Made by a program: the position numbers and the translations under genes | The notes under the pieces: generated by a model | Told to the model about the DNA's origin: nothing | The model's database searches: none | What the model saw: the letters and a program-made list of their open reading frames with translations, nothing else | Part shown: positions 1-49,977 of the stretch, one piece after another | Layout of the letters: each line of letters starts with the position of its first letter | Position numbering within the stretch: the stretch's first letter is position 1 | Virus record (IMG/VR): IMGVR_UViG_3300027816_000144 | Coordinates: 1 to 49,977 of that record | Reading direction: 5' to 3' (one strand) | From: a virus | DNA length: 49,977 nt

Positions 1-1032
1 GGCGGTGTTGTTAAAGATGGTGATAACGTCACCAGCCGCAAACGTAGCATCAGGAATCACAATCGCACCGCTTGCGCCAAGCAAGATGTACTCACCAACA
101 TCGGTGGTAGCCAGTGTGTAGGAGCTTGTCTTGGAAGAGCCTGACTGTGGGACGGCTCGGAGGGCTCCGTTTGAGTCAGAAACTACGCCAGCATTACTAA
201 CTGAGAATTTTGTGCTGTAACTGCTTGCAGGGGTTTGAATAACAAATGAGCCACTTGTTGAATCATTGCCTATAAATGTGGTTGCGCCTGAATTTGCTAA
301 TGCAAGAAAGACACTAGTCCCTGTACTTGTAAAACTAGCTGGCGTTCCAGCCGAACTGACAACACTTAGCTTTTGTGCTGGCGAACTTGTCCCAATACCC
401 AGACCTGTCGAGGTTAGGCGCATTTGTTCTGTGCTGGCAATATTAAACCTCATCTGAGTGGATGAGCCACCTGCACTTGAAGTCGTATTTAAATATGTGC
501 CATTGTTATCGTGACCAATTTCAAAACGAGGATTGTTTGTCCCATCAAAACGAGCACCAGTAAATGTCAAACCATCAGTTGTTCGTTGAGAAACAATTGT
601 TGATGAAAATCCGCTTGGGTTTGCTAAACCAACACCAAAGTAAGTCCCATCAAAAGTAAGCGCAGAGCCAGTAGCCAATGCACTTGTACTTGAGGCGTAA
701 ACCACACCGCCTGATGTGAATGATGTTAGGTTAGTACCGCCGTTAGTGGTTGCCAATGTACCAGCAAGTGTGATAGTTCCAGACGTGGTGATTGGGCCAC
801 CAGATGTGGTCAAGCCTGTTGTGCCGCCTGATACTGCAACGCTAGAGACAGTACCAGCCGCACCGCCTGAAGATGCCAACAAAGTAACAGTACCTGCGCT
901 GTTCTTTGCGTACAGCTTCATGTCAGCAATGTTTAAGCCGAGTTCTCCATTGGCAAGGTTGCCAGAAGTAGGGACAGCCGCCGCTGTTGTGCTGTAGTAC
1001 AGCGATATTGGGGTAAAGCCTGAAGCCGCCAT
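1..1032 (-). CDS. Tail fibre protein, 3' end cut by the window edge
   Basis: An open frame starts at the ATG complementary to 1030-1032 and runs without a stop to base 1, giving at least 344 residues. The N-terminus (MAASGFTPISLYYSTTAA) and the segment NLANGELGLNIADMKLYAKN are typical of phage tail fibre starts. It continues with Gly/Thr/Ser-rich stretches such as SGGPITTSGTITLAG. Around residues 205-215 it has GLGIGTSSPAQKLSVV, a motif often seen upstream of a C-terminal S74 chaperone domain in fibres and endosialidases. That domain would lie outside the window if present. The gene follows the 808-aa fibre by 9 nt and is the last late gene seen on this arm. The likely role is receptor binding at the tail tip; the exact receptor is unknown. 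Confidence 0.8.
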   Translation of the reverse strand, partial: MAASGFTPISLYYSTTAAAVPTSGNLANGELGLNIADMKLYAKNSAGTVTLLASSGGAAGTVSSVAVSGGTTGLTTSGGPITTSGTITLAGTLATTNGGTNLTSFTSGGVVYASSTSALATGSALTFDGTYFGVGLANPSGFSSTIVSQRTTDGLTFTGARFDGTNNPRFEIGHDNNGTYLNTTSSAGGSSTQMRFNIASTEQMRLTSTGLGIGTSSPAQKLSVVSSAGTPASFTSTGTSVFLALANSGATTFIGNDSTSGSFVIQTPASSYSTKFSVSNAGVVSDSNGALRAVPQSGSSKTSSYTLATTDVGEYILLGASGAIVIPDATFAAGDVITIFNNTA

Positions 1033-1041
1033 GTTTATTCC

Positions 1042-3468
1042 TTAAAAGGTTCCGCCGAAGATGCCAGTCGTGGCATTCAATGTTGTAAATGCGCCAGTTG
1101 ATGTAGTTGTTGCACCAATCGATGTACCGTTAATCGTCCCACCAGTGATAGCTACAGTACCAGCGTTTTGCGTGGACATGGTTCCTAGACCAGTGATCGC
1201 TGTGTTAGGGATCGTGGTCGAAGCTGTTACTGCTGAAGTTCCGTTACCGAACAAATAACCTGCCAGCGTTGTAGCGCCCGTGCCACCATTGGCAACTGGA
1301 AGGGCTGTACCAGAATAAGTGACAGCCAAAGTACCGCTAGTTGTGATGGGGTTACCAGACACTGACAAGAACGACGGGACACTCATGTCCACACTTGTCA
1401 CCGTACCACCAAAAGAAGGGGTCGCAGAGATCGTGATACCACCAGCACTATTTGAGATGCTGACGTTTGTTCCTGCTGTCAGGTTAGCTAGGGTGTAGCC
1501 TGTTCCGTTACCAATAGCCAACTGACCATTGGTAGGCGTAGCTGTTAAACCTGTACCGCCGTAGGCAACTCCGATTGTTGAACCATTCCATGTTCCAGCA
1601 CTCAGCGTACCCACACCAGTGATACCAGTGTAAGAGCCGCTCAAACGAGCTGTTCCTAGCGTTCCTGAGCTGATATTGGATGCGTTGGTAGTGTCAGTGG
1701 TAGCTGAAGCCGCCAAGCCTGATACAGCACCAGCCGCGATAGCAATCGATGTGTTGGTGACCAAAGTCAACTGACCTTGAGCATTAACAGCAAACACTGG
1801 TACTTGCGAGGCAGAACCGTAGGTTGCGGCTGTCACAGCAGTGTTGGCTATGTTGAATGTATAGGCAGGAGACTCGGTTAAACCAGTGCCTGCTGAATAG
1901 ACCAAAGGAGCGCCAAACTGTGCAAAGACAATCGCTGTTGTACCTACAGTAATAGGTAGTGGAGTCTGTTGTACCCAAGACGTATTGGCTTGTGTTGCAC
2001 CTGCTGTGATCAGGAAGAAGTCACCAGCATCAATCTTGTCTACGCCTGTGCCTGCGGTATCAAAGTCTGAAGCACGAGTAAGGATGTACGGAGCGCCAGC
2101 AGATCCAGTCTGCGTAACCGTGTACACGCCATTGTTTGCCTGCGTAACTTCGTTCTTAACCAAGATACGATTGCCAACAACAACAGCTACGCTGTCGACG
2201 CTCAAAGCGCCGTTTGCATTTGCAGTTAAAGTTGCACCAACACCAGAAGCTCCGTTGTTGTACGTATTAGCCGCTAGAGCTGTAGTTGTTGCCAAACGGC
2301 AAGACTGGTGGAAGTTAATACCAGACGCAATAGCATCAGCATAGTCTTTGTTGACAATGTCATTGCCAGTCGTAGGTGCGGTGGTGATCGTTCCAGTGGT
2401 CATTGCCACATTGGTAAACGTTCCAGCCGCGGCACTACTCGCACCAATTACAGAGCTGTTGATTGTGCTACCAGTGATTGTCAAACCAGAGGCTGTACCG
2501 CCTGTGATTGCAACAGCAGAGGCATTCTGCGTAGACATTGTTCCCAAGCCAGTAATGTCTGTGCTAGGAATCGTAGCGCTGGCGGTCATTGGGGTTGTAC
2601 CAGTACCCTTGACGTAACCAGTCAGGGTGTTTGCACCAGTACCACCGCTTGACACATTTAGTGTGCCTGACAAAACAACGACGCCTGTTGTCGCTGTTGC
2701 TGGCGCTAAACCAGTAGAACCAGCGCTGAAGCTAGAAACACCACCAGCCAAAGTGAAGCTATTCCAAGCTCCATTTGCATAACCCTCGAAGACTTGGGAG
2801 TCAGTGTTGTAGCGGATCTGACCACTAGCACCAGCAGGTTTTTGAGCTGTAGTGCCGTTGGGAACGGTGACGGCGCCCGTCCCGGGGAACTGGGCGTTGT
2901 CCGCAATCCCAAAGATAGGCGCACCAGACGCTCCATCTCCATTTGTGATGGTGATCTGATTTGCAACGCCAGTCATAATCCGTGGAGACACTGTCGTCCC
3001 ACCACCAGTCATGGCTAACATACCATTGCCAGACAAAGCCGCTACAGAAGCCGCTACGCCACTCAAGGCAAGCGTTGGGTTACCACCAGTACCATCGGCA
3101 TTAGAAACGCTTAAACCAGCTCCTGACGTGGCTATGGAGCGGTTAATCAAGGTGCTAGAGCTGTCCTTAACAACAATGCCACCACCAAGCGCATTTAATT
3201 GGGAAACCGCTCCAGACAGAGAGATTTGATAGAAAGACTGTGCACCACCATCAGTTAACGTGATGCCTGAGTTGGTAGACAGGTATCGGCTGTTAGCCAG
3301 TGTAGGCTCTTGGTTCTTTGTAAGGAACGTCTGAGTTTGGTTTGGCGAAGATGAAATGGCGCTTGTCGTGGTCTGTACGGTCTGTCCATTTTGGACAATA
3401 GGTACGAGCTCCGTGCCCGTAATCGCGCCAGCCGTTGGTAGTTGGGTAATCGTTACTTGTGCGGACAT
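1042..3468 (-). CDS. Tail fibre or tail spike-like structural protein
   Basis: An 808-aa protein of low complexity, dominated by Gly, Thr, Ser, Ala and Asn, as in fibrous beta-rich tail proteins. The N-terminus (MSAQVTITQLPTAGAITGTE) is characteristic of phage fibres. A more globular segment near residues 370-520 contains NDIVNKDYADAIASGINFHQ and GNRILVKNEVTQANNGVYTV, a module I recognise from many phage fibre proteins. A block of about 55 residues ending GLGTMSTQNA..VAITGGT occurs twice, near residues 275-325 and 730-785. The C-terminus (TTGIFGGTF) resembles the end of the 411-aa protein at 46730-47965 (TTGIAGGTFT), so the two may share a trimerisation or docking tail. It lies between the 115-aa protein and a second fibre gene in the late operon. 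Structural role likely, receptor unknown. Confidence 0.78.
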   Translation of the reverse strand: MSAQVTITQLPTAGAITGTELVPIVQNGQTVQTTTSAISSSPNQTQTFLTKNQEPTLANSRYLSTNSGITLTDGGAQSFYQISLSGAVSQLNALGGGIVVKDSSSTLINRSIATSGAGLSVSNADGTGGNPTLALSGVAASVAALSGNGMLAMTGGGTTVSPRIMTGVANQITITNGDGASGAPIFGIADNAQFPGTGAVTVPNGTTAQKPAGASGQIRYNTDSQVFEGYANGAWNSFTLAGGVSSFSAGSTGLAPATATTGVVVLSGTLNVSSGGTGANTLTGYVKGTGTTPMTASATIPSTDITGLGTMSTQNASAVAITGGTASGLTITGSTINSSVIGASSAAAGTFTNVAMTTGTITTAPTTGNDIVNKDYADAIASGINFHQSCRLATTTALAANTYNNGASGVGATLTANANGALSVDSVAVVVGNRILVKNEVTQANNGVYTVTQTGSAGAPYILTRASDFDTAGTGVDKIDAGDFFLITAGATQANTSWVQQTPLPITVGTTAIVFAQFGAPLVYSAGTGLTESPAYTFNIANTAVTAATYGSASQVPVFAVNAQGQLTLVTNTSIAIAAGAVSGLAASATTDTTNASNISSGTLGTARLSGSYTGITGVGTLSAGTWNGSTIGVAYGGTGLTATPTNGQLAIGNGTGYTLANLTAGTNVSISNSAGGITISATPSFGGTVTSVDMSVPSFLSVSGNPITTSGTLAVTYSGTALPVANGGTGATTLAGYLFGNGTSAVTASTTIPNTAITGLGTMSTQNAGTVAITGGTINGTSIGATTTSTGAFTTLNATTGIFGGTF

Positions 3469-3469
3469 A

Positions 3470-3817
3470 TTATGGGCTCAGTTGGTCTAGGTTACCGTTG
3501 TTCTCAGGATCCTGAGTGTTACCCTCTGTCGAGATGATGAAGCTACCACCAGTGATACCGTTTTGCGTAGTAACAATGAAGTTGTCATTGGCGGCAACGC
3601 TCACGTCAGGACGTGGGAATCTGATCGTTATTCTCTCAGTTTTACGGGCTGGAAGTCTATAGGGATCTTTCTCATCGGCACAGCCTTGCCCACAGACTTG
3701 GAGACCGGGGAAGTTCGGGTCAGGTCTCATCTGGTCATGGTCGCGCTTCATCTTGCAACGATCACAGATCGCTATCGATAAAGTAGCATTCCCACGGGTG
3801 TCAAGAAAGACTGGCAT
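3470..3817 (-). CDS. Small virion-region protein with a putative zinc-binding knuckle
   Basis: A 115-aa protein. Residues 18-48 hold ICDRCKMKRDHDQM and then VCGQGCADEKDPYR, giving a CxxC...CxxxC arrangement that could bind one zinc ion. The C-terminal half (VSVAANDNFIVTTQNGITGG) is beta-rich and fibre-like. It overlaps the start of the 356-aa adaptor by one base (TAATG) and precedes the 808-aa fibre gene by one base, so it is translationally coupled to tail genes. I recognise this type of protein from uncultured podoviruses next to fibre genes but know of no function. A role in joining fibre to tail, or a small structural subunit, is inference only. Confidence 0.6.
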   Translation of the reverse strand: MPVFLDTRGNATLSIAICDRCKMKRDHDQMRPDPNFPGLQVCGQGCADEKDPYRLPARKTERITIRFPRPDVSVAANDNFIVTTQNGITGGSFIISTEGNTQDPENNGNLDQLSP

Positions 3818-4887
3818 TATCTTGTGTACACCGAGATGTTAGGGGCAAAGTAGATCGGTGACTTGTCACGCTCTTCCTGCTCAACCATGTTCAGGTACTT
3901 CTCGGCTTGGCCTTCAAGGTATTGGATGCGCGCCATGTCGACGCCGGGCAACTCTAGGCTCATCCTGTGCGCCAGCATCATCAAGGTGGCTTCGTACCAC
4001 CGCGTTGGAATGTACAGCTCGTCAGTCAGAGCACCCACGTCCATGATCTGCTTGCTGTACCACACCGTGATCTGCACGAATGGGTCACTAGGGACGGGCC
4101 ACAAGTACAGCGAGGGCAAAGGAATTGTGCGATCAAACCAGAATTGGAAGGGCTGGTTCGCTGTGAAGTTCTTGTTTGGCAGGTTTGTGTAGTCATCGCG
4201 GTTTAGGCGAGACATGGTGATCTCAGTGGAATTATTTCCAACGTAGAACTCACGCAAAGCCAAGGTCGTACCACCAGAGGCACGAACGCGGTAGTACTGG
4301 ACGGCTTGCCCCGGGTTTATGTCCGTCCAAATCCACTTGTTATCCGTCACAGACACCGTTCCGAGGCTCTCAAGCGTCGTCCAAGTGCTGTTGTCTGTCG
4401 AATATTCGAGGGTTAGCGTCCACGTAGCGCTTCCACCACCTGCCACGTAGGGCAAGATACCGATGGAGCCAGCATAGATAGGATTGTTTGTCCCAAAATT
4501 GGCTGAAATGTTGCCGTTTGCGCTTGTCTGTTGGCAAAACGTGTCTACGTCGTTGTCACCAACATTGGCAACCGTACCACCTGCGGAGCTTGAGTAACTG
4601 CAATCAGGGCGGCTCATCTTGCGATAGAGCACGTTTAGAGCGTCGTTTGCACCAGCGGGTAGGTTGTATATGTAATTGTTAGCAGAAACGCCTAAAACGA
4701 TCTTATCGATGGCGAAATACTGTATTCCAATGTTGATCAGGTTTTGAAGCAAAAAGCTCAGTGACTGACGAGCGGATACAAGTTGCTCAGAGGTCAGCTC
4801 TTCTGCGAGTTTGCCAGCACGTCTCGCACCATGATCAATCAGGGTTTGGACATTGACTGTTTGACCGTATGTATCCGAGTACGCCAT
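3817..4887 (-). CDS. Head-to-tail adaptor, P22 gp4-like, with an inserted discoidin-like domain
   Basis: A 356-aa protein. The N-terminal 90 residues (TVNVQTLIDHGARRAGKLAE, then a helix rich in Leu, Asn and Gln) resemble the helical core of P22 gp4-type head-completion proteins. The last 110 residues (YIPTRWYEATLMMLAHRMSL and LEGQAEKYLNMVEQEERDKS) return to that helical pattern. Between them, about residues 105-220, lies a beta-rich insertion with TWTLTLEYSTDNSTWTTLES, which looks like an F5/8 type C (discoidin) or carbohydrate-binding sandwich. P22 gp4 itself is about 166 aa, so the insertion explains the extra size. Position after capsid genes and before fibres fits a connector. Family assignment is by pattern memory, not a search. 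Confidence 0.6.
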   Translation of the reverse strand: MAYSDTYGQTVNVQTLIDHGARRAGKLAEELTSEQLVSARQSLSFLLQNLINIGIQYFAIDKIVLGVSANNYIYNLPAGANDALNVLYRKMSRPDCSYSSSAGGTVANVGDNDVDTFCQQTSANGNISANFGTNNPIYAGSIGILPYVAGGGSATWTLTLEYSTDNSTWTTLESLGTVSVTDNKWIWTDINPGQAVQYYRVRASGGTTLALREFYVGNNSTEITMSRLNRDDYTNLPNKNFTANQPFQFWFDRTIPLPSLYLWPVPSDPFVQITVWYSKQIMDVGALTDELYIPTRWYEATLMMLAHRMSLELPGVDMARIQYLEGQAEKYLNMVEQEERDKSPIYFAPNISVYTR

Positions 4888-4896
4888 TGTTGTTCC

Positions 4897-5412
4897 TTAC
4901 CAGCTTGGGCAGTTCCACCGTTGCATTGATGCACGAGCTCGACTACCCTTTTCGCTCTTTTCTGCTATAGGCTCCATTCTCGCGCAAAACGAGTCTCTGC
5001 GGGAGCCTCCTTGGGGTTGTGGAGCCTTTAAATTTGATCCTGTTTCACGGTTGTACTTGGCACGACCTTTGGCTGTCAAACCAGCGCCCTTGTCGGCAGG
5101 TAGCTTCTCACCGCGACCAATGGAGAGGCTGACCCCTCCGTCCTTCATTTTGGCTGTTCTGGCGGATTGCTTGAAGGCTTTAGCCGTTGGCGCACCTTCG
5201 CTACCAACTCTGCGCATTTTCTCCCCAGAGCCTTCAGCGATTCTTTCACGTTTTGCATGAATGTTGGCATACAGACCACCTTCTTTAAATTCTTTACCCT
5301 TGTCAGCCTTGGCAAACTCTTTGCCGACCTTCTGAGGGACACCACCAAAGCCACCCTTTGTGTGAGCGGCAATTTGCATCAGCTTGTGTTGGGCGGCGGA
5401 TTTGCTTGGCAT
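4897..5412 (-). CDS. Basic virion-associated protein, DUF6321-like C-terminus
   Basis: A 171-aa, strongly basic protein (many Lys and Arg). It begins MPSKSAAQHKLMQIAAHTKG. The middle has GLYANIHAKRERIAEGSGEK and GAPTAKAFKQSARTAK, and the end has LTAKGRAKYNRETGSNLK followed by SFCARM and RWNC. These blocks recur in many environmental phage genomes, usually as separate small proteins near capsid genes; the SFCARM...RWNC end matches what I recall as DUF6321. Two short KEGG/KDGG sites resemble the double-glycine motif of neighbouring late proteins. The high charge would suit DNA contact inside the capsid, but function is not established. Confidence 0.6.
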   Translation of the reverse strand: MPSKSAAQHKLMQIAAHTKGGFGGVPQKVGKEFAKADKGKEFKEGGLYANIHAKRERIAEGSGEKMRRVGSEGAPTAKAFKQSARTAKMKDGGVSLSIGRGEKLPADKGAGLTAKGRAKYNRETGSNLKAPQPQGGSRRDSFCARMEPIAEKSEKGSRARASMQRWNCPSW

Positions 5413-5414
5413 GA

Positions 5415-5699
5415 TTAGCCGCAGAAAATAGTCACAGCCGCACTAGCAGGCAAGGTGACATGGATGTTTGTTGTGAAGCGGATCCCGTTGCCGGGCAACA
5501 GCGTCGAAAAGGGATTAGTTGGCGTAGCAGAGATGTTCACTCTCAAGCGAACAGTGCCAGATGCACCGCCGTCGCGAAACACAATTTCACCAGCAGTACC
5601 GCCAGTCAATAACTGATACCCAGCAAGATTCGTTGCACCAGCGTAAATTACGCCCGTTGTATCTCTGTGTTCCGAAAATACATTCGTCAATGTTGACAT
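5415..5699 (-). CDS. Small beta-rich protein of the head region, function unknown
   Basis: A 94-aa protein with a regular beta pattern (GTAGEIVFRDGGASGTVRLR, then ISATPTNPF and HVTLPASAAVTIF) and a Cys at the penultimate position. Small proteins of this type, built around a FRDGGASGT-like turn, are common beside capsid genes of uncultured phages. A decoration or head-fibre role is possible but unproven. It lies 2 nt upstream of the 171-aa basic gene, and a hairpin separates it from the upstream 355-aa gene. Confidence 0.55.
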   Translation of the reverse strand: MSTLTNVFSEHRDTTGVIYAGATNLAGYQLLTGGTAGEIVFRDGGASGTVRLRVNISATPTNPFSTLLPGNGIRFTTNIHVTLPASAAVTIFCG

Positions 5700-5713
5700 T
5701 TAAATCTCCAATT

Positions 5714-5739
5714 AAAAGTGGGAGCCGAAGCCCCCACTT
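5714..5739 (-). terminator. Rho-independent-like hairpin with C(UUCG)G loop
   Basis: Read on the minus strand, a 10-bp stem (AAGUGGGGGC/GCUCCCACUU, one G-U pair) closes a UUCG tetraloop and is followed by a short run of T. It sits directly after the stop of the 355-aa gene and before the 94-aa gene. The stem is strong and the U run is short, so partial termination or mRNA 3'-end protection is more likely than a full stop. Confidence 0.6.
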
Positions 5740-5743
5740 AGGT

Positions 5744-6811
5744 TCAGCACTTTACTGATCCACCACGTTTCTTTGCAGGGGTTACTGTCACGGACTTTTC
5801 AGTCTTGGTGACAGAGCCAGAAGGCTTGTCCTTGCTAGTAAACAGGCTCTTAGCACCCTCATACAGCTTGCTAGGAATGCTACGGATGGTTTTAGCCATG
5901 TCCATATCACTCTCGCTTGGGCCGATTGATTTGTCGTAAGCGCCTTTGGATAGGTCAGTTACTTTCCCGCCATCTTGATACTTCAGGTTGCTCTGGGCTT
6001 TCGCTTGCTTCATCGCTGTTGCGTTCTCAGCCTTGAAGGCAGATTGCTCTTTCTTCTGGGCTGGTGTCACACTGCCACCCTTTTTAAAGGTGCCAGATTG
6101 ACGATCATTGCTGACAGGAGCAGATGGCTTTTTCGCAGGCATTGCTACGGCGTGACCGCTGTTATTAACAGCTCCCCCCGTAGCGTAGTGCTTTTTTGTT
6201 GCACCGCCTTTTTTGTAACCACCGCCATTACCTAACTTGACCTCGCCTGTGGGGGCGCTGTTGTTGTCAGGATGGGCTGTGACCATCTTGGTGTTCTTGT
6301 AGCCTTCTCCGCCTTTGGCAGATACAGACTCAGGAATCACGCCGCTTTTGGCGATAGCACCGCCCTTTTTGTAGCCGCCTTGACCGTTCACAACACCACC
6401 TGTGGCGTAGTTGCCGGGCTTCGTCGACTTCAAGACGCCACCAGTAGCAAGACCTTTATGACCCTTGCTGGCAGGCTTATCTTCGTGAGACTTCAGCTCT
6501 TTTTCAAGACCCTTCATCTTCGACATTTCAGCCTTGTGCGTAGCCTTAGACTCGCCGCCTTCTTTCATGCCGCCTTGCATACCCTTCATGCCCATCATAG
6601 CCGCACGACGTGCCGCCATAGTAGGACGCTTAGGACGAGCAACGGGCATCATGCCACCGCGAGCAGGGCCTGAAGATGCCATAGAAGCATCCATGGGCGC
6701 ACCCATCATGCCGCCACCCATAGCCTTCTTCACGGATCCGCCTTTTTTGAGCTTTAACTCAATAGAAGGCTCTGTGGTCTCCATTTTGACCATTGGCTTG
6801 AATTGACCCAT
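5744..6811 (-). CDS. Lys/Gly-rich low-complexity virion-region protein
   Basis: A 355-aa basic protein made of short Gly-Gly blocks in disordered linkers: KKGGSVKK, ATGGVL, ATGGVVNGQGGYKKGGAI, GNGGGYKKGG and ATGGAV, more than a dozen in all. Residues 30-85 are very rich in Met, Gly and Ala (GGGMMGAPMD, AARRAAMMGMKGMQGG). The C-terminal 80 residues (TDLSKGAYDKSIGPSESDMD, then SIPSKLYEGAKSLF) look helical and end in KRGGSVKC. Such proteins recur near capsid genes of uncultured phages with no assigned role. The same GG motif appears in the 171-, 879-, 1654- and 1692-aa proteins here. An internal head protein or DNA-condensing role is inference from charge and disorder. Confidence 0.6.
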   Translation of the reverse strand: MGQFKPMVKMETTEPSIELKLKKGGSVKKAMGGGMMGAPMDASMASSGPARGGMMPVARPKRPTMAARRAAMMGMKGMQGGMKEGGESKATHKAEMSKMKGLEKELKSHEDKPASKGHKGLATGGVLKSTKPGNYATGGVVNGQGGYKKGGAIAKSGVIPESVSAKGGEGYKNTKMVTAHPDNNSAPTGEVKLGNGGGYKKGGATKKHYATGGAVNNSGHAVAMPAKKPSAPVSNDRQSGTFKKGGSVTPAQKKEQSAFKAENATAMKQAKAQSNLKYQDGGKVTDLSKGAYDKSIGPSESDMDMAKTIRSIPSKLYEGAKSLFTSKDKPSGSVTKTEKSVTVTPAKKRGGSVKC

Positions 6812-6822
6812 GATCGTGCTCC

Positions 6823-7272
6823 TTAAACTTTCTGAGCATACACAACCGTCAGGCGAATAACGCCTTGAGTTGTGCTGATCGTGCCATCAGGGTCAAGCGT
6901 AACAACAACAGAGGTATTGCTACCAATGTCGCTCATTGCGAGCAACTGAGCGGCTGTAAAGGTTAGGGCAATGCGACCACCAGCAAACACATCAGTCGAA
7001 GACACGTATTGTGTGCCTGCGGCGGCTGTGCCAACGGTCATTGCAATTGCTGTAGCTGTACCGCCACCCACTGCTTCGTTCACAACCATATCGGCAAAAA
7101 AGCTGATAATTTGTGAGGAAGCAGGGAGAGTCAGAGTTGCGCTCGTAGCGGTGCCTGCGGCGGCGGTTGTGACAGTAGTTGTCTGAGACATAACGACGAA
7201 ACCGCCGTCAGTGGTGTCAGTCAATGTGCCAGAACCAGCGCGCAGGGTAGAACCAAAATAGGTTTGTGCCAT
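6823..7272 (-). CDS. Putative head decoration or minor capsid protein
   Basis: A 149-aa protein immediately after the major capsid gene. It is Ala/Thr/Val-rich with an alternating beta pattern (SATLTLPASSQIISFFADMV, VFAGGRIALTFTAAQLLAM, VIRLTVVYAQ), as expected for a small beta-sandwich on the capsid surface. The second half (SNTSVVVTLDPDGTISTTQG) resembles domains seen in phage head fibres. There is no enzymatic motif. A good ribosome binding site (AAGGAG) lies before the ATG, and a GC-rich UUCG hairpin separates it from the capsid gene, so it may be tuned separately from capsid. Role inferred from position and composition. Confidence 0.55.
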   Translation of the reverse strand: MAQTYFGSTLRAGSGTLTDTTDGGFVVMSQTTTVTTAAAGTATSATLTLPASSQIISFFADMVVNEAVGGGTATAIAMTVGTAAAGTQYVSSTDVFAGGRIALTFTAAQLLAMSDIGSNTSVVVTLDPDGTISTTQGVIRLTVVYAQKV

Positions 7273-7293
7273 TGTCTTTTCTCCTTAAAGCGC

Positions 7294-7309
7294 GGGGGGC
7301 GAACCCCCC
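7294..7309 (-). terminator. GC hairpin GGGGGG-UUCG-CCCCCC after the capsid gene
   Basis: A perfect 6-bp G/C stem with a UUCG loop on the minus-strand transcript, 8 nt after the capsid stop codon. No U run follows (CGCGCTTTAAGG), so it is more likely a 3'-end stabiliser or partial attenuator between capsid and the next gene than a full terminator. Confidence 0.55.
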
Positions 7310-7317
7310 ACTTGGTT

Positions 7318-8235
7318 TTAGACGCCAGCAGTGCCGTACATCGCACGAGGATCAGTGAAGCCAACGTCGTAACGCTCTGTCGCTTTGTAGCGCATAGAGT
7401 CAGTTTCGAAGTCGCCTTCCATGGTCTTCTCGAGCTTACGACGCATCATCAGCTTCATGCCTTCAGGAGCGTCGGTCTGTACCCAGAATGCTGACGCATT
7501 GGTCAAACGTGACAAAACAGCCGCGCCTTCGTCCAACAAACCGATGGACTTGACAGGGTTGATGTCGTTGTTTGCATTACCTGCGCGCAAGACGGATTTC
7601 AGGAGAACTTCAGCTTGGAAGACGTTGCCGGGGGCGACCACCAATTGGCGGGGCACAAGGCGAATCTTCTTACCGTTGTTGTCCACAGCTTGACGAATCT
7701 GGATCAACATCTGCTCAAGCGATGTCTGTGACAGATTGGCGGCTGTAGCCAATTGGTTGCTGAATGTACCGTTCACGATTGGGTGAGCAGTGCTGATCAA
7801 AGCAACGCCGTCGCCACCTGCTGTAGCACCACCTGTGAAGGCGTTGTTCAACACGTTAGCAGACAATGTCTCTTTGGTCTCAATCAATGACTGAGCCAAG
7901 TGACGTGCGTACACCTGACCGATACGGATGTGGTCACCGTCTTCAACCAAAACTTTGGTCAAAGCAAATGCCAAGCCGTACACAGAGTACACATAGCGTT
8001 TCAAGAACAACACACCACCTTGTTGGTACGACACAGGAGTGCCGTCAGGCAACTGAGGTGCCGCGCCGAAACCGTACAAGACGGGTTCTTCGTGGTAGTT
8101 GCGGGGGATGCCTTCTTGTTCCGTGAAAACACGAGACCATTCATCGGCACGTTGGTCGTAGACACCGTCGAAACATTCATTCAAGATAGGTTCGACGATG
8201 CTACGAAAGTCGGTACTGCGCATTGGAGCGGCCAT
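7318..8235 (-). CDS. Major capsid protein (HK97-fold, Mu gpT-like)
   Basis: A 305-aa protein with the layout of Mu gpT-like major head subunits: an N-terminal region (NYHEEPVLYGFGAAPQLPDG), a helical spine (VYARHLAQSLIETKETLSAN), then STAHPIVNGTFSN, a helix-plus-loop segment LEQMLIQIRQAVDNNGKKIR with LVVAPGNVFQAEVLLKS, and a closing section WVQTDAPEGMKLMMRRKLEK followed by YDVGFTDPRAMYG. The signature is TAHP...GTFSN followed about 50 residues later by LVVAP...A..LLKS. No prohead protease gene is adjacent, so maturation probably uses the separate scaffold at 9423-10376. It forms the icosahedral shell. High confidence from sequence pattern and from its place between scaffold and decoration genes. 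Confidence 0.88.
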   Translation of the reverse strand: MAAPMRSTDFRSIVEPILNECFDGVYDQRADEWSRVFTEQEGIPRNYHEEPVLYGFGAAPQLPDGTPVSYQQGGVLFLKRYVYSVYGLAFALTKVLVEDGDHIRIGQVYARHLAQSLIETKETLSANVLNNAFTGGATAGGDGVALISTAHPIVNGTFSNQLATAANLSQTSLEQMLIQIRQAVDNNGKKIRLVPRQLVVAPGNVFQAEVLLKSVLRAGNANNDINPVKSIGLLDEGAAVLSRLTNASAFWVQTDAPEGMKLMMRRKLEKTMEGDFETDSMRYKATERYDVGFTDPRAMYGTAGV

Positions 8236-8251
8236 GATTCATGTCCTCCTA

Positions 8252-8842
8252 TTAGATAGCTACGGGGTAACCACCACCAGACGCGATCTGGGCATATTGA
8301 TGCTTAGCCACAGTTGCGCGAACGATAGTGAAAGAGTCTCCCCAAGCATTGCCGGGGTACGGAGCGAGATTGATGATTCGCATTTGAGCACCAGAACCAG
8401 CGGCAACAACCGAGGTGCTAATGGTGCACTGTGACAAACCAGTGGTCGTTGAACCAGCAGTTGTCGCACTCAAATCCGACTCAGCGCCTACAGAAGTCTG
8501 AGCTAATGAACCATCAGCTTGGATTTCGTAAACGATGTTGGGATCATCATAGTAGTAAGCAACGCATGAACCTGTCTGGTATGCCGTGGAGGCAGGCCAG
8601 TAGTTCGACACGCGGCGACGACCAGTTGTGTCAGTGAATTCGACACCAGAGAATGCGCCAACAAACGCATCACCAGCGGCGGCAACTTGGATTACTCCAG
8701 ATGTAGCCAACTTGACGGGCTGACCCTTCAAGATGTCGGTCGAATAAGTCGAGAGAATACCGTCAGCCAACGCAGTTGCGCGATCCAACCCAGAGGGGTG
8801 GTACGCAGGACGCAAACCGAACGGAGCATTTGTAGCAGACAT
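8252..8842 (-). CDS. Head structural protein encoded upstream of the capsid gene
   Basis: A 196-aa protein starting SATNAPFGLRPAYHPSGLDR, a start I recognise in many uncultured phages where this gene lies next to the major capsid gene. Residues 40-70 (GQPVKLATSGVIQVAAAGDA) and the following FVGAFSGVEFTD segment form a repeated beta motif like that of small capsid-stabilising proteins. The ending (NAWGDSFTIVRATVAKHQYA) is conserved in the same set. No enzymatic residues are seen. It is read just before capsid, 16 nt apart, and probably made in similar amounts. Decoration or stabilisation is inferred. Confidence 0.6.
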   Translation of the reverse strand: MSATNAPFGLRPAYHPSGLDRATALADGILSTYSTDILKGQPVKLATSGVIQVAAAGDAFVGAFSGVEFTDTTGRRRVSNYWPASTAYQTGSCVAYYYDDPNIVYEIQADGSLAQTSVGAESDLSATTAGSTTTGLSQCTISTSVVAAGSGAQMRIINLAPYPGNAWGDSFTIVRATVAKHQYAQIASGGGYPVAI

Positions 8843-8860
8843 AGTCTTACTCCTTAGAAG

Positions 8861-9412
8861 TTAGCCCTCAAAAATGGGGGCACGATTAGATTGAGATTGG
8901 TCAAACCTACCCATACCTTCGCCTTCCAACCGTACCAGCGACTTGCCGCTACTGTCACGCTGACCTTGAAGGTTCTCAAGCTGAACACGGACTTTGTCCG
9001 CCTCTTCTTGGGGAGCTTCGAAGTGCAGTTGCGCCATAACGTCTTGGTAGACATCCATGGGCAATTTGAACAGCAACATCTCGTTGCATGATATGTACCC
9101 AACGTGTTCGCCAGCTTTGACTTTGTAGTTGTCGAACCCAGCCATTTCGTCCGCTTTCACGGGAATGTAGCCAAGTCGCACCCTTTTATCAATGGTGTCG
9201 TATGCGTTGGTGGTTGAGAGCCAAATGAGGTGCCAGCCCGGCATCTCTGGTACTTTTGGCAGTGCTGATTGGTTCCATTCATCACTCCACATCTTTCGAC
9301 GTTCCTGTGAGCTTACGAACTTTGTTTCTGGAGCGGCGCGACTGGCGTCCTCGCTTGCGCGATCATTGCGTCCACCTGCGTTCAGAGATTTTTTCAAACG
9401 TGATTCGGTCAT
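8861..9412 (-). CDS. Conserved hypothetical protein between scaffold and head genes
   Basis: A 183-aa protein. I place the start at the ATG at 9412 because AAGGAAAC lies about 8 nt before it and the upstream scaffold stops at 9423. Longer versions would have to read into that gene. Residues 1-30 are basic and disordered (TESRLKKSLNAGGRND). A conserved middle reads WHLIWLSTTNAYDTIDKRVR, then GYIPVKADEM and HVGYISCNEMLLFKLP. The end holds a short coiled coil (EEADKVRVQLENLQGQRDSS). This pattern is common between scaffold and capsid genes in environmental phages, but I know of no function. A minor head or assembly factor is the natural guess. Confidence 0.55.
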   Translation of the reverse strand: MTESRLKKSLNAGGRNDRASEDASRAAPETKFVSSQERRKMWSDEWNQSALPKVPEMPGWHLIWLSTTNAYDTIDKRVRLGYIPVKADEMAGFDNYKVKAGEHVGYISCNEMLLFKLPMDVYQDVMAQLHFEAPQEEADKVRVQLENLQGQRDSSGKSLVRLEGEGMGRFDQSQSNRAPIFEG

Positions 9413-9422
9413 ACTTGTTTCC

Positions 9423-10376
9423 TTAGTAAGAGTTGTTTCGAGCTTCTTGCGCATATCGCTTAATCATCTTGGATCGCTTATCGGGATCATCCCAAAAGCC
9501 AGCATCCTTCATTGCGCGCACTTGTTCTGGTTTCAGTACAAATGTGTTCCTGTTGGTGCTTCCGTTGACGCTTTCGCGACCAGAACTTGTTACAACACTC
9601 CTTGGTCTCTTAGTAGACGAACGTACGTCCGTGGTGTCATTGTACTTGTGTGGCAAGTACTTATGCAAGCGATTATCGAGTTCATTCCAGTAATCAGGTG
9701 AGGTTGGATCCCAACCCTCTGAAACCAGAGTCTCGTCAATTTGCTTTGCAATCTTGGAATCGGTGTCCCGAGCGTTCGGGTCGTACCAATCATTCTTTTC
9801 CATCCAGTTCGCCGCCAAGCGTTGCAGGCGAGGATCTGGGACGTTTCCTTGGGACTGGCGAGGCTCTACAGCCGCCTTCTTGAAGTTGGACAAAGCTTCC
9901 ATCTGGCGACGGGCTTCGTACATCATCTCTTGGGCTTCTGCCATGGCGTGACCGTCAGAAGCGCTTGCCGCCTCAGAGATCTTCATCTTGGCGTACTGCA
10001 AGCGAAGTTCTTGGTCTTCAATAGCCTTGTCGATACGGGCTAGGTCAGCAGAGTGGGTTTTGCGCTCCACAACGGACAAACGCTCCATCAATTCTTGGTT
10101 CTTGCGTTCCAAGAGCTGGAGTTTCATGTCCTTCTCTACGCCTGTCTTCTTAGCCAAATCCCGCTTGGCACGACGCTTTTCACGACGTGCGCGTTGGTAT
10201 TCAGTCTCGTCTTCAGGAATTACGTCGTCGTCAGCTTGGTCAGCAGAGCCGCCAGCCGCCATGCGGTCGTCTTCCTGTTCATCAGGGGATTCAATGCTGT
10301 CAGGAAGGTCAATAACGGCTGAACCGTCTGCTTCCTCGGTGACAACAATCTTGTCAAGTTCGTTTTCTGTGGTCAT
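9423..10376 (-). CDS. Capsid scaffold protein
   Basis: A 317-aa protein with scaffold architecture. The N-terminal 60 residues are highly acidic (EEADGSAVIDLPDSIESPDE). A charged coiled coil follows (QRARREKRRAKRDLAKK and LQLLERKNQELMERLSVVER, extending to about residue 165). The C-terminal third is more globular (LQRLAANWMEKNDWYDPNAR) and ends with a helix containing KPEQVRAMKDAGFWDDP. It overlaps the GroES-like gene by 4 nt (ATGA) and lies two genes before capsid, the usual order. It would direct capsid assembly and then leave or be degraded. No protease domain is visible in it. Assigned from composition, coiled coil and position. Confidence 0.75.
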   Translation of the reverse strand: MTTENELDKIVVTEEADGSAVIDLPDSIESPDEQEDDRMAAGGSADQADDDVIPEDETEYQRARREKRRAKRDLAKKTGVEKDMKLQLLERKNQELMERLSVVERKTHSADLARIDKAIEDQELRLQYAKMKISEAASASDGHAMAEAQEMMYEARRQMEALSNFKKAAVEPRQSQGNVPDPRLQRLAANWMEKNDWYDPNARDTDSKIAKQIDETLVSEGWDPTSPDYWNELDNRLHKYLPHKYNDTTDVRSSTKRPRSVVTSSGRESVNGSTNRNTFVLKPEQVRAMKDAGFWDDPDKRSKMIKRYAQEARNNSY

Positions 10377-10807
10377 AAGAATGCTTTCATAGCTAGGGGA
10401 TCACCAATGACTTTGGCAATGATTTCGTGGTCATTCAGGATCATGAACAGGGCTGGATCTTCGTGATCGTCCTGTCCTTCAACCTTAACTTCCCAACGAT
10501 CTCCGCCCCATTTGGGGACTCGGATGTAATCACCGACCTCGCACCACGAGCCTTCAGGCCAGCCTTGCATGGTGTCACGGTTTTTGAATGCGAGAGGGCC
10601 AACTTCGATGACTTTTGCCACCATGTTGTTCCACTTCTCGGTCTCTTTGGTCTCTTCTACCAAAATGATCCCTGCGCTTGTCGTTTTCTGTTTTGTGCGA
10701 CGTAATTGCACCAAAATTCGACCACCTAATGGCTTAGCACCCGGGCTAACAGCGGGGAATGCCCACTTCACTTCAGCGTTTTCCAACACTTCGGGGTTAT
10801 CGCTCAT
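10373..10807 (-). CDS. Phage GroES-like co-chaperonin
   Basis: A 144-aa protein with a Cpn10 beta-barrel pattern. LGGRILVQLRR matches the first strand (host GroES: IRPLHDRVIVKR). TSAGIILVEETKE corresponds to the mobile loop that docks on GroEL, with the hydrophobic tripeptide IIL. AKVIEVGPLAF matches the following strand, and WCEVGDYIRVPKWGGDRWEV the next barrel strands. It is longer than bacterial GroES (about 97 aa), mainly through an N-terminal 25-residue extension and an acidic insertion (VEGQDDHEDPA). It sits between a 63-aa gene and the scaffold, in the capsid cassette. The natural role is to reprogram host GroEL for folding of the phage capsid protein, as T4 gp31 does. Interaction with host GroEL is inference. 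Confidence 0.82.
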   Translation of the reverse strand: MSDNPEVLENAEVKWAFPAVSPGAKPLGGRILVQLRRTKQKTTSAGIILVEETKETEKWNNMVAKVIEVGPLAFKNRDTMQGWPEGSWCEVGDYIRVPKWGGDRWEVKVEGQDDHEDPALFMILNDHEIIAKVIGDPLAMKAFL

Positions 10808-10988
10808 CTTCTTCTTTGTCCTTTAACATTTTGTTAATGAGATCGAGGGTTTCCTGCAATCCCAAGTTTGTGCCGACCGTGCGTTGGTACGCCTCCCATG
10901 ACGCGACGTTTCCAGCCGCTAGGGAAGAAGCTATTTCAGCTTGACGCACCTTGATTGCGCCGATCAGATCACCCAAATTGAATAACAT
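10797..10988 (-). CDS. Small helical protein upstream of the GroES-like gene
   Basis: A 63-aa mostly helical protein (LGDLIGAIKVRQAEIASSLA, then WEAYQRTVGTNLGLQETLDL and a charged tail INKMLKDKEEDER). Its ATG overlaps the stop of the 51-aa gene by one base (TAATG), and its end overlaps the GroES-like start by 11 nt, so all three are translationally coupled. Similar small proteins accompany portal and scaffold cassettes in environmental phages. No function is known. Confidence 0.6.
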   Translation of the reverse strand: MLFNLGDLIGAIKVRQAEIASSLAAGNVASWEAYQRTVGTNLGLQETLDLINKMLKDKEEDER

Positions 10989-11143
10989 TATTTTTTCTTA
11001 GCTTGCGATAGGGCGCCTCCTTGTTTTTTGGCTGGCGCTGTGTTGCCAGAGGTCTTCAAAGACGAGCCATCAAGCTTTTCGCCAGCGGCAATACGCTTGT
11101 GCATGGGCACTGCTTCGTTGTGGTAAGGGTTAGATGTAGCCAT
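10988..11143 (-). CDS. 51-aa basic protein directly after the portal gene
   Basis: A short frame with ATG complementary to 11141-11143 and an excellent ribosome binding site (AGGAGG, 5 nt spacing) formed at the end of the portal gene. The product starts MATSNPYHNEAVPMHKRIAA, is Lys-rich and ends SQAKKK. The stop shares a base with the next ATG. Good ribosome binding site, tight coupling and phage-like composition support it as a real gene. Function unknown; a virion-associated peptide is possible. Confidence 0.65.
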   Translation of the reverse strand: MATSNPYHNEAVPMHKRIAAGEKLDGSSLKTSGNTAPAKKQGGALSQAKKK

Positions 11144-11144
11144 T

Positions 11145-13694
11145 TCAGCCTCCTAAGTAGGTTTGTGCTTCACGTTGAAGCTCGGTTGCAGTTTTTACCT
11201 GCTCTTGTTGCAGTTTTGCCGCGTCTCGCGTCAATCTTGCAGACTCTATGCGCTCTTGTGTGAGATTTTTCTCTGTTTGCATCGCCACTTCGAGCTGTTG
11301 ATCCGACTCGAACTGCTGTTTGCTCTGTGTGAGCTTGGCAACGTCGAGTTGTTGTTGGTTTTGAAGCTTTTGAACAGCCAATTGGTTGTCCGCTTGGTCT
11401 TTTGCAGTCAAGCGCTGGGTCTCTGCCATGCTTGTCTGGAGCAAAACCTGTGCTTCTGGTGTCATTGGAGGGGTCTGACCCTGCTTGAGCTTCTGCATTG
11501 TCTGCATCATTGCTTGCAATTCAGGCACAACCTGCGCAAATACCTTCTGTGTGTCCAAGGTAACGTGCTGTGAGGCAATAGCCATGAGCTTGTCCGCCTC
11601 TGGAGTGACCTTTGGATTGTCGTAGTCCGTAGCTTGGCGACCCAAGGTCTTCACAACGTAGCCATTCATGCGGTTCAAGTACCACATGGAGATGTGTTGC
11701 TTCAGGTGCTCGACCATCTGGGGCAGAATAATCGGCTGAACCATGGGGTTTGAACCAAAGATTGGGTCTTTGTAGAAGTCCATGTGGCTCTGGATGTGAG
11801 ACAGGTGGTCTTGCTCCATGTAAGCAAACGCCGCTTGACCGAGCATCATGGCGACGTTCTCATTGGCGGAGTCACGCTTCTCAGGAGAAGGTACGTCTTT
11901 CATGATCTCGTTGATCCCGGGCACCTTGATCTGCTTCAAGAACCGCTCCACCACGACCTTGCGGTTAAACAGGTCTGGGTTCTCTTTCATGATCTGCATC
12001 ACCGCTTGGCTCTGCGCCATACGCTGAGTCTCAGAGAAGATGTGCGGATCAGAAACAGGGATCACGTCCGTGTTGGAAGCAAAGTCTTCCTTGCGAATAT
12101 CGAGGTCAGCGACCACTTCACCCTTGCGTTGCTCTTCCAAGTACCAACGGTTCAGGCGACCAAGGATCTTGAGGACGCGACCTTGGCTGTCATGCAGGCG
12201 TGAGTGGATGGCGGAGAACACTGCGGCGCCCTGCTCGATCAAAGCTTGGGTGGTTCCAACAGGGGTGTTGGAGTTCACGTCAGCGATCTTTTCCTCTGCG
12301 GTGGTCACTACCCCCTTAGCCGCACCGTCTAACCAGCCCAGAAGCTTGAATAAGACCTCTGAGGGTGGGTTAAACGGCATGGGCATGGCAATCTTGCGGA
12401 TGTCGTCAACACCGGGGGCTCCCTCGATCTCACAAACCTGCGTCACGTCCACCTGTTGGGACTGACCCGAGATCTTCGCTCCCTTGAGCTTTAGCATGGT
12501 TGCCGCATTGTTGATATGGGCAGAGTCCAACAAAGCGCGTAGAGAGCCTGTAAGAGCCGCGGAGAGGCCACCAATGAGCTGTGGCAAGCCGATAGCGTAC
12601 GCACCACGCCATGGGATGAACTTGAACTCGACCAGCCAATCCAGTTTGGTCTGTGTCTCGTCACCCTCTTCCCAGTTACGGTACAGACCAACGCACTCGT
12701 TCTCGTGCTCGTCAACCATTAGGATGTAGGGGGCTGACTCACCATTGGTCAGGGGATCGTCCTCTAGCTCGAGCCATGTGTAGATGTGATAGACCTTACG
12801 CAGACCATCCTCGTTGTCGTCCCATTTGCGACCTTCGATCTTGTTGTTGGCTTTCTCAGAGTGGGTTTCCTCTGGCTCAGCGCTTACGCGAACCAAGTCG
12901 ATGTCACGGTACAGACCTGAGCGAATGCGATTCTTGAACTCCCACTCGGTAATGGTCTGCATCTCAGTGACACGTTGAGCGGTGTAGAAGTTCGCGGCGG
13001 CAAAGGGCAACAGGATGTTGTCGATGGGCATGAACTCGGCGCAGGGACGCTTCTTCTTGTCGTCGTACCACAGCTTCATGTACTGTGAACCGCCCAAGGG
13101 GAGCTGAGTCAGCATCTGCTCCTGCTCGTCGCGGAACTCTTCGATCTGCTCAGTCAACTGCCAGTTCATGTAGTCGCGCTTGCGCTCAGCCTTCTGGATC
13201 TTGGCTTCATCCACGTCGCCAAGAATCTTGGTGCGGGTGGGGCCGTCTGGTGGGAACATCTCTTTGATGGCGCGGGAGGCGAAGTCCACGCAGGCTTCAG
13301 CCATGACAGGGTGAACGACCTTGCTGGCGCCCATGAACGTAGCACCGCCCGGGGCATCATTCCCCATGCCTGTACGCTTCAAACCCTCTTCGTACTTCTT
13401 GTCGCGCTCCTCTCGAGACTTCTTGTCGTTCTCGACCAAGTCCATGTAGCGCAGGGCAATCTTGTTCAGGTCATAGGGGGAGATCTCTTCTGCCAAGTTG
13501 GCGTAGAAGTCCTCGTCCTCCATGGGCCCCTTGCTCTCCATGTGAACAATGGCAGAGCCGTCTGGCAACTCTTCAACCTCAGCATCTTCTGGGGGCATCT
13601 CGTATTCAATGCCTTCGTCAGCCTCTACCTGCTGATCTTTTAACCCATCGATAAAACGACCCGCGTTAGGATCTTGTGGGAATTGTGTCGCCAT
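11145..13694 (-). CDS. Portal protein, P22 gp1-like
   Basis: An 849-aa protein of the size of long podovirus portals. An acidic N-terminus is followed by GATFMGASKVVHPVMAEACV and FASRAIKEMFPPDGPTRTKI, a segment I recognise in environmental P22-type portals. The wing/stem part has MPIDNILLPFAAANFYTAQR, VTEMQTITEWEFKNRIRSGL and YAIGLPQLIGGLSAALTGSL. The C-terminal 170 residues are Gln-rich coiled coil (LQNQQQLDVAKLTQSKQQFE), corresponding to the barrel helix that extends into the P22 capsid and is often long in this group. It forms the dodecameric DNA gate at one capsid vertex. It precedes scaffold and capsid genes, and terL lies upstream after two very large genes, an unusual spacing. Confidence 0.85.
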   Translation of the reverse strand: MATQFPQDPNAGRFIDGLKDQQVEADEGIEYEMPPEDAEVEELPDGSAIVHMESKGPMEDEDFYANLAEEISPYDLNKIALRYMDLVENDKKSREERDKKYEEGLKRTGMGNDAPGGATFMGASKVVHPVMAEACVDFASRAIKEMFPPDGPTRTKILGDVDEAKIQKAERKRDYMNWQLTEQIEEFRDEQEQMLTQLPLGGSQYMKLWYDDKKKRPCAEFMPIDNILLPFAAANFYTAQRVTEMQTITEWEFKNRIRSGLYRDIDLVRVSAEPEETHSEKANNKIEGRKWDDNEDGLRKVYHIYTWLELEDDPLTNGESAPYILMVDEHENECVGLYRNWEEGDETQTKLDWLVEFKFIPWRGAYAIGLPQLIGGLSAALTGSLRALLDSAHINNAATMLKLKGAKISGQSQQVDVTQVCEIEGAPGVDDIRKIAMPMPFNPPSEVLFKLLGWLDGAAKGVVTTAEEKIADVNSNTPVGTTQALIEQGAAVFSAIHSRLHDSQGRVLKILGRLNRWYLEEQRKGEVVADLDIRKEDFASNTDVIPVSDPHIFSETQRMAQSQAVMQIMKENPDLFNRKVVVERFLKQIKVPGINEIMKDVPSPEKRDSANENVAMMLGQAAFAYMEQDHLSHIQSHMDFYKDPIFGSNPMVQPIILPQMVEHLKQHISMWYLNRMNGYVVKTLGRQATDYDNPKVTPEADKLMAIASQHVTLDTQKVFAQVVPELQAMMQTMQKLKQGQTPPMTPEAQVLLQTSMAETQRLTAKDQADNQLAVQKLQNQQQLDVAKLTQSKQQFESDQQLEVAMQTEKNLTQERIESARLTRDAAKLQQEQVKTATELQREAQTYLGG

Positions 13695-13697
13695 AGC

Positions 13698-16337
13698 TTA
13701 TTTCCTTTTGAGCTTCTTGTTGCTCAGTTCCATGAACATAGTATCGCGGTTCTCAGTCATTCTAACCTTGCCGCTTTTCGAGTCTTTAACTTTTGGTTTA
13801 ACTGCTCCACCTTTAGCGTAGATGTCAGGCAGTTGTATTGGTGGGCGTTGAATCAATAAATTTTTAGGCAACGAATCATCCCAGTATTTTTCTGGCATAA
13901 CTTGGTTGCCAGTCATTTGCAACTCTTGCTTTAGACCTTCAATGTACTCTTCTTGTGAGCGGCGTGGTAATGGCTCACGCAATTCAAAACTTGGTACAAA
14001 ACGAACTAAATTTGATTTTTCGCCTTGGGTGGTCAATGCCCTGTTGCGGTGGCGACCTTCGTGCCCTGTAACGTATGGAATCAAAGGTAAACCAAACTCT
14101 TCTTTGTTAATCAGAAGATACGGCGCCTCGTTAAAACCTTCAGGAAGTTCTCGTAAATACTTTACATAGTCTTCGGTTGACTGTCGCATCTTGTCACCCA
14201 TGACGCCCGGCACGGAGACGTTTCGCGGTAACAGCTTTGCGGCGTACTTTTCAAAATCCGCAGGGTTCATGGTCATCAAAGCTTTTGCATTGTCGCCAAG
14301 AAAAGCTTCTTTGAGCGCTTGCTCTTTGTATAGCTTCTCAAGGTTAGGGACTTCGTCAGCCGCACGTTCTATACGCCTTGCGCCGTAGCCACCCTTCTCT
14401 TGCTGGACAACCTTCTTTAGCTCCGTCAGAGTGCTTGGCTTGACAACCTGTGGCGCGGCTTTGAGTGCCATCTTGGCAATAGCACCACCTGTGCCATACT
14501 GCGGCTCTTCTTCAGGCTCAAGCATCTGAGAAGCCGCACCAGCGCCAGCAGTTGGGATGCCAACCTGTTGGTACAGGGGTAGACCCTTCTGCTTGATGGA
14601 CTCACGCATTGGTTGAGTGATTGGGAAGTAGTGAACGTCAGACAGTTGTGTGTTGCCAAACCCTTGTAGGATCTTGCTGTAGTCACTAGCCTGTTCTGCG
14701 TTCATGTCAGGCAAATTGTCAGGATTAAGGTTGAACTTCTTCTCCATGGCTTCAGGCGTAGCCGCAACCTGACGCATCTGAACTTGAGCGCCGTAGTCTC
14801 TACCATAGCTATTCAGGTAGTCGGTCAGCATCTTGTCGTAGAAGCCCTCCATGCCCTCCTTGCGGGGCAGGGACGTACCTTCAGCTTCAGTCTGCATACG
14901 ATCCCAAATGCGGTTCGTTAACTTGTTGACCTGATCTGGGTTGTTTTCACGATTCAATACTGTGTTGACAATGCGGTGCAGGTCTTCCTTAGACTTGACT
15001 TGGTCACCGCTTCGCTCAAGCAGGATGCCTCGATCACGGGCAATCTCTTCAAGGTCTCGACCTTCATGGCGTCCGCCAGTCTGCTCCTTAGCTCCAACAA
15101 TCCAGCCGTCATCGCCCTTCTTCCAATCAATGCGCTCACTACCGTAGCGCTTGAAGTGCTCCGCGCCGGGCGTTATCGCTATACCGTCATAACCCTTTTC
15201 AGCGGCATAGTTCAGCAGACGCTTCATTGCCAGCTCATGCCAATTCTTTTTGAAAGGAGCGTCAGGAACAACCCCAGTCAGCTTGCCTTCTTGAGCAATT
15301 GTTTCCGCATGGTGTTTTCCGTAACCAAGCGTATCTACAGAGCCATCCTGCCACTTCACCCCGTAGGTGTTGTCGCCAAGAGGTATAGCCTCGCCAGTCA
15401 TACGCATTGGATTTTCCTCAGATGCGTAACCTTTTTTTCGTCCAGCTTGATGCCAATCAGATTGGATCTCCTCGACTTGCAACACCTTCCTTGGCGGAAC
15501 CTTGCGTTCACCTTGAGCCATGGTCACGTTGTTGCGTATGCTTTCAGGCAAAGTCTCAACATAAGCCTGCAACTCTTCAGGTGTGTCAAACATGGCTGAC
15601 TGTCTACCAGACGTCTTGTTGACAACGTAGAAGCCCTTCTGTGGGGGCTGGGCAATCAACCTATCCTGCACACGCATGTGCGCCAGCACGTTGGCATCGT
15701 CCCAGTGACCAGATTGGTAGTTGGATGCGGCTGTTTGCTTCTTCGCCTGCAATTCTGCCATCTCTTTACTTTGCGCAGGGGTTAGGTCACCACGTCGCTG
15801 TTCAGCCTCTAGCATCAACAAACGATGAAAGTCTTTTTCGGTATAAGACTGAGGCAACTTCAGTAGCATCTCGCGGTAATTGCTACCGCCCTGAGTTCTG
15901 TAATCGTCGTCGGCATACTTTGCGGCTTCAGCATCAATCTCTGCATTCCATTCACGCAATACTCGATGAGGCACTTCACGATAGTTGTCGTACCCATAAA
16001 TCTCCATCTTGTCATCAAGAAGCCTTCTACGCTCATCGCCATCAATGTCTTCAAGAATACGCTCTTGAACCTTTGGAGGCGGGTTGTCAGCTAGGACTTG
16101 CTGAGCCTCTTCCTTGGTCATCTTGCCCTTGGCTTTAAAGGCTTCTTCAAGCTTACGATCAGACAACTCAACAGGTTTAATATTTTTTGTATTTTTAAGC
16201 TCAGAAAAAAACTCGGCGCCTGTACCTTTGTTGCGTTTTAAGTTAGCAAGCGCCTCATCCACCGCGGAGTAGAAAGGTGCAGTCTTCCTGACCTTCTCAC
16301 CCGCCTTAGCGGCTCTCAGTGCTCCAATGATAGTCAT
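13698..16337 (-). CDS. Large polyvalent-type protein (879 aa)
   Basis: An 879-aa protein of several modules. Residues 280-400 hold EEIQSDWHQAGRKKG, then VPDAPFKKNWHELAMKRLL and GYDGIAITPGAEHFKRYG, a well-known module of large polyvalent phage and plasmid proteins. At about 610 is the linker YGTGGAIAKMAL. Near 745-770, PYVTGHEGRHRNRAL resembles the core of ParB-like or related polyvalent-associated domains. The C-terminus is YAKGGAVKPK and then ENRDTMFMELSNKKLKRK; a close copy of that last motif lies inside the 1654-aa protein. In other phages polyvalent proteins are packaged and ejected with DNA to blunt host defences. Here that is inference. The position between terL and portal is unusual but consistent with virion packaging. 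No clear catalytic site was identified. Confidence 0.65.
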   Translation of the reverse strand: MTIIGALRAAKAGEKVRKTAPFYSAVDEALANLKRNKGTGAEFFSELKNTKNIKPVELSDRKLEEAFKAKGKMTKEEAQQVLADNPPPKVQERILEDIDGDERRRLLDDKMEIYGYDNYREVPHRVLREWNAEIDAEAAKYADDDYRTQGGSNYREMLLKLPQSYTEKDFHRLLMLEAEQRRGDLTPAQSKEMAELQAKKQTAASNYQSGHWDDANVLAHMRVQDRLIAQPPQKGFYVVNKTSGRQSAMFDTPEELQAYVETLPESIRNNVTMAQGERKVPPRKVLQVEEIQSDWHQAGRKKGYASEENPMRMTGEAIPLGDNTYGVKWQDGSVDTLGYGKHHAETIAQEGKLTGVVPDAPFKKNWHELAMKRLLNYAAEKGYDGIAITPGAEHFKRYGSERIDWKKGDDGWIVGAKEQTGGRHEGRDLEEIARDRGILLERSGDQVKSKEDLHRIVNTVLNRENNPDQVNKLTNRIWDRMQTEAEGTSLPRKEGMEGFYDKMLTDYLNSYGRDYGAQVQMRQVAATPEAMEKKFNLNPDNLPDMNAEQASDYSKILQGFGNTQLSDVHYFPITQPMRESIKQKGLPLYQQVGIPTAGAGAASQMLEPEEEPQYGTGGAIAKMALKAAPQVVKPSTLTELKKVVQQEKGGYGARRIERAADEVPNLEKLYKEQALKEAFLGDNAKALMTMNPADFEKYAAKLLPRNVSVPGVMGDKMRQSTEDYVKYLRELPEGFNEAPYLLINKEEFGLPLIPYVTGHEGRHRNRALTTQGEKSNLVRFVPSFELREPLPRRSQEEYIEGLKQELQMTGNQVMPEKYWDDSLPKNLLIQRPPIQLPDIYAKGGAVKPKVKDSKSGKVRMTENRDTMFMELSNKKLKRK

Positions 16338-19300
16338 AGCGGTCTCTCTTCAAGGATCAGATCATCGCCACTTATTGCTCCACCAGCGGCTTTATGCATA
16401 CCAGTGTCAGCTACTTGACGTGCCGCATCATCCACTGACAAGCCCTTGTTGACAAGGTCTACGATCTTGTTCAGGTTGTTCATGCTGTCCTTGATCCCGT
16501 ACTTCTGGGCGGCTAGGACGAACTCGTTGCCATCAATCTTGGCGGCTGGCTTTTGGATTGCTCCGCCTTCTTTCTTGACGGCTCCGCCCTTCTTTCTACC
16601 AGTAAGCTCTTTGATGCGTCTGCGATAGGCTCCCACTTCATCCATAAACTGCTGGTCAACGCGCTGGTGTGGGAACACCTTTTGAATTGTGCCAGTGAAG
16701 TCCTGTGGACGCTGATGCGTAATGATGTGCTGAGCGGCATCAGGGTATGAGATGGCAAAAGGTGTAAGAACCTCTTGGTGACCCAAGTACATGCCGGGAA
16801 TGCCCTTGCTGTATGTCTTGTGTTTTGCAGTGTCAGTCAGTGGTGCATTTGGAACCAATTGACCAACACCATGTCCAGTCAGGTTCACTTCCATGTCGCG
16901 CAAGTCTGGGCTGGTGATTGCGTAGCGAACATCAAGTCCATTAGGTAAATTCAAAGGCTCAGTGATGCTTGGCGTCTGCATGACCTTGTTGAAGTACTTG
17001 CGCATCTCTGGGTACTTCTGCATGGCTTTGTAGGCGGCTTGCGGGTTTGCAATGCCGGGCCACTGCGGGAAGTCCACAACTTTGACAATTATTTCGCCAG
17101 TCTTAGGGTTCTTCTTAGTAATCTCAAAGCCCTTAGCCATTAACTTGTCAAACATATACATGTTCTCAGGCGTGAGCTTGCTGTAATCGATATAGCGCAA
17201 GTTGGCATCAGCAAAGTGCTGAGCAAAGTTTGTAGCTATTGGCCCCATCGCCATGTGTTGTCCAATGATGCGCTCAGAACCAAACAGGTTTGACAAGTCA
17301 GTCGCTTTGTTTTGCACCGCTTGAGCTGGGACTTCGTTGGAAGCATAAAACAAAGGCGTCTTAGCCTTCATGTGTCCAAGCCCATAGCGTGAGCCGCCCT
17401 CTTGGCGTGAACCTATTGCCTCACCCATCAAGCTCTTTAGCTCAACGTCAGAAAGGGTGAAGTCACCCGGCAACGCCACATTGATGTCGCCAATCTGCGG
17501 CTGATACACCTGAGACTCTGGAACCGCCTTGGTAGGTGTCAGCTCATAATCAAGAGCTTTGACGCGCTGGCTTTCCTTCATGGATCGACCCGCAAGGTTC
17601 TTGGTGTCGCCAGCTTTTCCACTGGTAACGTGCTCACCCATCATCTGACGCGCAACACGCTCTGCATGGGAGTTGATTTCATCCAAGGATTTTGGCATGG
17701 CACGAGGCAATACCAAAGGCAGTGCGCGCTCGGCATCTGCTTTTGCCATGGCGCTGGTAAAAACGCCTGACGACTCTAAGGGCGACACGCTCTTAACGCT
17801 AGCCCCAACAGGCAACCCCTTGGTCAAAGGGCCAAGCATTGGGTAGGCTTGTGCGGCTATGCCTAGCCCAAAAGCAGGCTCAGCCACGTCTTTAATTGCT
17901 TGGTAGTCAGGGTGCAGAACACTGAAGCCCATCTCATCTGGACGTTCACCCATCAAGCCAGCTACAGCGGCGTAGGTGCGAGGATCCTTCAGTGTGTTTA
18001 CGTCAGCCTGCTCGGCGCGTTTCTTAGCGGCGGCGTACTTCTTTGTGCCAGCTCCACCGAAGTAGGGCTTAGCGTCGTCCTCAGAGCCGCCCTCCTTCAT
18101 GTGAGCCAAGCCGCCACTGGCGTACTTGAAGTCTTCCAGCTTGCCAAACTTGGGGTTCTTTGCCAGCACGAGGGGGCCGATCTGGATGACCTCTTCAGCA
18201 TTGACAACAGGCGCCATGGTCTCGCGGTCATAGAAGAAGCTGTGACGCTCTGGATCCATGCCAACCTGACGCCACTCTGGGTTCTTCAGGTACTGCTTAG
18301 CCAACGTAAACGCCTCGTCGGAGCTTGTGGGCTTCCACTTGCCTTCCATGGTGGCGATGGTGTTCTTCTCAGCGCCCTTGGCAATACCTAGAGCCGCCTT
18401 GGGGCTAACGCTGAAGTCAACGTCGGTCGCCATGGCAACAGGCTCGTAACCAATGCGTGTGCCTGCACCACCAGAGACTGGGCTCTTGCGGGGGCCGTGC
18501 GCCGTAACGACCCAAGTGTTCGCTTGGTTGTAGGACGGAATGTCTAAGCGCAGACCAACAGGGTCGCCTTCCTTCAGTGTCGAGGATGGCTTGCCGAAGT
18601 ACGTCTCCTTGCGTGGCAGACCCTCAGCTTCACGGCTGGTCTTAGACAGAGCGGCAAGAATCTCCTCACGGCTGGCTGGCGCTGGGACTGACTCATAGGG
18701 CGTAACGGGCTTATAACGCTGTACAAGGCGCGCATACTCATCGGCTGATATATCACCAGCCTCAATACGTGCGGCGGCTTCCTGAAGCTCTGGTGTGCGC
18801 TTGAGCACGTCTTTGTGCGCCATGTTCACACGATCAACCGTAGGCTCAGGGAAGCGCCTTGCCAAGTTCTCGACTTCAGCGGTGTTCATGTTGATAGGCA
18901 GGTCGTTGCCAAACTGCATGGATAGCCTCGGCACTTCAATCTTTGGAGGCTTAGCCGCCTTCAATCCCTTTCCGACTATGAGCTTGCCACCTGCATAAGC
19001 AGGGACGCCGTTCTTCATCTTCTGGTTGTTCACCTCGAGCATCATGGTGTCAGGGTTGTTGGAGATGGACACCTTACCGCCTGCCTTCATGCCACCGCCT
19101 TCTACTCGCTTTTGCTCAGCGTTTTTCAGGTCTTCGAACTCTTGCCAAGTAAAGTACTTTTGTTTATTACCTTTCATGTCCCAACCAGCTTTTCTAATCT
19201 GATCTGCCGAGATCAAGTTGGTGTTGTTGAAGTCGCGGACGTCAGACCAATTGCCACCACGTACAAAGTCTTGCACGAATGGCAGGTATTCTTCTTTGGG

Positions 19301-21298
19301 CTTGGCGTTCTGCTTACCTTTAATTTGATTGATAAACGCAGGCATGTTTTCTTTTGCCATACGGATCTCGATGTCCCTGACATCATAGTCTGTGTAGCCG
19401 TTTGGCAGTTTCTTAGCTTCCTCTAACGCCGCCTCTTTGTACGGCAACAAATCTTCGTTGCGCAATTGACCTTTGAATGCACCTACTTCAACCGTAACGT
19501 GAGGTTCGCCTTTAGCGTCAACTAACGAGTAAACCTTGGCATCGCCTCTCTTGATGGCATTCCATCCACCAAGCCCGTAGCCAGAGTAACCACTATCACC
19601 TGAACTCTTAGTCCAATCGGAACTGCCTTCTGGTGGCTCGTAACCACGGACTGAGTGACCCATGGCGTCTGACTCCGCGGCAAAGTCGCCGGGTCGATTC
19701 AGCTCCACCCACTTCAGACCTTCTGGGTATTCTTTGTAGACAGGCAACTCAGCACGAGACGTCATACGAGCCTCGTTCATTTTTTTGGCAAGCTCTTGGT
19801 CGTACTCATAAGTGCGGCGTACTGCCTGCTCCATGCTGACCTTGTTCAGTTGCTCAGGGCGAATGCGACCAGTGGCTAGGTCTTCTTTCAACACGTCAAC
19901 AACGTGATCAAACCCCAAGTCATAAGTTCCGCCTGAGTACAGTTTTGTCTCTGGGTCAAGCTTGGCAACAAACGGATTGATCTCACCAGCTCGCTTCTCG
20001 AAGCCGTGTATTCTTGCCATCAATTCATAAGACTTGTGATGCAGATCTTTTAACTTTGTGTCACCCAAAATCTCTGCCTTTTGAAAGCTTGGCATCTTGT
20101 CAAATACTTCACGGTCTTTAATGTCAAGACCGCCTTTACCTTTCAAAAAGTTAATAAAGTCGTCATCAATTTGTTTTTGATAATCGGCTATCTCAGCTCT
20201 GACCTCATCAAGCCTTTCATTAACAGTTGCCGCTTCTTGTATTTTTCCAGCCTTGGTTACCCTGATTGCATCATCGGATATGTTCTCCCACTGCTTAGCA
20301 AGATCAGACTTGCCCATGCCCTCAGCAGGGTAGCCTTCAGCTTTACGAATGGCTTGCAAGTATTCCATGCGGTCTAAATCGTTGCGAAGCGGGGTGTGGA
20401 TGATGCCCTCTTCAGCCAGCTTACGAATTGGGTCGTCACGTGTACCCATTTCTTTCTTAACGTAGTTCTTTAGGTTACTGTCAATCCATTTATTGATAGC
20501 ATCTTTTTGCGTAATAAGGCCTTCAACGGTGTCGCCTTCACGACCTATCATGGTGTCTACCTTCAGCCTGCGAAGGTCGCTTTCGGGAGTTCTAATCTGA
20601 TCTTTGTCGCCACCGCCCAGCCAATTGCCACCGTAGGGCTTGACCACGTTGGACTGTGTGTTAGCACCCATCGCCATGACCATCTCACGAGGTAAGCCAC
20701 CACGTTCAAAGGCGCCCTTGACGACGGGCTCCATAGCGCTCTCAATCTTCCTACCGACCTGCTCTGCGCCCCTGCCTGCCGTTCTCATGGCTTGGGACGT
20801 GGCTGGGCCTGTCAGGAACTGCAACGCCACCGCTTCGGGTAGCACTGGCGGGATCTTGTACTCGGTCTCGAGCTTCTCGAGGAAGTCGCCTACGTCACCT
20901 GCGTACTCATAAGCCGTGGGTTGCTCAGGCTTGTAGATGCGTTCCTGCATGAACTTGTCAGCCGCCTCGTCACCTTTGAACATGCGCGTGGGGATTGAGT
21001 TGATGCCCTGCGTAAGAGCTGAGCCAAGGAAGCGTCCAGCCTGTACGCCACCAGCCAGCTTCTCGAGTGGGGATCTGTCAGCCTGTTGCTGGCGCCTGAG
21101 TTGGGCGTCGCGTTCAGCCATGCGCCTGCTTAGCTCTAGGTTCTCTTTGGATGGAACGCTCAGGTCAACGTCGCCGTACTGTGGCAAGTCCATCGCTCTC
21201 TCGTCATCAACGAAGGGCATCGGCTGAGCAGGCTTGAAGTTCTTAGCCTTGATGTTCCCAACTCGTGGGTAAAACGCTGGTTTGTTTTCGTCAGCCAT
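16334..21298 (-). CDS. Giant polyvalent-type protein (1654 aa)
   Basis: The second largest gene in the window. Helical N-terminal regions are followed, around residues 510-700, by VELNRPGDFAAESDAMGHSV and VYSLVDAKGEPHVTVEV with KEEYLPFVQDFV, the M-H-S-V-x-G-Y type module of polyvalent proteins. Residues 740-765 have NNPDTMMLEVNNQKMKNG, matching the C-terminus of the 879-aa protein and suggesting fusion of two ancestral proteins. Residues 865-1060 contain GLRLDIPSYNQANTWVVTAH and QVGMDPERHSFFYDRET with VIQIGPLVLAK, another common polyvalent module. YASGGLAHMKEGG and KKGGAVKKEGGAI are flexible linkers. A last domain runs from about 1330 to 1560. Its ATG overlaps the 879-aa start region by 4 nt. 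Ejected counter-defence function is inference from family knowledge. Confidence 0.65.
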   Translation of the reverse strand: MADENKPAFYPRVGNIKAKNFKPAQPMPFVDDERAMDLPQYGDVDLSVPSKENLELSRRMAERDAQLRRQQQADRSPLEKLAGGVQAGRFLGSALTQGINSIPTRMFKGDEAADKFMQERIYKPEQPTAYEYAGDVGDFLEKLETEYKIPPVLPEAVALQFLTGPATSQAMRTAGRGAEQVGRKIESAMEPVVKGAFERGGLPREMVMAMGANTQSNVVKPYGGNWLGGGDKDQIRTPESDLRRLKVDTMIGREGDTVEGLITQKDAINKWIDSNLKNYVKKEMGTRDDPIRKLAEEGIIHTPLRNDLDRMEYLQAIRKAEGYPAEGMGKSDLAKQWENISDDAIRVTKAGKIQEAATVNERLDEVRAEIADYQKQIDDDFINFLKGKGGLDIKDREVFDKMPSFQKAEILGDTKLKDLHHKSYELMARIHGFEKRAGEINPFVAKLDPETKLYSGGTYDLGFDHVVDVLKEDLATGRIRPEQLNKVSMEQAVRRTYEYDQELAKKMNEARMTSRAELPVYKEYPEGLKWVELNRPGDFAAESDAMGHSVRGYEPPEGSSDWTKSSGDSGYSGYGLGGWNAIKRGDAKVYSLVDAKGEPHVTVEVGAFKGQLRNEDLLPYKEAALEEAKKLPNGYTDYDVRDIEIRMAKENMPAFINQIKGKQNAKPKEEYLPFVQDFVRGGNWSDVRDFNNTNLISADQIRKAGWDMKGNKQKYFTWQEFEDLKNAEQKRVEGGGMKAGGKVSISNNPDTMMLEVNNQKMKNGVPAYAGGKLIVGKGLKAAKPPKIEVPRLSMQFGNDLPINMNTAEVENLARRFPEPTVDRVNMAHKDVLKRTPELQEAAARIEAGDISADEYARLVQRYKPVTPYESVPAPASREEILAALSKTSREAEGLPRKETYFGKPSSTLKEGDPVGLRLDIPSYNQANTWVVTAHGPRKSPVSGGAGTRIGYEPVAMATDVDFSVSPKAALGIAKGAEKNTIATMEGKWKPTSSDEAFTLAKQYLKNPEWRQVGMDPERHSFFYDRETMAPVVNAEEVIQIGPLVLAKNPKFGKLEDFKYASGGLAHMKEGGSEDDAKPYFGGAGTKKYAAAKKRAEQADVNTLKDPRTYAAVAGLMGERPDEMGFSVLHPDYQAIKDVAEPAFGLGIAAQAYPMLGPLTKGLPVGASVKSVSPLESSGVFTSAMAKADAERALPLVLPRAMPKSLDEINSHAERVARQMMGEHVTSGKAGDTKNLAGRSMKESQRVKALDYELTPTKAVPESQVYQPQIGDINVALPGDFTLSDVELKSLMGEAIGSRQEGGSRYGLGHMKAKTPLFYASNEVPAQAVQNKATDLSNLFGSERIIGQHMAMGPIATNFAQHFADANLRYIDYSKLTPENMYMFDKLMAKGFEITKKNPKTGEIIVKVVDFPQWPGIANPQAAYKAMQKYPEMRKYFNKVMQTPSITEPLNLPNGLDVRYAITSPDLRDMEVNLTGHGVGQLVPNAPLTDTAKHKTYSKGIPGMYLGHQEVLTPFAISYPDAAQHIITHQRPQDFTGTIQKVFPHQRVDQQFMDEVGAYRRRIKELTGRKKGGAVKKEGGAIQKPAAKIDGNEFVLAAQKYGIKDSMNNLNKIVDLVNKGLSVDDAARQVADTGMHKAAGGAISGDDLILEERPL

Positions 21299-21357
21299 GG
21301 CTTATCCCGCTGAGTTGCTGTTAGCCCAATGATACCTTGGGTGTAGCCATTCGTCCA

Positions 21358-22794
21358 TCATGCTGAGTACGGGTTCTCACGTTTCTTAGCCATACCGCTG
21401 TCCAAGTAGTCGTCCTCGTCGTAGTCGTCCCGCGGTGCTCCGTCGATGTCCAGCCAACCAGCATCACGTAGGAACCGCAAGCCTTGGGTGCAGGCGTCCA
21501 CGAAGTCGTCGTGTGTTGAGTCAGGGAAGCTACAGATCTGGGACACAAAGCCCTCAGCCCAGTCCTTGACGTAGCCCTTCCTGACACTGCTCTCAGGGAT
21601 CCACACACGCCCTGCGGCGATGATGTTGGACACAATGTTAAGGCGTTGGATCTTGTCAGCCCGACCGGGGTTGTACGCCCTCACTGGCAAGTGCCCACGT
21701 TGCAAGTCTTGTATAAGAGCTATGCCTGCGGACTTGTCTTCCACGAGGATCAGGTCTACGCGCTTCTTGTCCTTGCCCTCGCCGTACACCACGTCGTACT
21801 CCTCGATGACCTTGGGGCGTAGGTCTGGGTATTGCAGGCGGTCTTGCCAGCAGTCGATCACCATCGCGGACATAGGGCCGTCCAGCGGCTTGAACACACC
21901 GAACGTGACGGAGGCTGTCGGATCGTTGACAGTCTTCTCCGAGCTGGCGCAGTCGTAGCTTTGCAGGATGTACTCGAACTTGGGGAACGGCTTGTTAGGC
22001 GCCCACAGCTTGAACATGTCGCGCTTAACGATCCCTGATTCCTCAGCATCGATCAGCTCAGCGTGGATCTCCTGCCTGCCAATCTTTGTACCCTCATAGG
22101 ACAGGATCTGCTTCTTAAAGCTTGCAGACAGGTTCTCGAGGTTGACGTAGGTAGATGCCGTCGTGAGGGCTACGTCGTCTCCTTCACGCCCTACGAGCTC
22201 CACAATGAGGTCTTTGGGACGTGGGGTGGTCGTGGCAATGATTTGGGTGCGACCGTCTGCCTTTTTCAGTCGTACGGCGAACTGGATGTTGTACCAAGCT
22301 TCATCGAGGTAATCCCAAGCGGCAAGCTCATCTAGCCATGCGCCATGGTACTGACCACCACGAAAGCGATCAGGCTCGCTGGCGCTGATGCCTTTGATCA
22401 GGCTACCGTTGATCAGGACGATCTCGTGCAGGGCTTTGTTGTAGTCTTTGATTAGGATCGAAGGGATCACAGCCATGAGTCCTGACTCACCCTCAAAGCA
22501 CGTGCCGCGGACGTCCATAGACGTAGGGGCGGAAACCAGCCAGCGTGTGTTGGGGTTCTCCCACGCCCACCACCAGATCTGTTCAGCCGCAGTACGGGTT
22601 TTCCCTGCCCCACGACCAGCCAGCATGAGCCAGATACTCCACCAAGTACCTTGGGGTAGCTTCTGATGATTAAACGCGCCTGAGAGCCATTCCGTGCGCT
22701 TGGCGTAGGCTGAACCGTGGAAGGGGCCGCTCCTGCGCAGGTTGTCCTTGTCAGACAGGATCTCCAGAATCTCTGGCTCTATGACCGCGCTCAT
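21358..22794 (-). CDS. terL: Terminase large subunit
   Basis: A 478-aa protein of normal length for TerL. Walker A is LAGRGAGKT at residues 58-66, and Walker B is HGAWLDELAAW with D155 and E156. The coupling motif is ATTTPRP at 188-194. The nuclease half carries the RNase H-like acidic residues: SYDCASSE (D281), LVEDKSAG (D353) and STHDDFVDA (D429-D430, D433). The enzyme cuts concatemeric DNA and pumps it through the portal. It overlaps terS by 4 nt (ATGA). The next gene is not the portal but a 1654-aa protein, so the usual terL-portal pair is split. Confidence 0.93.
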   Translation of the reverse strand: MSAVIEPEILEILSDKDNLRRSGPFHGSAYAKRTEWLSGAFNHQKLPQGTWWSIWLMLAGRGAGKTRTAAEQIWWWAWENPNTRWLVSAPTSMDVRGTCFEGESGLMAVIPSILIKDYNKALHEIVLINGSLIKGISASEPDRFRGGQYHGAWLDELAAWDYLDEAWYNIQFAVRLKKADGRTQIIATTTPRPKDLIVELVGREGDDVALTTASTYVNLENLSASFKKQILSYEGTKIGRQEIHAELIDAEESGIVKRDMFKLWAPNKPFPKFEYILQSYDCASSEKTVNDPTASVTFGVFKPLDGPMSAMVIDCWQDRLQYPDLRPKVIEEYDVVYGEGKDKKRVDLILVEDKSAGIALIQDLQRGHLPVRAYNPGRADKIQRLNIVSNIIAAGRVWIPESSVRKGYVKDWAEGFVSQICSFPDSTHDDFVDACTQGLRFLRDAGWLDIDGAPRDDYDEDDYLDSGMAKKRENPYSA

Positions 22795-23351
22795 TCAGCA
22801 ATCCGAATAAGCTCTAAGCGTTTGATCGCCACATCCATCTTCGCCTTAACGTCTACGTCGATGATGTTGCGGTCATCCTGCTCCTCAGAAGGCATTACAC
22901 GCTCGTTGTACTTTTTAGGCGCCATGCGCGCCGCTGTCCACTTGCGAGTGTCAATCCGAAGCTTCATCCACTGGACGTAAGAGGAGTCGAACTTGACCTC
23001 GACCAGCTCACCGTTCTTGTCAGTCACGTGGCTCAGCTCTGGCGGTTGGTCGACAATGTCAATCATTTCATCGAACTGCGTCTCAGCTTGAATTTCACGA
23101 GCGCGTGTGTATTGCTCAAGAAAGTCAGCCTTGGTGGTCAACCACGTCATCACTGAAGCCATGCTTGGCATGTCATCGTCTCTACAGATCTTACGTAGAC
23201 TCTCCCCTAATCCTAGCCTTGTACAGATCTTGATAGCTAATGCATCTGAGTAGATGGAAGGTCTACCCATTGTTGGCTTCTCCTTTGTTTGCGGCTTACC
23301 TGTCACATCGGCGACTGTGTCGCTGGAAAGATCTTTTGGTTTCTTTGCCAT
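22791..23351 (-). CDS. terS: Terminase small subunit
   Basis: A 186-aa protein. I use the ATG at 23351, 7 nt after AAAGGAG; a GTG one codon earlier is closer to it. MGRPSIYSDALAIKICTRLG followed by ESLRKICRDDDMPSMASVMT forms the DNA-binding helix-turn-helix common in small terminases. KADFLEQYTRAREIQAETQF is the helical oligomerisation part. The C-terminal segment KWTAARMAPKKYNERV is a typical TerS ending. It recognises the packaging site and recruits TerL, which overlaps it by 4 nt. Upstream lies a short gap with a near-palindrome (TTAA-N8-TTAA), not identical to the operators. Confidence 0.85.
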   Translation of the reverse strand: MAKKPKDLSSDTVADVTGKPQTKEKPTMGRPSIYSDALAIKICTRLGLGESLRKICRDDDMPSMASVMTWLTTKADFLEQYTRAREIQAETQFDEMIDIVDQPPELSHVTDKNGELVEVKFDSSYVQWMKLRIDTRKWTAARMAPKKYNERVMPSEEQDDRNIIDVDVKAKMDVAIKRLELIRIAE

Positions 23352-23402
23352 CACTGAGCTCCTTTAACGCAAAGTTTAACGGATCTTTGTGTTTGTATGC
23401 AA

Positions 23403-23615
23403 TCAGTCCTTCAATCCCCTCATGATCCTTCTATCCATGTCCTTGATGGTGAGCTTGTATTCTTTGTTGAGGCTTTCCAGTTTTGCGGCTTTTACGGTCG
23501 CGTATTTAAGCTTTGACTCAAGCTCCTGCACCTTGACCTGTAGCTCTGTGATGGCTTTGTTTGCCAGCTCAGGGTTTTGTTCTATCCACTCTGGCGCCCA
23601 GATCTCTTCGGTCAT
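23403..23615 (-). CDS. 70-aa coiled-coil protein upstream of terS
   Basis: A small, mostly helical protein. Residues 14-60 form a heptad-like coiled coil (ELANKAITELQVKVQELESK, then LESLNKEYKLTIKDMDRRIM). It overlaps the previous gene by 4 nt (ATGA) and ends about 50 nt before terS. No functional motif is seen. Being read just before terS, it may belong to the same transcript; any packaging role is speculation. Confidence 0.6.
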   Translation of the reverse strand: MTEEIWAPEWIEQNPELANKAITELQVKVQELESKLKYATVKAAKLESLNKEYKLTIKDMDRRIMRGLKD

Positions 23616-23812
23616 TTCTTGAGTCCTCGCACGTAGGCGGCGAAGCTTGCCGTGGTATCCCCACCGTTGCGCATTTTGTCAAACTCGAGCGCTATCTCTT
23701 CGAGTGTGTCGTTCCTGATCTTGTTTGTGATGGGGTCAAGCTGGCGTTGGATCATCTGCCTTTTGCGCCAGCCTAGCGCCTTCTCCCAAATGTTCAGTTC
23801 TGCTTCGCTCAT
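23612..23812 (-). CDS. 66-aa hypothetical protein
   Basis: A charged helical protein (SEAELNIWEKALGWRKRQMI, then LEEIALEFDKMRNGGDTTAS and AAYVRGLKK). It overlaps both neighbours by 4 nt ATGA junctions, a pattern typical of genes translated by re-initiation. No family recognised. Confidence 0.6.
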   Translation of the reverse strand: MSEAELNIWEKALGWRKRQMIQRQLDPITNKIRNDTLEEIALEFDKMRNGGDTTASFAAYVRGLKK

Positions 23813-23955
23813 GAGTTGCGCTCCTTCAGCAAGGCAATCGCTTGCAGAACTGCACTCGCTTGTCCAAGGTTTGTGTTGTAGAGCAAGTCTGTTAGCTCCT
23901 CATCCGTCAACCCCTTCCAAGGGCGTACGTAATCCTGTACGTCGTCGTCATCCAT
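23809..23955 (-). CDS. 48-aa protein with WKGLTDEEL motif
   Basis: Starts at the ATG complementary to 23953-23955 and ends at TGA 23809-23811, overlapping the next ATG by 4 nt. The product begins MDDDDVQDYVRPWKGLTDEE and ends ALLKERNS. The W-K-x-L-T-D-E-E motif also appears in the adjacent 49-aa protein, so the pair are probably paralogues. It is a short acidic helical protein. Function unknown. Confidence 0.6.
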   Translation of the reverse strand: MDDDDVQDYVRPWKGLTDEELTDLLYNTNLGQASAVLQAIALLKERNS

Positions 23956-24097
23956 TGTTTTTCTCCAGCAGTGCGGCTTCAATCTTCTTTGCCCACTCGA
24001 GCACCATGATCATGTTCCAGTTGGAGCTCTCAGCAGTTACGCCTAAAGCTTTCTGAATCTCTTCGTCGGTAAGGCTTTTCCATTCAATCGCGTTCAT
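23948..24097 (-). CDS. 49-aa protein with WKSLTDEEI motif
   Basis: ATG complementary to 24095-24097, preceded by AAAGGA at 7 nt inside the end of the upstream gene. Product begins MNAIEWKSLTDEEIQKALGV and ends KIEAALLEKNNG. It overlaps the upstream gene by 14 nt and the downstream by 8 nt. The motif W-K-S-L-T-D-E-E is shared with the 48-aa neighbour. Motifs like this are frequent at the start of small phage proteins in Burkholderiales phages, with no known function. Confidence 0.6.
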   Translation of the reverse strand: MNAIEWKSLTDEEIQKALGVTAESSNWNMIMVLEWAKKIEAALLEKNNG

Positions 24098-24335
24098 TGC
24101 TCATTCCTTTAGGTCTTGGACAATCATTTGGGGGGATAACGGCACACCAGACGGCTTTGTATTGCCCTCTTGGTGCTACTTCCCACCTGTCAATGTACAC
24201 GTCTGGCATGTTCTTCAACACCTTCCTGACGTTGGTCTTTGGTCTACTCAACAAGTCTGACAGCTCCTCTAAGGTCATGCCATCAGGTATTCCGCGGAGC
24301 GCAACACGTACGCTCTTGATCACAGCCATGGTCAT
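24084..24335 (-). CDS. 83-aa putative helix-turn-helix protein
   Basis: Residues 15-50 (IPDGMTLEELSDLLSRPKTN followed by VRKVLKNMPDVYIDRW) look like a winged helix: a helix, a turn at RPKTN, a recognition-like helix, then a beta wing with WEVAPRGQYKAVWCAV. It starts at an ATG that overlaps the previous stop by 4 nt; a second Met two codons on is possible. It could be a small regulator of late or packaging genes, or a recombination accessory. Assignment rests on pattern only. Confidence 0.55.
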   Translation of the reverse strand: MTMAVIKSVRVALRGIPDGMTLEELSDLLSRPKTNVRKVLKNMPDVYIDRWEVAPRGQYKAVWCAVIPPNDCPRPKGMSNERD

Positions 24336-24511
24336 GGAGCCCCTTTATCGGGCTTTGGAGCCGTTTTCTGGTCGCGTTGAGGGTCAAGGTGCTTAAGGAG
24401 CTGTTCGAGGTTTATAGGGGCTATTTTCTCAAGGCGCTGGATTTCGGTCAAAACGCAGTCAACACCTGCGTTGAACCCTTTGATGTAATCGCTCATTTTA
24501 GTTTCGCTCAT
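24332..24511 (-). CDS. 59-aa hypothetical protein
   Basis: Frame from ATG complementary to 24509-24511 to TGA at 24332-24334. The product begins MSETKMSDYIKGFNAGVDCV and ends DQKTAPKPDKGAP. A second Met six codons in, just after the stop of the upstream gene, is an alternative start. The upstream start overlaps the previous gene by 14 nt, and AAGG lies 9 nt before it. The segment DYIKGFNAGVDCVLTEI is a helix like those in small phage proteins of the G-F-N-x-G type. No function known. Confidence 0.55.
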   Translation of the reverse strand: MSETKMSDYIKGFNAGVDCVLTEIQRLEKIAPINLEQLLKHLDPQRDQKTAPKPDKGAP

Positions 24512-24746
24512 TTCGTTGTGCCTTAGCTCTCATATTGAGGGTTTCTTTGAGGCAAGCCTGCGCCTCTTCGGCGGTCAGGATTCCTCTGCTTTGGAGCTGG
24601 GCGATGCCAGCCTTGAGGTGTGACACAGCGCAGTTCTGTGGCTTGTCCCAGATCCTCTGCATGTTGTTCAAGAGCTGGTCTTCCGTCATGGAGATCCATG
24701 GCTTGTTGGCTGGAACCACACGGCTCCATGTTGTTGTGTCGTACAT
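24498..24746 (-). CDS. 82-aa hypothetical protein
   Basis: Start at ATG 24746, which overlaps the preceding TGA by one base (TGATG) and has AGAGGTGG 4 nt upstream. The product has a short N-terminal beta part (MYDTTTWSRVVPANKPWISM) and two helices (TEDQLLNNMQRIWDKPQNCA, then SRGILTAEEAQACLKETLNM). The T-E-D/E repeats resemble the LTDEE start of the small neighbours. No family recognised. Confidence 0.55.
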   Translation of the reverse strand: MYDTTTWSRVVPANKPWISMTEDQLLNNMQRIWDKPQNCAVSHLKAGIAQLQSRGILTAEEAQACLKETLNMRAKAQRNERN

Positions 24747-24934
24747 CAAGCCACCTCTTTGGCAAGAACAAGTTGCAGGTTAGCCAGCAGTTGCTCGGCT
24801 TCGGCGCGAGTCAGTGGGACGCTCATCATTGAGCGACGACCTTGCAGGCACAGCCATACGCCCTCGTCGTATTGGTCGGCACTGACGCGAATTTCTGCCT
24901 CAGTGTTGATTGATGTTTCGATTTCGTTTGTCAT
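24746..24934 (-). CDS. 62-aa hypothetical protein
   Basis: A small acidic protein: a beta part (AEIRVSADQYDEGVWLCLQG), then RRSMMSVPLTRAEAEQLLAN and a helical end. The pattern of a two-strand sheet ending in L-T-R-A-E-A-E-Q-L is common in short phage proteins of unknown role. The leader before its ATG (TTTACTTGAAAGAACCATC) is nearly identical to that of the 104-aa gene at 25800-26114. An 18-nt UACG hairpin lies upstream of it. Confidence 0.6.
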   Translation of the reverse strand: MTNEIETSINTEAEIRVSADQYDEGVWLCLQGRRSMMSVPLTRAEAEQLLANLQLVLAKEVA

Positions 24935-24963
24935 GATGGTTCTTTCAAGTAAAGTGGGTTGAT

Positions 24964-24981
24964 GGGGAGCCGTAGCCCCCC
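24964..24981 (-). terminator. GC hairpin with UACG (UNCG) loop
   Basis: Minus-strand RNA reads GGGGGGC-UACG-GCUCCCC: a 7-bp stem with one G-U pair and a UNCG tetraloop closed by C-G. It follows the 126-aa gene by 7 nt and precedes the 62-aa gene by 29 nt. There is no U run, so it is better read as an mRNA-stabilising or attenuating hairpin than a full terminator. Confidence 0.5.
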
Positions 24982-24988
24982 GTTTTGA

Positions 24989-25369
24989 TTAACCTGCTTG
25001 CTTCTCAGCAAAAACACGCTTAGCTTCTGTGCCTTGAGCTACATACTCATCAGAGCCGTAAACTGGATCAACTTCATCCCAAAATGTAGGAGCTAAGGCT
25101 TTACCAGACGCAAGAGCGGCATTAACACGAGCGGCTAAACGCTCTGCTTTAGCAGAAGCTTCTTCGCGAAGATCTGGGAAGCAAACGTCGCCCGTCTCTT
25201 CGCAAAAAACTTGCTGAGTGCCGTTAAAAGTAACAGCGTGACGGAAACGACGACCAGCTTCGTTCTCGACAACAACATAAAAGCTATCGGCAATAAAAGG
25301 GCGACCGTCGCAAGCGTAACCTGCGTTGTACAGATCAGATGCGACATATGCTGTGTAAGATTTGTTCAT
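24989..25369 (-). CDS. 126-aa early-region hypothetical protein
   Basis: I choose the ATG at 25369, preceded by AAGGAAATCAAA; an upstream TTG frame is not needed. The product starts MNKSYTAYVASDLYNAGYAC, continues SFYVVVENEAGRRFRHAVTF and FCEETGDVCFPDLREEASAK, and ends DPVYGSDEYVAQGTEAKR. The beta N-terminal half followed by a helix and the W-x-E-x-x-P-V-Y-G-S block occurs in other phage genomes without known function. It is the first gene behind the repeated start element at 25386-25427, so it is likely under repressor control. Confidence 0.65.
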   Translation of the reverse strand: MNKSYTAYVASDLYNAGYACDGRPFIADSFYVVVENEAGRRFRHAVTFNGTQQVFCEETGDVCFPDLREEASAKAERLAARVNAALASGKALAPTFWDEVDPVYGSDEYVAQGTEAKRVFAEKQAG

Positions 25370-25385
25370 TTTGATTTCCTTCAAG

Positions 25386-25427
25386 TAACCGCCTTATTGG
25401 CGTGATTGCATCTTAACATGAAATTAA
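25386..25427 (-). promoter_or_regulatory. Repeated start element, copy 2: operator, extended -10, 5' hairpin
   Basis: On the minus strand, in order: operator TTAATTTCATGTTAA (25427-25413); the extended -10 TGTTAAGAT overlapping its right half; 10 nt; the hairpin CGCC-AATAA-GGCG (25402-25390); then GTTAC and the ribosome binding site of the 126-aa gene. The predicted +1 is the A at 25403, immediately before the hairpin. The operator overlaps the stop codon of the upstream 121-aa gene. Near-identical copies are at 26466-26504 (minus) and 30881-30918 (plus). Confidence 0.7.
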
Positions 25428-25789
25428 AACGATTCAACAGTAGGGACTTTCCCTAATGCCATTTGTTCTTGGTAAGCCTTGATGATGAAGTCGTCCATCG
25501 CAGTGTCAACGCAGATCTCGGTGTATCCCGAGAGCATAGAGCCAAGGTGCCTGCGCTCACGGATCTCCCGCGGGATGCCGGGGAGCTTGTACAGGGTGCT
25601 GAACTCACGGGCTCGGTTGATCAGCCCGTTGTTGTACAGATCGTAGTAGCAGTTCTGCGCCTTGCGAAAACGCTCTAGGTGCTTGTTTTGCTTTTTGCCT
25701 TGGGGTATTTCACCCATGGCAGGGATAAGCGCCTGTAGGGGCGTTACGAGCGCTTGGTAGGCGCCTTGTTCGTTCCAGTACTTTGCCAT
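25424..25789 (-). CDS. 121-aa early-region hypothetical protein
   Basis: Start at the ATG at 25789, preceded by AAGGAG 6 nt away; a longer frame reaching 26041 would overlap the 104-aa gene and has no such site. Product: MAKYWNEQGAYQALVTPLQA, then PQGKKQNKHLERFRKAQNCY, NRAREFSTLYKLPG and a helical end with EICVDTAMDDFIIKAYQEQM. It is a helical, basic protein of no recognised family. Its stop codon lies inside the operator of start element copy 2, so its 3' end and the next promoter overlap. Confidence 0.6.
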   Translation of the reverse strand: MAKYWNEQGAYQALVTPLQALIPAMGEIPQGKKQNKHLERFRKAQNCYYDLYNNGLINRAREFSTLYKLPGIPREIRERRHLGSMLSGYTEICVDTAMDDFIIKAYQEQMALGKVPTVESF

Positions 25790-25799
25790 GGTGTTCTCC

Positions 25800-26114
25800 T
25801 TAATCTGCTCTTGAGCCAGCGTATGCTGAGATGCCATGCTTGCGCAGGACTTCTGCGAATGCATAGGCGCCAGCTTCTTTGACGTCCATGGACTGTGTGC
25901 CGTTACCAGCAGGGTTCCAAATACACCAGCCTTTTTGCCAGTGCTTGCGACCCACGTTGTTTTTCTTGCACCAGCCCACGAAGGGGATACGTGCACTTGA
26001 AATGTCAACCCAAGCAAAGCCACAGTACATTGGCTCGCCATGTTTTTCCATGAAGGCGGACTCAGCGGCTTTAGCGGCGTTGAGGGCTTCTGTGTAGATG
26101 TTGTCGTAGTTCAT
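25800..26114 (-). CDS. 104-aa conserved hypothetical protein
   Basis: A protein with residues NYDNIYTEALNAAKAAESAF, then GEPMYCGFAWVDISSARIPF, FVGWCKKNNVGRKHWQKGWC and SMDVKEAGAYAFAEVLRKHG. I recognise this from many environmental phages (the G-F-A-W-V-D-I and K-x-W-x-x-G-W-x-I-W blocks); its function is unknown. Cys and Trp are frequent, so a small globular fold is likely. Its leader TTTACTTGAAAGACCATC nearly matches that of the 62-aa gene. Confidence 0.65.
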   Translation of the reverse strand: MNYDNIYTEALNAAKAAESAFMEKHGEPMYCGFAWVDISSARIPFVGWCKKNNVGRKHWQKGWCIWNPAGNGTQSMDVKEAGAYAFAEVLRKHGISAYAGSRAD

Positions 26115-26132
26115 GATGGTCTTTCAAGTAAA

Positions 26133-26146
26133 TGCCCCGAAGGGCA
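26133..26146 (-). terminator. Hairpin UGCCC-UUCG-GGGCA
   Basis: A perfect 5-bp stem with a C(UUCG)G tetraloop on the minus-strand transcript, between the 96-aa gene and the 104-aa gene. It is followed not by a U run but by TTTACTTGAAAG, the leader of the next gene. An mRNA-stabilising or attenuating role is more likely than full termination. Confidence 0.5.
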
Positions 26147-26150
26147 GGGA

Positions 26151-26441
26151 TTAGTTTGACAGTGCCTTTGTTTCGGCGGCGAGGATGTTGTAGGTAACCT
26201 TTGTGTGCTTAGCAATCAGCTCAGCAGGAGCGTTCAGCTCTTTGGCAACGGCAGACCATGCTGTCGTTTTCTTTTCTGGTGTGTGCTTGATGGTGGTCAC
26301 GTACATAGTGCCAGCGTAAGAACCTTGACCCAACATTTTGAGTTGGTTTTTGAGGTCATCTGCCTGCTCTTGCAAAGCGGCAATTTGGTCTTCGATCAAA
26401 CCGAGTTGGTCAACGATCTTGAGAGCGGTAGTAGTAGTCAT
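26151..26441 (-). CDS. 96-aa coiled-coil early protein
   Basis: Start at ATG 26441 with AAGGAAATTGGAA before it; the TTG two codons earlier is less likely. Residues 8-40 form a coiled coil (LKIVDQLGLIEDQIAALQEQ, then ADDLKNQLKMLGQG). After this comes SYAGTMYVTTIKHTPEKKTT, a beta hairpin with Lys-rich loop, and a helical end WSAVAKELNAPAELIAKHTK. The coiled coil plus small beta domain resembles host-range or nuclease-inhibitor type phage proteins, but I cannot name a family. It is the first gene after start element copy 3. Confidence 0.6.
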   Translation of the reverse strand: MTTTTALKIVDQLGLIEDQIAALQEQADDLKNQLKMLGQGSYAGTMYVTTIKHTPEKKTTAWSAVAKELNAPAELIAKHTKVTYNILAAETKALSN

Positions 26442-26465
26442 TTCCAATTTCCTTTTTCATGTAAC

Positions 26466-26504
26466 CTGCTTGTTGCAGTGATTGGGATCTTAACACGAAG
26501 TTAA
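26466..26504 (-). promoter_or_regulatory. Repeated start element, copy 3: operator, extended -10, 5' hairpin
   Basis: On the minus strand: operator TTAACTTCGTGTTAA (26504-26490), a perfect TTAAC-N5-GTTAA inverted repeat; extended -10 TGTTAAGAT overlapping its right half; 11 nt; hairpin CTGC-AACAA-GCAG (26478-26466); GTTAC; ribosome binding site of the 96-aa gene. The stem sequence differs from the other two copies but pairs just as well. The expected +1 is the A at 26479 next to the stem. It lies just downstream of the HNH gene. Confidence 0.72.
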
Positions 26505-26523
26505 AACGGTTTGGGAATCTTTT

Positions 26524-26958
26524 TTAAAAAGAATTCGTAGGTGTTTTCCCTATGCTTTGATTTTTTTTAGCTAATTCAATTTTTTCTTTGGCGGCTATGT
26601 AATGCCTATCCCTGCTACGAGGCTCAAAGGTTTGCCTTCTTATGCTTTGGTTTTGTGAGTTTTCACTAGGGTCAACCAGTCTTAGATTGTCGATTCTGTT
26701 GTCAGACCTGTCTCTGTTGATGTGGTCAATAAATTTGCTTAAAGGAATGTCCCCATTTACATAAATCCATGCCAATCTGTGAGCCATCCATGTTTTTTTA
26801 TTTATGCCTATCACGATGTAACCAGTGGGGATGGCGCACCCAGCAACCCTACTAATTCTTTTTTTATAGCCGTTTTTTCGCCACAAAAAAGTACCAGTAA
26901 CGGAGTCGTACTCCAAAATTTCTTGGAGTTGCTTTTGAGTTAAAATTAAATCAGTCAT
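26524..26958 (-). CDS. HNH homing endonuclease
   Basis: A 144-aa protein. An N-terminal part (EILEYDSVTGTFLWRKNGYK) is followed by WMAHRLAWIYVNGDIP and FIDHINRDRSDNRIDNLRLV, the HNH motif with catalytic-type H79 and Asn at 81, 87 and 91. The family also carries an HR-x-A-W signature, present at 60-64. Its composition is more AT-rich than neighbours (long runs of A and T), suggesting recent arrival. It sits between two host genes with its own ribosome binding site (AGAGG) and next to a hairpin, as an intron-less homing element would. It probably cuts sister phage DNA to copy itself. It is not expected to serve the phage. Confidence 0.85.
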   Translation of the reverse strand: MTDLILTQKQLQEILEYDSVTGTFLWRKNGYKKRISRVAGCAIPTGYIVIGINKKTWMAHRLAWIYVNGDIPLSKFIDHINRDRSDNRIDNLRLVDPSENSQNQSIRRQTFEPRSRDRHYIAAKEKIELAKKNQSIGKTPTNSF

Positions 26959-26983
26959 GCGATACCTCTATATCAATTGATGA

Positions 26984-27018
26984 GAAACCCCACAAGGCGC
27001 GCCTGCCTTTGGGGTTTC
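26984..27018 (-). terminator. Long hairpin between HNH gene and Ref-like gene
   Basis: An almost perfect inverted repeat (GAAACCCC...GGGGTTTC, with AAGGC/GCCTT continuing the stem) sits between the HNH start and the stop of the Ref-like gene. No clear U run follows on the minus strand; on the plus strand GTTATTTTATAC follows. It may end transcription of the upstream early genes or insulate the inserted HNH gene. Confidence 0.5.
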
Positions 27019-27031
27019 GTTATTTTATACC

Positions 27032-27304
27032 CTACCTTTTCATCAAAAGGGCAACGACCCTCTCGATGGTGACGTTCAGGGCGTCCTGCTCATCCATTTT
27101 CATCACCGACCACATGCGTCTCTGCCCGTGCCAGCCATTGAAACTCCCTTGGTGGCAGTCCTTGCACAAAGCCACGCAGGTGTACTGCCTATGCTGTTTG
27201 ACGTGGTGTGCGTCACTCGGTGGGGGTGCATCACACACAGAGCACGGGAGCTCTTTGACAAGCCCCACGTACGCTCTTTCCTTCGACGTGAGGTTGTTGT
27301 TCAC
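27032..27304 (-). CDS. HNH-like nuclease related to P1 Ref
   Basis: A 90-aa protein with an apparent GTG start at 27304 in a GTGA overlap with the upstream stop. Residues 19-60 contain LPCSVCDAPPPSDAHHVKQH, then CVALCKDCHQGSFNGWHGQR, giving C21, C24, H33, H34, C47, C50, H51 and H59. This CxxC...HH...CxxCH arrangement matches the Ref (RecA-dependent nuclease) and DUF968-like HNH group. P1 Ref enhances recombination by RecA-directed cleavage; the reduced form here may do the same. With the RusA gene upstream it makes a recombination cluster. Confidence 0.72.
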   Translation of the reverse strand: MNNNLTSKERAYVGLVKELPCSVCDAPPPSDAHHVKQHRQYTCVALCKDCHQGSFNGWHGQRRMWSVMKMDEQDALNVTIERVVALLMKR

Positions 27305-27651
27305 AGAGTCGCCTTGTCAACGTGGCGATTAGAAGCCTCCATAGAGCGCCATACGGCGATTCTTTCCTGACAGGCTATGAGGAGCCATCTGAGGCGTTCG
27401 CGCTCCTCTACGGCTTGTCTAAGGGCTTCTAGGTGCTCTCTGTAACGTGGGGAGGCGTAGGCTTCGCGCTCTTGCATGGCGGCGGTCTTGTACTCACCGT
27501 TGCCATAGATCTCGGCGTTCTTCATCTCTTCGGCTTTGATGGTCTTGCGTAGCTCCTCCATGTACACCTTTGTTGCCTCTGCCTCGGCGTACTTGGCTGA
27601 GTTGGTGATCATGAAGTCCACGGCTTCGTTTGGGTCAATAAGCTTGCTCAT
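27301..27651 (-). CDS. 116-aa conserved protein of the recombination cluster
   Basis: Start at the ATG at 27651, in a 4-nt overlap with the RusA stop and with GAGGAAC upstream. MSKLIDPNEAVDFMITNSAK is followed by a long helix (EATKVYMEELRKTIKAEEMK), then AYASPRYREHLEALRQAVEE and LRWLLIACQERIAVWRSMEA. The A-Y-A-S-P-x-Y block and R-W-L-L-x-A-A/C-Q motif occur together in many phages beside recombination or replication genes. The function is not known to me. It lies between RusA-type and Ref-type nucleases, which suggests a helper role in replication or recombination. Confidence 0.65.
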   Translation of the reverse strand: MSKLIDPNEAVDFMITNSAKYAEAEATKVYMEELRKTIKAEEMKNAEIYGNGEYKTAAMQEREAYASPRYREHLEALRQAVEERERLRWLLIACQERIAVWRSMEASNRHVDKATL

Positions 27652-28007
27652 GTTTGTTCCTCGATTTCGATTAAGAGTTTCCCGGGTTTTGTTCCAAATT
27701 TTCTGTAAATCATGATGGGCTGAAACAGTTGGTCGTTCACCATCAATGCGTCGGCTAAGCCGTCCAGCGCTCCCTTTGCCGCGGCAAGGCAATTGTCCGC
27801 GTCGCGCTTTCGTTTATCAGGCATCTCAAACGTCAGCGTAAGCCTCAGTTCTCCACCTGCATGTTTCCAGCCCTTGATCTGGTGCTTAGCCAGCCAAGTA
27901 CTGCTGTCACGGTAGTCAGACCGTAATTGGTAGAGCTTGCCCCAGTGCGTACCCTTGGCACGGTTTGGGAAGAGTTCCGCAGGCGGAAAGTCCAACTCAA
28001 TCCGCAC
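27648..28007 (-). CDS. rusA: RusA-type Holliday junction resolvase
   Basis: A GTG start at 28007 gives 119 aa, the same as E. coli RusA (120). The upstream longer frame would overlap the 82-aa gene. IELDFPPAELFPNRAKGTHW is the RusA start. RKRDADNCLAAAKGALDGLA carries D69 and D71, and VNDQLFQPI carries D92, matching the catalytic Asp triad D70, D72 and D91 of E. coli RusA. RusA cuts four-way junctions symmetrically; in phage it resolves recombination or replication intermediates before packaging. Confidence 0.85.
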   Translation of the reverse strand: MRIELDFPPAELFPNRAKGTHWGKLYQLRSDYRDSSTWLAKHQIKGWKHAGGELRLTLTFEMPDKRKRDADNCLAAAKGALDGLADALMVNDQLFQPIMIYRKFGTKPGKLLIEIEEQT

Positions 28008-28245
28008 GGTGCATCCGCGTTCTGATTGCGTGTGCCAGCTCGTCAAAGCCTGCTTGTTGGGCAACCTGTGCGCAGGCTTCACGCTCGATGCCAATGGCTT
28101 GCTTCGTGGTCTGTATCGCTACAGCCATGATCTCAGCCTTAGCCTGCGCCAGCCCCTCTTCAAATTCTTTTGCTGTGAACAAGGTCTGTCCTGTGCCCTG
28201 AGCAAAGAACTTCTTTTGAAAGTCACTGAGTTCTACTTTTGCCAT
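27997..28245 (-). CDS. 82-aa early-region helical protein
   Basis: Mostly helical: LSDFQKKFFAQGTGQTLFTA, then KEFEEGLAQAKAEIMAVAIQ and ACAQVAQQAGFDELAHAIRT. It overlaps the RusA start by 11 nt and the 64-aa gene by 23 nt. The ending (AHAIRTRMHRAD) is typical of small early phage proteins, and I recall similar ones near resolvase genes. Function unknown. Confidence 0.6.
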   Translation of the reverse strand: MAKVELSDFQKKFFAQGTGQTLFTAKEFEEGLAQAKAEIMAVAIQTTKQAIGIEREACAQVAQQAGFDELAHAIRTRMHRAD

Positions 28246-28417
28246 TTTCTCGCTCCTTTTTCATTCGGTTTACTAGGTCATTCATAGCATCGGTTCCACG
28301 ACGCTTCTCGATGTCATTCTTTACTTTTTGCCACCATGATTGCGCGCTCCCTGAGCCTAGCTCGATAGCCTTCTTCTCGTACCGTTTCATCCACTCTCGC
28401 GCTTCGCATTGTTTCAT
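28223..28417 (-). CDS. 64-aa basic protein, overlapped by another frame
   Basis: I place the start at the ATG at 28417 because AGGAGA lies 11 nt upstream and because residues before it look like a different reading frame. The product is MKQCEAREWMKRYEKKAIEL, then SAQSWWQKVKNDIEKRRGTD and AMNDLVNRMKKERENGKSR. The C-E-A-R-x-W start and the S-W-W-x-K-V-K...K-R-R-G block are familiar from small phage proteins. It overlaps the 72-aa gene by about 104 nt and the 82-aa gene by 23. A longer start at 28522 would give 99 aa with a less convincing N-terminus. Confidence 0.6.
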   Translation of the reverse strand: MKQCEAREWMKRYEKKAIELGSGSAQSWWQKVKNDIEKRRGTDAMNDLVNRMKKERENGKSRTQ

Positions 28418-28532
28418 GTGTTCCAAGGTCTCCTGTGAGATAGAGACATTCGATGGCGCAAGCCTCGGTGTAGGCATCACCAAACCCACTGCGGATTTCA
28501 TCGAGGATTTTTTGGGCTTCATGCTTGGTCAT
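28314..28532 (-). CDS. 72-aa early-region protein overlapping the next gene out of frame
   Basis: Start ATG overlaps the previous stop by 4 nt and has AAAGGACAAGG upstream. Residues 1-38 (MTKHEAQKILDEIRSGFGDA and YTEACAIECLYLTGDLG) look like a short family of phage proteins ending in L-T-G-D. Residues 39-72 (THETMRSARVDETVREEGYR...) are coded by the same DNA as the start of the 64-aa gene in another frame and look less conserved. Either a true long overlap or a shorter ancestral gene extended by frameshift is possible. Confidence 0.5.
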   Translation of the reverse strand: MTKHEAQKILDEIRSGFGDAYTEACAIECLYLTGDLGTHETMRSARVDETVREEGYRARLRERAIMVAKSKE

Positions 28533-29329
28533 CCTTGTCCTTTAAGTTCACGGTCAGCCACGTAGTCATGCACGATAAGTCCGTTCTCAATGCTACCTAC
28601 CCACATCTCAGGTATCCATGTAAATCCACCTGCGCTTAAACGCCTCATGTGGGCGCGTCGCTTATGGCGAGCCGGGCTTGCGTGTGTGCCGCCCTTATGC
28701 GGTTGCTTAACCTGCGCGTCTGGCTTTAATTCAATTGTGTTCCACGAGTACACCAAAGGCTGGTGCTTTGCCCTGCGCTTGCGATTGATGAACTCCATAC
28801 CTCTTGCCATGTGCGCGGTGACTACCTGCTCAGTGGTATGTGCTCTCAAGTTAATCAAACAGGCGTAGTTAACCGCGCTAATGCAAGCGTCCTCGTAAAG
28901 CTTCATGGCATCAGGTTCCGTCATGCCGTTGCGCTTAGATGCATCCATAAGTTTTTGATGGATCACGACATTTGTTCCGTCTCCCTCATCGCCAACAACA
29001 TGAACCCGCTTCTCCGTAACTATTGCCAACGGAGACTCAAACCCGTCGTTTGTCCACAGCATGACAGCGGCTCCCTCGTATCCACCAAACTTGATGTATT
29101 TGTCGTAGGTAAACGCAATGTCAGGCCATGCTGGTTGTATGACCGCCATGTGATCAGATGGAGTTAAAAACTGGTCAAGATGCATCATCTGATTGTGCCA
29201 ACCGTATTGGCGCCCAACGCTTTTTAACTCTTCGTCCGCGTGATCACCAAGTTCTGAAAAATCAAACCATGTGTAATCAGCGGCATCAAATCCAACCTTA
29301 GATGCCATGTCAGCTACTTTTGGGTTCAT
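28529..29329 (-). CDS. 266-aa early-region protein with Arg/His-rich C-terminal module
   Basis: The first 190 residues (WFDFSELGDHADEELKSVGR, then FTYDKYIKFGGYEGAAVMLW and LAIVTEKRVHVVGDEGDGTN) look like a globular mixed alpha-beta domain of unknown fold. The last 60 residues contain HKGGTHASPARHKRRAHMRR followed by GGFTWIPEMWVGSIENGLIV, a module I recognise from numerous phage genomes, with many Arg and His and a VGS..G...HDY ending. Nucleic-acid binding would suit the basic part, but this is inference. It overlaps both neighbours by ATGA junctions. Confidence 0.6.
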   Translation of the reverse strand: MNPKVADMASKVGFDAADYTWFDFSELGDHADEELKSVGRQYGWHNQMMHLDQFLTPSDHMAVIQPAWPDIAFTYDKYIKFGGYEGAAVMLWTNDGFESPLAIVTEKRVHVVGDEGDGTNVVIHQKLMDASKRNGMTEPDAMKLYEDACISAVNYACLINLRAHTTEQVVTAHMARGMEFINRKRRAKHQPLVYSWNTIELKPDAQVKQPHKGGTHASPARHKRRAHMRRLSAGGFTWIPEMWVGSIENGLIVHDYVADRELKGQG

Positions 29330-29748
29330 GATTTCCTCTTTGCCAATCCTGATCGGATAGCCAGCTCGTTGCGCAGGCGGTACTCGTACTTTGTTTTGCG
29401 GATCTTCTCGTGCTCGGTGGGTTGGAGCTCTGGCTCATTGTCAAACAGGGCGGCAAACTCTTGCCACTTTGGTGGGTAACCATTGACGCTGGCGCCCCAC
29501 GAGATCATGTCGATCTTCATGACTTCGTTGATCGCAACACGGACGTTCTCGGCGTCACGCAGGGCTTCTGTCACGCGAGGCCACGTGTCCGAGGTAGCCT
29601 GATGGTGGTAGGCGCAGACCCAGTTGCCACCAGTAGAGATCCCACCAGCCATGGGGCAACCATTGGCGAAGCAGTTGTGACTGACTTCCTGATCTTCAGG
29701 GAATGTTGTTTTTTCAGCGTAGCGCTGTTTGGCTGATGCGTAACTCAT
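29326..29748 (-). CDS. 140-aa zinc-ribbon-like early protein
   Basis: Residues 24-50 hold HNCFANGCPMAGGISTGGNW followed by VCAYHH, giving Cys/His ligands suitable for a zinc ribbon. The rest is helical and basic (SDTWPRVTEALRDAENVRVA, then KIRKTKYEYRLRNELAIRSG). Similar proteins lie directly next to DUF1376-type replication genes in other phages, as here. A replication accessory role is possible. It overlaps the 248-aa replication gene by 4 nt; the ribosome binding site is AAGGAG. Confidence 0.6.
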   Translation of the reverse strand: MSYASAKQRYAEKTTFPEDQEVSHNCFANGCPMAGGISTGGNWVCAYHHQATSDTWPRVTEALRDAENVRVAINEVMKIDMISWGASVNGYPPKWQEFAALFDNEPELQPTEHEKIRKTKYEYRLRNELAIRSGLAKRKS

Positions 29749-30491
29749 TTTTGCTCCTTGTGGTATGTGCCTTCAATGACTCTGGGAAACTTGCTTGGGT
29801 TGAACAGGAAGTCCATGTCAGCCTTCCAGTCCTTTGATTTGCCTGTCAGGAACTTCGAGGTCTTGACCATCTCAAAGTACCAACGGAAAAAGTCCAACCC
29901 ACCCTGCCTGTCAAGTTTGTCAGCAGTGACAACCTCACGCCATCTGGCGGCTATAGCCCTCTTGCGAGAATCGTTGACAACAACAGTCTGTGGCAGTTCA
30001 GGAAGGATGGTGTTGTACATCTCAACTATTTCCTGAATTGGTGCAGGTGGCACTGACTTCGGCTTGCCGAGGTCAGGAGTAGCGTTAGCTACTTTAGATT
30101 GGTTATTGGTTAATAGTTCTTGGTTATTAGTTGCCTTAGCGCTGGGTTCCGAGTCGGATCCCATTGGGTTACCCACTGGGTTCTTTCTACGACCACCCAA
30201 TTTGCCATTAGCCCTGTTTTTCTCTGCCATGGCGTGATAGTGCTCAATAACTTCTTGGCAACGAGAATGAAACCATCCGTCATCATGTTTGACAAACATG
30301 TCAGACAGAACTGCGTTAACCGTCTTGGTATCGACTCGCAAACGTCTGGCAACCCACTGGGTATCCAATGGGATCTTCTGTTCGGTGTCGTAGTACATAT
30401 CGAGAAGCCTGCGATAAGCAAGATCCTCGTCGTTTGAAAGATGAGCTGTGGCGGCTCTGTAGTCGCCGATGCTGAATTGATAGTAGTGCAT
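29745..30491 (-). CDS. DUF1376 (YdaU-like) replication-initiation-type protein
   Basis: A 248-aa protein from ATG 30491. The N-terminal 105 residues are a clear DUF1376 domain: MHYYQFSIGDYRAATAHLSN, then EDLAYRRLLDMYYDTEQKIP, KTVNAVLSDMFVKHDDGWFH and ANGKLGGRRKN. A disordered linker (residues 105-150) separates this from a helical C-terminal domain with IVEMYNTILPELPQ, FFRWYFEMVKTS and WKADMDFLFNPSKFPRVIEG. The domain is common in proteins that take the place of the phage O-type initiator. AT-rich 9-nt repeats lie in the linker DNA. No helicase or loader is found next to it. It is the first large gene after the repressor and probably shares its transcript. Confidence 0.75.
   Translation of the reverse strand: MHYYQFSIGDYRAATAHLSNDEDLAYRRLLDMYYDTEQKIPLDTQWVARRLRVDTKTVNAVLSDMFVKHDDGWFHSRCQEVIEHYHAMAEKNRANGKLGGRRKNPVGNPMGSDSEPSAKATNNQELLTNNQSKVANATPDLGKPKSVPPAPIQEIVEMYNTILPELPQTVVVNDSRKRAIAARWREVVTADKLDRQGGLDFFRWYFEMVKTSKFLTGKSKDWKADMDFLFNPSKFPRVIEGTYHKEQK
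30099..30128. repeat. AT-rich TTGGTTATT repeats inside the DUF1376 gene
   Basis: Three near-identical 9-mers in the plus strand: TTGGTTATT at 30099, TTGGTTAAT at 30106 and TTGGTTATT at 30120. They sit in the disordered linker (Asn-Asn-Gln codons) of the DUF1376 gene. The lambda origin also lies inside its initiator gene as iterons, so an origin is possible. Coding of the repeated NNQ could equally explain it. Confidence 0.4.
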
Positions 30492-30590
30492 ACCGATCCC
30501 AATAACACATCCCAAAAAGAAACAGCGGCAGGCGGGGATGGAACGCTTTTCGGAACGGGTAATTAGTCCGTCCTAGCCGTGCTTCAAACT

Positions 30591-30797
30591 CTACACGAAA
30601 AACAGATCTGGACGCAAGTCTTTTCTTGTGACCAAACCTTGTGTTGCTTTTTCAATCTTAACCGCCAACGCGGCTGATGCAGTTCTACGCTCATGAATGA
30701 GCAGAGACATCCATGTCAGGCTGATGCCCAGATACTCTGCCATCTCACCTCTTGCGCCCAACGGCTCCGTCGAAAAGTACTCTTGCAATGTCATCAT
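30591..30797 (-). CDS. Cro/YdaS-like transcriptional repressor
   Basis: A 68-aa protein from ATG 30797, preceded by AAGGA at 7 nt. TLQEYFSTEPLGARGEMAEY, then LGISLTWMSLLIHERRTASA and LAVKIEKATQGLVTRKDLRP form a five-helix Cro/C1-type helix-turn-helix: helix 2 GARGEMAEYLG, recognition helix LTWMSLLIHERR, and the end V-T-R-K-D-L-R-P-D seen in Cro-like YdaS proteins. It lies next to an operator (30824-30838) and divergent from the rightward operon, the classic arrangement of a phage control switch. No separate CI-like or integrase gene was found in the window. Confidence 0.78.
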   Translation of the reverse strand: MMTLQEYFSTEPLGARGEMAEYLGISLTWMSLLIHERRTASAALAVKIEKATQGLVTRKDLRPDLFFV

Positions 30798-30823
30798 TGT
30801 TCTTCCTTGGCGGCAAGTATACA

Positions 30824-30838
30824 TTAACTTTAAATTAA
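30824..30838. promoter_or_regulatory. Operator copy 1, upstream of the repressor gene
   Basis: TTAACTTTAAATTAA, matching the TTAA-N7-TTAA pattern of the three start elements. It lies just upstream of a TATACT -10 box (minus strand, 30822-30817) for the repressor gene, so binding would block its own promoter. It also contains the 13-bp palindrome CTTTAAATTAAAG (30828-30840). Autoregulation is the obvious reading. Confidence 0.65.
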
Positions 30839-30880
30839 AGATACCCCTACGTTTCACTCGGGAATGTATTGTGTTGGTTT

Positions 30881-30918
30881 TTAATTCGGTGTTAAGATTC
30901 GTGTACGCCGATACGGCG
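30881..30918 (+). promoter_or_regulatory. Repeated start element, copy 1: rightward early promoter with 5' hairpin
   Basis: In order on the plus strand: operator TTAATTCGGTGTTAA (30881-30895), extended -10 TGTTAAGAT, 10 nt, hairpin CGCC-GATAC-GGCG (30906-30918), then GTTA and AAGGAG before the TTG start at 30934. TTGTGT at 30869 with an 18-nt spacer is a weak -35. The predicted +1 is A30905, directly before the stem. The layout is the same as in the two minus-strand copies. Confidence 0.72.
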
Positions 30919-30933
30919 GTTAAGGAGAATCAA

Positions 30934-31152
30934 TTGGAAAAGCAACTTCCCTACACGACCAAGTCTGGTCTTCAAATTGGGTGCAACTACACCCCTCCCC
31001 AACGCAATTACATGAGTGCTGATGCAGAGCTTCTGCAAATGGCATTGCTTGGCATTGAGCCTGAGTTCTCTCAGCGCCGCATTGCTGGCTGGATTGCCTA
31101 TGCCCTCTTCTTGATTGCGCTGTACGCAGTGCTGATCGTGTGGGAGGTTTGA
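30934..31152 (+). CDS. 72-aa early membrane protein
   Basis: Starts at TTG 30934, supported by an ideal ribosome binding site (TAAGGAG, 6 nt spacing); no ATG is available before residue 27. The product is EKQLPYTTKSGLQIGCNYTP, then SADAELLQMALLGIEPEFSQ and a C-terminal membrane helix RRIAGWIAYALFLIALYAVL. A soluble N-terminus of about 45 residues and one transmembrane segment suggest a peripheral inner-membrane anchor. First gene of the rightward operon, so among the earliest made. Confidence 0.65.
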   Translation: MEKQLPYTTKSGLQIGCNYTPPQRNYMSADAELLQMALLGIEPEFSQRRIAGWIAYALFLIALYAVLIVWEV

Positions 31153-31153
31153 C

Positions 31154-31420
31154 ATGAACCGCAATGAAATTTTAAAACTTGCTGAGAAGGCTGAGTTGAT
31201 AAGCCTTGGCCCAACAAAAAACGTATGGCAAAAAAAAGTGGAAGAAGAGATTCAAGACCAATGCTTTCATTTTGCTGAGTTGTTGTTTGCTCATTGGGAC
31301 AATGAAACTAAACCAGCAAAGGTTTCTCCGTTGGAGTTTGTGACCATCACAATGGAAAAAGAACATTTGATTGGTCGTCCAATTATTTGGGCTGAGTGGC
31401 CTAACAAGGAGCAAGCATGA
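31154..31420 (+). CDS. 88-aa early protein
   Basis: ATG 31154 with GGGAGG upstream, one base after the previous stop. The product reads MNRNEILKLAEKAELISLGP, then QKKVEEEIQDQCFHFAELLF and FVTITMEKEHLIGRPIIWAE. The start N-R-N-E-I-L-x-L-A-x-x-A resembles small phage proteins of unknown role. Mostly helical, with Cys and His in the middle but no zinc pattern. Overlaps the 32-aa gene by 4 nt. Confidence 0.55.
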   Translation: MNRNEILKLAEKAELISLGPTKNVWQKKVEEEIQDQCFHFAELLFAHWDNETKPAKVSPLEFVTITMEKEHLIGRPIIWAEWPNKEQA

Positions 31421-31515
31421 GCGACGAAGAATTTAAGGCTATGCGCCTGAACGTGATCCTGTTCTTCATCGGGGCACTGATCCTTGCCCTTGACCTTTTT
31501 ATTTGGAGACCCTAA
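31417..31515 (+). CDS. 32-aa single-pass membrane peptide
   Basis: A very short gene: ATG 31417 overlaps the previous stop by 4 nt (ATGA), and its TAA shares a base with the next ATG (TAATG). The product MSDEEFKAMRLNVILFFIGA continues to LILALDLFIWRP: an acidic start, then one hydrophobic helix of about 20 residues. The precise two-sided coupling strongly supports translation. Small early membrane peptides can affect host membrane or superinfection, but no function can be assigned. Confidence 0.65.
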   Translation: MSDEEFKAMRLNVILFFIGALILALDLFIWRP

Positions 31516-31724
31516 TGAATTTACAAGACGTAATCTGGCTTGACACCAGCAAAGGTCGCATCGGCATCCTGATGGTGCTTGATTGGCACACAGAACAGCT
31601 TCACTACTACCTAGGCGTTGCTGATGGTATGAACACCAACATTGACATCAACCACATCTACAACGGAGGCGTAAAGCTTCCTGACAACGTAGGCATGGCT
31701 TTTTTCTTTGGAGGCTCAGAGTGA
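31515..31724 (+). CDS. 69-aa early protein
   Basis: ATG 31515 in a TAATG junction; earlier in-frame TTG is unnecessary. Product: MNLQDVIWLDTSKGRIGILM, then HTEQLHYYLGVADGMNTNID and GVKLPDNVGMAFFFGGSE. A beta-rich small protein, probably globular. No family recognised. Eight bases separate it from the next gene. Confidence 0.55.
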   Translation: MNLQDVIWLDTSKGRIGILMVLDWHTEQLHYYLGVADGMNTNIDINHIYNGGVKLPDNVGMAFFFGGSE

Positions 31725-31732
31725 GGATTACC

Positions 31733-31897
31733 ATGGCAACAAATCAAGAATACGAACAATGGAAAAACGACCCTGTGTTACAGCAGGAATACACACAATA
31801 TTTACTCGAGGAAGCACTCAAAACAGACCCAAAAGCAATTGAATTTATCAACCAATTTACTAGCAAATTTAACGAAATCTTTAAGGAAAAATCATGA
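31733..31897 (+). CDS. 54-aa early protein
   Basis: ATG 31733 preceded by AGGA with a short spacer. The product is MATNQEYEQWKNDPVLQQEY, then LLEEALKTDPKAIEFINQFT and NEIFKEKS: short, acidic and helical. It overlaps the SSB-like start by 4 nt (ATGA). No function assigned. It is translated just before the SSB-like protein, so may belong to the replication set. Confidence 0.55.
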   Translation: MATNQEYEQWKNDPVLQQEYTQYLLEEALKTDPKAIEFINQFTSKFNEIFKEKS

Positions 31898-32550
31898 GTT
31901 TTATCGTAGAAAACACAGCGCCGATTGGCGACTTCAAAGCAGTACCCGCAGGTCTTCACCTTGCTCGTTGCTATCGCATTATTGACTTGGGAACCCAGCG
32001 TTCTGAGTACGAGGGTCAAGAGAAGCACCAGCGCAAGATCATGCTCGGTTGGGAGCTCCATGGCAAAGATGACGAAGGCGAAGAGCTGGTCACAGAGCGT
32101 GGCGACCCCCTAGCGATCTTCAAGAACTACACGTTGAGTTGGTCAGAGAAGGCTAACCTTCGGATCGACCTACAGAACTGGCGTAACAAGCCCTTCACAG
32201 AGGCGGAGATGCGTCGGTTTGACATCTCTACGATCCTTGGTGCGTGGTGCATGTTGACGGTGATCCCGCGCCCCGGCAAAAACGGCAAGATGTACTCAAA
32301 CGTCAAAGGCGTTGCCCCTGTTCCTTCGGTGATCAAGTCCGCTGGTCTACCCCCAGCCATCAACCCTAACCAAGTGTTCCGTTTGGCTGAGCCTGACTAC
32401 GAGCTGTACGACACCTTTGGTAAAGGGCTCAAGGCGATGATTGAGGCTTCCCCTGAGTGGCAGGCTCTCCAAGGCAATAAAAGCGCTCAAAAGCCCGTTA
32501 AAGCCCCTTCTAGTGGCTTTGATGACATGGAAGACGACCTGCCCTTCTGA
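31894..32550 (+). CDS. Single-stranded-DNA-binding-like protein
   Basis: A 218-aa protein. The N-terminal 170 residues have the alternating beta pattern expected of an OB-like fold (AGLHLARCYRIIDLGTQRSE, then KIMLGWELHGKDDEGEELVT, GAWCMLTVIPRPGKNGKMYS). The protein ends in SSGFDDMEDDLPF, a copy of the acidic tip D-D-D-I-P-F by which bacterial SSB recruits partner proteins. A disordered linker (GNKSAQKPVKAPSS) joins the two, as in SSB. The downstream RecB/Cas4-like nuclease makes a recombination or replication pair plausible. Fold is inferred. Confidence 0.65.
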   Translation: MSFIVENTAPIGDFKAVPAGLHLARCYRIIDLGTQRSEYEGQEKHQRKIMLGWELHGKDDEGEELVTERGDPLAIFKNYTLSWSEKANLRIDLQNWRNKPFTEAEMRRFDISTILGAWCMLTVIPRPGKNGKMYSNVKGVAPVPSVIKSAGLPPAINPNQVFRLAEPDYELYDTFGKGLKAMIEASPEWQALQGNKSAQKPVKAPSSGFDDMEDDLPF

Positions 32551-32552
32551 TC

Positions 32553-32915
32553 ATGAAGACATTTGAAGACACTCATACCCGCGACCTCTTCAGCGAACCA
32601 CTTGCTAGGAGGACAGATCCAGTGACTTCACACGAAGCCGCTCATAGGGCGAGCTTCAGCGCTTCGGCGCACCGAGTCATGGCGATGGAGGCTCTGCTCA
32701 GGTACGGTGCAATGACCGACTTTGAGCTGGCTGACGTCACAGGACTACAGCAAAACAGCATTGGCAAGCGCAGGAAAGACTGCCAAGACGCTGGGTTTAT
32801 TGAGCGGCTCAAGGACGAGGAAGGGCTTACCGTCAAACGTAAGACCCCCTCTGGTAGCAACGCAATTGTTTGGACATTAACAAAAGAGGGATTGGCATGG
32901 CTGAGATTACAGTAA
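32553..32915 (+). CDS. Winged-helix protein
   Basis: A 120-aa protein. RRTDPVTSHEAAHRASFSAS begins a frequent phage winged-helix family. RVMAMEALLRYGAMTDFELA, then GLQQNSIGKRRKDCQDAGFI gives the recognition helix, and VKRKTPSGSNAIVWTLTKEG the wing and C-terminal strand. It resembles MarR-like regulators in layout and probably binds DNA. It overlaps the nuclease gene by 19 nt, so expression is linked. A role in regulating early genes is possible. Confidence 0.65.
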   Translation: MKTFEDTHTRDLFSEPLARRTDPVTSHEAAHRASFSASAHRVMAMEALLRYGAMTDFELADVTGLQQNSIGKRRKDCQDAGFIERLKDEEGLTVKRKTPSGSNAIVWTLTKEGLAWLRLQ

Positions 32916-33661
32916 GGGCGAGCGAGAGCTCACATTGGTACACCCGTGAAGGTGCGCCAAAGTACACCGTGGAAGCCAAGAACGGCAACCCACGCAACAC
33001 AACACTAGCAGACGCACGTAAGCTGAACCTAGTACCGTCGGTCACGACGATCATTGGCTGTGCCGCGAAACCCGGTCTCGAGGCGTGGAAACTCAACCAA
33101 ATGATGCTCGCGTCTATGACCCTGCCAAGGGCGCCAGACGAGGCAGAAGACCTGTACGTCCAACGAGTCATCAAAGACTCAAAGGAACACGCTCGTGCCG
33201 CCGCTCAGAGGGGTACAGAGGTACACACAGCGCTTGAGCAGTGGTACGAAGGCGTGATGGTTTCCCCAATGATCGAGTATCAAATGGGCGTGGGTGAAGA
33301 GGTCAAGAAGCTCTTTGGCGAGCCTACGTGGGTGTCTGAGAAGTCCTTCGCCTGCGAGCTAGGGTTTGGTGGAAAGCTAGACCTGTGCACGTTTGACGGG
33401 GATGGGGTTGTGATCGACTTCAAAACAAAGGAGTTCACAGACCCAGCCAAGGTCGATGCGTATGACGAGCACCTGATGCAATTAGCCGCCTACAGGCTTG
33501 GCTTAAACCTGCCGCAAGCGCGGTGTGCGAATGTGTTTGTCTCGGTCACGGAGCCGGGGCTCGTGGTCACCAAAGAATGGTCTGAAGAAGACCTTGAACG
33601 CGGCGAGGAGATGTTCTACCACCTCCTCAAGTACTGGCAAGCCAAAAACAAACACAAGTGA
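32897..33661 (+). CDS. RecB/Cas4-like PD-(D/E)XK nuclease
   Basis: A 254-aa protein. ATG 32897 has GAGGG upstream; an earlier in-frame start at 32870 lies inside the winged-helix gene and lacks a site. RGTEVHTALE (H110, E114), FGGKLDLCTF (D162) and VVIDFKTKEF (D174, K176) are the PD-(D/E)XK nuclease residues, and HLMQLAAYRLG holds the Q-x-x-x-Y motif of RecB/Cas4 enzymes. These act as exonucleases, and in phages often feed strand annealing together with an SSB. No annealing protein (Erf, RecT or Beta type) was seen here. The pairing with the SSB-like gene is noted. Confidence 0.78.
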   Translation: MAEITVRASESSHWYTREGAPKYTVEAKNGNPRNTTLADARKLNLVPSVTTIIGCAAKPGLEAWKLNQMMLASMTLPRAPDEAEDLYVQRVIKDSKEHARAAAQRGTEVHTALEQWYEGVMVSPMIEYQMGVGEEVKKLFGEPTWVSEKSFACELGFGGKLDLCTFDGDGVVIDFKTKEFTDPAKVDAYDEHLMQLAAYRLGLNLPQARCANVFVSVTEPGLVVTKEWSEEDLERGEEMFYHLLKYWQAKNKHK

Positions 33662-33668
33662 GGACAAC

Positions 33669-34016
33669 ATGGAACACATGCAGGAAGTAGCTTTTAAACG
33701 TGCAATCAATGCGCTCACAGCGCTCAAATGTCAGTTTGCCATCATCACCCCAGAGGGCGAGAAGTATGGTGAGCTGACTGTTGCAAAAGAAGTAGTGACC
33801 AGAAAACACAAACAAGGCGAGATGAAGTCTTACGTTGACCCCTACCTAAACTTGGTGCAGGTTGGCGACGGGTTTACCGTCCCCTGTGGTGAGTACGACA
33901 TGCACACCACGGTGCGAAGCGTCAGCAACTGGTTCTACAAAAAATATGGTGCTGGTTCTTTCAACTACAAAAGCGACAAGTACACCAACTGTGTTCACGG
34001 AATTCGGATTAAATAA
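33669..34016 (+). CDS. 115-aa early protein
   Basis: ATG 33669 with AGGACAAC upstream; longer frames overlap the nuclease. The product reads MEHMQEVAFKRAINALTALK, then FAIITPEGEKYGELTVAKEV, PYLNLVQVGDGFTVPCGEYD and VSNWFYKKYGAGSFNYKSDK. The end (YKKYGAGSF...) is a pattern seen in small phage proteins with a W-x-x-K-x-x-G core. A small alpha-beta protein; function unknown. Confidence 0.58.
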   Translation: MEHMQEVAFKRAINALTALKCQFAIITPEGEKYGELTVAKEVVTRKHKQGEMKSYVDPYLNLVQVGDGFTVPCGEYDMHTTVRSVSNWFYKKYGAGSFNYKSDKYTNCVHGIRIK

Positions 34017-34024
34017 GGAAAAAC

Positions 34025-34192
34025 ATGGACGAACTACTACCCTTCATTCTGATCGCATGGGTGCTCGCATCTTGGATCACACACATTGTGGTCTGCCTTA
34101 AAACCGCTTCTTGGGGCTTCTTGATTGCTGGCGCGATCCTGTTCCCCATCGCTTGGATCCACGGAACCGCCATCTGGCTTGGAATTGTATGA
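34025..34192 (+). CDS. 55-aa double-pass membrane protein
   Basis: A short frame from ATG 34025. MDELLPFILIAWVLASWITH is a first membrane helix, then VCLKTASW, then GFLIAGAILFPIAWIHGTAI as a second helix. Small two-pass membrane proteins of this pattern (W-G-F-L-x-A-G-A-I...F-P-I) are frequent in early regions of phages. The function is unknown; superinfection exclusion or host membrane modification is possible. It overlaps the next gene by 4 nt (ATGA). Confidence 0.7.
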   Translation: MDELLPFILIAWVLASWITHIVVCLKTASWGFLIAGAILFPIAWIHGTAIWLGIV

Positions 34193-34416
34193 ACCCCTAC
34201 CTTGACCCTAATCAAATCAAAGAAGCCTTCCGCAAGATCTACCTTGAGGAGACCTACAACTTCCTCGAGGAAGACCTTGAGAAGCTGGCTGACGGCTTCA
34301 TCATGGCGGCTATGCCTGCTATCGTGAAGACCGAACGCGACATGTGCATCAAGTTCGTGAACTCGCTGAATACCAACGTAGCTCGTGCCCTTGGTGAGTA
34401 CCGCGAGAACCTATGA
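34189..34416 (+). CDS. 75-aa early protein
   Basis: ATG 34189 overlaps the previous stop by 4 nt. Product: MNPYLDPNQIKEAFRKIYLE, then YNFLEEDLEKLADGFIMAAM and KTERDMCIKFVNSLNTNVAR. An all-helical protein with a hydrophobic centre. No family recognised. It overlaps the 78-aa gene by another ATGA junction. Confidence 0.58.
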   Translation: MNPYLDPNQIKEAFRKIYLEETYNFLEEDLEKLADGFIMAAMPAIVKTERDMCIKFVNSLNTNVARALGEYRENL

Positions 34417-34649
34417 CGCCCAAGGACTTCGTCACCGAGCTCTTTGGTGAGGGGTGGAAGCCTTCCCAGCTCCCATCCTTCCTCGATGCCATCAAGGGTT
34501 GGTCTGAGGACTCCCAAAGGTACTATGCTGTACGAGACTTTGCTAAAAAGTTAGAATGGGACACCGACCCACGAGATCGCAGGGAATGCCACGAGTTTGA
34601 CGACCTCGTGGACTCCAAGCGCTTTGAACATGATCTTGATGAAAATTGA
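34413..34649 (+). CDS. 78-aa early protein
   Basis: ATGA overlap with the previous stop. MTPKDFVTELFGEGWKPSQL is followed by LDAIKGWSEDSQRYYAVRDF and an acidic end. Helical, with many charged residues. No function known. It overlaps the last gene of the operon by about 11 nt. Confidence 0.55.
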   Translation: MTPKDFVTELFGEGWKPSQLPSFLDAIKGWSEDSQRYYAVRDFAKKLEWDTDPRDRRECHEFDDLVDSKRFEHDLDEN

Positions 34650-34854
34650 CGAAAAAGGCGAACTTCAAGCTGACTGGGAAGCCATAGAACGGTTCACCAA
34701 GTGCTTTGACAAGGGCTGTAAGTCTGAACAGGCTTACAAAGCCAAGCTGTTTTCGTTGGTTCTCGAGCATGGGTATGACGTTGCCATGGATGACGTAGAG
34801 CAGGATCGCAAGCAAGTCCTATTTATGCTCTGTACACCTGCTGGCAACGCATAA
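34639..34854 (+). CDS. 71-aa protein, last gene of the rightward operon
   Basis: I use the ATG at 34639; an earlier ATG at 34630 gives three more residues, and neither has a clear ribosome binding site, so translation is probably coupled to the previous gene. MKIDEKGELQADWEAIERFT is followed by KSEQAYKAKLFSLVLEHGYD and DRKQVLFMLCTPAGNA. Helical, with a Cys near the end. Function unknown. Its stop (TAA 34852-34854) touches the terminator of the opposing late operon. Confidence 0.55.
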   Translation: MKIDEKGELQADWEAIERFTKCFDKGCKSEQAYKAKLFSLVLEHGYDVAMDDVEQDRKQVLFMLCTPAGNA

Positions 34855-34879
34855 AAAAAGCCCCCGTATGAGGGGGGCT
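34853..34879 (-). terminator. Strong rho-independent terminator of the right late operon
   Basis: Minus-strand RNA: AGCCCCCC-UCAUAC-GGGGGCU then UUUUUUU. A 7-bp GC-rich stem with a 6-nt loop and a full U run. It lies 42 nt after the stop of the transglycosylase gene and ends the leftward late transcript before it reaches the early operon. On the plus strand no U run follows, so it acts in one direction only. Confidence 0.85.
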
Positions 34880-34920
34880 GAAACAAGTGGCAACTGCTTA
34901 AAAGACACTTGTGAGGAGAA

Positions 34921-36477
34921 TTATGGCATGGGGTTGCCCATTGGGTCTGTGTCGGACAAAGACCTCATAATGGTGTCGCGATACTCAGCAGGATTGCGCT
35001 CAATGTCTTGCTTTCTACGTCGCAGGTCGCGGATCATTGGCGCCCCAATAGACAAAGGAATAGCCAACGGCGCTAAGGGCGGGATGAATGACCCAACTGT
35101 GCCTAATACGCCTGCACCAGTCAAACCAAGGTCGGTGTAATCAGGTTGAGAAACCCTCATGCCGTAGTCAAGCTCGGGAACTTCCATGCCGATTGACAAG
35201 CCAGCTAAAGGGCCGCTGATGTATGGCAGTTTGCCCAAGGTTCGGCTGGCGGTGTTTGCCATGCCCTTAAGTTCACCAAAGGTGGGGGCGGCGTTGCTGG
35301 CAGACTTCATCATGCTGACAAACAAGTCTTTTGTAGCGTCTAAGCCTGACATCTTTGGAACAACAGGGACTGGAGGCTTAGCACCACCAACTTCGCCTTG
35401 AGGGCCGCGGGGGCCGAGGTATCGAGGTAGGTCAGAGCGAGGAGCCAAAACGCCGCTGGGCGTGGAGGTCATCCCCGGTTGCTGTGCAAAGAACTGCGGC
35501 GCCTCTTGGGTAACTTGACCCGTCTGACGCAACAGTTGTGCAATTCTTTCAGCCTCAGCCTTAGCCGCCGCCTGCTGAGAAGTCTCAACGTTGTAGCCAG
35601 TCTGACGCGCACGACCCGTAGTCCCCAAGTCGCCAGTTGTACCCTGAAGGATACGTGTTGTCTGAGGATCCGCTCCAGAAGGCAATCCGCCTCTTTGTGG
35701 AGGGGTAGGTGCACCACCAACCGTTGGAGCGCCTGTAGGGGGCGTTTGAGGGGGTTGCTGACCTAATTGCTGAGCTATTTGACCAAGGCTTTGCGTAACA
35801 CGACCAAGTCCTCGTCTAGCATCAATTGCATCTTTAGCCACAGCTCCGCCCAAACCAGCACTAGCACCTACCACAGCGCCAAAGGGTTTCTGTTCAGCCG
35901 CAGTCTCACGAGCCTCGATCATTTCTTGGTCAAGCTTCATCTGTGCAAGCTGTTCTGGCGTTGGCTCGTTAACTTGTACGGCAGGCTTTGGAGCGCCCTC
36001 AGAAGGAGCTTCAGCGGGAGCTTGGGTGTTAGGGTTAAACAACTCAAACGTACCAAAACTTTTTAAGTCTTGAACGTACTGTTTAGTTTTTGGCCCCATC
36101 GGCTTGTCGGCGGCAAGATCTGCTATAGCGTCAGGGCCGCTGTGGTAGTACACCGCCGCCAGTTTAGGGTTGTTGTTTGTGTACGCCAACGCTTCTTTGA
36201 GGTTTTTAAGACCAGCATCAAGGTTCTTCTCTGGGTCGCGCAAATCAGCTTCAGAGTAACCGTAAGCCTTACCAGTTGGAATTAAAACCTGCATCAAACC
36301 AATTGCGCCCTTTTCACTGTCGGGCGTGTTAGGGCGAAGTCTGCTTTCTTGGTAGGCGGTAGCAACAGCAAGGGCTGGATCGACGCCTATGGCGACGGCT
36401 CTTTTAGCAACCTTCTCGGCTTGATTAAGCTGTTCTTTGTCAAGCTTTTTTGGAAAATTGAGTTTGAGGTCAGCCAT
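34921..36477 (-). CDS. Virion-associated lytic transglycosylase and ejection protein
   Basis: A 518-aa protein from ATG 36477 (an in-frame TTG two codons earlier is also possible). The N-terminal 140 residues form an SLT domain: AVATAYQESRLRPN with catalytic Glu at residue 44, GAIGLMQVLIPTGKAYG and AAVYYHSGPDAIADL. The rest is low-complexity Pro/Gln/Gly-rich with hydrophobic helices such as GAVVGASAGLGGAVAKDAID and near the end GVLGTVGSFIPPLAPLAIPL, suited to entering the host membrane. Such proteins cut peptidoglycan locally during DNA entry (compare T7 gp16 or P22 gp4). It ends the late operon before the strong terminator. Confidence 0.75.
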   Translation of the reverse strand: MADLKLNFPKKLDKEQLNQAEKVAKRAVAIGVDPALAVATAYQESRLRPNTPDSEKGAIGLMQVLIPTGKAYGYSEADLRDPEKNLDAGLKNLKEALAYTNNNPKLAAVYYHSGPDAIADLAADKPMGPKTKQYVQDLKSFGTFELFNPNTQAPAEAPSEGAPKPAVQVNEPTPEQLAQMKLDQEMIEARETAAEQKPFGAVVGASAGLGGAVAKDAIDARRGLGRVTQSLGQIAQQLGQQPPQTPPTGAPTVGGAPTPPQRGGLPSGADPQTTRILQGTTGDLGTTGRARQTGYNVETSQQAAAKAEAERIAQLLRQTGQVTQEAPQFFAQQPGMTSTPSGVLAPRSDLPRYLGPRGPQGEVGGAKPPVPVVPKMSGLDATKDLFVSMMKSASNAAPTFGELKGMANTASRTLGKLPYISGPLAGLSIGMEVPELDYGMRVSQPDYTDLGLTGAGVLGTVGSFIPPLAPLAIPLSIGAPMIRDLRRRKQDIERNPAEYRDTIMRSLSDTDPMGNPMP

Positions 36478-36479
36478 AT

Positions 36480-38198
36480 TCAATCCGTTTGTTTGTCTAC
36501 GTTTGCACCAGCCGCCTTAAGATCAGGCTTACCTTTTTGTTGTTTTGTAGATGTTATGCCAGCTATCTTACGCATGTCTTTGTCGTAAGTGTCATACAAA
36601 GACTTGTACTTAGGTGTGTCCATGTAGCTCAAGTAGGTGCTGTCAGGGTTCTTGACAATGAACTCGCGATAGGCGTTCAAGTCATCACGCTCAAAGGTTG
36701 CGCGCTTGCTAACAGCTTGAGCTCGGAGCTTAAGAACCTCTGGACTCATAGAGACATTACCAGCGCCAGCACGACGAACAATTGCTCGCTCGCCTTCGGT
36801 GATAGGGCCAGTCCCCTTCAGGAACATGTTTGCGTAGTTCAACTCAATGTTGGCCTGCTCAGCGGCACCTAAGCGAACAGCGTTGATGTCAGAGTCTTTG
36901 ATCCTTGGGTTTGCGGCTCGGAAGGCATCCTCAAAGCCGCCCATGTCAACATTGACCCTGTTGGCGCGAATGCCATCACGCACCAATGTACCAATGGCTG
37001 GCAATACACCAGCTTTGTCAAACGTGCCAAAGCCTTTGGGGTTCTTGTCCACAATCTCGTACAAAGAATCAGCAGAACGCGCTAATGAGTCGTAGCGTTT
37101 GATGTCGTCAGGTAAAGTCTTGCGACGCTCAACTTCACTCTTAGCCTCGCCTGATGCCATTTCCTTTTTACGAGCGGCTTGGGCTTCTTCCTGTTCTTTG
37201 GTCAACATACCGCTTTGAACGGGGGCGTTAGCAGGAGCGGCTCCAGTAGGCGTAGCATTAGCAGGTGTTGGAGCGTTAGCGACAGGGGGACGTTTCATTC
37301 CCTGCGTAATCAGATCCGCAACTTTGTAATACTCTTCAGGATTGTTGTTTGCCTGTGCGTTGGCTAAACGAGAAGCCAATGTTTTAGTTGTGGTAAAGAC
37401 GCCCTTGTCAGGAATCCTGACCTCAGTAGGCGTGGGATCAACGGGAGCAAACACTTGACCAGTCTTGATGTTGGTTGCGCCTCGCTCGTTGACAATGATG
37501 TTCTTGCGACGCATCTCGTCAATCTCTTTCATGATCTCACCCATAGGCTTACCAGCACGTCTCAGTCTGCTGGCTAACTCAGTCTCTTCAGCATCCCACG
37601 TAGTAGGTTGGGCAGGGAATAACTGCTGACCAGAGGGTTGTACGGCTGGCTGAGCCGCAGGCTGTGCGGCTTGAGCCAATGGGGCAGGCGTAGCAACAGC
37701 AGTTGTGGCAGGGGGCGGAACGGCTTGAGCCAAAGCGCCAGCAGGTGGCTGAGGCGCGGTAGCTGGAGCAGGAGCGGAAGCCGCAGGCAGTGCAACAGGT
37801 GGTGGCATACCAGCCGCAGGGGGCGCAGGCTGTGCTGTTGGGGCTTTGTAGGCTTTGGCATTAAACGCCGCTTGATCTTGCTCGGCGTTTTGGGCTTGAA
37901 TGGTTGTTTGTAAACCTTGCTGAGCCAACTCCATGCGCATCTTAGCCATGTCCATGGTGCGCTTTTCTTCAGCGGCTTGGGCAGGGCCTAACGAGGCGGC
38001 TACGTTACCTAAAGATTCACCAAAAGCCCCAGTCTTTGTGGGCGCAAAGAAACCTTGTGCGGCGGCTAAAGCTACAGGATCAAGCAAGCGATTGTTTCGC
38101 TGTGCAAGGATGTCTCTAGCCTCTTTTTGGGCGGCTTCGTACTCAGTCCAAGAAGGAGTACCGTAACCTAGGGAAATTGGAGCTGATGCTTGTGCCAT
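36480..38198 (-). CDS. Internal virion or ejection protein (Ala/Pro-rich)
   Basis: A 572-aa protein. Residues 1-110 are helical (TPSWTEYEAAQKEARDILAQ, then EEKRTMDMAKMRMELAQQGL). Residues 115-195 are a Pro/Ala/Gln-rich disordered linker (APPAAGMPPPVALPAASAPA). The C-terminal half is helical again (PDDIKRYDSLARSADSLYEI, YANMFLKGTGPITEGERAIV, KRATFERDDLNAYREFIVKN). This form matches other large ejection proteins found between fibre or nozzle genes and lysin in podoviruses. No enzymatic residues seen. Packaging into the virion is inferred from place and composition. Confidence 0.6.
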   Translation of the reverse strand: MAQASAPISLGYGTPSWTEYEAAQKEARDILAQRNNRLLDPVALAAAQGFFAPTKTGAFGESLGNVAASLGPAQAAEEKRTMDMAKMRMELAQQGLQTTIQAQNAEQDQAAFNAKAYKAPTAQPAPPAAGMPPPVALPAASAPAPATAPQPPAGALAQAVPPPATTAVATPAPLAQAAQPAAQPAVQPSGQQLFPAQPTTWDAEETELASRLRRAGKPMGEIMKEIDEMRRKNIIVNERGATNIKTGQVFAPVDPTPTEVRIPDKGVFTTTKTLASRLANAQANNNPEEYYKVADLITQGMKRPPVANAPTPANATPTGAAPANAPVQSGMLTKEQEEAQAARKKEMASGEAKSEVERRKTLPDDIKRYDSLARSADSLYEIVDKNPKGFGTFDKAGVLPAIGTLVRDGIRANRVNVDMGGFEDAFRAANPRIKDSDINAVRLGAAEQANIELNYANMFLKGTGPITEGERAIVRRAGAGNVSMSPEVLKLRAQAVSKRATFERDDLNAYREFIVKNPDSTYLSYMDTPKYKSLYDTYDKDMRKIAGITSTKQQKGKPDLKAAGANVDKQTD

Positions 38199-38210
38199 AA
38201 TTTTTAACCT

Positions 38211-39149
38211 TTAATCAGGCAATAATCCACCAACATACTTAAACGCTTTGTCTAAAAGACCAGTTTGATCTTTGTTCGTTCCAGCCGCAACCAATGAACC
38301 CAAGCCACCAATCTGTGACAGGATGGAGGGGCCGTAGGAGGAGGCGGGGCCTTCCGTCTTCTCAGTCGTAACCGTTGGGTACGTATAACCACGTAGGATC
38401 TGCGCTACGTTACCAGCCATGGTGGTTGGTGCGTTGATTAAAGCTTGGTTCTGGGCTTGCTCAATAGCGCCGATGTCCGCCTGAGTCTTCAGACCAGTCG
38501 TAGCGGCTTGCTGTTCTTGAGCACCTAAAGTGCCCAAAGCTTGGGTGCTTTGTGTCTGACCACTCATCTCACGCAAGGCGGCGTCTAGGGCTGACTGATA
38601 ACCAGCAGAGCGAGCTTTGTTTTGCTCTTGCAAAAGGGTGGTGTTCACATCACCCATGGTCTGACCCATGGCGTTGGCATAGCGTGAGCTACCCAAAGCG
38701 CCAGAACCTACAAAGCCAGCCTTTAACTGGGGCATAAGGTTACGTTGGACATTCGTCGCGCTTTGTGCCCCCATACCACCGACTACGGCGGCTTCGTAAG
38801 GGTTATAAAACTTAGAGATGTCAGTTGGGCTAACGCCCGTAGCTTCTTGACCCGTTGAGTACGCCAAATCCATTGGATCCTGATAGCGATAAAGGTCGGT
38901 AGGAGCGGCTGTAGCCGCGCCTGTCTGCAATGTACTTAACGGCGCAACGTAAGGCTCACCAGCCTTTTTCATTACGTCGTACGTAGGAGCCGTGTATGCG
39001 CCAGTTACTGGATCTTTTGTACCCAAAGCCTGCTGACCTTGCTGTGCAAGTTGCGTCAGGTAGTCCGTCAGGTACTGAGGAGCTACAGCCGCCGTTTCGC
39101 GGGTGGTTGTTACATTTGGTGGCGCTTCACCTTGGAATAAGCTTGCCAT
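38211..39149 (-). CDS. Internal virion-type protein, 312 aa
   Basis: N-terminal EAPPNVTTTRETAAVAPQYL, then YLTQLAQQGQQALGTKDPVT and FYNPYEAAVVGGMGAQSATN. The central helical part (NLMPQLKAGFVGSGALGSSR and YANAMGQTMGDVNTTLLQEQ) and Gln-rich end are familiar from the ejection-protein clusters of uncultured podoviruses. A hydrophobic tail (GPSILSQIGGLGSLVAAGTN) could touch membrane. It follows the 1692-aa gene directly with AAGGAG before its ATG. Role inferred. Confidence 0.6.
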   Translation of the reverse strand: MASLFQGEAPPNVTTTRETAAVAPQYLTDYLTQLAQQGQQALGTKDPVTGAYTAPTYDVMKKAGEPYVAPLSTLQTGAATAAPTDLYRYQDPMDLAYSTGQEATGVSPTDISKFYNPYEAAVVGGMGAQSATNVQRNLMPQLKAGFVGSGALGSSRYANAMGQTMGDVNTTLLQEQNKARSAGYQSALDAALREMSGQTQSTQALGTLGAQEQQAATTGLKTQADIGAIEQAQNQALINAPTTMAGNVAQILRGYTYPTVTTEKTEGPASSYGPSILSQIGGLGSLVAAGTNKDQTGLLDKAFKYVGGLLPD

Positions 39150-42100
39150 TTATTTGCTCCTTACCTGTTTCTTTAGGTAGTCAAGTGGTGATTTTAATGC
39201 TGGCGGTGGTAGGTCTTTTGGCTTCTTAGACCTAGCTCTGGCGCGTATAGAGTGCATCATTTCGTATAGTTTATCTGAACCAGCCTTGGTTGAGCCATTT
39301 CCTAGCGCAGAAACTACGTCCGCAGGGAACACAAACTCACCGTCAGCCAGCATGGCTTTGATGTCGTCAGACTGCCCATCGCCCTCGCCAGCCACATGGG
39401 CGCCGTGGCGGTAGTCTAAACGACCGTCTCCGCGAGGGAGAGCTCCCAAGGCGCCACCAGACTTAACCAGCAGGGGTAGGGGCATAGCGCCACCAGAAGC
39501 CATCTGAAGGGGGGCGACGTAGCCACCAGCCGCAAAGCCTAGGGATCCCTCTTCCTCTTCAGACTTTTCGCCAAACAACGTGTCTAAGTCGTCTGGGGCT
39601 GTGCCGTATTTCCAATTGCCTTGATCTGGCATATCTGGTTCCTGTGTATTAACTTGAGGTAATGCTGGCATTTTCTCAGTATTCATGCCTTCTTGCAAAG
39701 CCTGAAGCTTGGCAAGCGGATCCACGAACTTATCCTGAGTCATGTACGCCTTAAGCATCTGTGGGGGAAGGCGATCCATTTCACCAGCCATAACCGCTCC
39801 GCCTAGCAAACCAGCGCTTAAAACCGCCTTCTTCTTGGTGGACGTCTTGGGGGTTGTTGGTGTGACTGGTGTAGCTGTTGGTGTGCCAGAGATCAAGTCA
39901 TTGATCGTGCTGATCAGGTCAGCTTTTTCTACGGCTGAAGTTGCTGTTTCAGTTGCAGACTTTTTAAGCTGATCAATGTTGATGTTGATGTTTGTGTTGA
40001 TGTTCGTATTGACGTTGGCGTTTACTGCGGCGTTTACTGCGGCATTAATAGCAGTATTGGTGTCCACACCAGCATTCACAGCCGCGTTCACAGCCGCATT
40101 GACTGCGGCGTTGACGTTAGCATTTACGCTTGCATTTGTATTGGCATTTACGTTGGCGTTTACAGCCGCGTTGATTGCCGCAGTTACAGATGTTTCAATC
40201 GCTGTGGCGGCATTAACATTACTGCTCAGCGCGGTTGTTACAGCAGAATCTACGGTAGTTGTTATTGCTGTGTTGGCATTTACGCCAGCACTTGTAGCCG
40301 CCGTAATTGAGCTGGATACAGTCTTTGATACATCCGCACCGCTTGTAATTGCTGAGCTGACAGTCGAATTGATCGCTGTGGTTGTGTTAGCACCAGCGGT
40401 AATGGCTGAGTCAATAGACGCCGTGACTGTCTGATTTACATCAGCACCGCTTTCAACGGCAGAAGATACGGCGGCTGTGATAGACGTGCCTGTATCAGCA
40501 CCGTTGGTAATGGCTGAGTTAACGGTAGCACCAACAGCAATCTCAACGCTTGAGCCACCAGACAGTGAAGTCTGAACAGAGTTTGTAATCGCTGTGTTTA
40601 CGCTTGCCGCATTACCAGAAGTAACGGCGGCTGTAATGTTGTTGTTGATTGTTGTGGTTGTGGCAATGTCACTAGGTGAAGTTGCAACAGCAGTACCCTT
40701 ACCAACAGCTCCACCGAGCACGGTTTGTGTTAGCGCTTTGTTTACATCTGCTTCTTGTCCAAGAGCTAAATTGACAGCAAGGGATGACCCGCCCTCTTGA
40801 CCACCTTCAACTACTGTCTCACCGACAATCTTAGATCCAGCTTTAGCGCCAATATTTCCAATTTTGCCAACAACAACGTCAGCAACCTTGCCTAGTGTTA
40901 ACTGAACAGCGGCTTCCGCCATACCAGCGGCGGCGCCAGCTTTTCGGGCGTCTGACAAGGCGTCTGCATGGGTTTTACCAGCCTTGATAGATTCGTCATA
41001 AGTTTCTAGGGCGGCGTTACCAGTGGTCTCACCAACGTCCATAGCGCCCGTGGCAACCAAGATGCCTTTGACGCTACCCCCGCCGAGGAAGAGACCGGGC
41101 AACTCTTGCCTCAGCTCCACCTCAACCTGACGACCCAAGCCACTGTTGCCGTCCATGATGCGACCAGCCAAGATGCCTATCTTTTCCCAGCCTTTTGCGT
41201 TCTGAATCAGCGATGTTGTTTCATTCCAATTTTTGGTATCCACCACACCATTGCCAATGCTTTGACCAACTTTAGTCAAATCATTGCCACTCTTTACAAA
41301 AGCGTCTGCGAGGGGCTTGTTGTTTGTCAACAAAGCTATGCCACCTGCAACATTCTTTTCTAAGTTGCCAGCGGCTTCGTATGCCGTGCTCACACTGTTT
41401 GTGATGGGGCTGTTTGGGTTGTTCTTCAAGTAGTCGTTAGCCGCGGCACTGCTCAACTTCATTTGATTTTGAACGGCATTAACCATAGTGTCAAAAACAC
41501 CCGTCTTTTCCATAGACGCTATTGCGGTTTTTTGAGCGGCTTGTTGCTTGGCAAGTTCTTCTGCGGCAGTAGCTCGTGCGGCTGTATCGCTTTGAGCGGC
41601 GACAGTCTTAGATGCATCCGTTACTGTTGCCAAATTTGCTTTGTTCAACTGATCGATGGTGGGGCCAGCCAAGTCTGGGCGTTCAGCGGCTGTAGCAGTT
41701 GAGTACTCCTTACCCTGCCATGTAAAGGTTTGTCCAGCACCCAAGCCAGCTCTTGCCGTAGCAAAAGCTTCGTTAAATGTCTTGGCGTTTTTGATGTCGT
41801 CTAAGACTGCGGTTTTTTGGGTTTCATTGAGCGCCTGAGTTACAGCCGTATTTGACGCACCCAATGTGTATGTCTTGCCATCAAATGTAAAGGTTGTACC
41901 TGTTGGGTTGCGCTGTTTAGCTAGATAAGCCGCCTCTTCAATATTGTCTGCTTCTGCGTTGCCAATAACTGTGTTGTTCCTTGCGGTGTTTGCCGCTACT
42001 GCCGCATCTACACCCTCAAACTCACCACCCTTTAAATTGGCGGCGGTGTTTGCTGTAAGTGCGTCAGACTCTAGCTGGGCAATCGTGTTGGCGGCATTGT

Positions 42101-44228
42101 TGTTGTCAAGCGTGTAGGTCTTGCCGTCAAACGTGAACTTGTTGTAACCGCTGTCCTCCGCAAATTTAGCGGCGGCATTAAGATCCATAGCGCCAGAGGC
42201 GTCAATGGTTAGTTGATTATTAAGCTCAGCAGTTACAGCGTCATTTACGGTTTTGTCGGCTTGAATTGCATCGGCAATAGTGCCTGTTTTGGCGGCTTTT
42301 GTAGCGGCGGTTCCAGCAGTCAAAGCGGCATCAACCAAATCTGTTAGAGATAGATCTCCACCGTTTTTAATGGTGGTTGAAATAACACTTCTTGTAAAAT
42401 CTTGTTCGCCTTTTGTTAGATTGCTAAAGCCTTCGATGTTGTCAGTGATTTGTCCTATACCAACATCAATTGCGCCGCCAGCCAATGATGTAAGAATGTC
42501 AGCTTTGCCCTCGCTAGATACAAATTTTCCTACGCTTCTACCAATGACATTTGCGGCTTCAGTGCCGACAGTGTTAATTAGTTCTGTAGACCCAGAGACA
42601 TTTCCAGCAATCTCTCCGCCAACGTATGCAAGCAATGTACTTTTAGCAATGTCCTCAACACTCTTGCCCATAGCGGCTTGAAGCATGGCTACGCCAGCGG
42701 GGCCTCCAAATTGAAAAGCGGCGTAATTAGCGACTGCGCCGAGAATAGGATTATCTGCAACCAGATTAACCAAATCGTTAGATGAGCCGCCATATTTGGA
42801 ATAAAAAACAGGTTTACCAGAAGCGTCAAACTTAACGCCATACGCAGTAGAACCCTCCCCAGCAAAAGTACCGCCCCAAATATCGGGGCCGTTCTGGGAA
42901 GCTTTGTCGTAATATGAATTTATTGTTTCACCAGTTTTTACGTTACCAAAAGTTTCGCCAGCCGCAACAACTGCCTTTCCATCTTTGATGGTTACTTTTG
43001 ATGGGTCAACTGGAGTAACAGTATCGTAGCCGTCATATTGCCCATAAACAGACCCAAGCTTTGCATCAGGAGGAACAAAAACAGTTTTGAGTACAGGTCT
43101 ATTTTCTCCAGTTTCATAGTCGTACTGATATTCTCCTGTTGGTTGGCGAACATAGTTAACAGTTTTACCTTCTTCATCAGTTTGGGTAATAACTTGTTGC
43201 CCGTTGTAAGTTTTATAAAGTTCTTGTACAGGCTCGTACTTTGTAACTTTACCAAGATCATTGATGTCAGTAAAACCTTGCCCCGCCAACAGCACCGCCA
43301 TGTCATAAGCATTTTTTTCAGCAGAACCGTAACCTTCACCGCCCCAATATTGCGTTTTTCCTTGAGCAAGGATCTGATTAGCTAGTTTATTTACTAAACC
43401 TGCTGTGGGCATGGTAGTAACAGCTTCATTCCGCGCCGCGCCAAGAAAAGTATCGAGTTCTCGTGCATCAATAGTTTTACCAAAATTCCAACTATCAATT
43501 TCAGCTTGAGATGGTGTTCTACCTAATGTATCTTGATACAGTTTAACTAGAGGATTTGCTGTGTCTGTGGTTGTGTCTGTTGCAACGCTTTTTGCATTAT
43601 TAGTCGTTAAATTAGTGTTAGCTTGAGTAAGGGCGCCAGTTGCGCCTGATTGATTACCCAAATAGTTTTTAACGTAATTGGTGTACTGATCGGCGGGGTT
43701 CTGCGCCATGTAGTCAGTAACAGCGGTACTAAAACGAGTGTTAAGGTCTGCGGGGTTGAGTTCACCCCTTACTAAAGCGCCAACCCATGCGTCACGACCT
43801 TCTATATCAATTTGATTTGCACCTGTACCAACACCCGTGCGCCCAATTGTGGCGTATCGAGCATCGACCAATGCTCGTGCGGCATCGGGAGACATGGCGC
43901 TTGTATTATTAGTAGTAGCTTGCGCTAGTGCGCCAGTATCTGCACCTGTATTTGCAGGAGCGGCTACGGTTGGAAGTGCACTGGGAGCGTTAACAACAGG
44001 TGGCGCGACGTTTGCATAAATTGGACTGCCCTGCTCATCTGTGTTTGTATAGGTAGGGGCAAGTGCTGTTTGATACCTTTGTGCGACGTCGCCATAATTC
44101 AAGCCAGTGGCTTGAGCCATTTGCTCTGGTGTTACACCAGCTTCGCGCATGGTGGTAGCGATTAAGGTGTCATCCGCACCGGGGTTTTCATTTAACCAAC
44201 CAAGAATGTCTGCATTTGATACTGGCAT
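39150..44228 (-). CDS. Giant late protein, 1692 aa, with repeats and a GEFV-type C-terminus
   Basis: The largest gene in the window. Residues 1-80: ADILGWLNENPGADDTLIAT and EQMAQATGLNYGDVAQRY, with Asp/Gly-rich linkers after. Residues 480-560 are hydrophobic (NYAAFQFGGPAGVAMLQAAM, LLAYVGGEIAG). Around 700-840 a block with FTFDGKTYTL occurs three times. Residues 1220-1420 are a Val/Asn/Ala/Thr repeat (SAITSGADV-type units passing into AAVNANVNA). The C-terminus has FAAGGYVAPLQMASGGAMPL, then MLADGEFVFPADVVSALG, the G-E-F-V module also seen at the ends of tape-measure-like proteins. Position among ejection genes suggests an injected protein, but no enzyme is visible. Confidence 0.65.
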   Translation of the reverse strand: MPVSNADILGWLNENPGADDTLIATTMREAGVTPEQMAQATGLNYGDVAQRYQTALAPTYTNTDEQGSPIYANVAPPVVNAPSALPTVAAPANTGADTGALAQATTNNTSAMSPDAARALVDARYATIGRTGVGTGANQIDIEGRDAWVGALVRGELNPADLNTRFSTAVTDYMAQNPADQYTNYVKNYLGNQSGATGALTQANTNLTTNNAKSVATDTTTDTANPLVKLYQDTLGRTPSQAEIDSWNFGKTIDARELDTFLGAARNEAVTTMPTAGLVNKLANQILAQGKTQYWGGEGYGSAEKNAYDMAVLLAGQGFTDINDLGKVTKYEPVQELYKTYNGQQVITQTDEEGKTVNYVRQPTGEYQYDYETGENRPVLKTVFVPPDAKLGSVYGQYDGYDTVTPVDPSKVTIKDGKAVVAAGETFGNVKTGETINSYYDKASQNGPDIWGGTFAGEGSTAYGVKFDASGKPVFYSKYGGSSNDLVNLVADNPILGAVANYAAFQFGGPAGVAMLQAAMGKSVEDIAKSTLLAYVGGEIAGNVSGSTELINTVGTEAANVIGRSVGKFVSSEGKADILTSLAGGAIDVGIGQITDNIEGFSNLTKGEQDFTRSVISTTIKNGGDLSLTDLVDAALTAGTAATKAAKTGTIADAIQADKTVNDAVTAELNNQLTIDASGAMDLNAAAKFAEDSGYNKFTFDGKTYTLDNNNAANTIAQLESDALTANTAANLKGGEFEGVDAAVAANTARNNTVIGNAEADNIEEAAYLAKQRNPTGTTFTFDGKTYTLGASNTAVTQALNETQKTAVLDDIKNAKTFNEAFATARAGLGAGQTFTWQGKEYSTATAAERPDLAGPTIDQLNKANLATVTDASKTVAAQSDTAARATAAEELAKQQAAQKTAIASMEKTGVFDTMVNAVQNQMKLSSAAANDYLKNNPNSPITNSVSTAYEAAGNLEKNVAGGIALLTNNKPLADAFVKSGNDLTKVGQSIGNGVVDTKNWNETTSLIQNAKGWEKIGILAGRIMDGNSGLGRQVEVELRQELPGLFLGGGSVKGILVATGAMDVGETTGNAALETYDESIKAGKTHADALSDARKAGAAAGMAEAAVQLTLGKVADVVVGKIGNIGAKAGSKIVGETVVEGGQEGGSSLAVNLALGQEADVNKALTQTVLGGAVGKGTAVATSPSDIATTTTINNNITAAVTSGNAASVNTAITNSVQTSLSGGSSVEIAVGATVNSAITNGADTGTSITAAVSSAVESGADVNQTVTASIDSAITAGANTTTAINSTVSSAITSGADVSKTVSSSITAATSAGVNANTAITTTVDSAVTTALSSNVNAATAIETSVTAAINAAVNANVNANTNASVNANVNAAVNAAVNAAVNAGVDTNTAINAAVNAAVNANVNTNINTNININIDQLKKSATETATSAVEKADLISTINDLISGTPTATPVTPTTPKTSTKKKAVLSAGLLGGAVMAGEMDRLPPQMLKAYMTQDKFVDPLAKLQALQEGMNTEKMPALPQVNTQEPDMPDQGNWKYGTAPDDLDTLFGEKSEEEEGSLGFAAGGYVAPLQMASGGAMPLPLLVKSGGALGALPRGDGRLDYRHGAHVAGEGDGQSDDIKAMLADGEFVFPADVVSALGNGSTKAGSDKLYEMMHSIRARARSKKPKDLPPPALKSPLDYLKKQVRSK
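39976..40560 (-). repeat. In-frame tandem repeat region of the 1692-aa gene
   Basis: About 585 nt of degenerate tandem repeats in the minus-strand frame. The upstream part has units of about 20-22 residues (SAITSGADVSKTVSS-type), and the end dissolves into 4-residue units (AAVN, NANV). DNA units such as GCATTGACTGCGGCG repeat closely. Such tracts expand and shrink by slippage, so copy number may vary between relatives. Confidence 0.7.
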
Positions 44229-44229
44229 G

Positions 44230-44490
44230 TCAATTCACCGCTGGGTTAACAGAGTTGACAAGAGCTTCAGCCCATTCTTGCCAGTCGTCGTAGATGGAGG
44301 GGCCGGGGATGCCCTCATTCGTAAACACATCGATAGCTTTAAGACCAGCCGCCCACTCTTTCCAATCCGTGTTCGCATCTGGAATAGCCAACTGCTGTGC
44401 GGCGTACTGTTCGCACATGAGCGAAGCCCACGACTCAAAGGTGTGATACCTTGGATCGTAGACTGGATTGGTGTTGAGTATGGTTGCCAT
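44230..44490 (-). CDS. 86-aa late protein of unknown function
   Basis: A small protein: MATILNTNPVYDPRYHTFES, then WASLMCEQYAAQQLAIPDAN and WKEWAAGLKAIDVFTNEGIP. Trp- and Tyr-rich with a helical middle. A W-x-E-W repeat (DWKEWAAGL, DWQEWAEAL) suggests two copies of a short helical unit. The start overlaps the nozzle stop (TGATG). A small tail or assembly factor is likely from its position between the nozzle and the giant protein. Confidence 0.58.
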   Translation of the reverse strand: MATILNTNPVYDPRYHTFESWASLMCEQYAAQQLAIPDANTDWKEWAAGLKAIDVFTNEGIPGPSIYDDWQEWAEALVNSVNPAVN

Positions 44491-46733
44491 CAGTAAGGTC
44501 TCACATCACCGAAGTCAGCGTCTAGGATGATCTTACCAACTTGGTAATTCCCACCAGTCACGTTAGACACAAACTTCAACCTCAACTCACGACGCTGTTC
44601 ACGCATGTCAACCTTGCCTGTCGTGGGCGTAAACGTGTACGCAGAAGATGTTACGTCTTGAGACTGAGCAAATGGTCGTCCAGTCACGTACAGCTCCATG
44701 TCACCACTTTGAATAAAGTCAGGCTCAACACGCTCCAATCGTAACCACTTGTTCTCGCCGACAGGGGAAGGTTGAGAAGGGCCTCCAGAGACCAACCCCA
44801 AGTCATTGGTTTCAAAATAGGACTCAATCGCAACCGATAGAGCACCACTGACCTTGTCTGTACCAATCTCGTTTTGGTACAAAGACACAAAGTTCATCAA
44901 TGTGCTGACAGTCAGAACAAACCCAGCACCACCTGCAATTGATGCTGACAGGGTATTACCGACTGCGTAATTGACCCCATGACCATTGATCACCACGGCA
45001 GTCACAACATTACCTGCAACGGTAATATTGGCTGTAGCGCCCGTTCCTGAACCACCAGTTAGAGGGGTGTTGTTATAAGTTCCGTTGGTGTAGGCGGATC
45101 CAGCGTTTGTGATTGTCGCGGTCAAAATACCGCCTGAAGCGTTGATATTCCAGTCAGCGGAAATTGGAAATGGGAAGACCTGAGAGAAGTAACCAGCAGA
45201 ACGCTGAGCACCCAAGGCTTGACCTGCGTCGTACCAAGTATTCTCACGCACGTTGTAGACAATTGCGTCTGTGCACTCTGTAGCTGTACCACGAGGATAG
45301 AACCACCAGATCTCACCAAAACGAGGAACCTTTGAGACCCAAACCTTCTCGCGCTGGGCGTAGTTCAGGTTGTCAAAGAAGTAGTTTTGGTTCATGGCGT
45401 TAGGGATCTCTTTTACAACACCGTTGTAGAGCAAGAACCTGTCAACACCACACCAATAATAGATACCGTCGTACTCAATCACTGACTGACTAGACAGAAT
45501 AGAAGACTGAGAAGAGATCAAGTCATAACGCCAGTACTGAGGGGGCGTACCAGCACCACCGATGTATGACACGCGGATAAGGCTATCAAGGCTCCAAAAC
45601 AGCCCAGAAGGCGCGTTTGAACCGCCCCTGACGGGTAGCCCTTGGACGATCTTTCCAGTCGCTACAGAGACCTCATTTGCGTCCGCTGAGACCCAATCTT
45701 GTACGTTACCTGCCCCAGAGTTCCTGATCAACCCATCATTACCGTAAACGAACACGTAGGGGTGAAGGGTAACCACGCCACCAGAGACTGATACGTTGTT
45801 GTCAAAAGTAATGGTAGAAGCACCAGAGGTTGTCGCGGCGTTGGAGATCACCACGTCTTGAATCTGACCCATTGTGAAGACCAAACCAGTCGTTGATCCA
45901 GCAGTCGTTGTGATTGCCGCACCACCAGAAGACGCAGACAACGTGAAGGTCGTCGCATAGTTGGTAGCGATGATGAAGTACGTCACGCCAGAAGTGATAC
46001 CTGTAGCGGTGCCAGTGTTAGTGCCAGACACGGCTACTGTCTGACCAATGTACAGACCAGTTGTAGAGGTGCAAGAACACTGACCAGCAATACCTGTAAC
46101 AGCTACCGCATTCAACACTGGAACTCGTAGGTTGGCAGAGACAACAGTTGTGCTAGAAGGAATACCAGTTCCCGTGATTGTTTGACCAGCGCCAATCAAA
46201 AGGCTCTGTGTCGACAGGTACATGGTTGTGGTGGCGTTTAAGAACACGGAGCTTGTGAACACGCCAAGAGCCGCCATCGAGGTGCCAGTGATGTCGCCAC
46301 CCAAAACAGGAGTGTTGATGTTGTTGTCGATGAGGGTCAAGTTCTGACCGGGGTGCGCAAGCAACAAATTATTCCCAGACCCACTCACGTCATAGAACGT
46401 GTCAAACTGCCACAAGTTGTCTGCGTTTGCTGTGAAGTTTGACAGCGTCATGTCCGTGATACCAGAACCCGTTCCAGTACTGCTGATTGGAAGCAACTGT
46501 AAGCCACCAGAGTATCCACTAAACACGTTGTTAAAGTTCTGCTGTGGGTTGAGGTACATCCCGCGAGAGGGGCCTGCCAGATCGTTCACAATCTCACGAT
46601 ACCCACCCATCTTACGTGGACGACCACGCTGAAAGCGAACCCAACGACCGTCGTTGTAGAACTCTTTGTCAAAGACGGTTCCGTCGCGCTGGATCCCCGG
46701 CTTCGTATCAAGGGCAAACACCTTTTTGGTCAT
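44490..46733 (-). CDS. P22 gp10-like tail nozzle (packaged DNA stabilisation) protein
   Basis: A 747-aa protein beginning KVFALDTKPGIQRDGTVFDK and WVRFQRGRPRKMGGYREI, which I recognise as the start of the nozzle family. The C-terminal half has VIEYDGIYYWCGVDRFLLYN, then EIPNAMNQNYFFDNLNYAQR, FGEIWWFYPRGTATECTDAI and NVRENTWYDAG, the beta-propeller repeats. Residues 140-300 and 540-610 are Gly/Thr-rich insertions of Ig-like type (TFTLSASSGGAAITTTAGST). It closes the tail below the adaptor. It overlaps the fibre gene by 4 nt. Confidence 0.75.
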   Translation of the reverse strand: MTKKVFALDTKPGIQRDGTVFDKEFYNDGRWVRFQRGRPRKMGGYREIVNDLAGPSRGMYLNPQQNFNNVFSGYSGGLQLLPISSTGTGSGITDMTLSNFTANADNLWQFDTFYDVSGSGNNLLLAHPGQNLTLIDNNINTPVLGGDITGTSMAALGVFTSSVFLNATTTMYLSTQSLLIGAGQTITGTGIPSSTTVVSANLRVPVLNAVAVTGIAGQCSCTSTTGLYIGQTVAVSGTNTGTATGITSGVTYFIIATNYATTFTLSASSGGAAITTTAGSTTGLVFTMGQIQDVVISNAATTSGASTITFDNNVSVSGGVVTLHPYVFVYGNDGLIRNSGAGNVQDWVSADANEVSVATGKIVQGLPVRGGSNAPSGLFWSLDSLIRVSYIGGAGTPPQYWRYDLISSQSSILSSQSVIEYDGIYYWCGVDRFLLYNGVVKEIPNAMNQNYFFDNLNYAQREKVWVSKVPRFGEIWWFYPRGTATECTDAIVYNVRENTWYDAGQALGAQRSAGYFSQVFPFPISADWNINASGGILTATITNAGSAYTNGTYNNTPLTGGSGTGATANITVAGNVVTAVVINGHGVNYAVGNTLSASIAGGAGFVLTVSTLMNFVSLYQNEIGTDKVSGALSVAIESYFETNDLGLVSGGPSQPSPVGENKWLRLERVEPDFIQSGDMELYVTGRPFAQSQDVTSSAYTFTPTTGKVDMREQRRELRLKFVSNVTGGNYQVGKIILDADFGDVRPY

Positions 46734-47965
46734 GTAAACGTGCCCCCAGCAATGCCAGTGGTGAACGTGCCAGAACCAGTTACCGAGACCCCAGTCGCTG
46801 TTACACCCACACGCTTAGTACCGAGTACAGAGATGCCTAATTCACCAGCCGCAGGGCGATACAAACCAGTGTTTGTTTCAGCGGAAAAGTTAAGAGCAGG
46901 GGTTCCAACAGTACCATCCACCAAGCTGACGGTAGTTGCACCAGCTTGTGTGGTGTTGGCGTTAAGGAAGTTGGTTCCGTCGCAGATAAGGGTGGCTTGT
47001 TGCCCCGGTGGTATGGTCGCCGTAAACCCCAACCCTGTTGTCACTGTGAAGGTAAAACCGTTGTCAGTCACCTGATTAGAGATCACGTACAAGTTAACAA
47101 CAGGCGGGAATGTCACCACCACGTTGCTTGTCAGGTTACCCACGTACTCTTGAATGTTGTTTGCCGCCTCGTTATTTGTCAGCAAAACAGATCCGCCAGT
47201 CACGTTCTTTGTAAGTGCAGTAAACGTAAACTGGCTACTGACACCATAACCAACGGTCACATAAGCCGTACCTGTACATACAATAAATGCTGACTCTGTT
47301 GGGTTGAACGTCTTGGAAGAGTTACCGTCAATCAGCTCAGCACCAGTACAAGAGATCGTAAAAGACCCTGTACCGTTGTTCTTAAACAGCGTGAACCAGT
47401 TGTTCCCAAGCGTAGCCGCGGCTGGGAGGGTGGCTGTACCTGAACCACTAGACCACACACGGGTCTGAGCTCGATCAGTGGCGGCAAAGGTTGTACCGCT
47501 TGTAATAGCGGCGCTAGGGTGGCTCTGGTTGAGCGTAGCACCACTGGCGACCAATCCGTAGCCTGCAAGGGTAGCGGCATCAGCAGAAGATGTCCCAGTG
47601 CCAAAAGCAATAACACCCCAAGTACCTTGAGAAGTTGAATTGGTGGTGATGTAGATGTACTTGGACTCGCCAGCGGCTACAGACACAATGGTATTTGTGC
47701 CAGCGTAGTCTTTAACCGTAAACGTGTTCGCGCCAATGTTGCGGATCAGCGCGTCGTTACCAACCGAAGTTTGGTCAGCAGGTGGCATGTACAGGTTTAA
47801 GCTACCCGCAGTAGCAGTCACCTGCATGATGCGAGAGGCGTAATCAGTGCTGGTCGTGCTGTTGGAGGGCCAGTTTAACTGCGTGTTAGCAGACAACGTA
47901 ATCGCACGGAAACTGACGTCCGTTGGCTGTATTACGTCACCAGTGAAGGGGCTTACGTAACTCAT
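46730..47965 (-). CDS. Tail fibre-like or fibre-attachment protein
   Basis: A 411-aa protein. FRAITLSANTQLNWPSNSTT and LYMPPADQTSVGNDALIRNI start a beta-rich domain; SKTFNPTESAFIVCTGTAYV and GFTFTVTTGLGFTATIPPGQ continue it. The end GTPALNFSAETNTGLYRPAA with ELGISVLGTKRVGVTATGVS is the classic fibre terminal motif that leads into a chaperone domain, but here it stops soon after, at TGIAGGTFT. Such short versions are seen where the fibre tip is a separate gene. It lies between adaptor and nozzle. An attachment role for the distal fibres is inferred. Confidence 0.68.
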   Translation of the reverse strand: MSYVSPFTGDVIQPTDVSFRAITLSANTQLNWPSNSTTSTDYASRIMQVTATAGSLNLYMPPADQTSVGNDALIRNIGANTFTVKDYAGTNTIVSVAAGESKYIYITTNSTSQGTWGVIAFGTGTSSADAATLAGYGLVASGATLNQSHPSAAITSGTTFAATDRAQTRVWSSGSGTATLPAAATLGNNWFTLFKNNGTGSFTISCTGAELIDGNSSKTFNPTESAFIVCTGTAYVTVGYGVSSQFTFTALTKNVTGGSVLLTNNEAANNIQEYVGNLTSNVVVTFPPVVNLYVISNQVTDNGFTFTVTTGLGFTATIPPGQQATLICDGTNFLNANTTQAGATTVSLVDGTVGTPALNFSAETNTGLYRPAAGELGISVLGTKRVGVTATGVSVTGSGTFTTGIAGGTFT

Positions 47966-48597
47966 GAGTCATTCGCAATCGCTTGGCGATCAGCAAGACG
48001 CAACTTATCCTCAGCCATAAGCGTGTCCATGATCAGTTTGTATTGACCCTGCCACATAGGAATGCGCTCGTCATTCTTGAGGAACGGCATAGCCTGAAGC
48101 AAGGAACCGTAAAGCAACGCCTGTGGGGCGTAGATGGTGAACCAATTTGTTTGGTTAGAGCTGTCCAAAGGCTGAACACGCTCGTAGTACAAGACCTCAA
48201 AGGCATAGGCTACGTCAGGCGTAGGAGCTATGAGCCAATTGGAATAGTCGTAGTCAGCGTAGTAGACAGGGGTGCCTGTCGCCGTAGGAGAAGGCCAGTA
48301 CTCTCGCAGATATTCATACCGACGATTCAAGACTGGCTGGCGCGATCCACCAACTGTAATGTTCATCGACACTGTTTTGTGCCAACGAGCTGGTTTAGCA
48401 ATCGTAGAAGTCCCAATCACCATGTTGCTGGTGTTAACCGTCAAGTTACCCAAGAACTTGATCTGAGAGGCAATAACCTGCTCAGCAAGCATGATAAACA
48501 GGGGGATCTTGTCCAGCGTAGCGGTGTCAGTACGCTCCAGATAAGACTGGATGTTTTCGACCAAGCTGTCATAGGTCATAACACTTGCAGTCGCCAT
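47962..48597 (-). CDS. Head-to-tail adaptor, SU10_adaptor-like
   Basis: A 211-aa protein. ATG 48597 follows a GAGGTG site and overlaps nothing upstream. MTYDSLVENIQSYLERTDTA is followed by LDKIPLFIMLAEQVIASQIK, HKTVSMNITVGGSRQPVLNR, RRYEYLREYWPSPTATGTPV, then FEVLYYERVQPLDSSNQTNW and LMAEDKLRLADRQ. This is the pattern of the adaptor family that follows the portal in SU10-like podoviruses. A second adaptor, P22 gp4-like, is encoded at 3817-4887. It is the first gene after the sigma70-like promoter at 48625-48653, so may start the late virion transcript. Confidence 0.72.
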   Translation of the reverse strand: MATASVMTYDSLVENIQSYLERTDTATLDKIPLFIMLAEQVIASQIKFLGNLTVNTSNMVIGTSTIAKPARWHKTVSMNITVGGSRQPVLNRRYEYLREYWPSPTATGTPVYYADYDYSNWLIAPTPDVAYAFEVLYYERVQPLDSSNQTNWFTIYAPQALLYGSLLQAMPFLKNDERIPMWQGQYKLIMDTLMAEDKLRLADRQAIANDS

Positions 48598-48624
48598 GCG
48601 TTCACCTCGTAGATTCGTTGAGAC

Positions 48625-48653
48625 ATTTTAGTATGCCTTTTAACTTGTGACAA
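48625..48653 (-). promoter_or_regulatory. Sigma70-like promoter for the right late operon
   Basis: On the minus strand TTGTCA (48653-48648), a 17-nt spacer, then TAAAAT (48630-48625): five of six consensus bases in each box and the ideal spacing. It lies in the only gap (57 nt) between the holin and the adaptor gene. It would drive adaptor, fibre, nozzle and ejection genes through to the terminator at 34853. It needs no phage factor by sequence. Confidence 0.65.
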
Positions 48654-48655
48654 GG

Positions 48656-49093
48656 TTACTTGCTTGCCACACCCTTAGTCTTCTCAAAAGAACGCATACC
48701 AGCGATTCCCAAGATTCCTGACAGGATGACCCAAAGCTGGTCAGCTTCGAGCACTGGGGGAGGATCCATGCCCACTGGAACCCAACCCATAGCTTGCAAG
48801 TACTTCCACATCCATTGAAACAGCGGATATAGCAGGAACTGGTAACCCATAGCCGCAACGCCGATCCAGCCAATAGCAGGTCTCCAGCCGCTGACAAACA
48901 CGCTAGAGGACGCCGCTTCGATCTTGTTGACGTCAATCTGAGCCAGATCTGTAGCTTGATCGATGCGCTTCTCTTCAAGATCGAGCTTTCGTTGCTCAAT
49001 CTCCATCTCCATCTTTTCTTTGTCAGTGGTGATCAGGTCGCCTGCAACCTTACCCACGGCTTCAATGATTGATCCAACGGCAAGCAAGCTCAT
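48656..49093 (-). CDS. Holin, 3TM superfamily-like
   Basis: A 145-aa protein. A short amphipathic N-terminus (LLAVGSIIEAVGKVAGDLIT), a charged coiled coil (EMEIEQRKLDLEEKRIDQAT), then SSVFVSGWRPAIGWIG and two membrane helices (WIGVAAMGYQFLLYPLF and LWVILSGILGIAGM). The SGWRPAIGW motif and coiled-coil-then-membrane layout match the GTA-type 3TM holins. It is in the lysis cassette beside the endolysin, with which it overlaps by 4 nt. It would form the inner membrane holes that release the endolysin. Confidence 0.82.
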   Translation of the reverse strand: MSLLAVGSIIEAVGKVAGDLITTDKEKMEMEIEQRKLDLEEKRIDQATDLAQIDVNKIEAASSSVFVSGWRPAIGWIGVAAMGYQFLLYPLFQWMWKYLQAMGWVPVGMDPPPVLEADQLWVILSGILGIAGMRSFEKTKGVASK

Positions 49094-49605
49094 GCTAAAC
49101 CTTTCAATGTGCGGTTAATCCAGCCCTTGAGGAATTTGACCTGCACAGGGTTTTTGTTGCAAATTTCAACGTAACGGGCAATTTTAGCCAAGGCATAAGA
49201 CTCCTTGAACCGCTGTCCATCCGTGACTTGGTTGAGCTTTTCGATGGTTTTGGCGCCTATTCCACCGTCAGGCGTAGCCCCAACGACCAATTGGGCAAGC
49301 TTTACAGCCATACCCATGCCAGCATTTACCCCAAAGTTAAAGATAGAGTTGGCGACCTCTTGGTTTGAGATCTCGTTGCCACGCATCTTGTCCCAGAACT
49401 CCACACGATAGAACTCTCGCACCATAGGCGTCAAAGACCCACCAAACTCCTTCTTGTCCACAAGCGCCCAACCGTTCCACTGTGGGTTCTTGTTACGAGC
49501 GATGCCAGCGTAGGTCATACCGCCTGTGTCGCCAGCGACTTCATGGAGGACGTAGCCACCCTCGTCTCTAATCATTTGCTCAAAAGCTGGTTCAAACTGA
49601 GCCAT
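49090..49605 (-). CDS. Endolysin, GH108-type muramidase with PG-binding domain
   Basis: A 171-aa protein. FEQMIRDEGGYVLHEVAGDT carries the GH108 E-G-G-Y motif with catalytic Glu15; GMTYAGIARNKNPQWNGWAL is the following conserved block, with YRVEFWDKMRGNEISNQEVA next. GAKTIEKLNQVT and the final helical part match the PG_binding_3 extension. No signal peptide is visible, so export depends on the holin next door. It cuts cell wall glycan at the end of infection. Confidence 0.88.
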   Translation of the reverse strand: MAQFEPAFEQMIRDEGGYVLHEVAGDTGGMTYAGIARNKNPQWNGWALVDKKEFGGSLTPMVREFYRVEFWDKMRGNEISNQEVANSIFNFGVNAGMGMAVKLAQLVVGATPDGGIGAKTIEKLNQVTDGQRFKESYALAKIARYVEICNKNPVQVKFLKGWINRTLKGLA

Positions 49606-49977
49606 TACTGTTTACTCCTTGAAAGCATATTGCTTGCAATCTGCAACATACTGATTGCTTTGGTTAAGTCTTTGGGTTCTTTGTCCCAACCAACGGTGAT
49701 CTGTCCAACAAACCTGCCCTGCTCTGGTGGGACACTGACACGGCACCCAAAGGTCACGCCCTTTTCGATGTACCAAAGCCCGATCTCGCTCTGAGCTATA
49801 GCGTATTCGCTACAAGGTATCTCGTTTGCCATCAGAGCAATCACATCACGGTTATTGCCAGAACTCTGCGTGAATAGACCTACATCCAACCCATCATGCG
49901 TTTTGTCTCGACCTTCTCGGGTGTAGGCGCGGAACAAAACCCTTGTCCCAAACAGTGGGTTGACTTTGAAGATAGCG
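49605..49977 (-). CDS. Lysis-cassette hypothetical protein, 5' end cut by the window edge
   Basis: The frame is open to the last base of the window, giving at least 124 residues; the true start lies outside. NPLFGTRVLFRAYTREGRDK, then HDGLDVGLFTQSSGNNRDVI, EIGLWYIEKGVTFGCRVSVP and QITVGWDKEPKDLTKAISML. Similar small proteins precede the GH108 endolysin in other phages, but I know of no function. Its stop overlaps the endolysin ATG by one base (TAATG). Confidence 0.62.
   Translation of the reverse strand, partial: AIFKVNPLFGTRVLFRAYTREGRDKTHDGLDVGLFTQSSGNNRDVIALMANEIPCSEYAIAQSEIGLWYIEKGVTFGCRVSVPPEQGRFVGQITVGWDKEPKDLTKAISMLQIASNMLSRSKQ

Follow-up and report, generated by a model that had tools for sequence, protein, structure and literature searches.

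A modular terL–portal cassette of polyvalent-type proteins, a candidate virion-cargo locus with a shared peptide tag

Introduction

The internal proteins of phage T4 are small and carry an N-terminal signal. Together with Alt they form a diverse cargo in which only a short capsid-targeting sequence is conserved (PMC3012670). In phage P1, a short N-terminal signal directs packaging of the giant protein DarB, whose gene lies directly upstream of the portal gene (ORF 10 and 11; PMC9024508), and a DarB-like protein was found in virions of the podovirus JC1 (PMC9144972). Iyer et al. (2017; PMC5512222) describe phage polyvalent proteins as associated with virion genes and often equipped with a peptidase domain that is thought to process them; the ParB/sulfiredoxin superfamily is among the domains that they contain.

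Here, two giant proteins, gpA and gpB, encoded between terL and the portal gene of a virus were compared with these systems. Like the proteins of Iyer et al. (PMC5512222), they are very large, multi-domain and encoded among the late virion genes of a portal-terminase phage. With DarB/DdrB they share the giant size, the position directly upstream of portal and a short peptide (PMC9024508); the P1 signal is N-terminal, whereas the candidate tag described here is C-terminal and internal, with a role proposed by analogy. None of the family matches of gpA and gpB pointed to DarB. In contrast to the small T4 proteins, gpA and gpB are long multi-module chains. The PcfJ-like protein of DSL-LC04 likewise lies between terL and portal, and it carries FAEGG linkers; however, it is a single protein of 825 aa, whereas gpA and gpB total 2533 aa.

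Gene order and occupancy of the terL–portal interval

The window, i.e. the whole stretch of DNA that was analyzed, is an IMG/VR virus record of 49,977 bases. Its minus strand encodes, in this order, terS, terL, gpA, gpB, portal, a GroES-like protein, a putative scaffold and the major capsid protein. TerL and portal were assigned by Pfam and PHROG profiles, the GroES-like and scaffold names from the sequence and the gene order in annotated relatives. The terL–portal interval of 7.66 kb (terL end 21358, portal start 13694) is occupied by gpA and gpB, and the two giant open reading frames that the sequence-only reading had placed there were both recovered, on the minus strand:

22791-23354, minus strand: terS
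21358-22794, minus strand: terL, upstream border of the cassette (Terminase_6N 8.8e-19, phrog_38 5.3e-24)
16334-21298, minus strand: gpA, multi-module polyvalent-type protein of 1654 aa
13698-16337, minus strand: gpB, multi-module polyvalent-type protein of 879 aa
11145-13694, minus strand: portal, downstream border of the cassette (phrog_1216 6.7e-20)

The two genes overlap by 4 bp (ATGA), 3 bp separate the gpB stop from the portal ORF, and both adjoin virion genes of a portal-terminase phage in a single transcription direction. Since homologues of gpA and gpB are kept across 42 and 78 fetched loci, respectively, both were regarded as real genes.

Relatives were fetched via gpA, gpB, terL and capsid, giving overlapping sets that are partly chosen through gpA/gpB themselves. 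Both borders were present in 88 loci (68 distinct) and the slot was filled in all of them. There it measured 2.3-8.1 kb (median 6.0) and held between one and four ORFs of 150 aa or more, the shortest gaps deriving from capsid-seeded loci. The idea of a rare insert was therefore rejected for this phage group (68/68 filled), and the location, which had been called unusual, is so relative to phages at large but not within the group. Caulobacter phage RW, CRP-901, Alcaligenes phage QDWS535 and MinM2, four cultured relatives in which portal, GroES and capsid follow a similar order, have no insert, and their terL and portal genes are adjacent or nearly so. Smaller inserts occur in the cultured phages HTVC027P (a Pelagibacter phage; two proteins, gp41 and gp42), DSL-LC04 (one, PcfJ-like) and MW202545 (one, 890 aa). 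Given the fact that the slot is filled in all distinct loci yet empty in several cultured relatives, it is accessory at the larger scale and looks like accessory cargo.

In addition, a tRNA-Val is located exactly between terL and portal of Caulobacter phage RW (L259, 5328-5401), in the place of the cargo genes. In MW202675 (L256, 4812-12309) three proteins of 740-899 aa follow the portal instead of preceding it; the first is annotated as peptidase M15, and the other two match modules B1 and A7 (listed below). A recurrent ORF of about 246 aa was also noticed among the gap ORFs (L070, 5554-6294, and similar), with eight related proteins.

A Pfam search of 38 sister gap proteins yielded PcfJ, ART-PolyVal, LPD23 and ParB_N domains, whereas an NCBIfam scan of the same 38 returned nothing but ParB-type matches, one member each. 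Because sister phages encode genuine polyvalent domains in this slot, and because modules recur in LPD-bearing giant ORFs, the earlier description of gpA and gpB as multi-module polyvalent-type proteins holds.

Modules and GG linkers

Module limits were set by local-similarity boundaries, by which gpA was split into A1 to A8 and gpB into B1, B2 and a tail, B3. The four peptides on which the sequence-only reading was based were all found, each in a different module. The mapped parts, all on the minus strand, are:

20633-21298, minus strand: A1, gpA 1-222, N-terminal piece common to 76 gap proteins
20225-20632, minus strand: A2, gpA 223-358
19103-20011, minus strand: A4 (MGHSV...), gpA 430-732, PcfJ-like via homologues
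19010-19096, minus strand: internal junction peptide GMKAGGKVSISNNPDTMMLEVNNQKM, gpA 735-763, GG linker plus tag
18119-18865, minus strand: A5 (QVGMDPERHSFFYD), gpA 812-1060, phrog_586 / L5 gp82-like
18050-18124, minus strand: GG linker YASGGLAHMKEGG...YFGGAG, gpA 1059-1083, low pLDDT (model 264-279)
16589-17725, minus strand: A7, gpA 1192-1570, in 101 gap proteins, fold weakly similar to YTH/EVE
16337-16588, minus strand: GG linker (gpA 1571-1580) and C-terminal module A8 (gpA 1580-1654)
14502-16337, minus strand: B1 (EIQSDW), gpB 1-612, GNAT-like fold by structure only
14457-14501, minus strand: disordered GG linker YGTGGAIAK, gpB 613-627
13830-14456, minus strand: B2 (GHEGRHRxR), gpB 628-836, weakly ParB/sulfiredoxin-like
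13701-13820, minus strand: YAKGG linker and C-terminal tag ...DTMFMELSNKKLKRK, gpB 840-879, disordered with a short terminal helix

At least four modules of gpA and two of gpB are separable, and each occurs alone or reordered elsewhere, as in the orders A7-B2-B1 (L027), A7-A5-A2-A4 (L079) and A2-A4-B1 (L219). The flanks retain about 80-95% DNA identity while the content and order of modules in the slot differ. In L109, homology to the window is lost some 12 bases after the gpA start and resumes, at 95% identity, 5 bp ahead of portal. Other breakpoints lie beside the linkers: DNA homology restarts at gpB 844 in L004 and L009 (YAKGG at 843) and at gpA 1569 in L048 (KKGG at 1571), and it ends at gpB 611 in L009 and L048, before YGTGG (GG at 617). 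The sequence that follows the internal junction peptide GMKAGGKVSISNNPDTMMLEVNNQKM also varies between phages. Phages that conserve terL and portal thus exchange modules and change their order, and the junctions concentrate at the GG linker.

The linker was described by the motif [MFYKL]xxGGx[VILA], with restrictions on the two x. In this strict form it occurs 2.5 times per 1000 aa in gap proteins compared with 0.13 in composition-matched shuffles (19 times denser), and 20.6% of homology boundaries lie at most 12 aa from it compared with 4.6% of random positions (4.5 times); as the gap proteins are related, these ratios are descriptive and not probabilities. In the predicted structures the linkers and the gpB tail are disordered.

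A shared peptide tag

The pattern D[TA]MxxE[LV] is found after the linker inside gpA (750-756) and again at the end of gpB (DTMFMELSNKKLKRK). It closes most of the ORFs that stand last before portal, whichever modules precede, and was counted 148 times compared with 1.2 in shuffles. Tagged ORFs are confined to the slot (152 inside), with one outside, a portal protein that apparently matches by chance. Tag variants persist where portals are only about 61-70% identical, and the residues around them differ (LELSNKRKKAK, YELISVKHSKKVK, LELMQRN). A recognisable tag on the last ORF is missing in many of the more divergent phages and in L094 and L109.

The C-terminal copy covers what is probably the ribosome-binding site of portal (CTCAAAAGGAAATAA). 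Its DNA is more conserved than the synonymous sites of portal (4-fold difference 0.177 compared with 0.405), as a ribosome-binding site within it would predict, so that some of the conservation has a cause other than the peptide and the terminal copy alone does not prove a peptide function. At the internal copy of gpA, the amino-acid difference is 0.10 and the 4-fold site difference 0.37, which indicates constraint at the protein level. Since this copy is constrained and divergent versions are kept, the tag probably functions as a peptide.

In the parts of PMC5512222 considered here, there is no account of a fixed terL–portal slot combined with swapping at GG linkers and a terminal tag common to the proteins. 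Linker, recurring tag and cassette swapping were all absent from the module list of the sequence-only reading and are the most informative features of the locus. Swapping at linkers together with a portable tag lifts it above one more polyvalent protein.

Candidate module identities

Searched alone in a Pfam HMM scan, gpA and gpB gave nothing above the cut-off, PDB sequence profiles gave no match and Foldseek against the PDB returned nothing significant for gpA 800-1654. PADLOC had no match for either protein, LPD models did not directly match the window's own modules, and a peptidase domain was not recognised in gpA or gpB. Profile and structure searches had been proposed with the original description; while Pfam remained silent, PHROG contributed phrog_586 for A5, and the fold matches were moderate for B1 and weak for B2 and A7. 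Folds were searched within models of 855 and 879 residues.

Pfam PcfJ (PF14284) matches 11 of the 38 sister gap proteins, and in L219 the match (351-432) falls within the A4 homologue (242-530). The A4 of the window did not match PF14284 and is 36% identical to the DSL-LC04 protein annotated as PcfJ-like; the PcfJ-like label of A4 comes from its homologues. A5 matches phrog_586 (8.6e-4), L5 gp82 being below the cut-off, and co-occurs in giant ORFs with LPD38 and zeta toxin or with lysozyme, LPD23 and LPD38. The viral structure matches for gpA 800-1654 bear the names PcfJ, ART-PolyVal, tail lysozyme and zeta toxin.

On a Pseudomonas aeruginosa plasmid, a 15-kb ORF ("LPD23 domain-containing protein") contains a stretch that matches B1. 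The B1 model was aligned by VIA-align to the tRNA-acetylating toxins AtaT/KacT with Z 9.6 (usual noise 7 to 8; 128-150 residues aligned, rmsd 3.5-5.4), and nearly all matches listed by VIA-align were GNAT or related acyltransferases, the Foldseek matches being weak. PF00583 was not matched in Pfam and a single-sequence hhalign comparison of gpB with a phage acetyltransferase gave no usable signal; B1 resembles the GNAT fold in its predicted structure, without sequence support.

In B2, GHEGRHRxR is invariant in 10 sequences. Sulfiredoxins were the best-probability Foldseek matches (0.47-0.96, E 0.07-0.7; weak but consistent), and Pfam ParB did not match. Sulfiredoxin requires a catalytic cysteine in the motif GGCHR, which is absent from B2, where GHEGRHR stands in 10/10 sequences. 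The model is weakly compatible with the ParB/sulfiredoxin superfamily. HEGRH may also be a zincin HExxH peptidase motif; this less likely reading was set aside because the B2 model matches ParB/sulfiredoxin. For A7, the top 17 structural matches are YTH or EVE-type, their Z reaching no more than 5.9 (trust level 8), and the resemblance is suggestive only.

The domain content of the published network (ART, LPDs, ParB, GNAT, kinases and peptidases) is thus seen in the sister slot proteins, and the window modules are linked to it via homologues and structure only. Compared with the proteins of PMC5512222, the likeness lies in ART-PolyVal, LPD23 and ParB in sister slots and in LPD38, LPD23, zeta toxin and lysozyme beside A5, and the difference in the window modules, which have neither a direct LPD match nor a recognised peptidase.

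Interpretation of the cassette

We consider it probable, with moderate confidence, that gpA and gpB are late polyvalent proteins, coupled to portal, that serve as cargo and form a modular virion-cargo cassette with a shared docking or packaging tag. Both would be expressed late and coupled to portal, each as a string of independently folding modules on flexible GG linkers, and would probably be recruited to the procapsid or portal via the short shared peptide (D[TA]MxxE[LV] plus a basic end, with GG linkers). The flexible linkers may let the modules thread out with the DNA, and the injected modules could act on targets or defences of the new host, i.e. in counter-defence. Packaging, threading, delivery and targets are proposed because of the precedents of T4 internal proteins, P1 DarB and the DarB-like protein of JC1.

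It is rather unlikely that the GG linker and the tag are mere seams, that is, flexible linkers plus recombination-friendly or ribosome-binding DNA with no role in docking. The concentration of junctions at linkers and the unusually conserved terminal tag DNA over the portal ribosome-binding site would fit such a reading; however, the internal gpA copy lies far from portal and keeps its residues while its 4-fold sites vary, and the peptide pattern is retained in divergent phages despite different surrounding residues. A very unlikely alternative holds that a phage or host protease cleaves gpA and gpB, as polyproteins, at the GG motifs and so releases the modules singly. The GG motifs do sit between modules, and a peptidase domain is frequent in polyvalent proteins and thought to process them (PMC5512222); yet Pfam and PHROG profiles recognised no peptidase domain in gpA/gpB, and a non-exhaustive search saw no prohead protease in the window.

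As structural ejection or portal-core proteins, comparable to T7 gp15/gp16 or the N4/P22 ejection proteins, gpA and gpB would form a conduit for DNA delivery and have no effector function. This is unlikely: syntenic relatives in culture lack any insert in the slot, its content is hypervariable with ART and ParB domains in sisters, unlike a conserved conduit, and separate proteins of the lysozyme/internal-virion and DNA-ejection-like kinds are already encoded elsewhere in the window (34921-39149). For a conduit speak the position next to portal, the late operon and the translational coupling, as well as HTVC028P gp34, which contains B1 and lies within an internal-virion-protein block, and one BFVD match named structural protein, from a Flavobacterium phage for which virion proteomics was not found in the literature. 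That gpA and gpB are late intracellular proteins that stay unpackaged, either as assembly factors or in exclusion of or defence against rival phages or plasmids, appears decidedly unlikely. PADLOC and family searches fix no function, which leaves room for it, but the tight coupling to the portal gene, the shared tag and the published link of phage polyvalent proteins to virion genes (PMC5512222) argue against it.

Within the virion-cargo reading, we tentatively suggest, with somewhat less than even confidence, that the terL–portal slot is a dedicated plug-in site at which effector modules delivered by the virion are exchanged through recombination at GG seams and a portable tag addresses any combination to the virion. 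If so, it would be a modular phage protein-delivery cassette with a logic comparable to that of polymorphic toxin loci. Should the tag be a packaging address, it would offer a simple test of whether an uncharacterised module, of which freshwater and marine phages have many, travels in the virion, and it could yield new domains for effector or counter-defence functions. Since contents are swapped between conserved flanks, past recombination at the cargo locus can also be read base by base.

GG linkers outside the cassette

TerL, portal and capsid showed no concentration of the linker motif. Outside the slot it is concentrated in the putative scaffold, in gp4897 and above all in a 355-aa post-capsid protein. 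The latter (5744-6811, minus strand), encoded shortly downstream of the major capsid gene, has eight GG linker copies and is conserved in sisters. In the tail/ejection region, a protein of 1692 aa (39150-44228, minus strand) carries FAAGGYVAPLQMASGGAMPLPLLVKSGGALG near its C-terminus, in the linker style of gpA and gpB.

Follow-up and report, generated by a model that had tools for sequence, protein, structure and literature searches.

The YdaS protein of CP-933P, a cryptic prophage of E. coli O157:H7, binds the divergent promoter region beside its own gene, as shown by EMSA and DNase I footprints (PMC8630535). The ydaS gene is divergent from another operon, palindromic operators overlap both promoters, and YdaS also represses a second promoter elsewhere, PL933P. 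The operators are 18-bp palindromes with the half-site GTTTAGTAA, they are common to YdaS and the CI-like PaaR2 of this lambdoid prophage, and YdaS has a CII-like partner, YdaT (PMC8630535). Phage lambda Cro, with OR and OL and their operator triplets, is likewise a small helix-turn-helix protein that acts at early promoters and at its own promoter. In the stoperator systems of L5-type mycobacteriophages (PMC9283540), one phage repressor has several dispersed sites, the solved repressor is a monomer on asymmetric sites, and repressors of this type also terminate elongation. The PeSL cassettes of T4-type phages (Arbiol 2010 and Comeau 2014, as cited in PMC4503421) place a repeated promoter and stem-loop before early accessory genes.

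Here we analyzed a window of 49,977 nt (IMG/VR record IMGVR_UViG_3300027816_000144), a linear record of a freshwater phage that is probably several kb short of its ~57-kb relatives. The window encodes a homolog of CP-933P YdaS (PF15943; PDB 8co2 and 8c7k), whose gene is also divergent from another operon and has palindromic sites at both predicted promoters. In contrast to CP-933P, the half-site is TTAA with a spacer of seven nucleotides (N7), and two further candidate operators lie at internal promoters. In contrast to lambda, there is a single operator per promoter, and a further difference is that cro comes first in the replication operon; unlike the stoperators, the sites are symmetric and lie at promoters. 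Of a lambdoid CI/Cro immunity switch, neither a CI-type partner nor an integrase was found in the window, which may be incomplete, or in the relative MW202545 (complete, circular, 57,457 bp), and this sets the locus apart from both CP-933P and lambda.

The 68-aa protein and the TTAA-N7-TTAA sites

The gene of the 68-aa repressor (30591..30797, minus strand) was assigned by Pfam, AlphaFold, and Foldseek. Its product matches Pfam YdaS_toxin (PF15943) with an E-value of 1.7e-12 and 47.4 bits against a curated cut-off of 30, it is the only copy in a PF15943 search of the whole record, and it also matches a PHROG transcriptional repressor (8.6e-10). The AlphaFold model has a pLDDT of 94.1, and its helix-turn-helix comprises helix 2 (residues 15-23) and the recognition helix (residues 27-34). 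The best Foldseek match is the NTD of CP-933P YdaS (8co2; TM 0.86, rmsd 1.1); other top PDB matches are 8c7k and 3bd1 Cro, and Xfaso 1 Cro is among the closest solved structures. The initial annotation had labeled the protein Cro-like, and by Pfam match and predicted fold it is indeed a YdaS-family Cro with a YdaS/Cro helix-turn-helix.

Exact copies of TTAA-N7-TTAA are present at 25413-25427, 26490-26504, 30824-30838, and 30881-30895, just as the initial annotation had listed them, and a fifth copy absent from that list lies within coding sequence at 10823-10837. The five copies in the whole window compare with 0.57 expected from dinucleotide shuffles, and at least five were reached in 0 of 100 shuffles. 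Four of them fall inside the 2,964 non-coding bases, where shuffled non-coding DNA gives an expectation of 0.075; the non-coding shuffles held at most two copies, and four were reached in 0 of 3000. The divergent region by itself holds two (shuffle P ~0.0002). An equal frequency in coding DNA had been named beforehand as evidence against a regulon, and the frequencies are far from equal, with four copies in ~3 kb of non-coding DNA versus one in ~47 kb of coding DNA. The split follows a hand-made gene map; an automatic longest-ORF coding mask was dropped because spurious antisense ORFs overlay the divergent region. Among spacers of 3-12 nt between TTAA pairs, a spacer of 7 is exceptional, save for spacer 8 with two non-coding copies (5700 and 23364). 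The pattern described in the initial annotation is confirmed.

In the divergent region, the candidate operator of the cro promoter (30824..30838) is an exact match that sits between the -35 region and a putative extended -10 element, TGTATACT (30816..30823, minus strand), which was read from the sequence and is invariant in relatives. At the rightward early promoter, the exact match at 30881..30895 overlaps with its 3' half-site a putative extended -10 element, TGTTAAGAT (30890..30898, plus strand), and the variants of this element in relatives, TTAGAAT and TTATGAT, still preserve a -10. The rightward transcript would begin with a leader hairpin, CGCCG-ATA-CGGCG (30906..30918, plus strand), which is supported by a covariance model and by compensatory stems; the cro-promoter site is an operator only and has no hairpin. 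In 29 distinct close relatives, the half-sites are conserved at 100% on the cro side and 97% on the rightward side, and the intervening DNA at 79%. The putative divergent early promoters are overlapped or abutted by palindromes that are present, conserved, and switch alleles together. The proposed placement of the sites at -10 boxes also holds at the internal promoters: the 3' half-site overlaps TGTTAAGAT at 25413 and 26490 as it does at 30881, and the 30824 operator abuts TGTATACT. The predicted -35 boxes of these promoters are weak, and a consensus promoter scan calls none of them and finds fewer sites than chance.

The coding copy at 10823-10837 is a perfect TTAAC-N5-GTTAA, as is the copy at 26490, so that there are two perfect copies and not one as previously stated. 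It lies in codons (L-I-N-K-M-L) of a ~62-aa ORF directly upstream of a GroES-like gene, and conservation of the protein motif L-I-N-x-[LM]-L explains its presence at the same codons in relatives. We set it aside as a true operator: it is in codons, it has no -10 or hairpin context, it scores 7.2 bits in the cassette model described below, and G013, a relative with a different Cro helix, has TTAA-N7-TTAA at the same protein position. This copy is probably a coding coincidence. The GroES-like co-chaperonin gene itself (10373-10807) stands amid structural genes and is annotated in MW202545 too.

The putative promoter and leader-hairpin cassette

The candidate operator at internal leftward promoter 1 (26490..26504, an exact match) is accompanied by a putative extended -10 element, TGTTAAGAT (26487..26495, minus strand), read from the sequence and from invariant alignment columns, and by a predicted leader hairpin, CTGC-AACAA-GCAG (26466..26478, minus strand), that is 100% paired and has double changes in two pairs. 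The first gene behind it is an ORF of 96 aa (26151..26441, minus strand), for whose product the profile searches gave no confident family. At internal leftward promoter 2, the exact match (25413..25427) shares bases with the stop codon of the gene upstream; the putative extended -10 element, again TGTTAAGAT, is at 25410..25418 (minus strand, from the sequence), and the predicted hairpin, CGCC-AATAA-GGCG, at 25390..25402 (minus strand; from sequence, alignment, and pair counts). An ORF of 126 aa (24989..25369, minus strand) with no function assigned follows. Nearly all close relatives also have the two internal leftward sites in the same place, 2.8-6 kb downstream of cro and always in the same orientation. 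Directly upstream of the 25413 cassette is an inverted repeat, TAGGGACTTTCCCTA (25441-25455); in several relatives, cassettes have a similar TAGGG..CCCTA repeat before them, which may be a host-factor site or an upstream hairpin.

Three of the four sites (25413, 26490, and 30881) belong to a longer cassette, a point missed by the initial annotation. This common 62-nt unit consists of the operator with the extended -10 TGTTAAGAT in its 3' half, ~7-8 nt, the hairpin, and GGTTA. A covariance model trained on internal cassettes only scores the two internal cassettes of the window, both of which are among its training sequences, at 75.7 bits (26446-26508) and 77.5 bits (25370-25431). The same model finds the rightward promoter (30877-30933) at 5e-7, and since no rightward cassette was used in training, this match is independent. 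Across 37 sequences, pairing in the cassette stem is 100%, and double-change cells number 14 versus 2.6 in shuffles. The rightward stems in relatives, CGCCG/CGGCG, CGTCG/CGACG, and CGCTG/CAGCG, are all complementary, and the changes are compensatory. The predicted +1 falls at the hairpin or just before it, suggesting a 5'-terminal hairpin that would probably stabilize the transcript.

The two half-sites of the cassette vary differently. In 67 distinct cassettes of close relatives, the 5' half-site is TTAA in all. At the 3' half, the final base can be A, C, G, or T and changes with the -10 (TTAAGAT, TTACAAT, TTAGAAT, and TTATGAT); a few cassettes have an imperfect 3' half-site (TTAC, TTAG, or TTAT). 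The 5' half-site lies beyond the -10, and a promoter by itself does not account for its invariance. In one relative, G001 (L216, 35500-36200), a gene 16 kb from cro, encoded on the other strand, is preceded by an extra cassette with an operator, a -10, and a different hairpin, a sign that the cassette may travel with genes.

PeSLs are titled promoter-terminator motifs (cited in PMC4503421), whereas the hairpin here follows the -10 and would sit at the RNA 5' end, and the cassette, unlike PeSLs, has a built-in candidate operator. Terminator features of the PeSL type were not found in the window, where the cassette hairpins have stems of 4-5 bp and no T-run.

Operator alleles and the recognition helix in relatives

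An IMG/VR scan provided 80 loci of relatives, and distinct operator alleles were found among them. In group 3 (L046-L048, L051, and L053-L055; Cro identity of 58-66% by tblastn), both the cro operator and internal promoters carry TTGAA-N7-TTCAA, and TTAA-N7-TTAA is absent from the 72.8 kb of this group. L041 and MW202545 have a CTAA-N7-TTAG allele, and TTAA-N7-TTAA was found in neither of them. In MW202545, CTAA-N7-TTAG has four copies, all of them lying 30-47 nt ahead of a leftward gene, and the divergent region has CTAA-N7-TTAT. TTAA pairs number 101 in the 335 kb of group 1, a count that is not independent because near-identical contigs are included, and 0 in both group 3 and the CTAA group. 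TTGAA/TTCAA pairs number 16 in the 72.8 kb of group 3 and four in group 1, and CTAA/TTAG pairs number seven in the 68.9 kb of the CTAA group and four in group 1. For two diverged groups, L042/L043 and L049-L063, no clear operator was resolved.

The recognition-helix residues change with the allele: TTAA goes with T28, S31, and L or I32, TGAA with E28 and K32, and CTAA with G31 and M34. The changes are T28E and L32K in group 3, and S31G and I34M in the CTAA group. Positions 28, 31, and 32 correspond to base-contacting positions of lambda Cro. Many further Cro positions differ between the allele groups, and the match of helix and allele is therefore a correlation not isolated from common descent. 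Indirectly but strongly, the comparison of relatives indicates that all the sites are read by the Cro-like protein. We judge the four-site Cro-like regulon put forward in the initial annotation to be real; as a putative regulon it is supported by footprinting, by joint allele switching, and by the YdaS/Cro homology of the protein.

Candidate early switch, its alternatives, and the cro leader of relatives

The PF00589 integrase search was negative in 17 records, including the complete MW202545, and positive in 14 of 14 control genomes. No S24 peptidase exceeded the cut-off in the window, possibly incomplete, or in the complete MW202545, and neither has an HTH_3-like match besides Cro; in every record with such a match, it is Cro itself. 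The terminase is closest to that of MW202545 and more distantly related to those of Caulobacter phages such as RW and KcrB, and a scan of genome contigs for hosts hit a single Burkholderiales MAG contig. Without an integrase or CI-type repressor in the records searched, we favor a timed shut-off of early genes in a lytic phage over lysogeny control as the likeliest role, with the caveat that this linear record is shorter than its ~57-kb relatives.

We propose, with high confidence, a Cro-only early switch in which a predicted YdaS/Cro dimer on TTAA operators would block four early promoters. The 68-aa protein would bind as a dimer to the 15-bp operators, whose half-sites TTAA...TTAA are one helical turn apart and which overlap or abut the putative -10 of four promoters: the leftward one of the repressor gene itself, the rightward one divergent from it, and two internal leftward ones before small accessory genes. 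On infection, host RNA polymerase would fire all four promoters together, and the accumulating protein would then sterically keep the polymerase off them, so that the repressor would regulate itself and early expression would be shut off in a timed manner. As neither an integrase nor a CI partner was found in the records searched, such a switch would not be one side of a lysis-lysogeny decision. Three of the promoters would also encode a hairpin, probably transcript-stabilizing, that forms the 5' terminus of their RNA.

A different regulator, either a CI-type protein from the unsequenced part or a host factor, might instead read the sites, with the Cro-like protein binding elsewhere. Operators are common to CI and Cro in lambdoid phages, the footprints of PaaR2 and YdaS overlap in CP-933P (PMC8630535), and the window is not a closed genome. 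However, the complete MW202545 keeps the regulon with no integrase, S24 peptidase, or HTH_3-like match beyond Cro, and allele switching in step with the phage Cro helix is not expected of a host factor; we consider this reading improbable. Slightly less probable still is that the motif is a mere part of a conserved promoter, the TGTTAAGAT -10 plus an AT-rich spacer, without operator function. The same extended -10 does lie on the transcribed strand in three of the four sites, and the variation of the 3' half-site always keeps a -10, but the 5' half-site is invariant outside the -10 in the 67 cassettes and elsewhere changes symmetrically with the 3' half (TGAA/TTCA and CTAA/TTAG), and the cro-promoter site, upstream of its -10, is equally invariant. 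Chance matches in AT-rich intergenic DNA might be suspected from a pattern with only eight fixed bases, one coding copy, and two non-coding copies at spacer 8. The four sites against 0.075 expected in shuffled non-coding DNA make chance a negligible prospect, and the conservation across the 29 distinct divergent regions refutes it.

Beyond the Cro-only switch itself, we tentatively suggest, at somewhat less than even chances, that Cro-only regulons in lytic freshwater phages spread via a portable cassette (the operator over the extended -10, followed by the RNA 5' hairpin), that newly gained accessory genes arrive under repressor control, and that the TTAA, TGAA, and CTAA alleles are switched regulon-wide with the recognition helix. 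If this is true, these phages offer a natural series of repressor-operator co-evolution. The alleles provide a testable operator code for a widespread phage repressor family still called a toxin in Pfam, and the three natural protein-operator pairs with multi-site regulons bear on how a repressor changes specificity yet keeps its targets. The analysis also points to repressor-timed early shut-off in phages without sign of lysogeny genes.

The cro leader, from the cro promoter to the cro start, of many relatives (L020, L021, L024, L025, L030-L032, L038, and L042; also L086-L206) contains an array in which two kinds of hairpin module, both hypervariable inside, alternate; the window has no such array. 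The modules are GTTGGTG..CACCAAC and ACACGCATGGGGATTG..CAGTCCCCAGCCGTGT, and no Rfam match was found for them among the loci checked. The end of the ACACGCATGGGGATTG..CAGTCCCCAGCCGTGT module occurs in at least 120 IMG/VR stretches. The interiors, some of them tRNA-like, recur shuffled between contigs, and the whole looks like an undescribed structured-RNA array.

Follow-up and report, generated by a model that had tools for sequence, protein, structure and literature searches.

Genes and features at the locus

The window, that is, the whole stretch of DNA analysed, is the IMG/VR virus record IMGVR_UViG_3300027816_000144 (49,977 bp), in which the minus strand carries replication genes and other small non-structural genes below 30.5 kb, a plus-strand operon begins at 30.93 kb, and a minus-strand gene of the YdaS/Cro type is placed between both gene blocks (Table 1). 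The 68-aa product of this gene matched PF15943 (YdaS_toxin, 1.6e-12) and PHROG 35 (transcriptional repressor, 1.4e-9), and no neighbouring gene was recognised as being of the CI or CII type. The first genes downstream of the hairpin leaders of the window had no match in Pfam or PHROG.

An element of several parts is present in the window in three copies, on both strands (plus 30879-30922, minus 25429-25386, and minus 26506-26462), as a sequence-only reading had reported and direct reading of the window sequence bore out. The parts of each copy follow in the order TTTTAA-N5-TGTTAAGAT, 6 nt (7 in the third copy), A, a hairpin (4-bp stem, 5-nt loop, 4-bp stem), GTTA, and a ribosome binding site. 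The P1 hairpin can alternatively be read as CGCCG-ATA-CGGCG, with a 5-bp stem and an AUA triloop.

Table 1. Coordinates of the features in the window
Feature	Position	Strand	Description
Portal	11145-13694		
Terminase	21358-22794		
P2 operator dyad and -10	25429-25410	-	-10 TAAGAT, 25415-25410
P2 predicted +1	25403	-	A
P2 hairpin	25402-25390	-	CGCC-AATAA-GGCG; then GTTA, 25389-25386
P2 gene	ATG at 25369	-	126-aa protein
P3 operator dyad and -10	26506-26487	-	-10 TAAGAT, 26492-26487
P3 predicted +1	26479	-	A
P3 hairpin	26478-26466	-	CTGC-AACAA-GCAG; then GTTA, 26465-26462
P3 gene	ATG at 26441	-	96-aa protein
YdaS/Cro-type gene	30591-30797	-	68-aa helix-turn-helix protein, presumed repressor; divergent from P1
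Repressor's own promoter	30816-30838	-	TTAA-N7-TTAA, 30824-30838; -10 TATACT, 30821-30816; no 5' hairpin
P1 operator dyad	30879-30898	+	TTTTAA-N5-TGTTAA, overlapping -10 (TAAGAT, 30893-30898); found ahead of almost every homologue of the P1 gene
P1 predicted +1	30905	+	A, 7 nt past -10, preceded by T
P1 5'-terminal hairpin	30906-30918	+	CGCC-GATAC-GGCG
P1 ribosome binding site	30922-30927	+	AAGGAG
P1 gene	TTG at 30934	+	72-aa protein of unknown function

Within the window, TGTTAAGAT occurs three times, solely at the element copies. The looser motif TTAA-N7-TTAA occurs five times against 0.57 expected, a count reached in 0 of 100 shuffles; three of the occurrences belong to the element copies, one to the repressor's own promoter, and one (10823-10837) to a coding region. 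The last is a perfect dyad, TTAACA-TTT-TGTTAA, inside a small ORF of the structural region, and may be an extra operator or a chance occurrence. A leader grammar composed of -10, YA, stem, loop, stem, (G/T)TT, SD, and start codon picked exactly the three copies in the window and nothing in 20 block shuffles of the window and MW202545.1. Taken as a separate repeat, TTACTTGAAAG was not above chance at 3 mismatches. A weak Rfam match to int-alpA (30508-30583, E 0.05, below the gathering score) was rejected.

Further short motifs were noted around the element. At 24954-24934 and 26133-26114 (minus strand), a hairpin with TTTACTTGAAAGAnCATCATGA stands before two genes inside the same operon; both hairpins are without a recognisable promoter and resemble the P2 and P3 leaders, and hairpin leaders may also work after processing. 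In locus L303 (about 1287-1307, plus), the same leader hairpin and ribosome binding site, lacking operator and -10, possibly lie between operon genes. A perfect short dyad, AGGGAAAGTCCCT, is found at 25453-25441 (minus), close to where the gene immediately preceding P2 ends; several relatives retain it ahead of their promoters (L029, L034, and L045, with a variant in L338).

Phages carrying the element and probable host

The closest named relative of the window phage is MW202545.1, an uncultured phage from Manatee Spring, which was the sole match when named phages were searched by BLAST with the element as query. The element-bearing phages form a large, uncultured, mostly freshwater group for which no cultured member was found, and a scan of GTDB genomes for the element gave 0 matches. 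Terminase relatives in genome assemblies were MAG contigs labelled Burkholderiales (2), Rubrivivax, Legionellaceae, and Gammaproteobacteria, and two of these contigs carry the element. The host of the window phage is likely a member of Burkholderiales, an assignment that is not proven because the binning of phage contigs is unreliable.

Position of the hairpin in relatives

Upstream regions of homologues of the first genes were retrieved via protein similarity, not via the element, and nearly all of them carried the element with compensating changes in the stem; among the homologues, the P1 stem is replaced by CGTC/GACG or CGCT/AGCG. Homologues of the YdaS-type protein adjoin the element in relatives.

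IMG/VR was scanned twice with the operator/-10 pattern alone, and the offset count was taken from the second scan. Of the 71 distinct contexts, 43 had a Watson-Crick hairpin beginning 7-8 nt past the -10, and a single one had it at any other offset from 0 to 34; this strict test excluded stems with a G-U pair, and many of the remaining contexts were such stems or coding matches in unrelated phages. Reciprocally, when the hairpin alone was used for the scan, operator and -10 were found at the right spacing in 71 of 77 distinct contexts. In the fetched loci, 458 full elements were counted against 1 in the same sequences reversed; since these loci partly overlap and part of them were retrieved with the full element pattern, this count shows abundance and specificity, not independence, and the argument is carried by the offset and reciprocal tests. 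The search of relatives established the element as a conserved unit, and its order of operator, -10, and hairpin at the predicted RNA 5' end, already proposed from the window, is strongly supported by the relatives, the reciprocal searches, and the compensatory changes.

Structure and variation of the hairpin

The hairpin is mostly 13-16 nt long with a stem of mostly 4-6 bp, for which at least 11 distinct sequences were found, either of 4 bp (CTGC/GCAG, CGCC/GGCG, CCGC/GCGG, CCAC/GTGG, CGTC/GACG, CGCT/AGCG, CGGC/GCCG, and TCAC/GTGA) or longer (CGGTC/GACCG, CGTTC/GAACG, and CGATCA/TGATCG, the last in MW202545.1 as CGATCA-CGT-TGATCG). The loop varies widely in sequence and size (GATAC, AATAA, AACGTC, CGT, ATGT, and a 16-nt apical part in L068) and frequently begins with AA, and GTT follows directly 3' of the stem in 137 of 175 elements.

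Pairs were counted within equal-length classes, MAFFT having misaligned the 3' arms when loop lengths were mixed. The covariation score was 0.723 in one class (0.145 shuffled, at most 0.106 slid) and 0.500 in another (0.250 shuffled); because the rows had been preselected as perfect stems, these scores support the variety of pairs, not pairing itself, and the percentage paired is not evidence. Among CGGTC stems with a single defect, the mismatch was G-U on the RNA strand in 7 sites and A-C in none. Base pairing, not sequence, is what is conserved in the hairpin. On folding, the short stems had stabilities of -5 to -7.7 kcal/mol, and the hairpin formed with the ribosome binding site left open; compared with shuffles, the leaders were not unusually stable (z -0.3 to -1.8). 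Rfam gave no family match at the gathering score in the window region 23500-31500.

Predicted transcription start and transcripts carrying the hairpin

The usual distance from -10 to +1 is 6-7 nt. An A directly precedes the stem in all but 2 of 175 elements (173), with a pyrimidine at -1 in nearly all, and this A together with the usual spacing predicts a transcript with one unpaired 5' nucleotide followed by the stem. Judged from the -10 spacing and the YA initiator, the stem is predicted to begin at +2. The starts foreseen in the sequence-only reading (30905, 25403, and 26479) coincide in the sequence with this pyrimidine-A step adjoining the stem.

Hairpin leaders precede many different first genes. 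Distinct promoter-like operator sites numbered 220, of which 182 had the hairpin and 2 more a long-loop form; the 36 sites without it were mainly the repressor's own promoter, the promoter of an oxygenase gene, and chance matches. In the relatives examined, the repressor's own promoter has the dyad with no hairpin after it. The second class of operator promoter lacking the hairpin drives a gene that in MW202545.1 encodes a 2OG-Fe(II) oxygenase (PF13759); such promoters were seen in L102 (5670, minus) and also in L220, L222, L226, L232, L245, L275, and L279.

Operator, promoter hexamers, and repressor

The dyad conserved throughout the family is TYTAAC-N5-GTTARA. This shared palindromic operator overlaps the promoters under its control as well as that of the repressor itself. 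In the homologue set, GTTA is constant, whereas the T of TGTTA varies, as expected if GTTA is an operator half. Many relatives have a TTGACA-like -35 hexamer at a spacing of 16-19 bp from the -10, and "extended -10 without -35" is therefore not a general rule. The variable T and the -35-like hexamer in many relatives thus correct the proposal of an extended -10. The usual spacing between -35 and -10 is 17 bp; many CTAAC-type elements (e.g., L103 at 37415, minus) have the TTGACA-like hexamer at 19 bp.

At L101 (3841-3960, plus), a different dyad, TTGAA-N7-TTCAA, occupies both the repressor promoter and the divergent promoter, and the 5' hairpin (CGCC-ATGT-GGCG) is kept behind this different operator. 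The YdaS-type protein of L101 is more divergent, and the dyad has changed at both promoters alongside it, which links protein and operator. We infer that the YdaS-type protein binds the dyad. The operator without hairpin at the repressor promoter and the L101 hairpin behind another dyad indicate that operator and hairpin are separate parts. Of the fixed combination claimed for the three window copies, the conserved unit stands; obligate coupling of operator and hairpin does not, as the repressor and oxygenase promoters and L101 demonstrate.

Comparison with known elements

The nearest described repeated phage element that was found is SAS/ESAS of cluster K mycobacteriophages, likewise an inverted-repeat element repeated ahead of many small non-structural phage genes, with a consensus that shifts between subclusters (PMC3203893). 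SAS/ESAS are defined by a 13-bp GGGATAGGAGCCC repeat just before the start codon and by 17-bp inverted repeats, neither of which agrees with the present leaders, and the authors reported little support for an RNA hairpin in the 17-bp repeats of ESAS (PMC3203893); unlike ESAS, the hairpin here has compensatory and G-U changes and stands at a fixed distance after the -10. HK022 put RNA likewise forms a structure at the beginning of an early phage transcript, but it comprises two stem-loops in about 70 nt and is present at two sites (PMC9378689), whereas the element has a single hairpin, mostly of 4-6 bp, with a variable loop.

The 5' stem-loops of the enterobacterial ompA and papA mRNAs are similarly located at or very near the 5' nucleotide, and stem-loops of this type stabilise mRNA by hiding its end from RppH and RNase E (PMC3997798 and references there); ompA and papA are single genes, whereas the present hairpin recurs in a fixed position at numerous promoters within a single phage regulon. 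In prophage CP-933P, YdaS is an analogue of Cro and covers palindromes in footprints; its regulon shares with the window phage a small YdaS helix-turn-helix protein, divergent promoters, and palindromes overlapping the promoters (PMC8630535). Unlike the CP-933P regulon, the regulon described here has a different operator sequence, no recognised CI- or CII-type gene, and a 5' hairpin after the controlled starts.

Proposed function and alternatives

Computation on the sequences shows the dyad and the -10, a hairpin locked in position with compensating changes, and a repressor transcript that lacks it; the exact start site and the stabilisation of mRNA by the hairpin are predictions. The reading that we favour, at about an even chance, is a regulon of a Cro-like repressor in which the target transcripts carry a 5'-terminal hairpin from the moment they are made, most likely as a shield against RppH and RNase E. 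Sigma-70-type phage promoters would be controlled by the YdaS/Cro-like repressor bound to the dyad overlapping the -10, and transcription would start at the A directly before the stem, so that a controlled mRNA would consist at its end of 5'-pppA and a hairpin of 4-6 bp. With the 5' end hidden, RppH would most likely remove the triphosphate more slowly and RNase E would be slower in its 5'-end-dependent attack, and hairpin-led messages would outlive host messages. The repressor message, being without a hairpin, would turn over faster, which would permit quick adjustment of repression. Slightly more tentatively, the hairpin may be regarded as a regulon-wide 5' "cap" placed with near single-nucleotide precision and withheld from the repressor's transcript, with lifetime and transcriptional control coded in one portable unit.

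Decay protection is the function best matched by a hairpin at +2, since the distance of the hairpin from the predicted start is constant and its sequence and loop are free to vary; single-stranded 5' ends are needed or preferred by RppH and RNase E, and this accounts for the stabilising effect of 5' structures (PMC3997798). Several points count against decay protection: only about 10% of E. coli mRNAs are affected when RppH is lost (PMC3997798), the stems are short, the stability of the leaders is not unusual, a single unpaired nucleotide remains at the 5' end, the AA loop starts could serve a binding partner, and the hairpin is absent, for no known reason, at the operator-bearing oxygenase promoter. 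A role in initiation or translation rather than decay, such as promoter escape, prevention of backtracking, or insulation of the ribosome binding site, would agree with the fixed distance from the -10, with the open ribosome binding site shortly after the hairpin, and with the leader ahead of a gene without a recognisable promoter in L303. An insulating hairpin would not need to start exactly at +2, and the repressor gene, which also has this operator and a ribosome binding site, does without a hairpin; this role is considered unlikely, if the strongest of the alternatives. Slightly less probable is recognition of the hairpin by RNA polymerase or by an RNA-binding protein, with the hairpin acting in put- or boxB-like antitermination, in anti-pausing, or as a translational operator. 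HK022 putL also lies at the start of a phage transcript, just downstream of PL (PMC9378689), and the frequent AA at the loop start and the GTT directly after the stem could be recognised; on the other side are the widely varying loops, the lack of an Rfam match at the gathering score, and a length of mostly 13-16 nt compared with about 70 nt and two stem-loops in put RNA (PMC9378689).

The repeat is also a perfect DNA dyad in most copies, and might be a second DNA operator with no role in RNA. Its arms, however, differ among the promoters of one phage yet remain complementary, the G-U pairs of the variant stems (7 sites) break the symmetry of the DNA and not the pairing of the RNA, and its position is locked to the predicted start even behind the different operator of L101, which makes such an operator very improbable. 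Shared ancestry without function, by the copying of one promoter, would account for the flanking similarity (TTTTAA and GTTA) common to the three window copies. It hardly needs to be entertained, given the compensatory changes, the conservation in phages whose terminases are only about 65-69% identical, and the many different first genes behind the element, and the offset, covariation, reciprocal, and reversed-sequence tests strongly disfavour it.

Implications

Terminal hairpins at the 5' end are a textbook means of stabilising bacterial mRNA. We know of no viral regulon that uses them throughout as a standard component maintained in evolution. Each part of the element is of a known kind; for the fixed regulon-wide combination of operator, -10, and hairpin, no description was found in the open-access literature searched. 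L101 represents a natural specificity switch of the operator and repressor. With dozens of natural variants of a stem whose place next to the predicted start is fixed, the set provides material for gauging 5'-end protection during infection, and in uncultured, mostly freshwater phages the element strongly marks start sites and a regulon at the sequence level.
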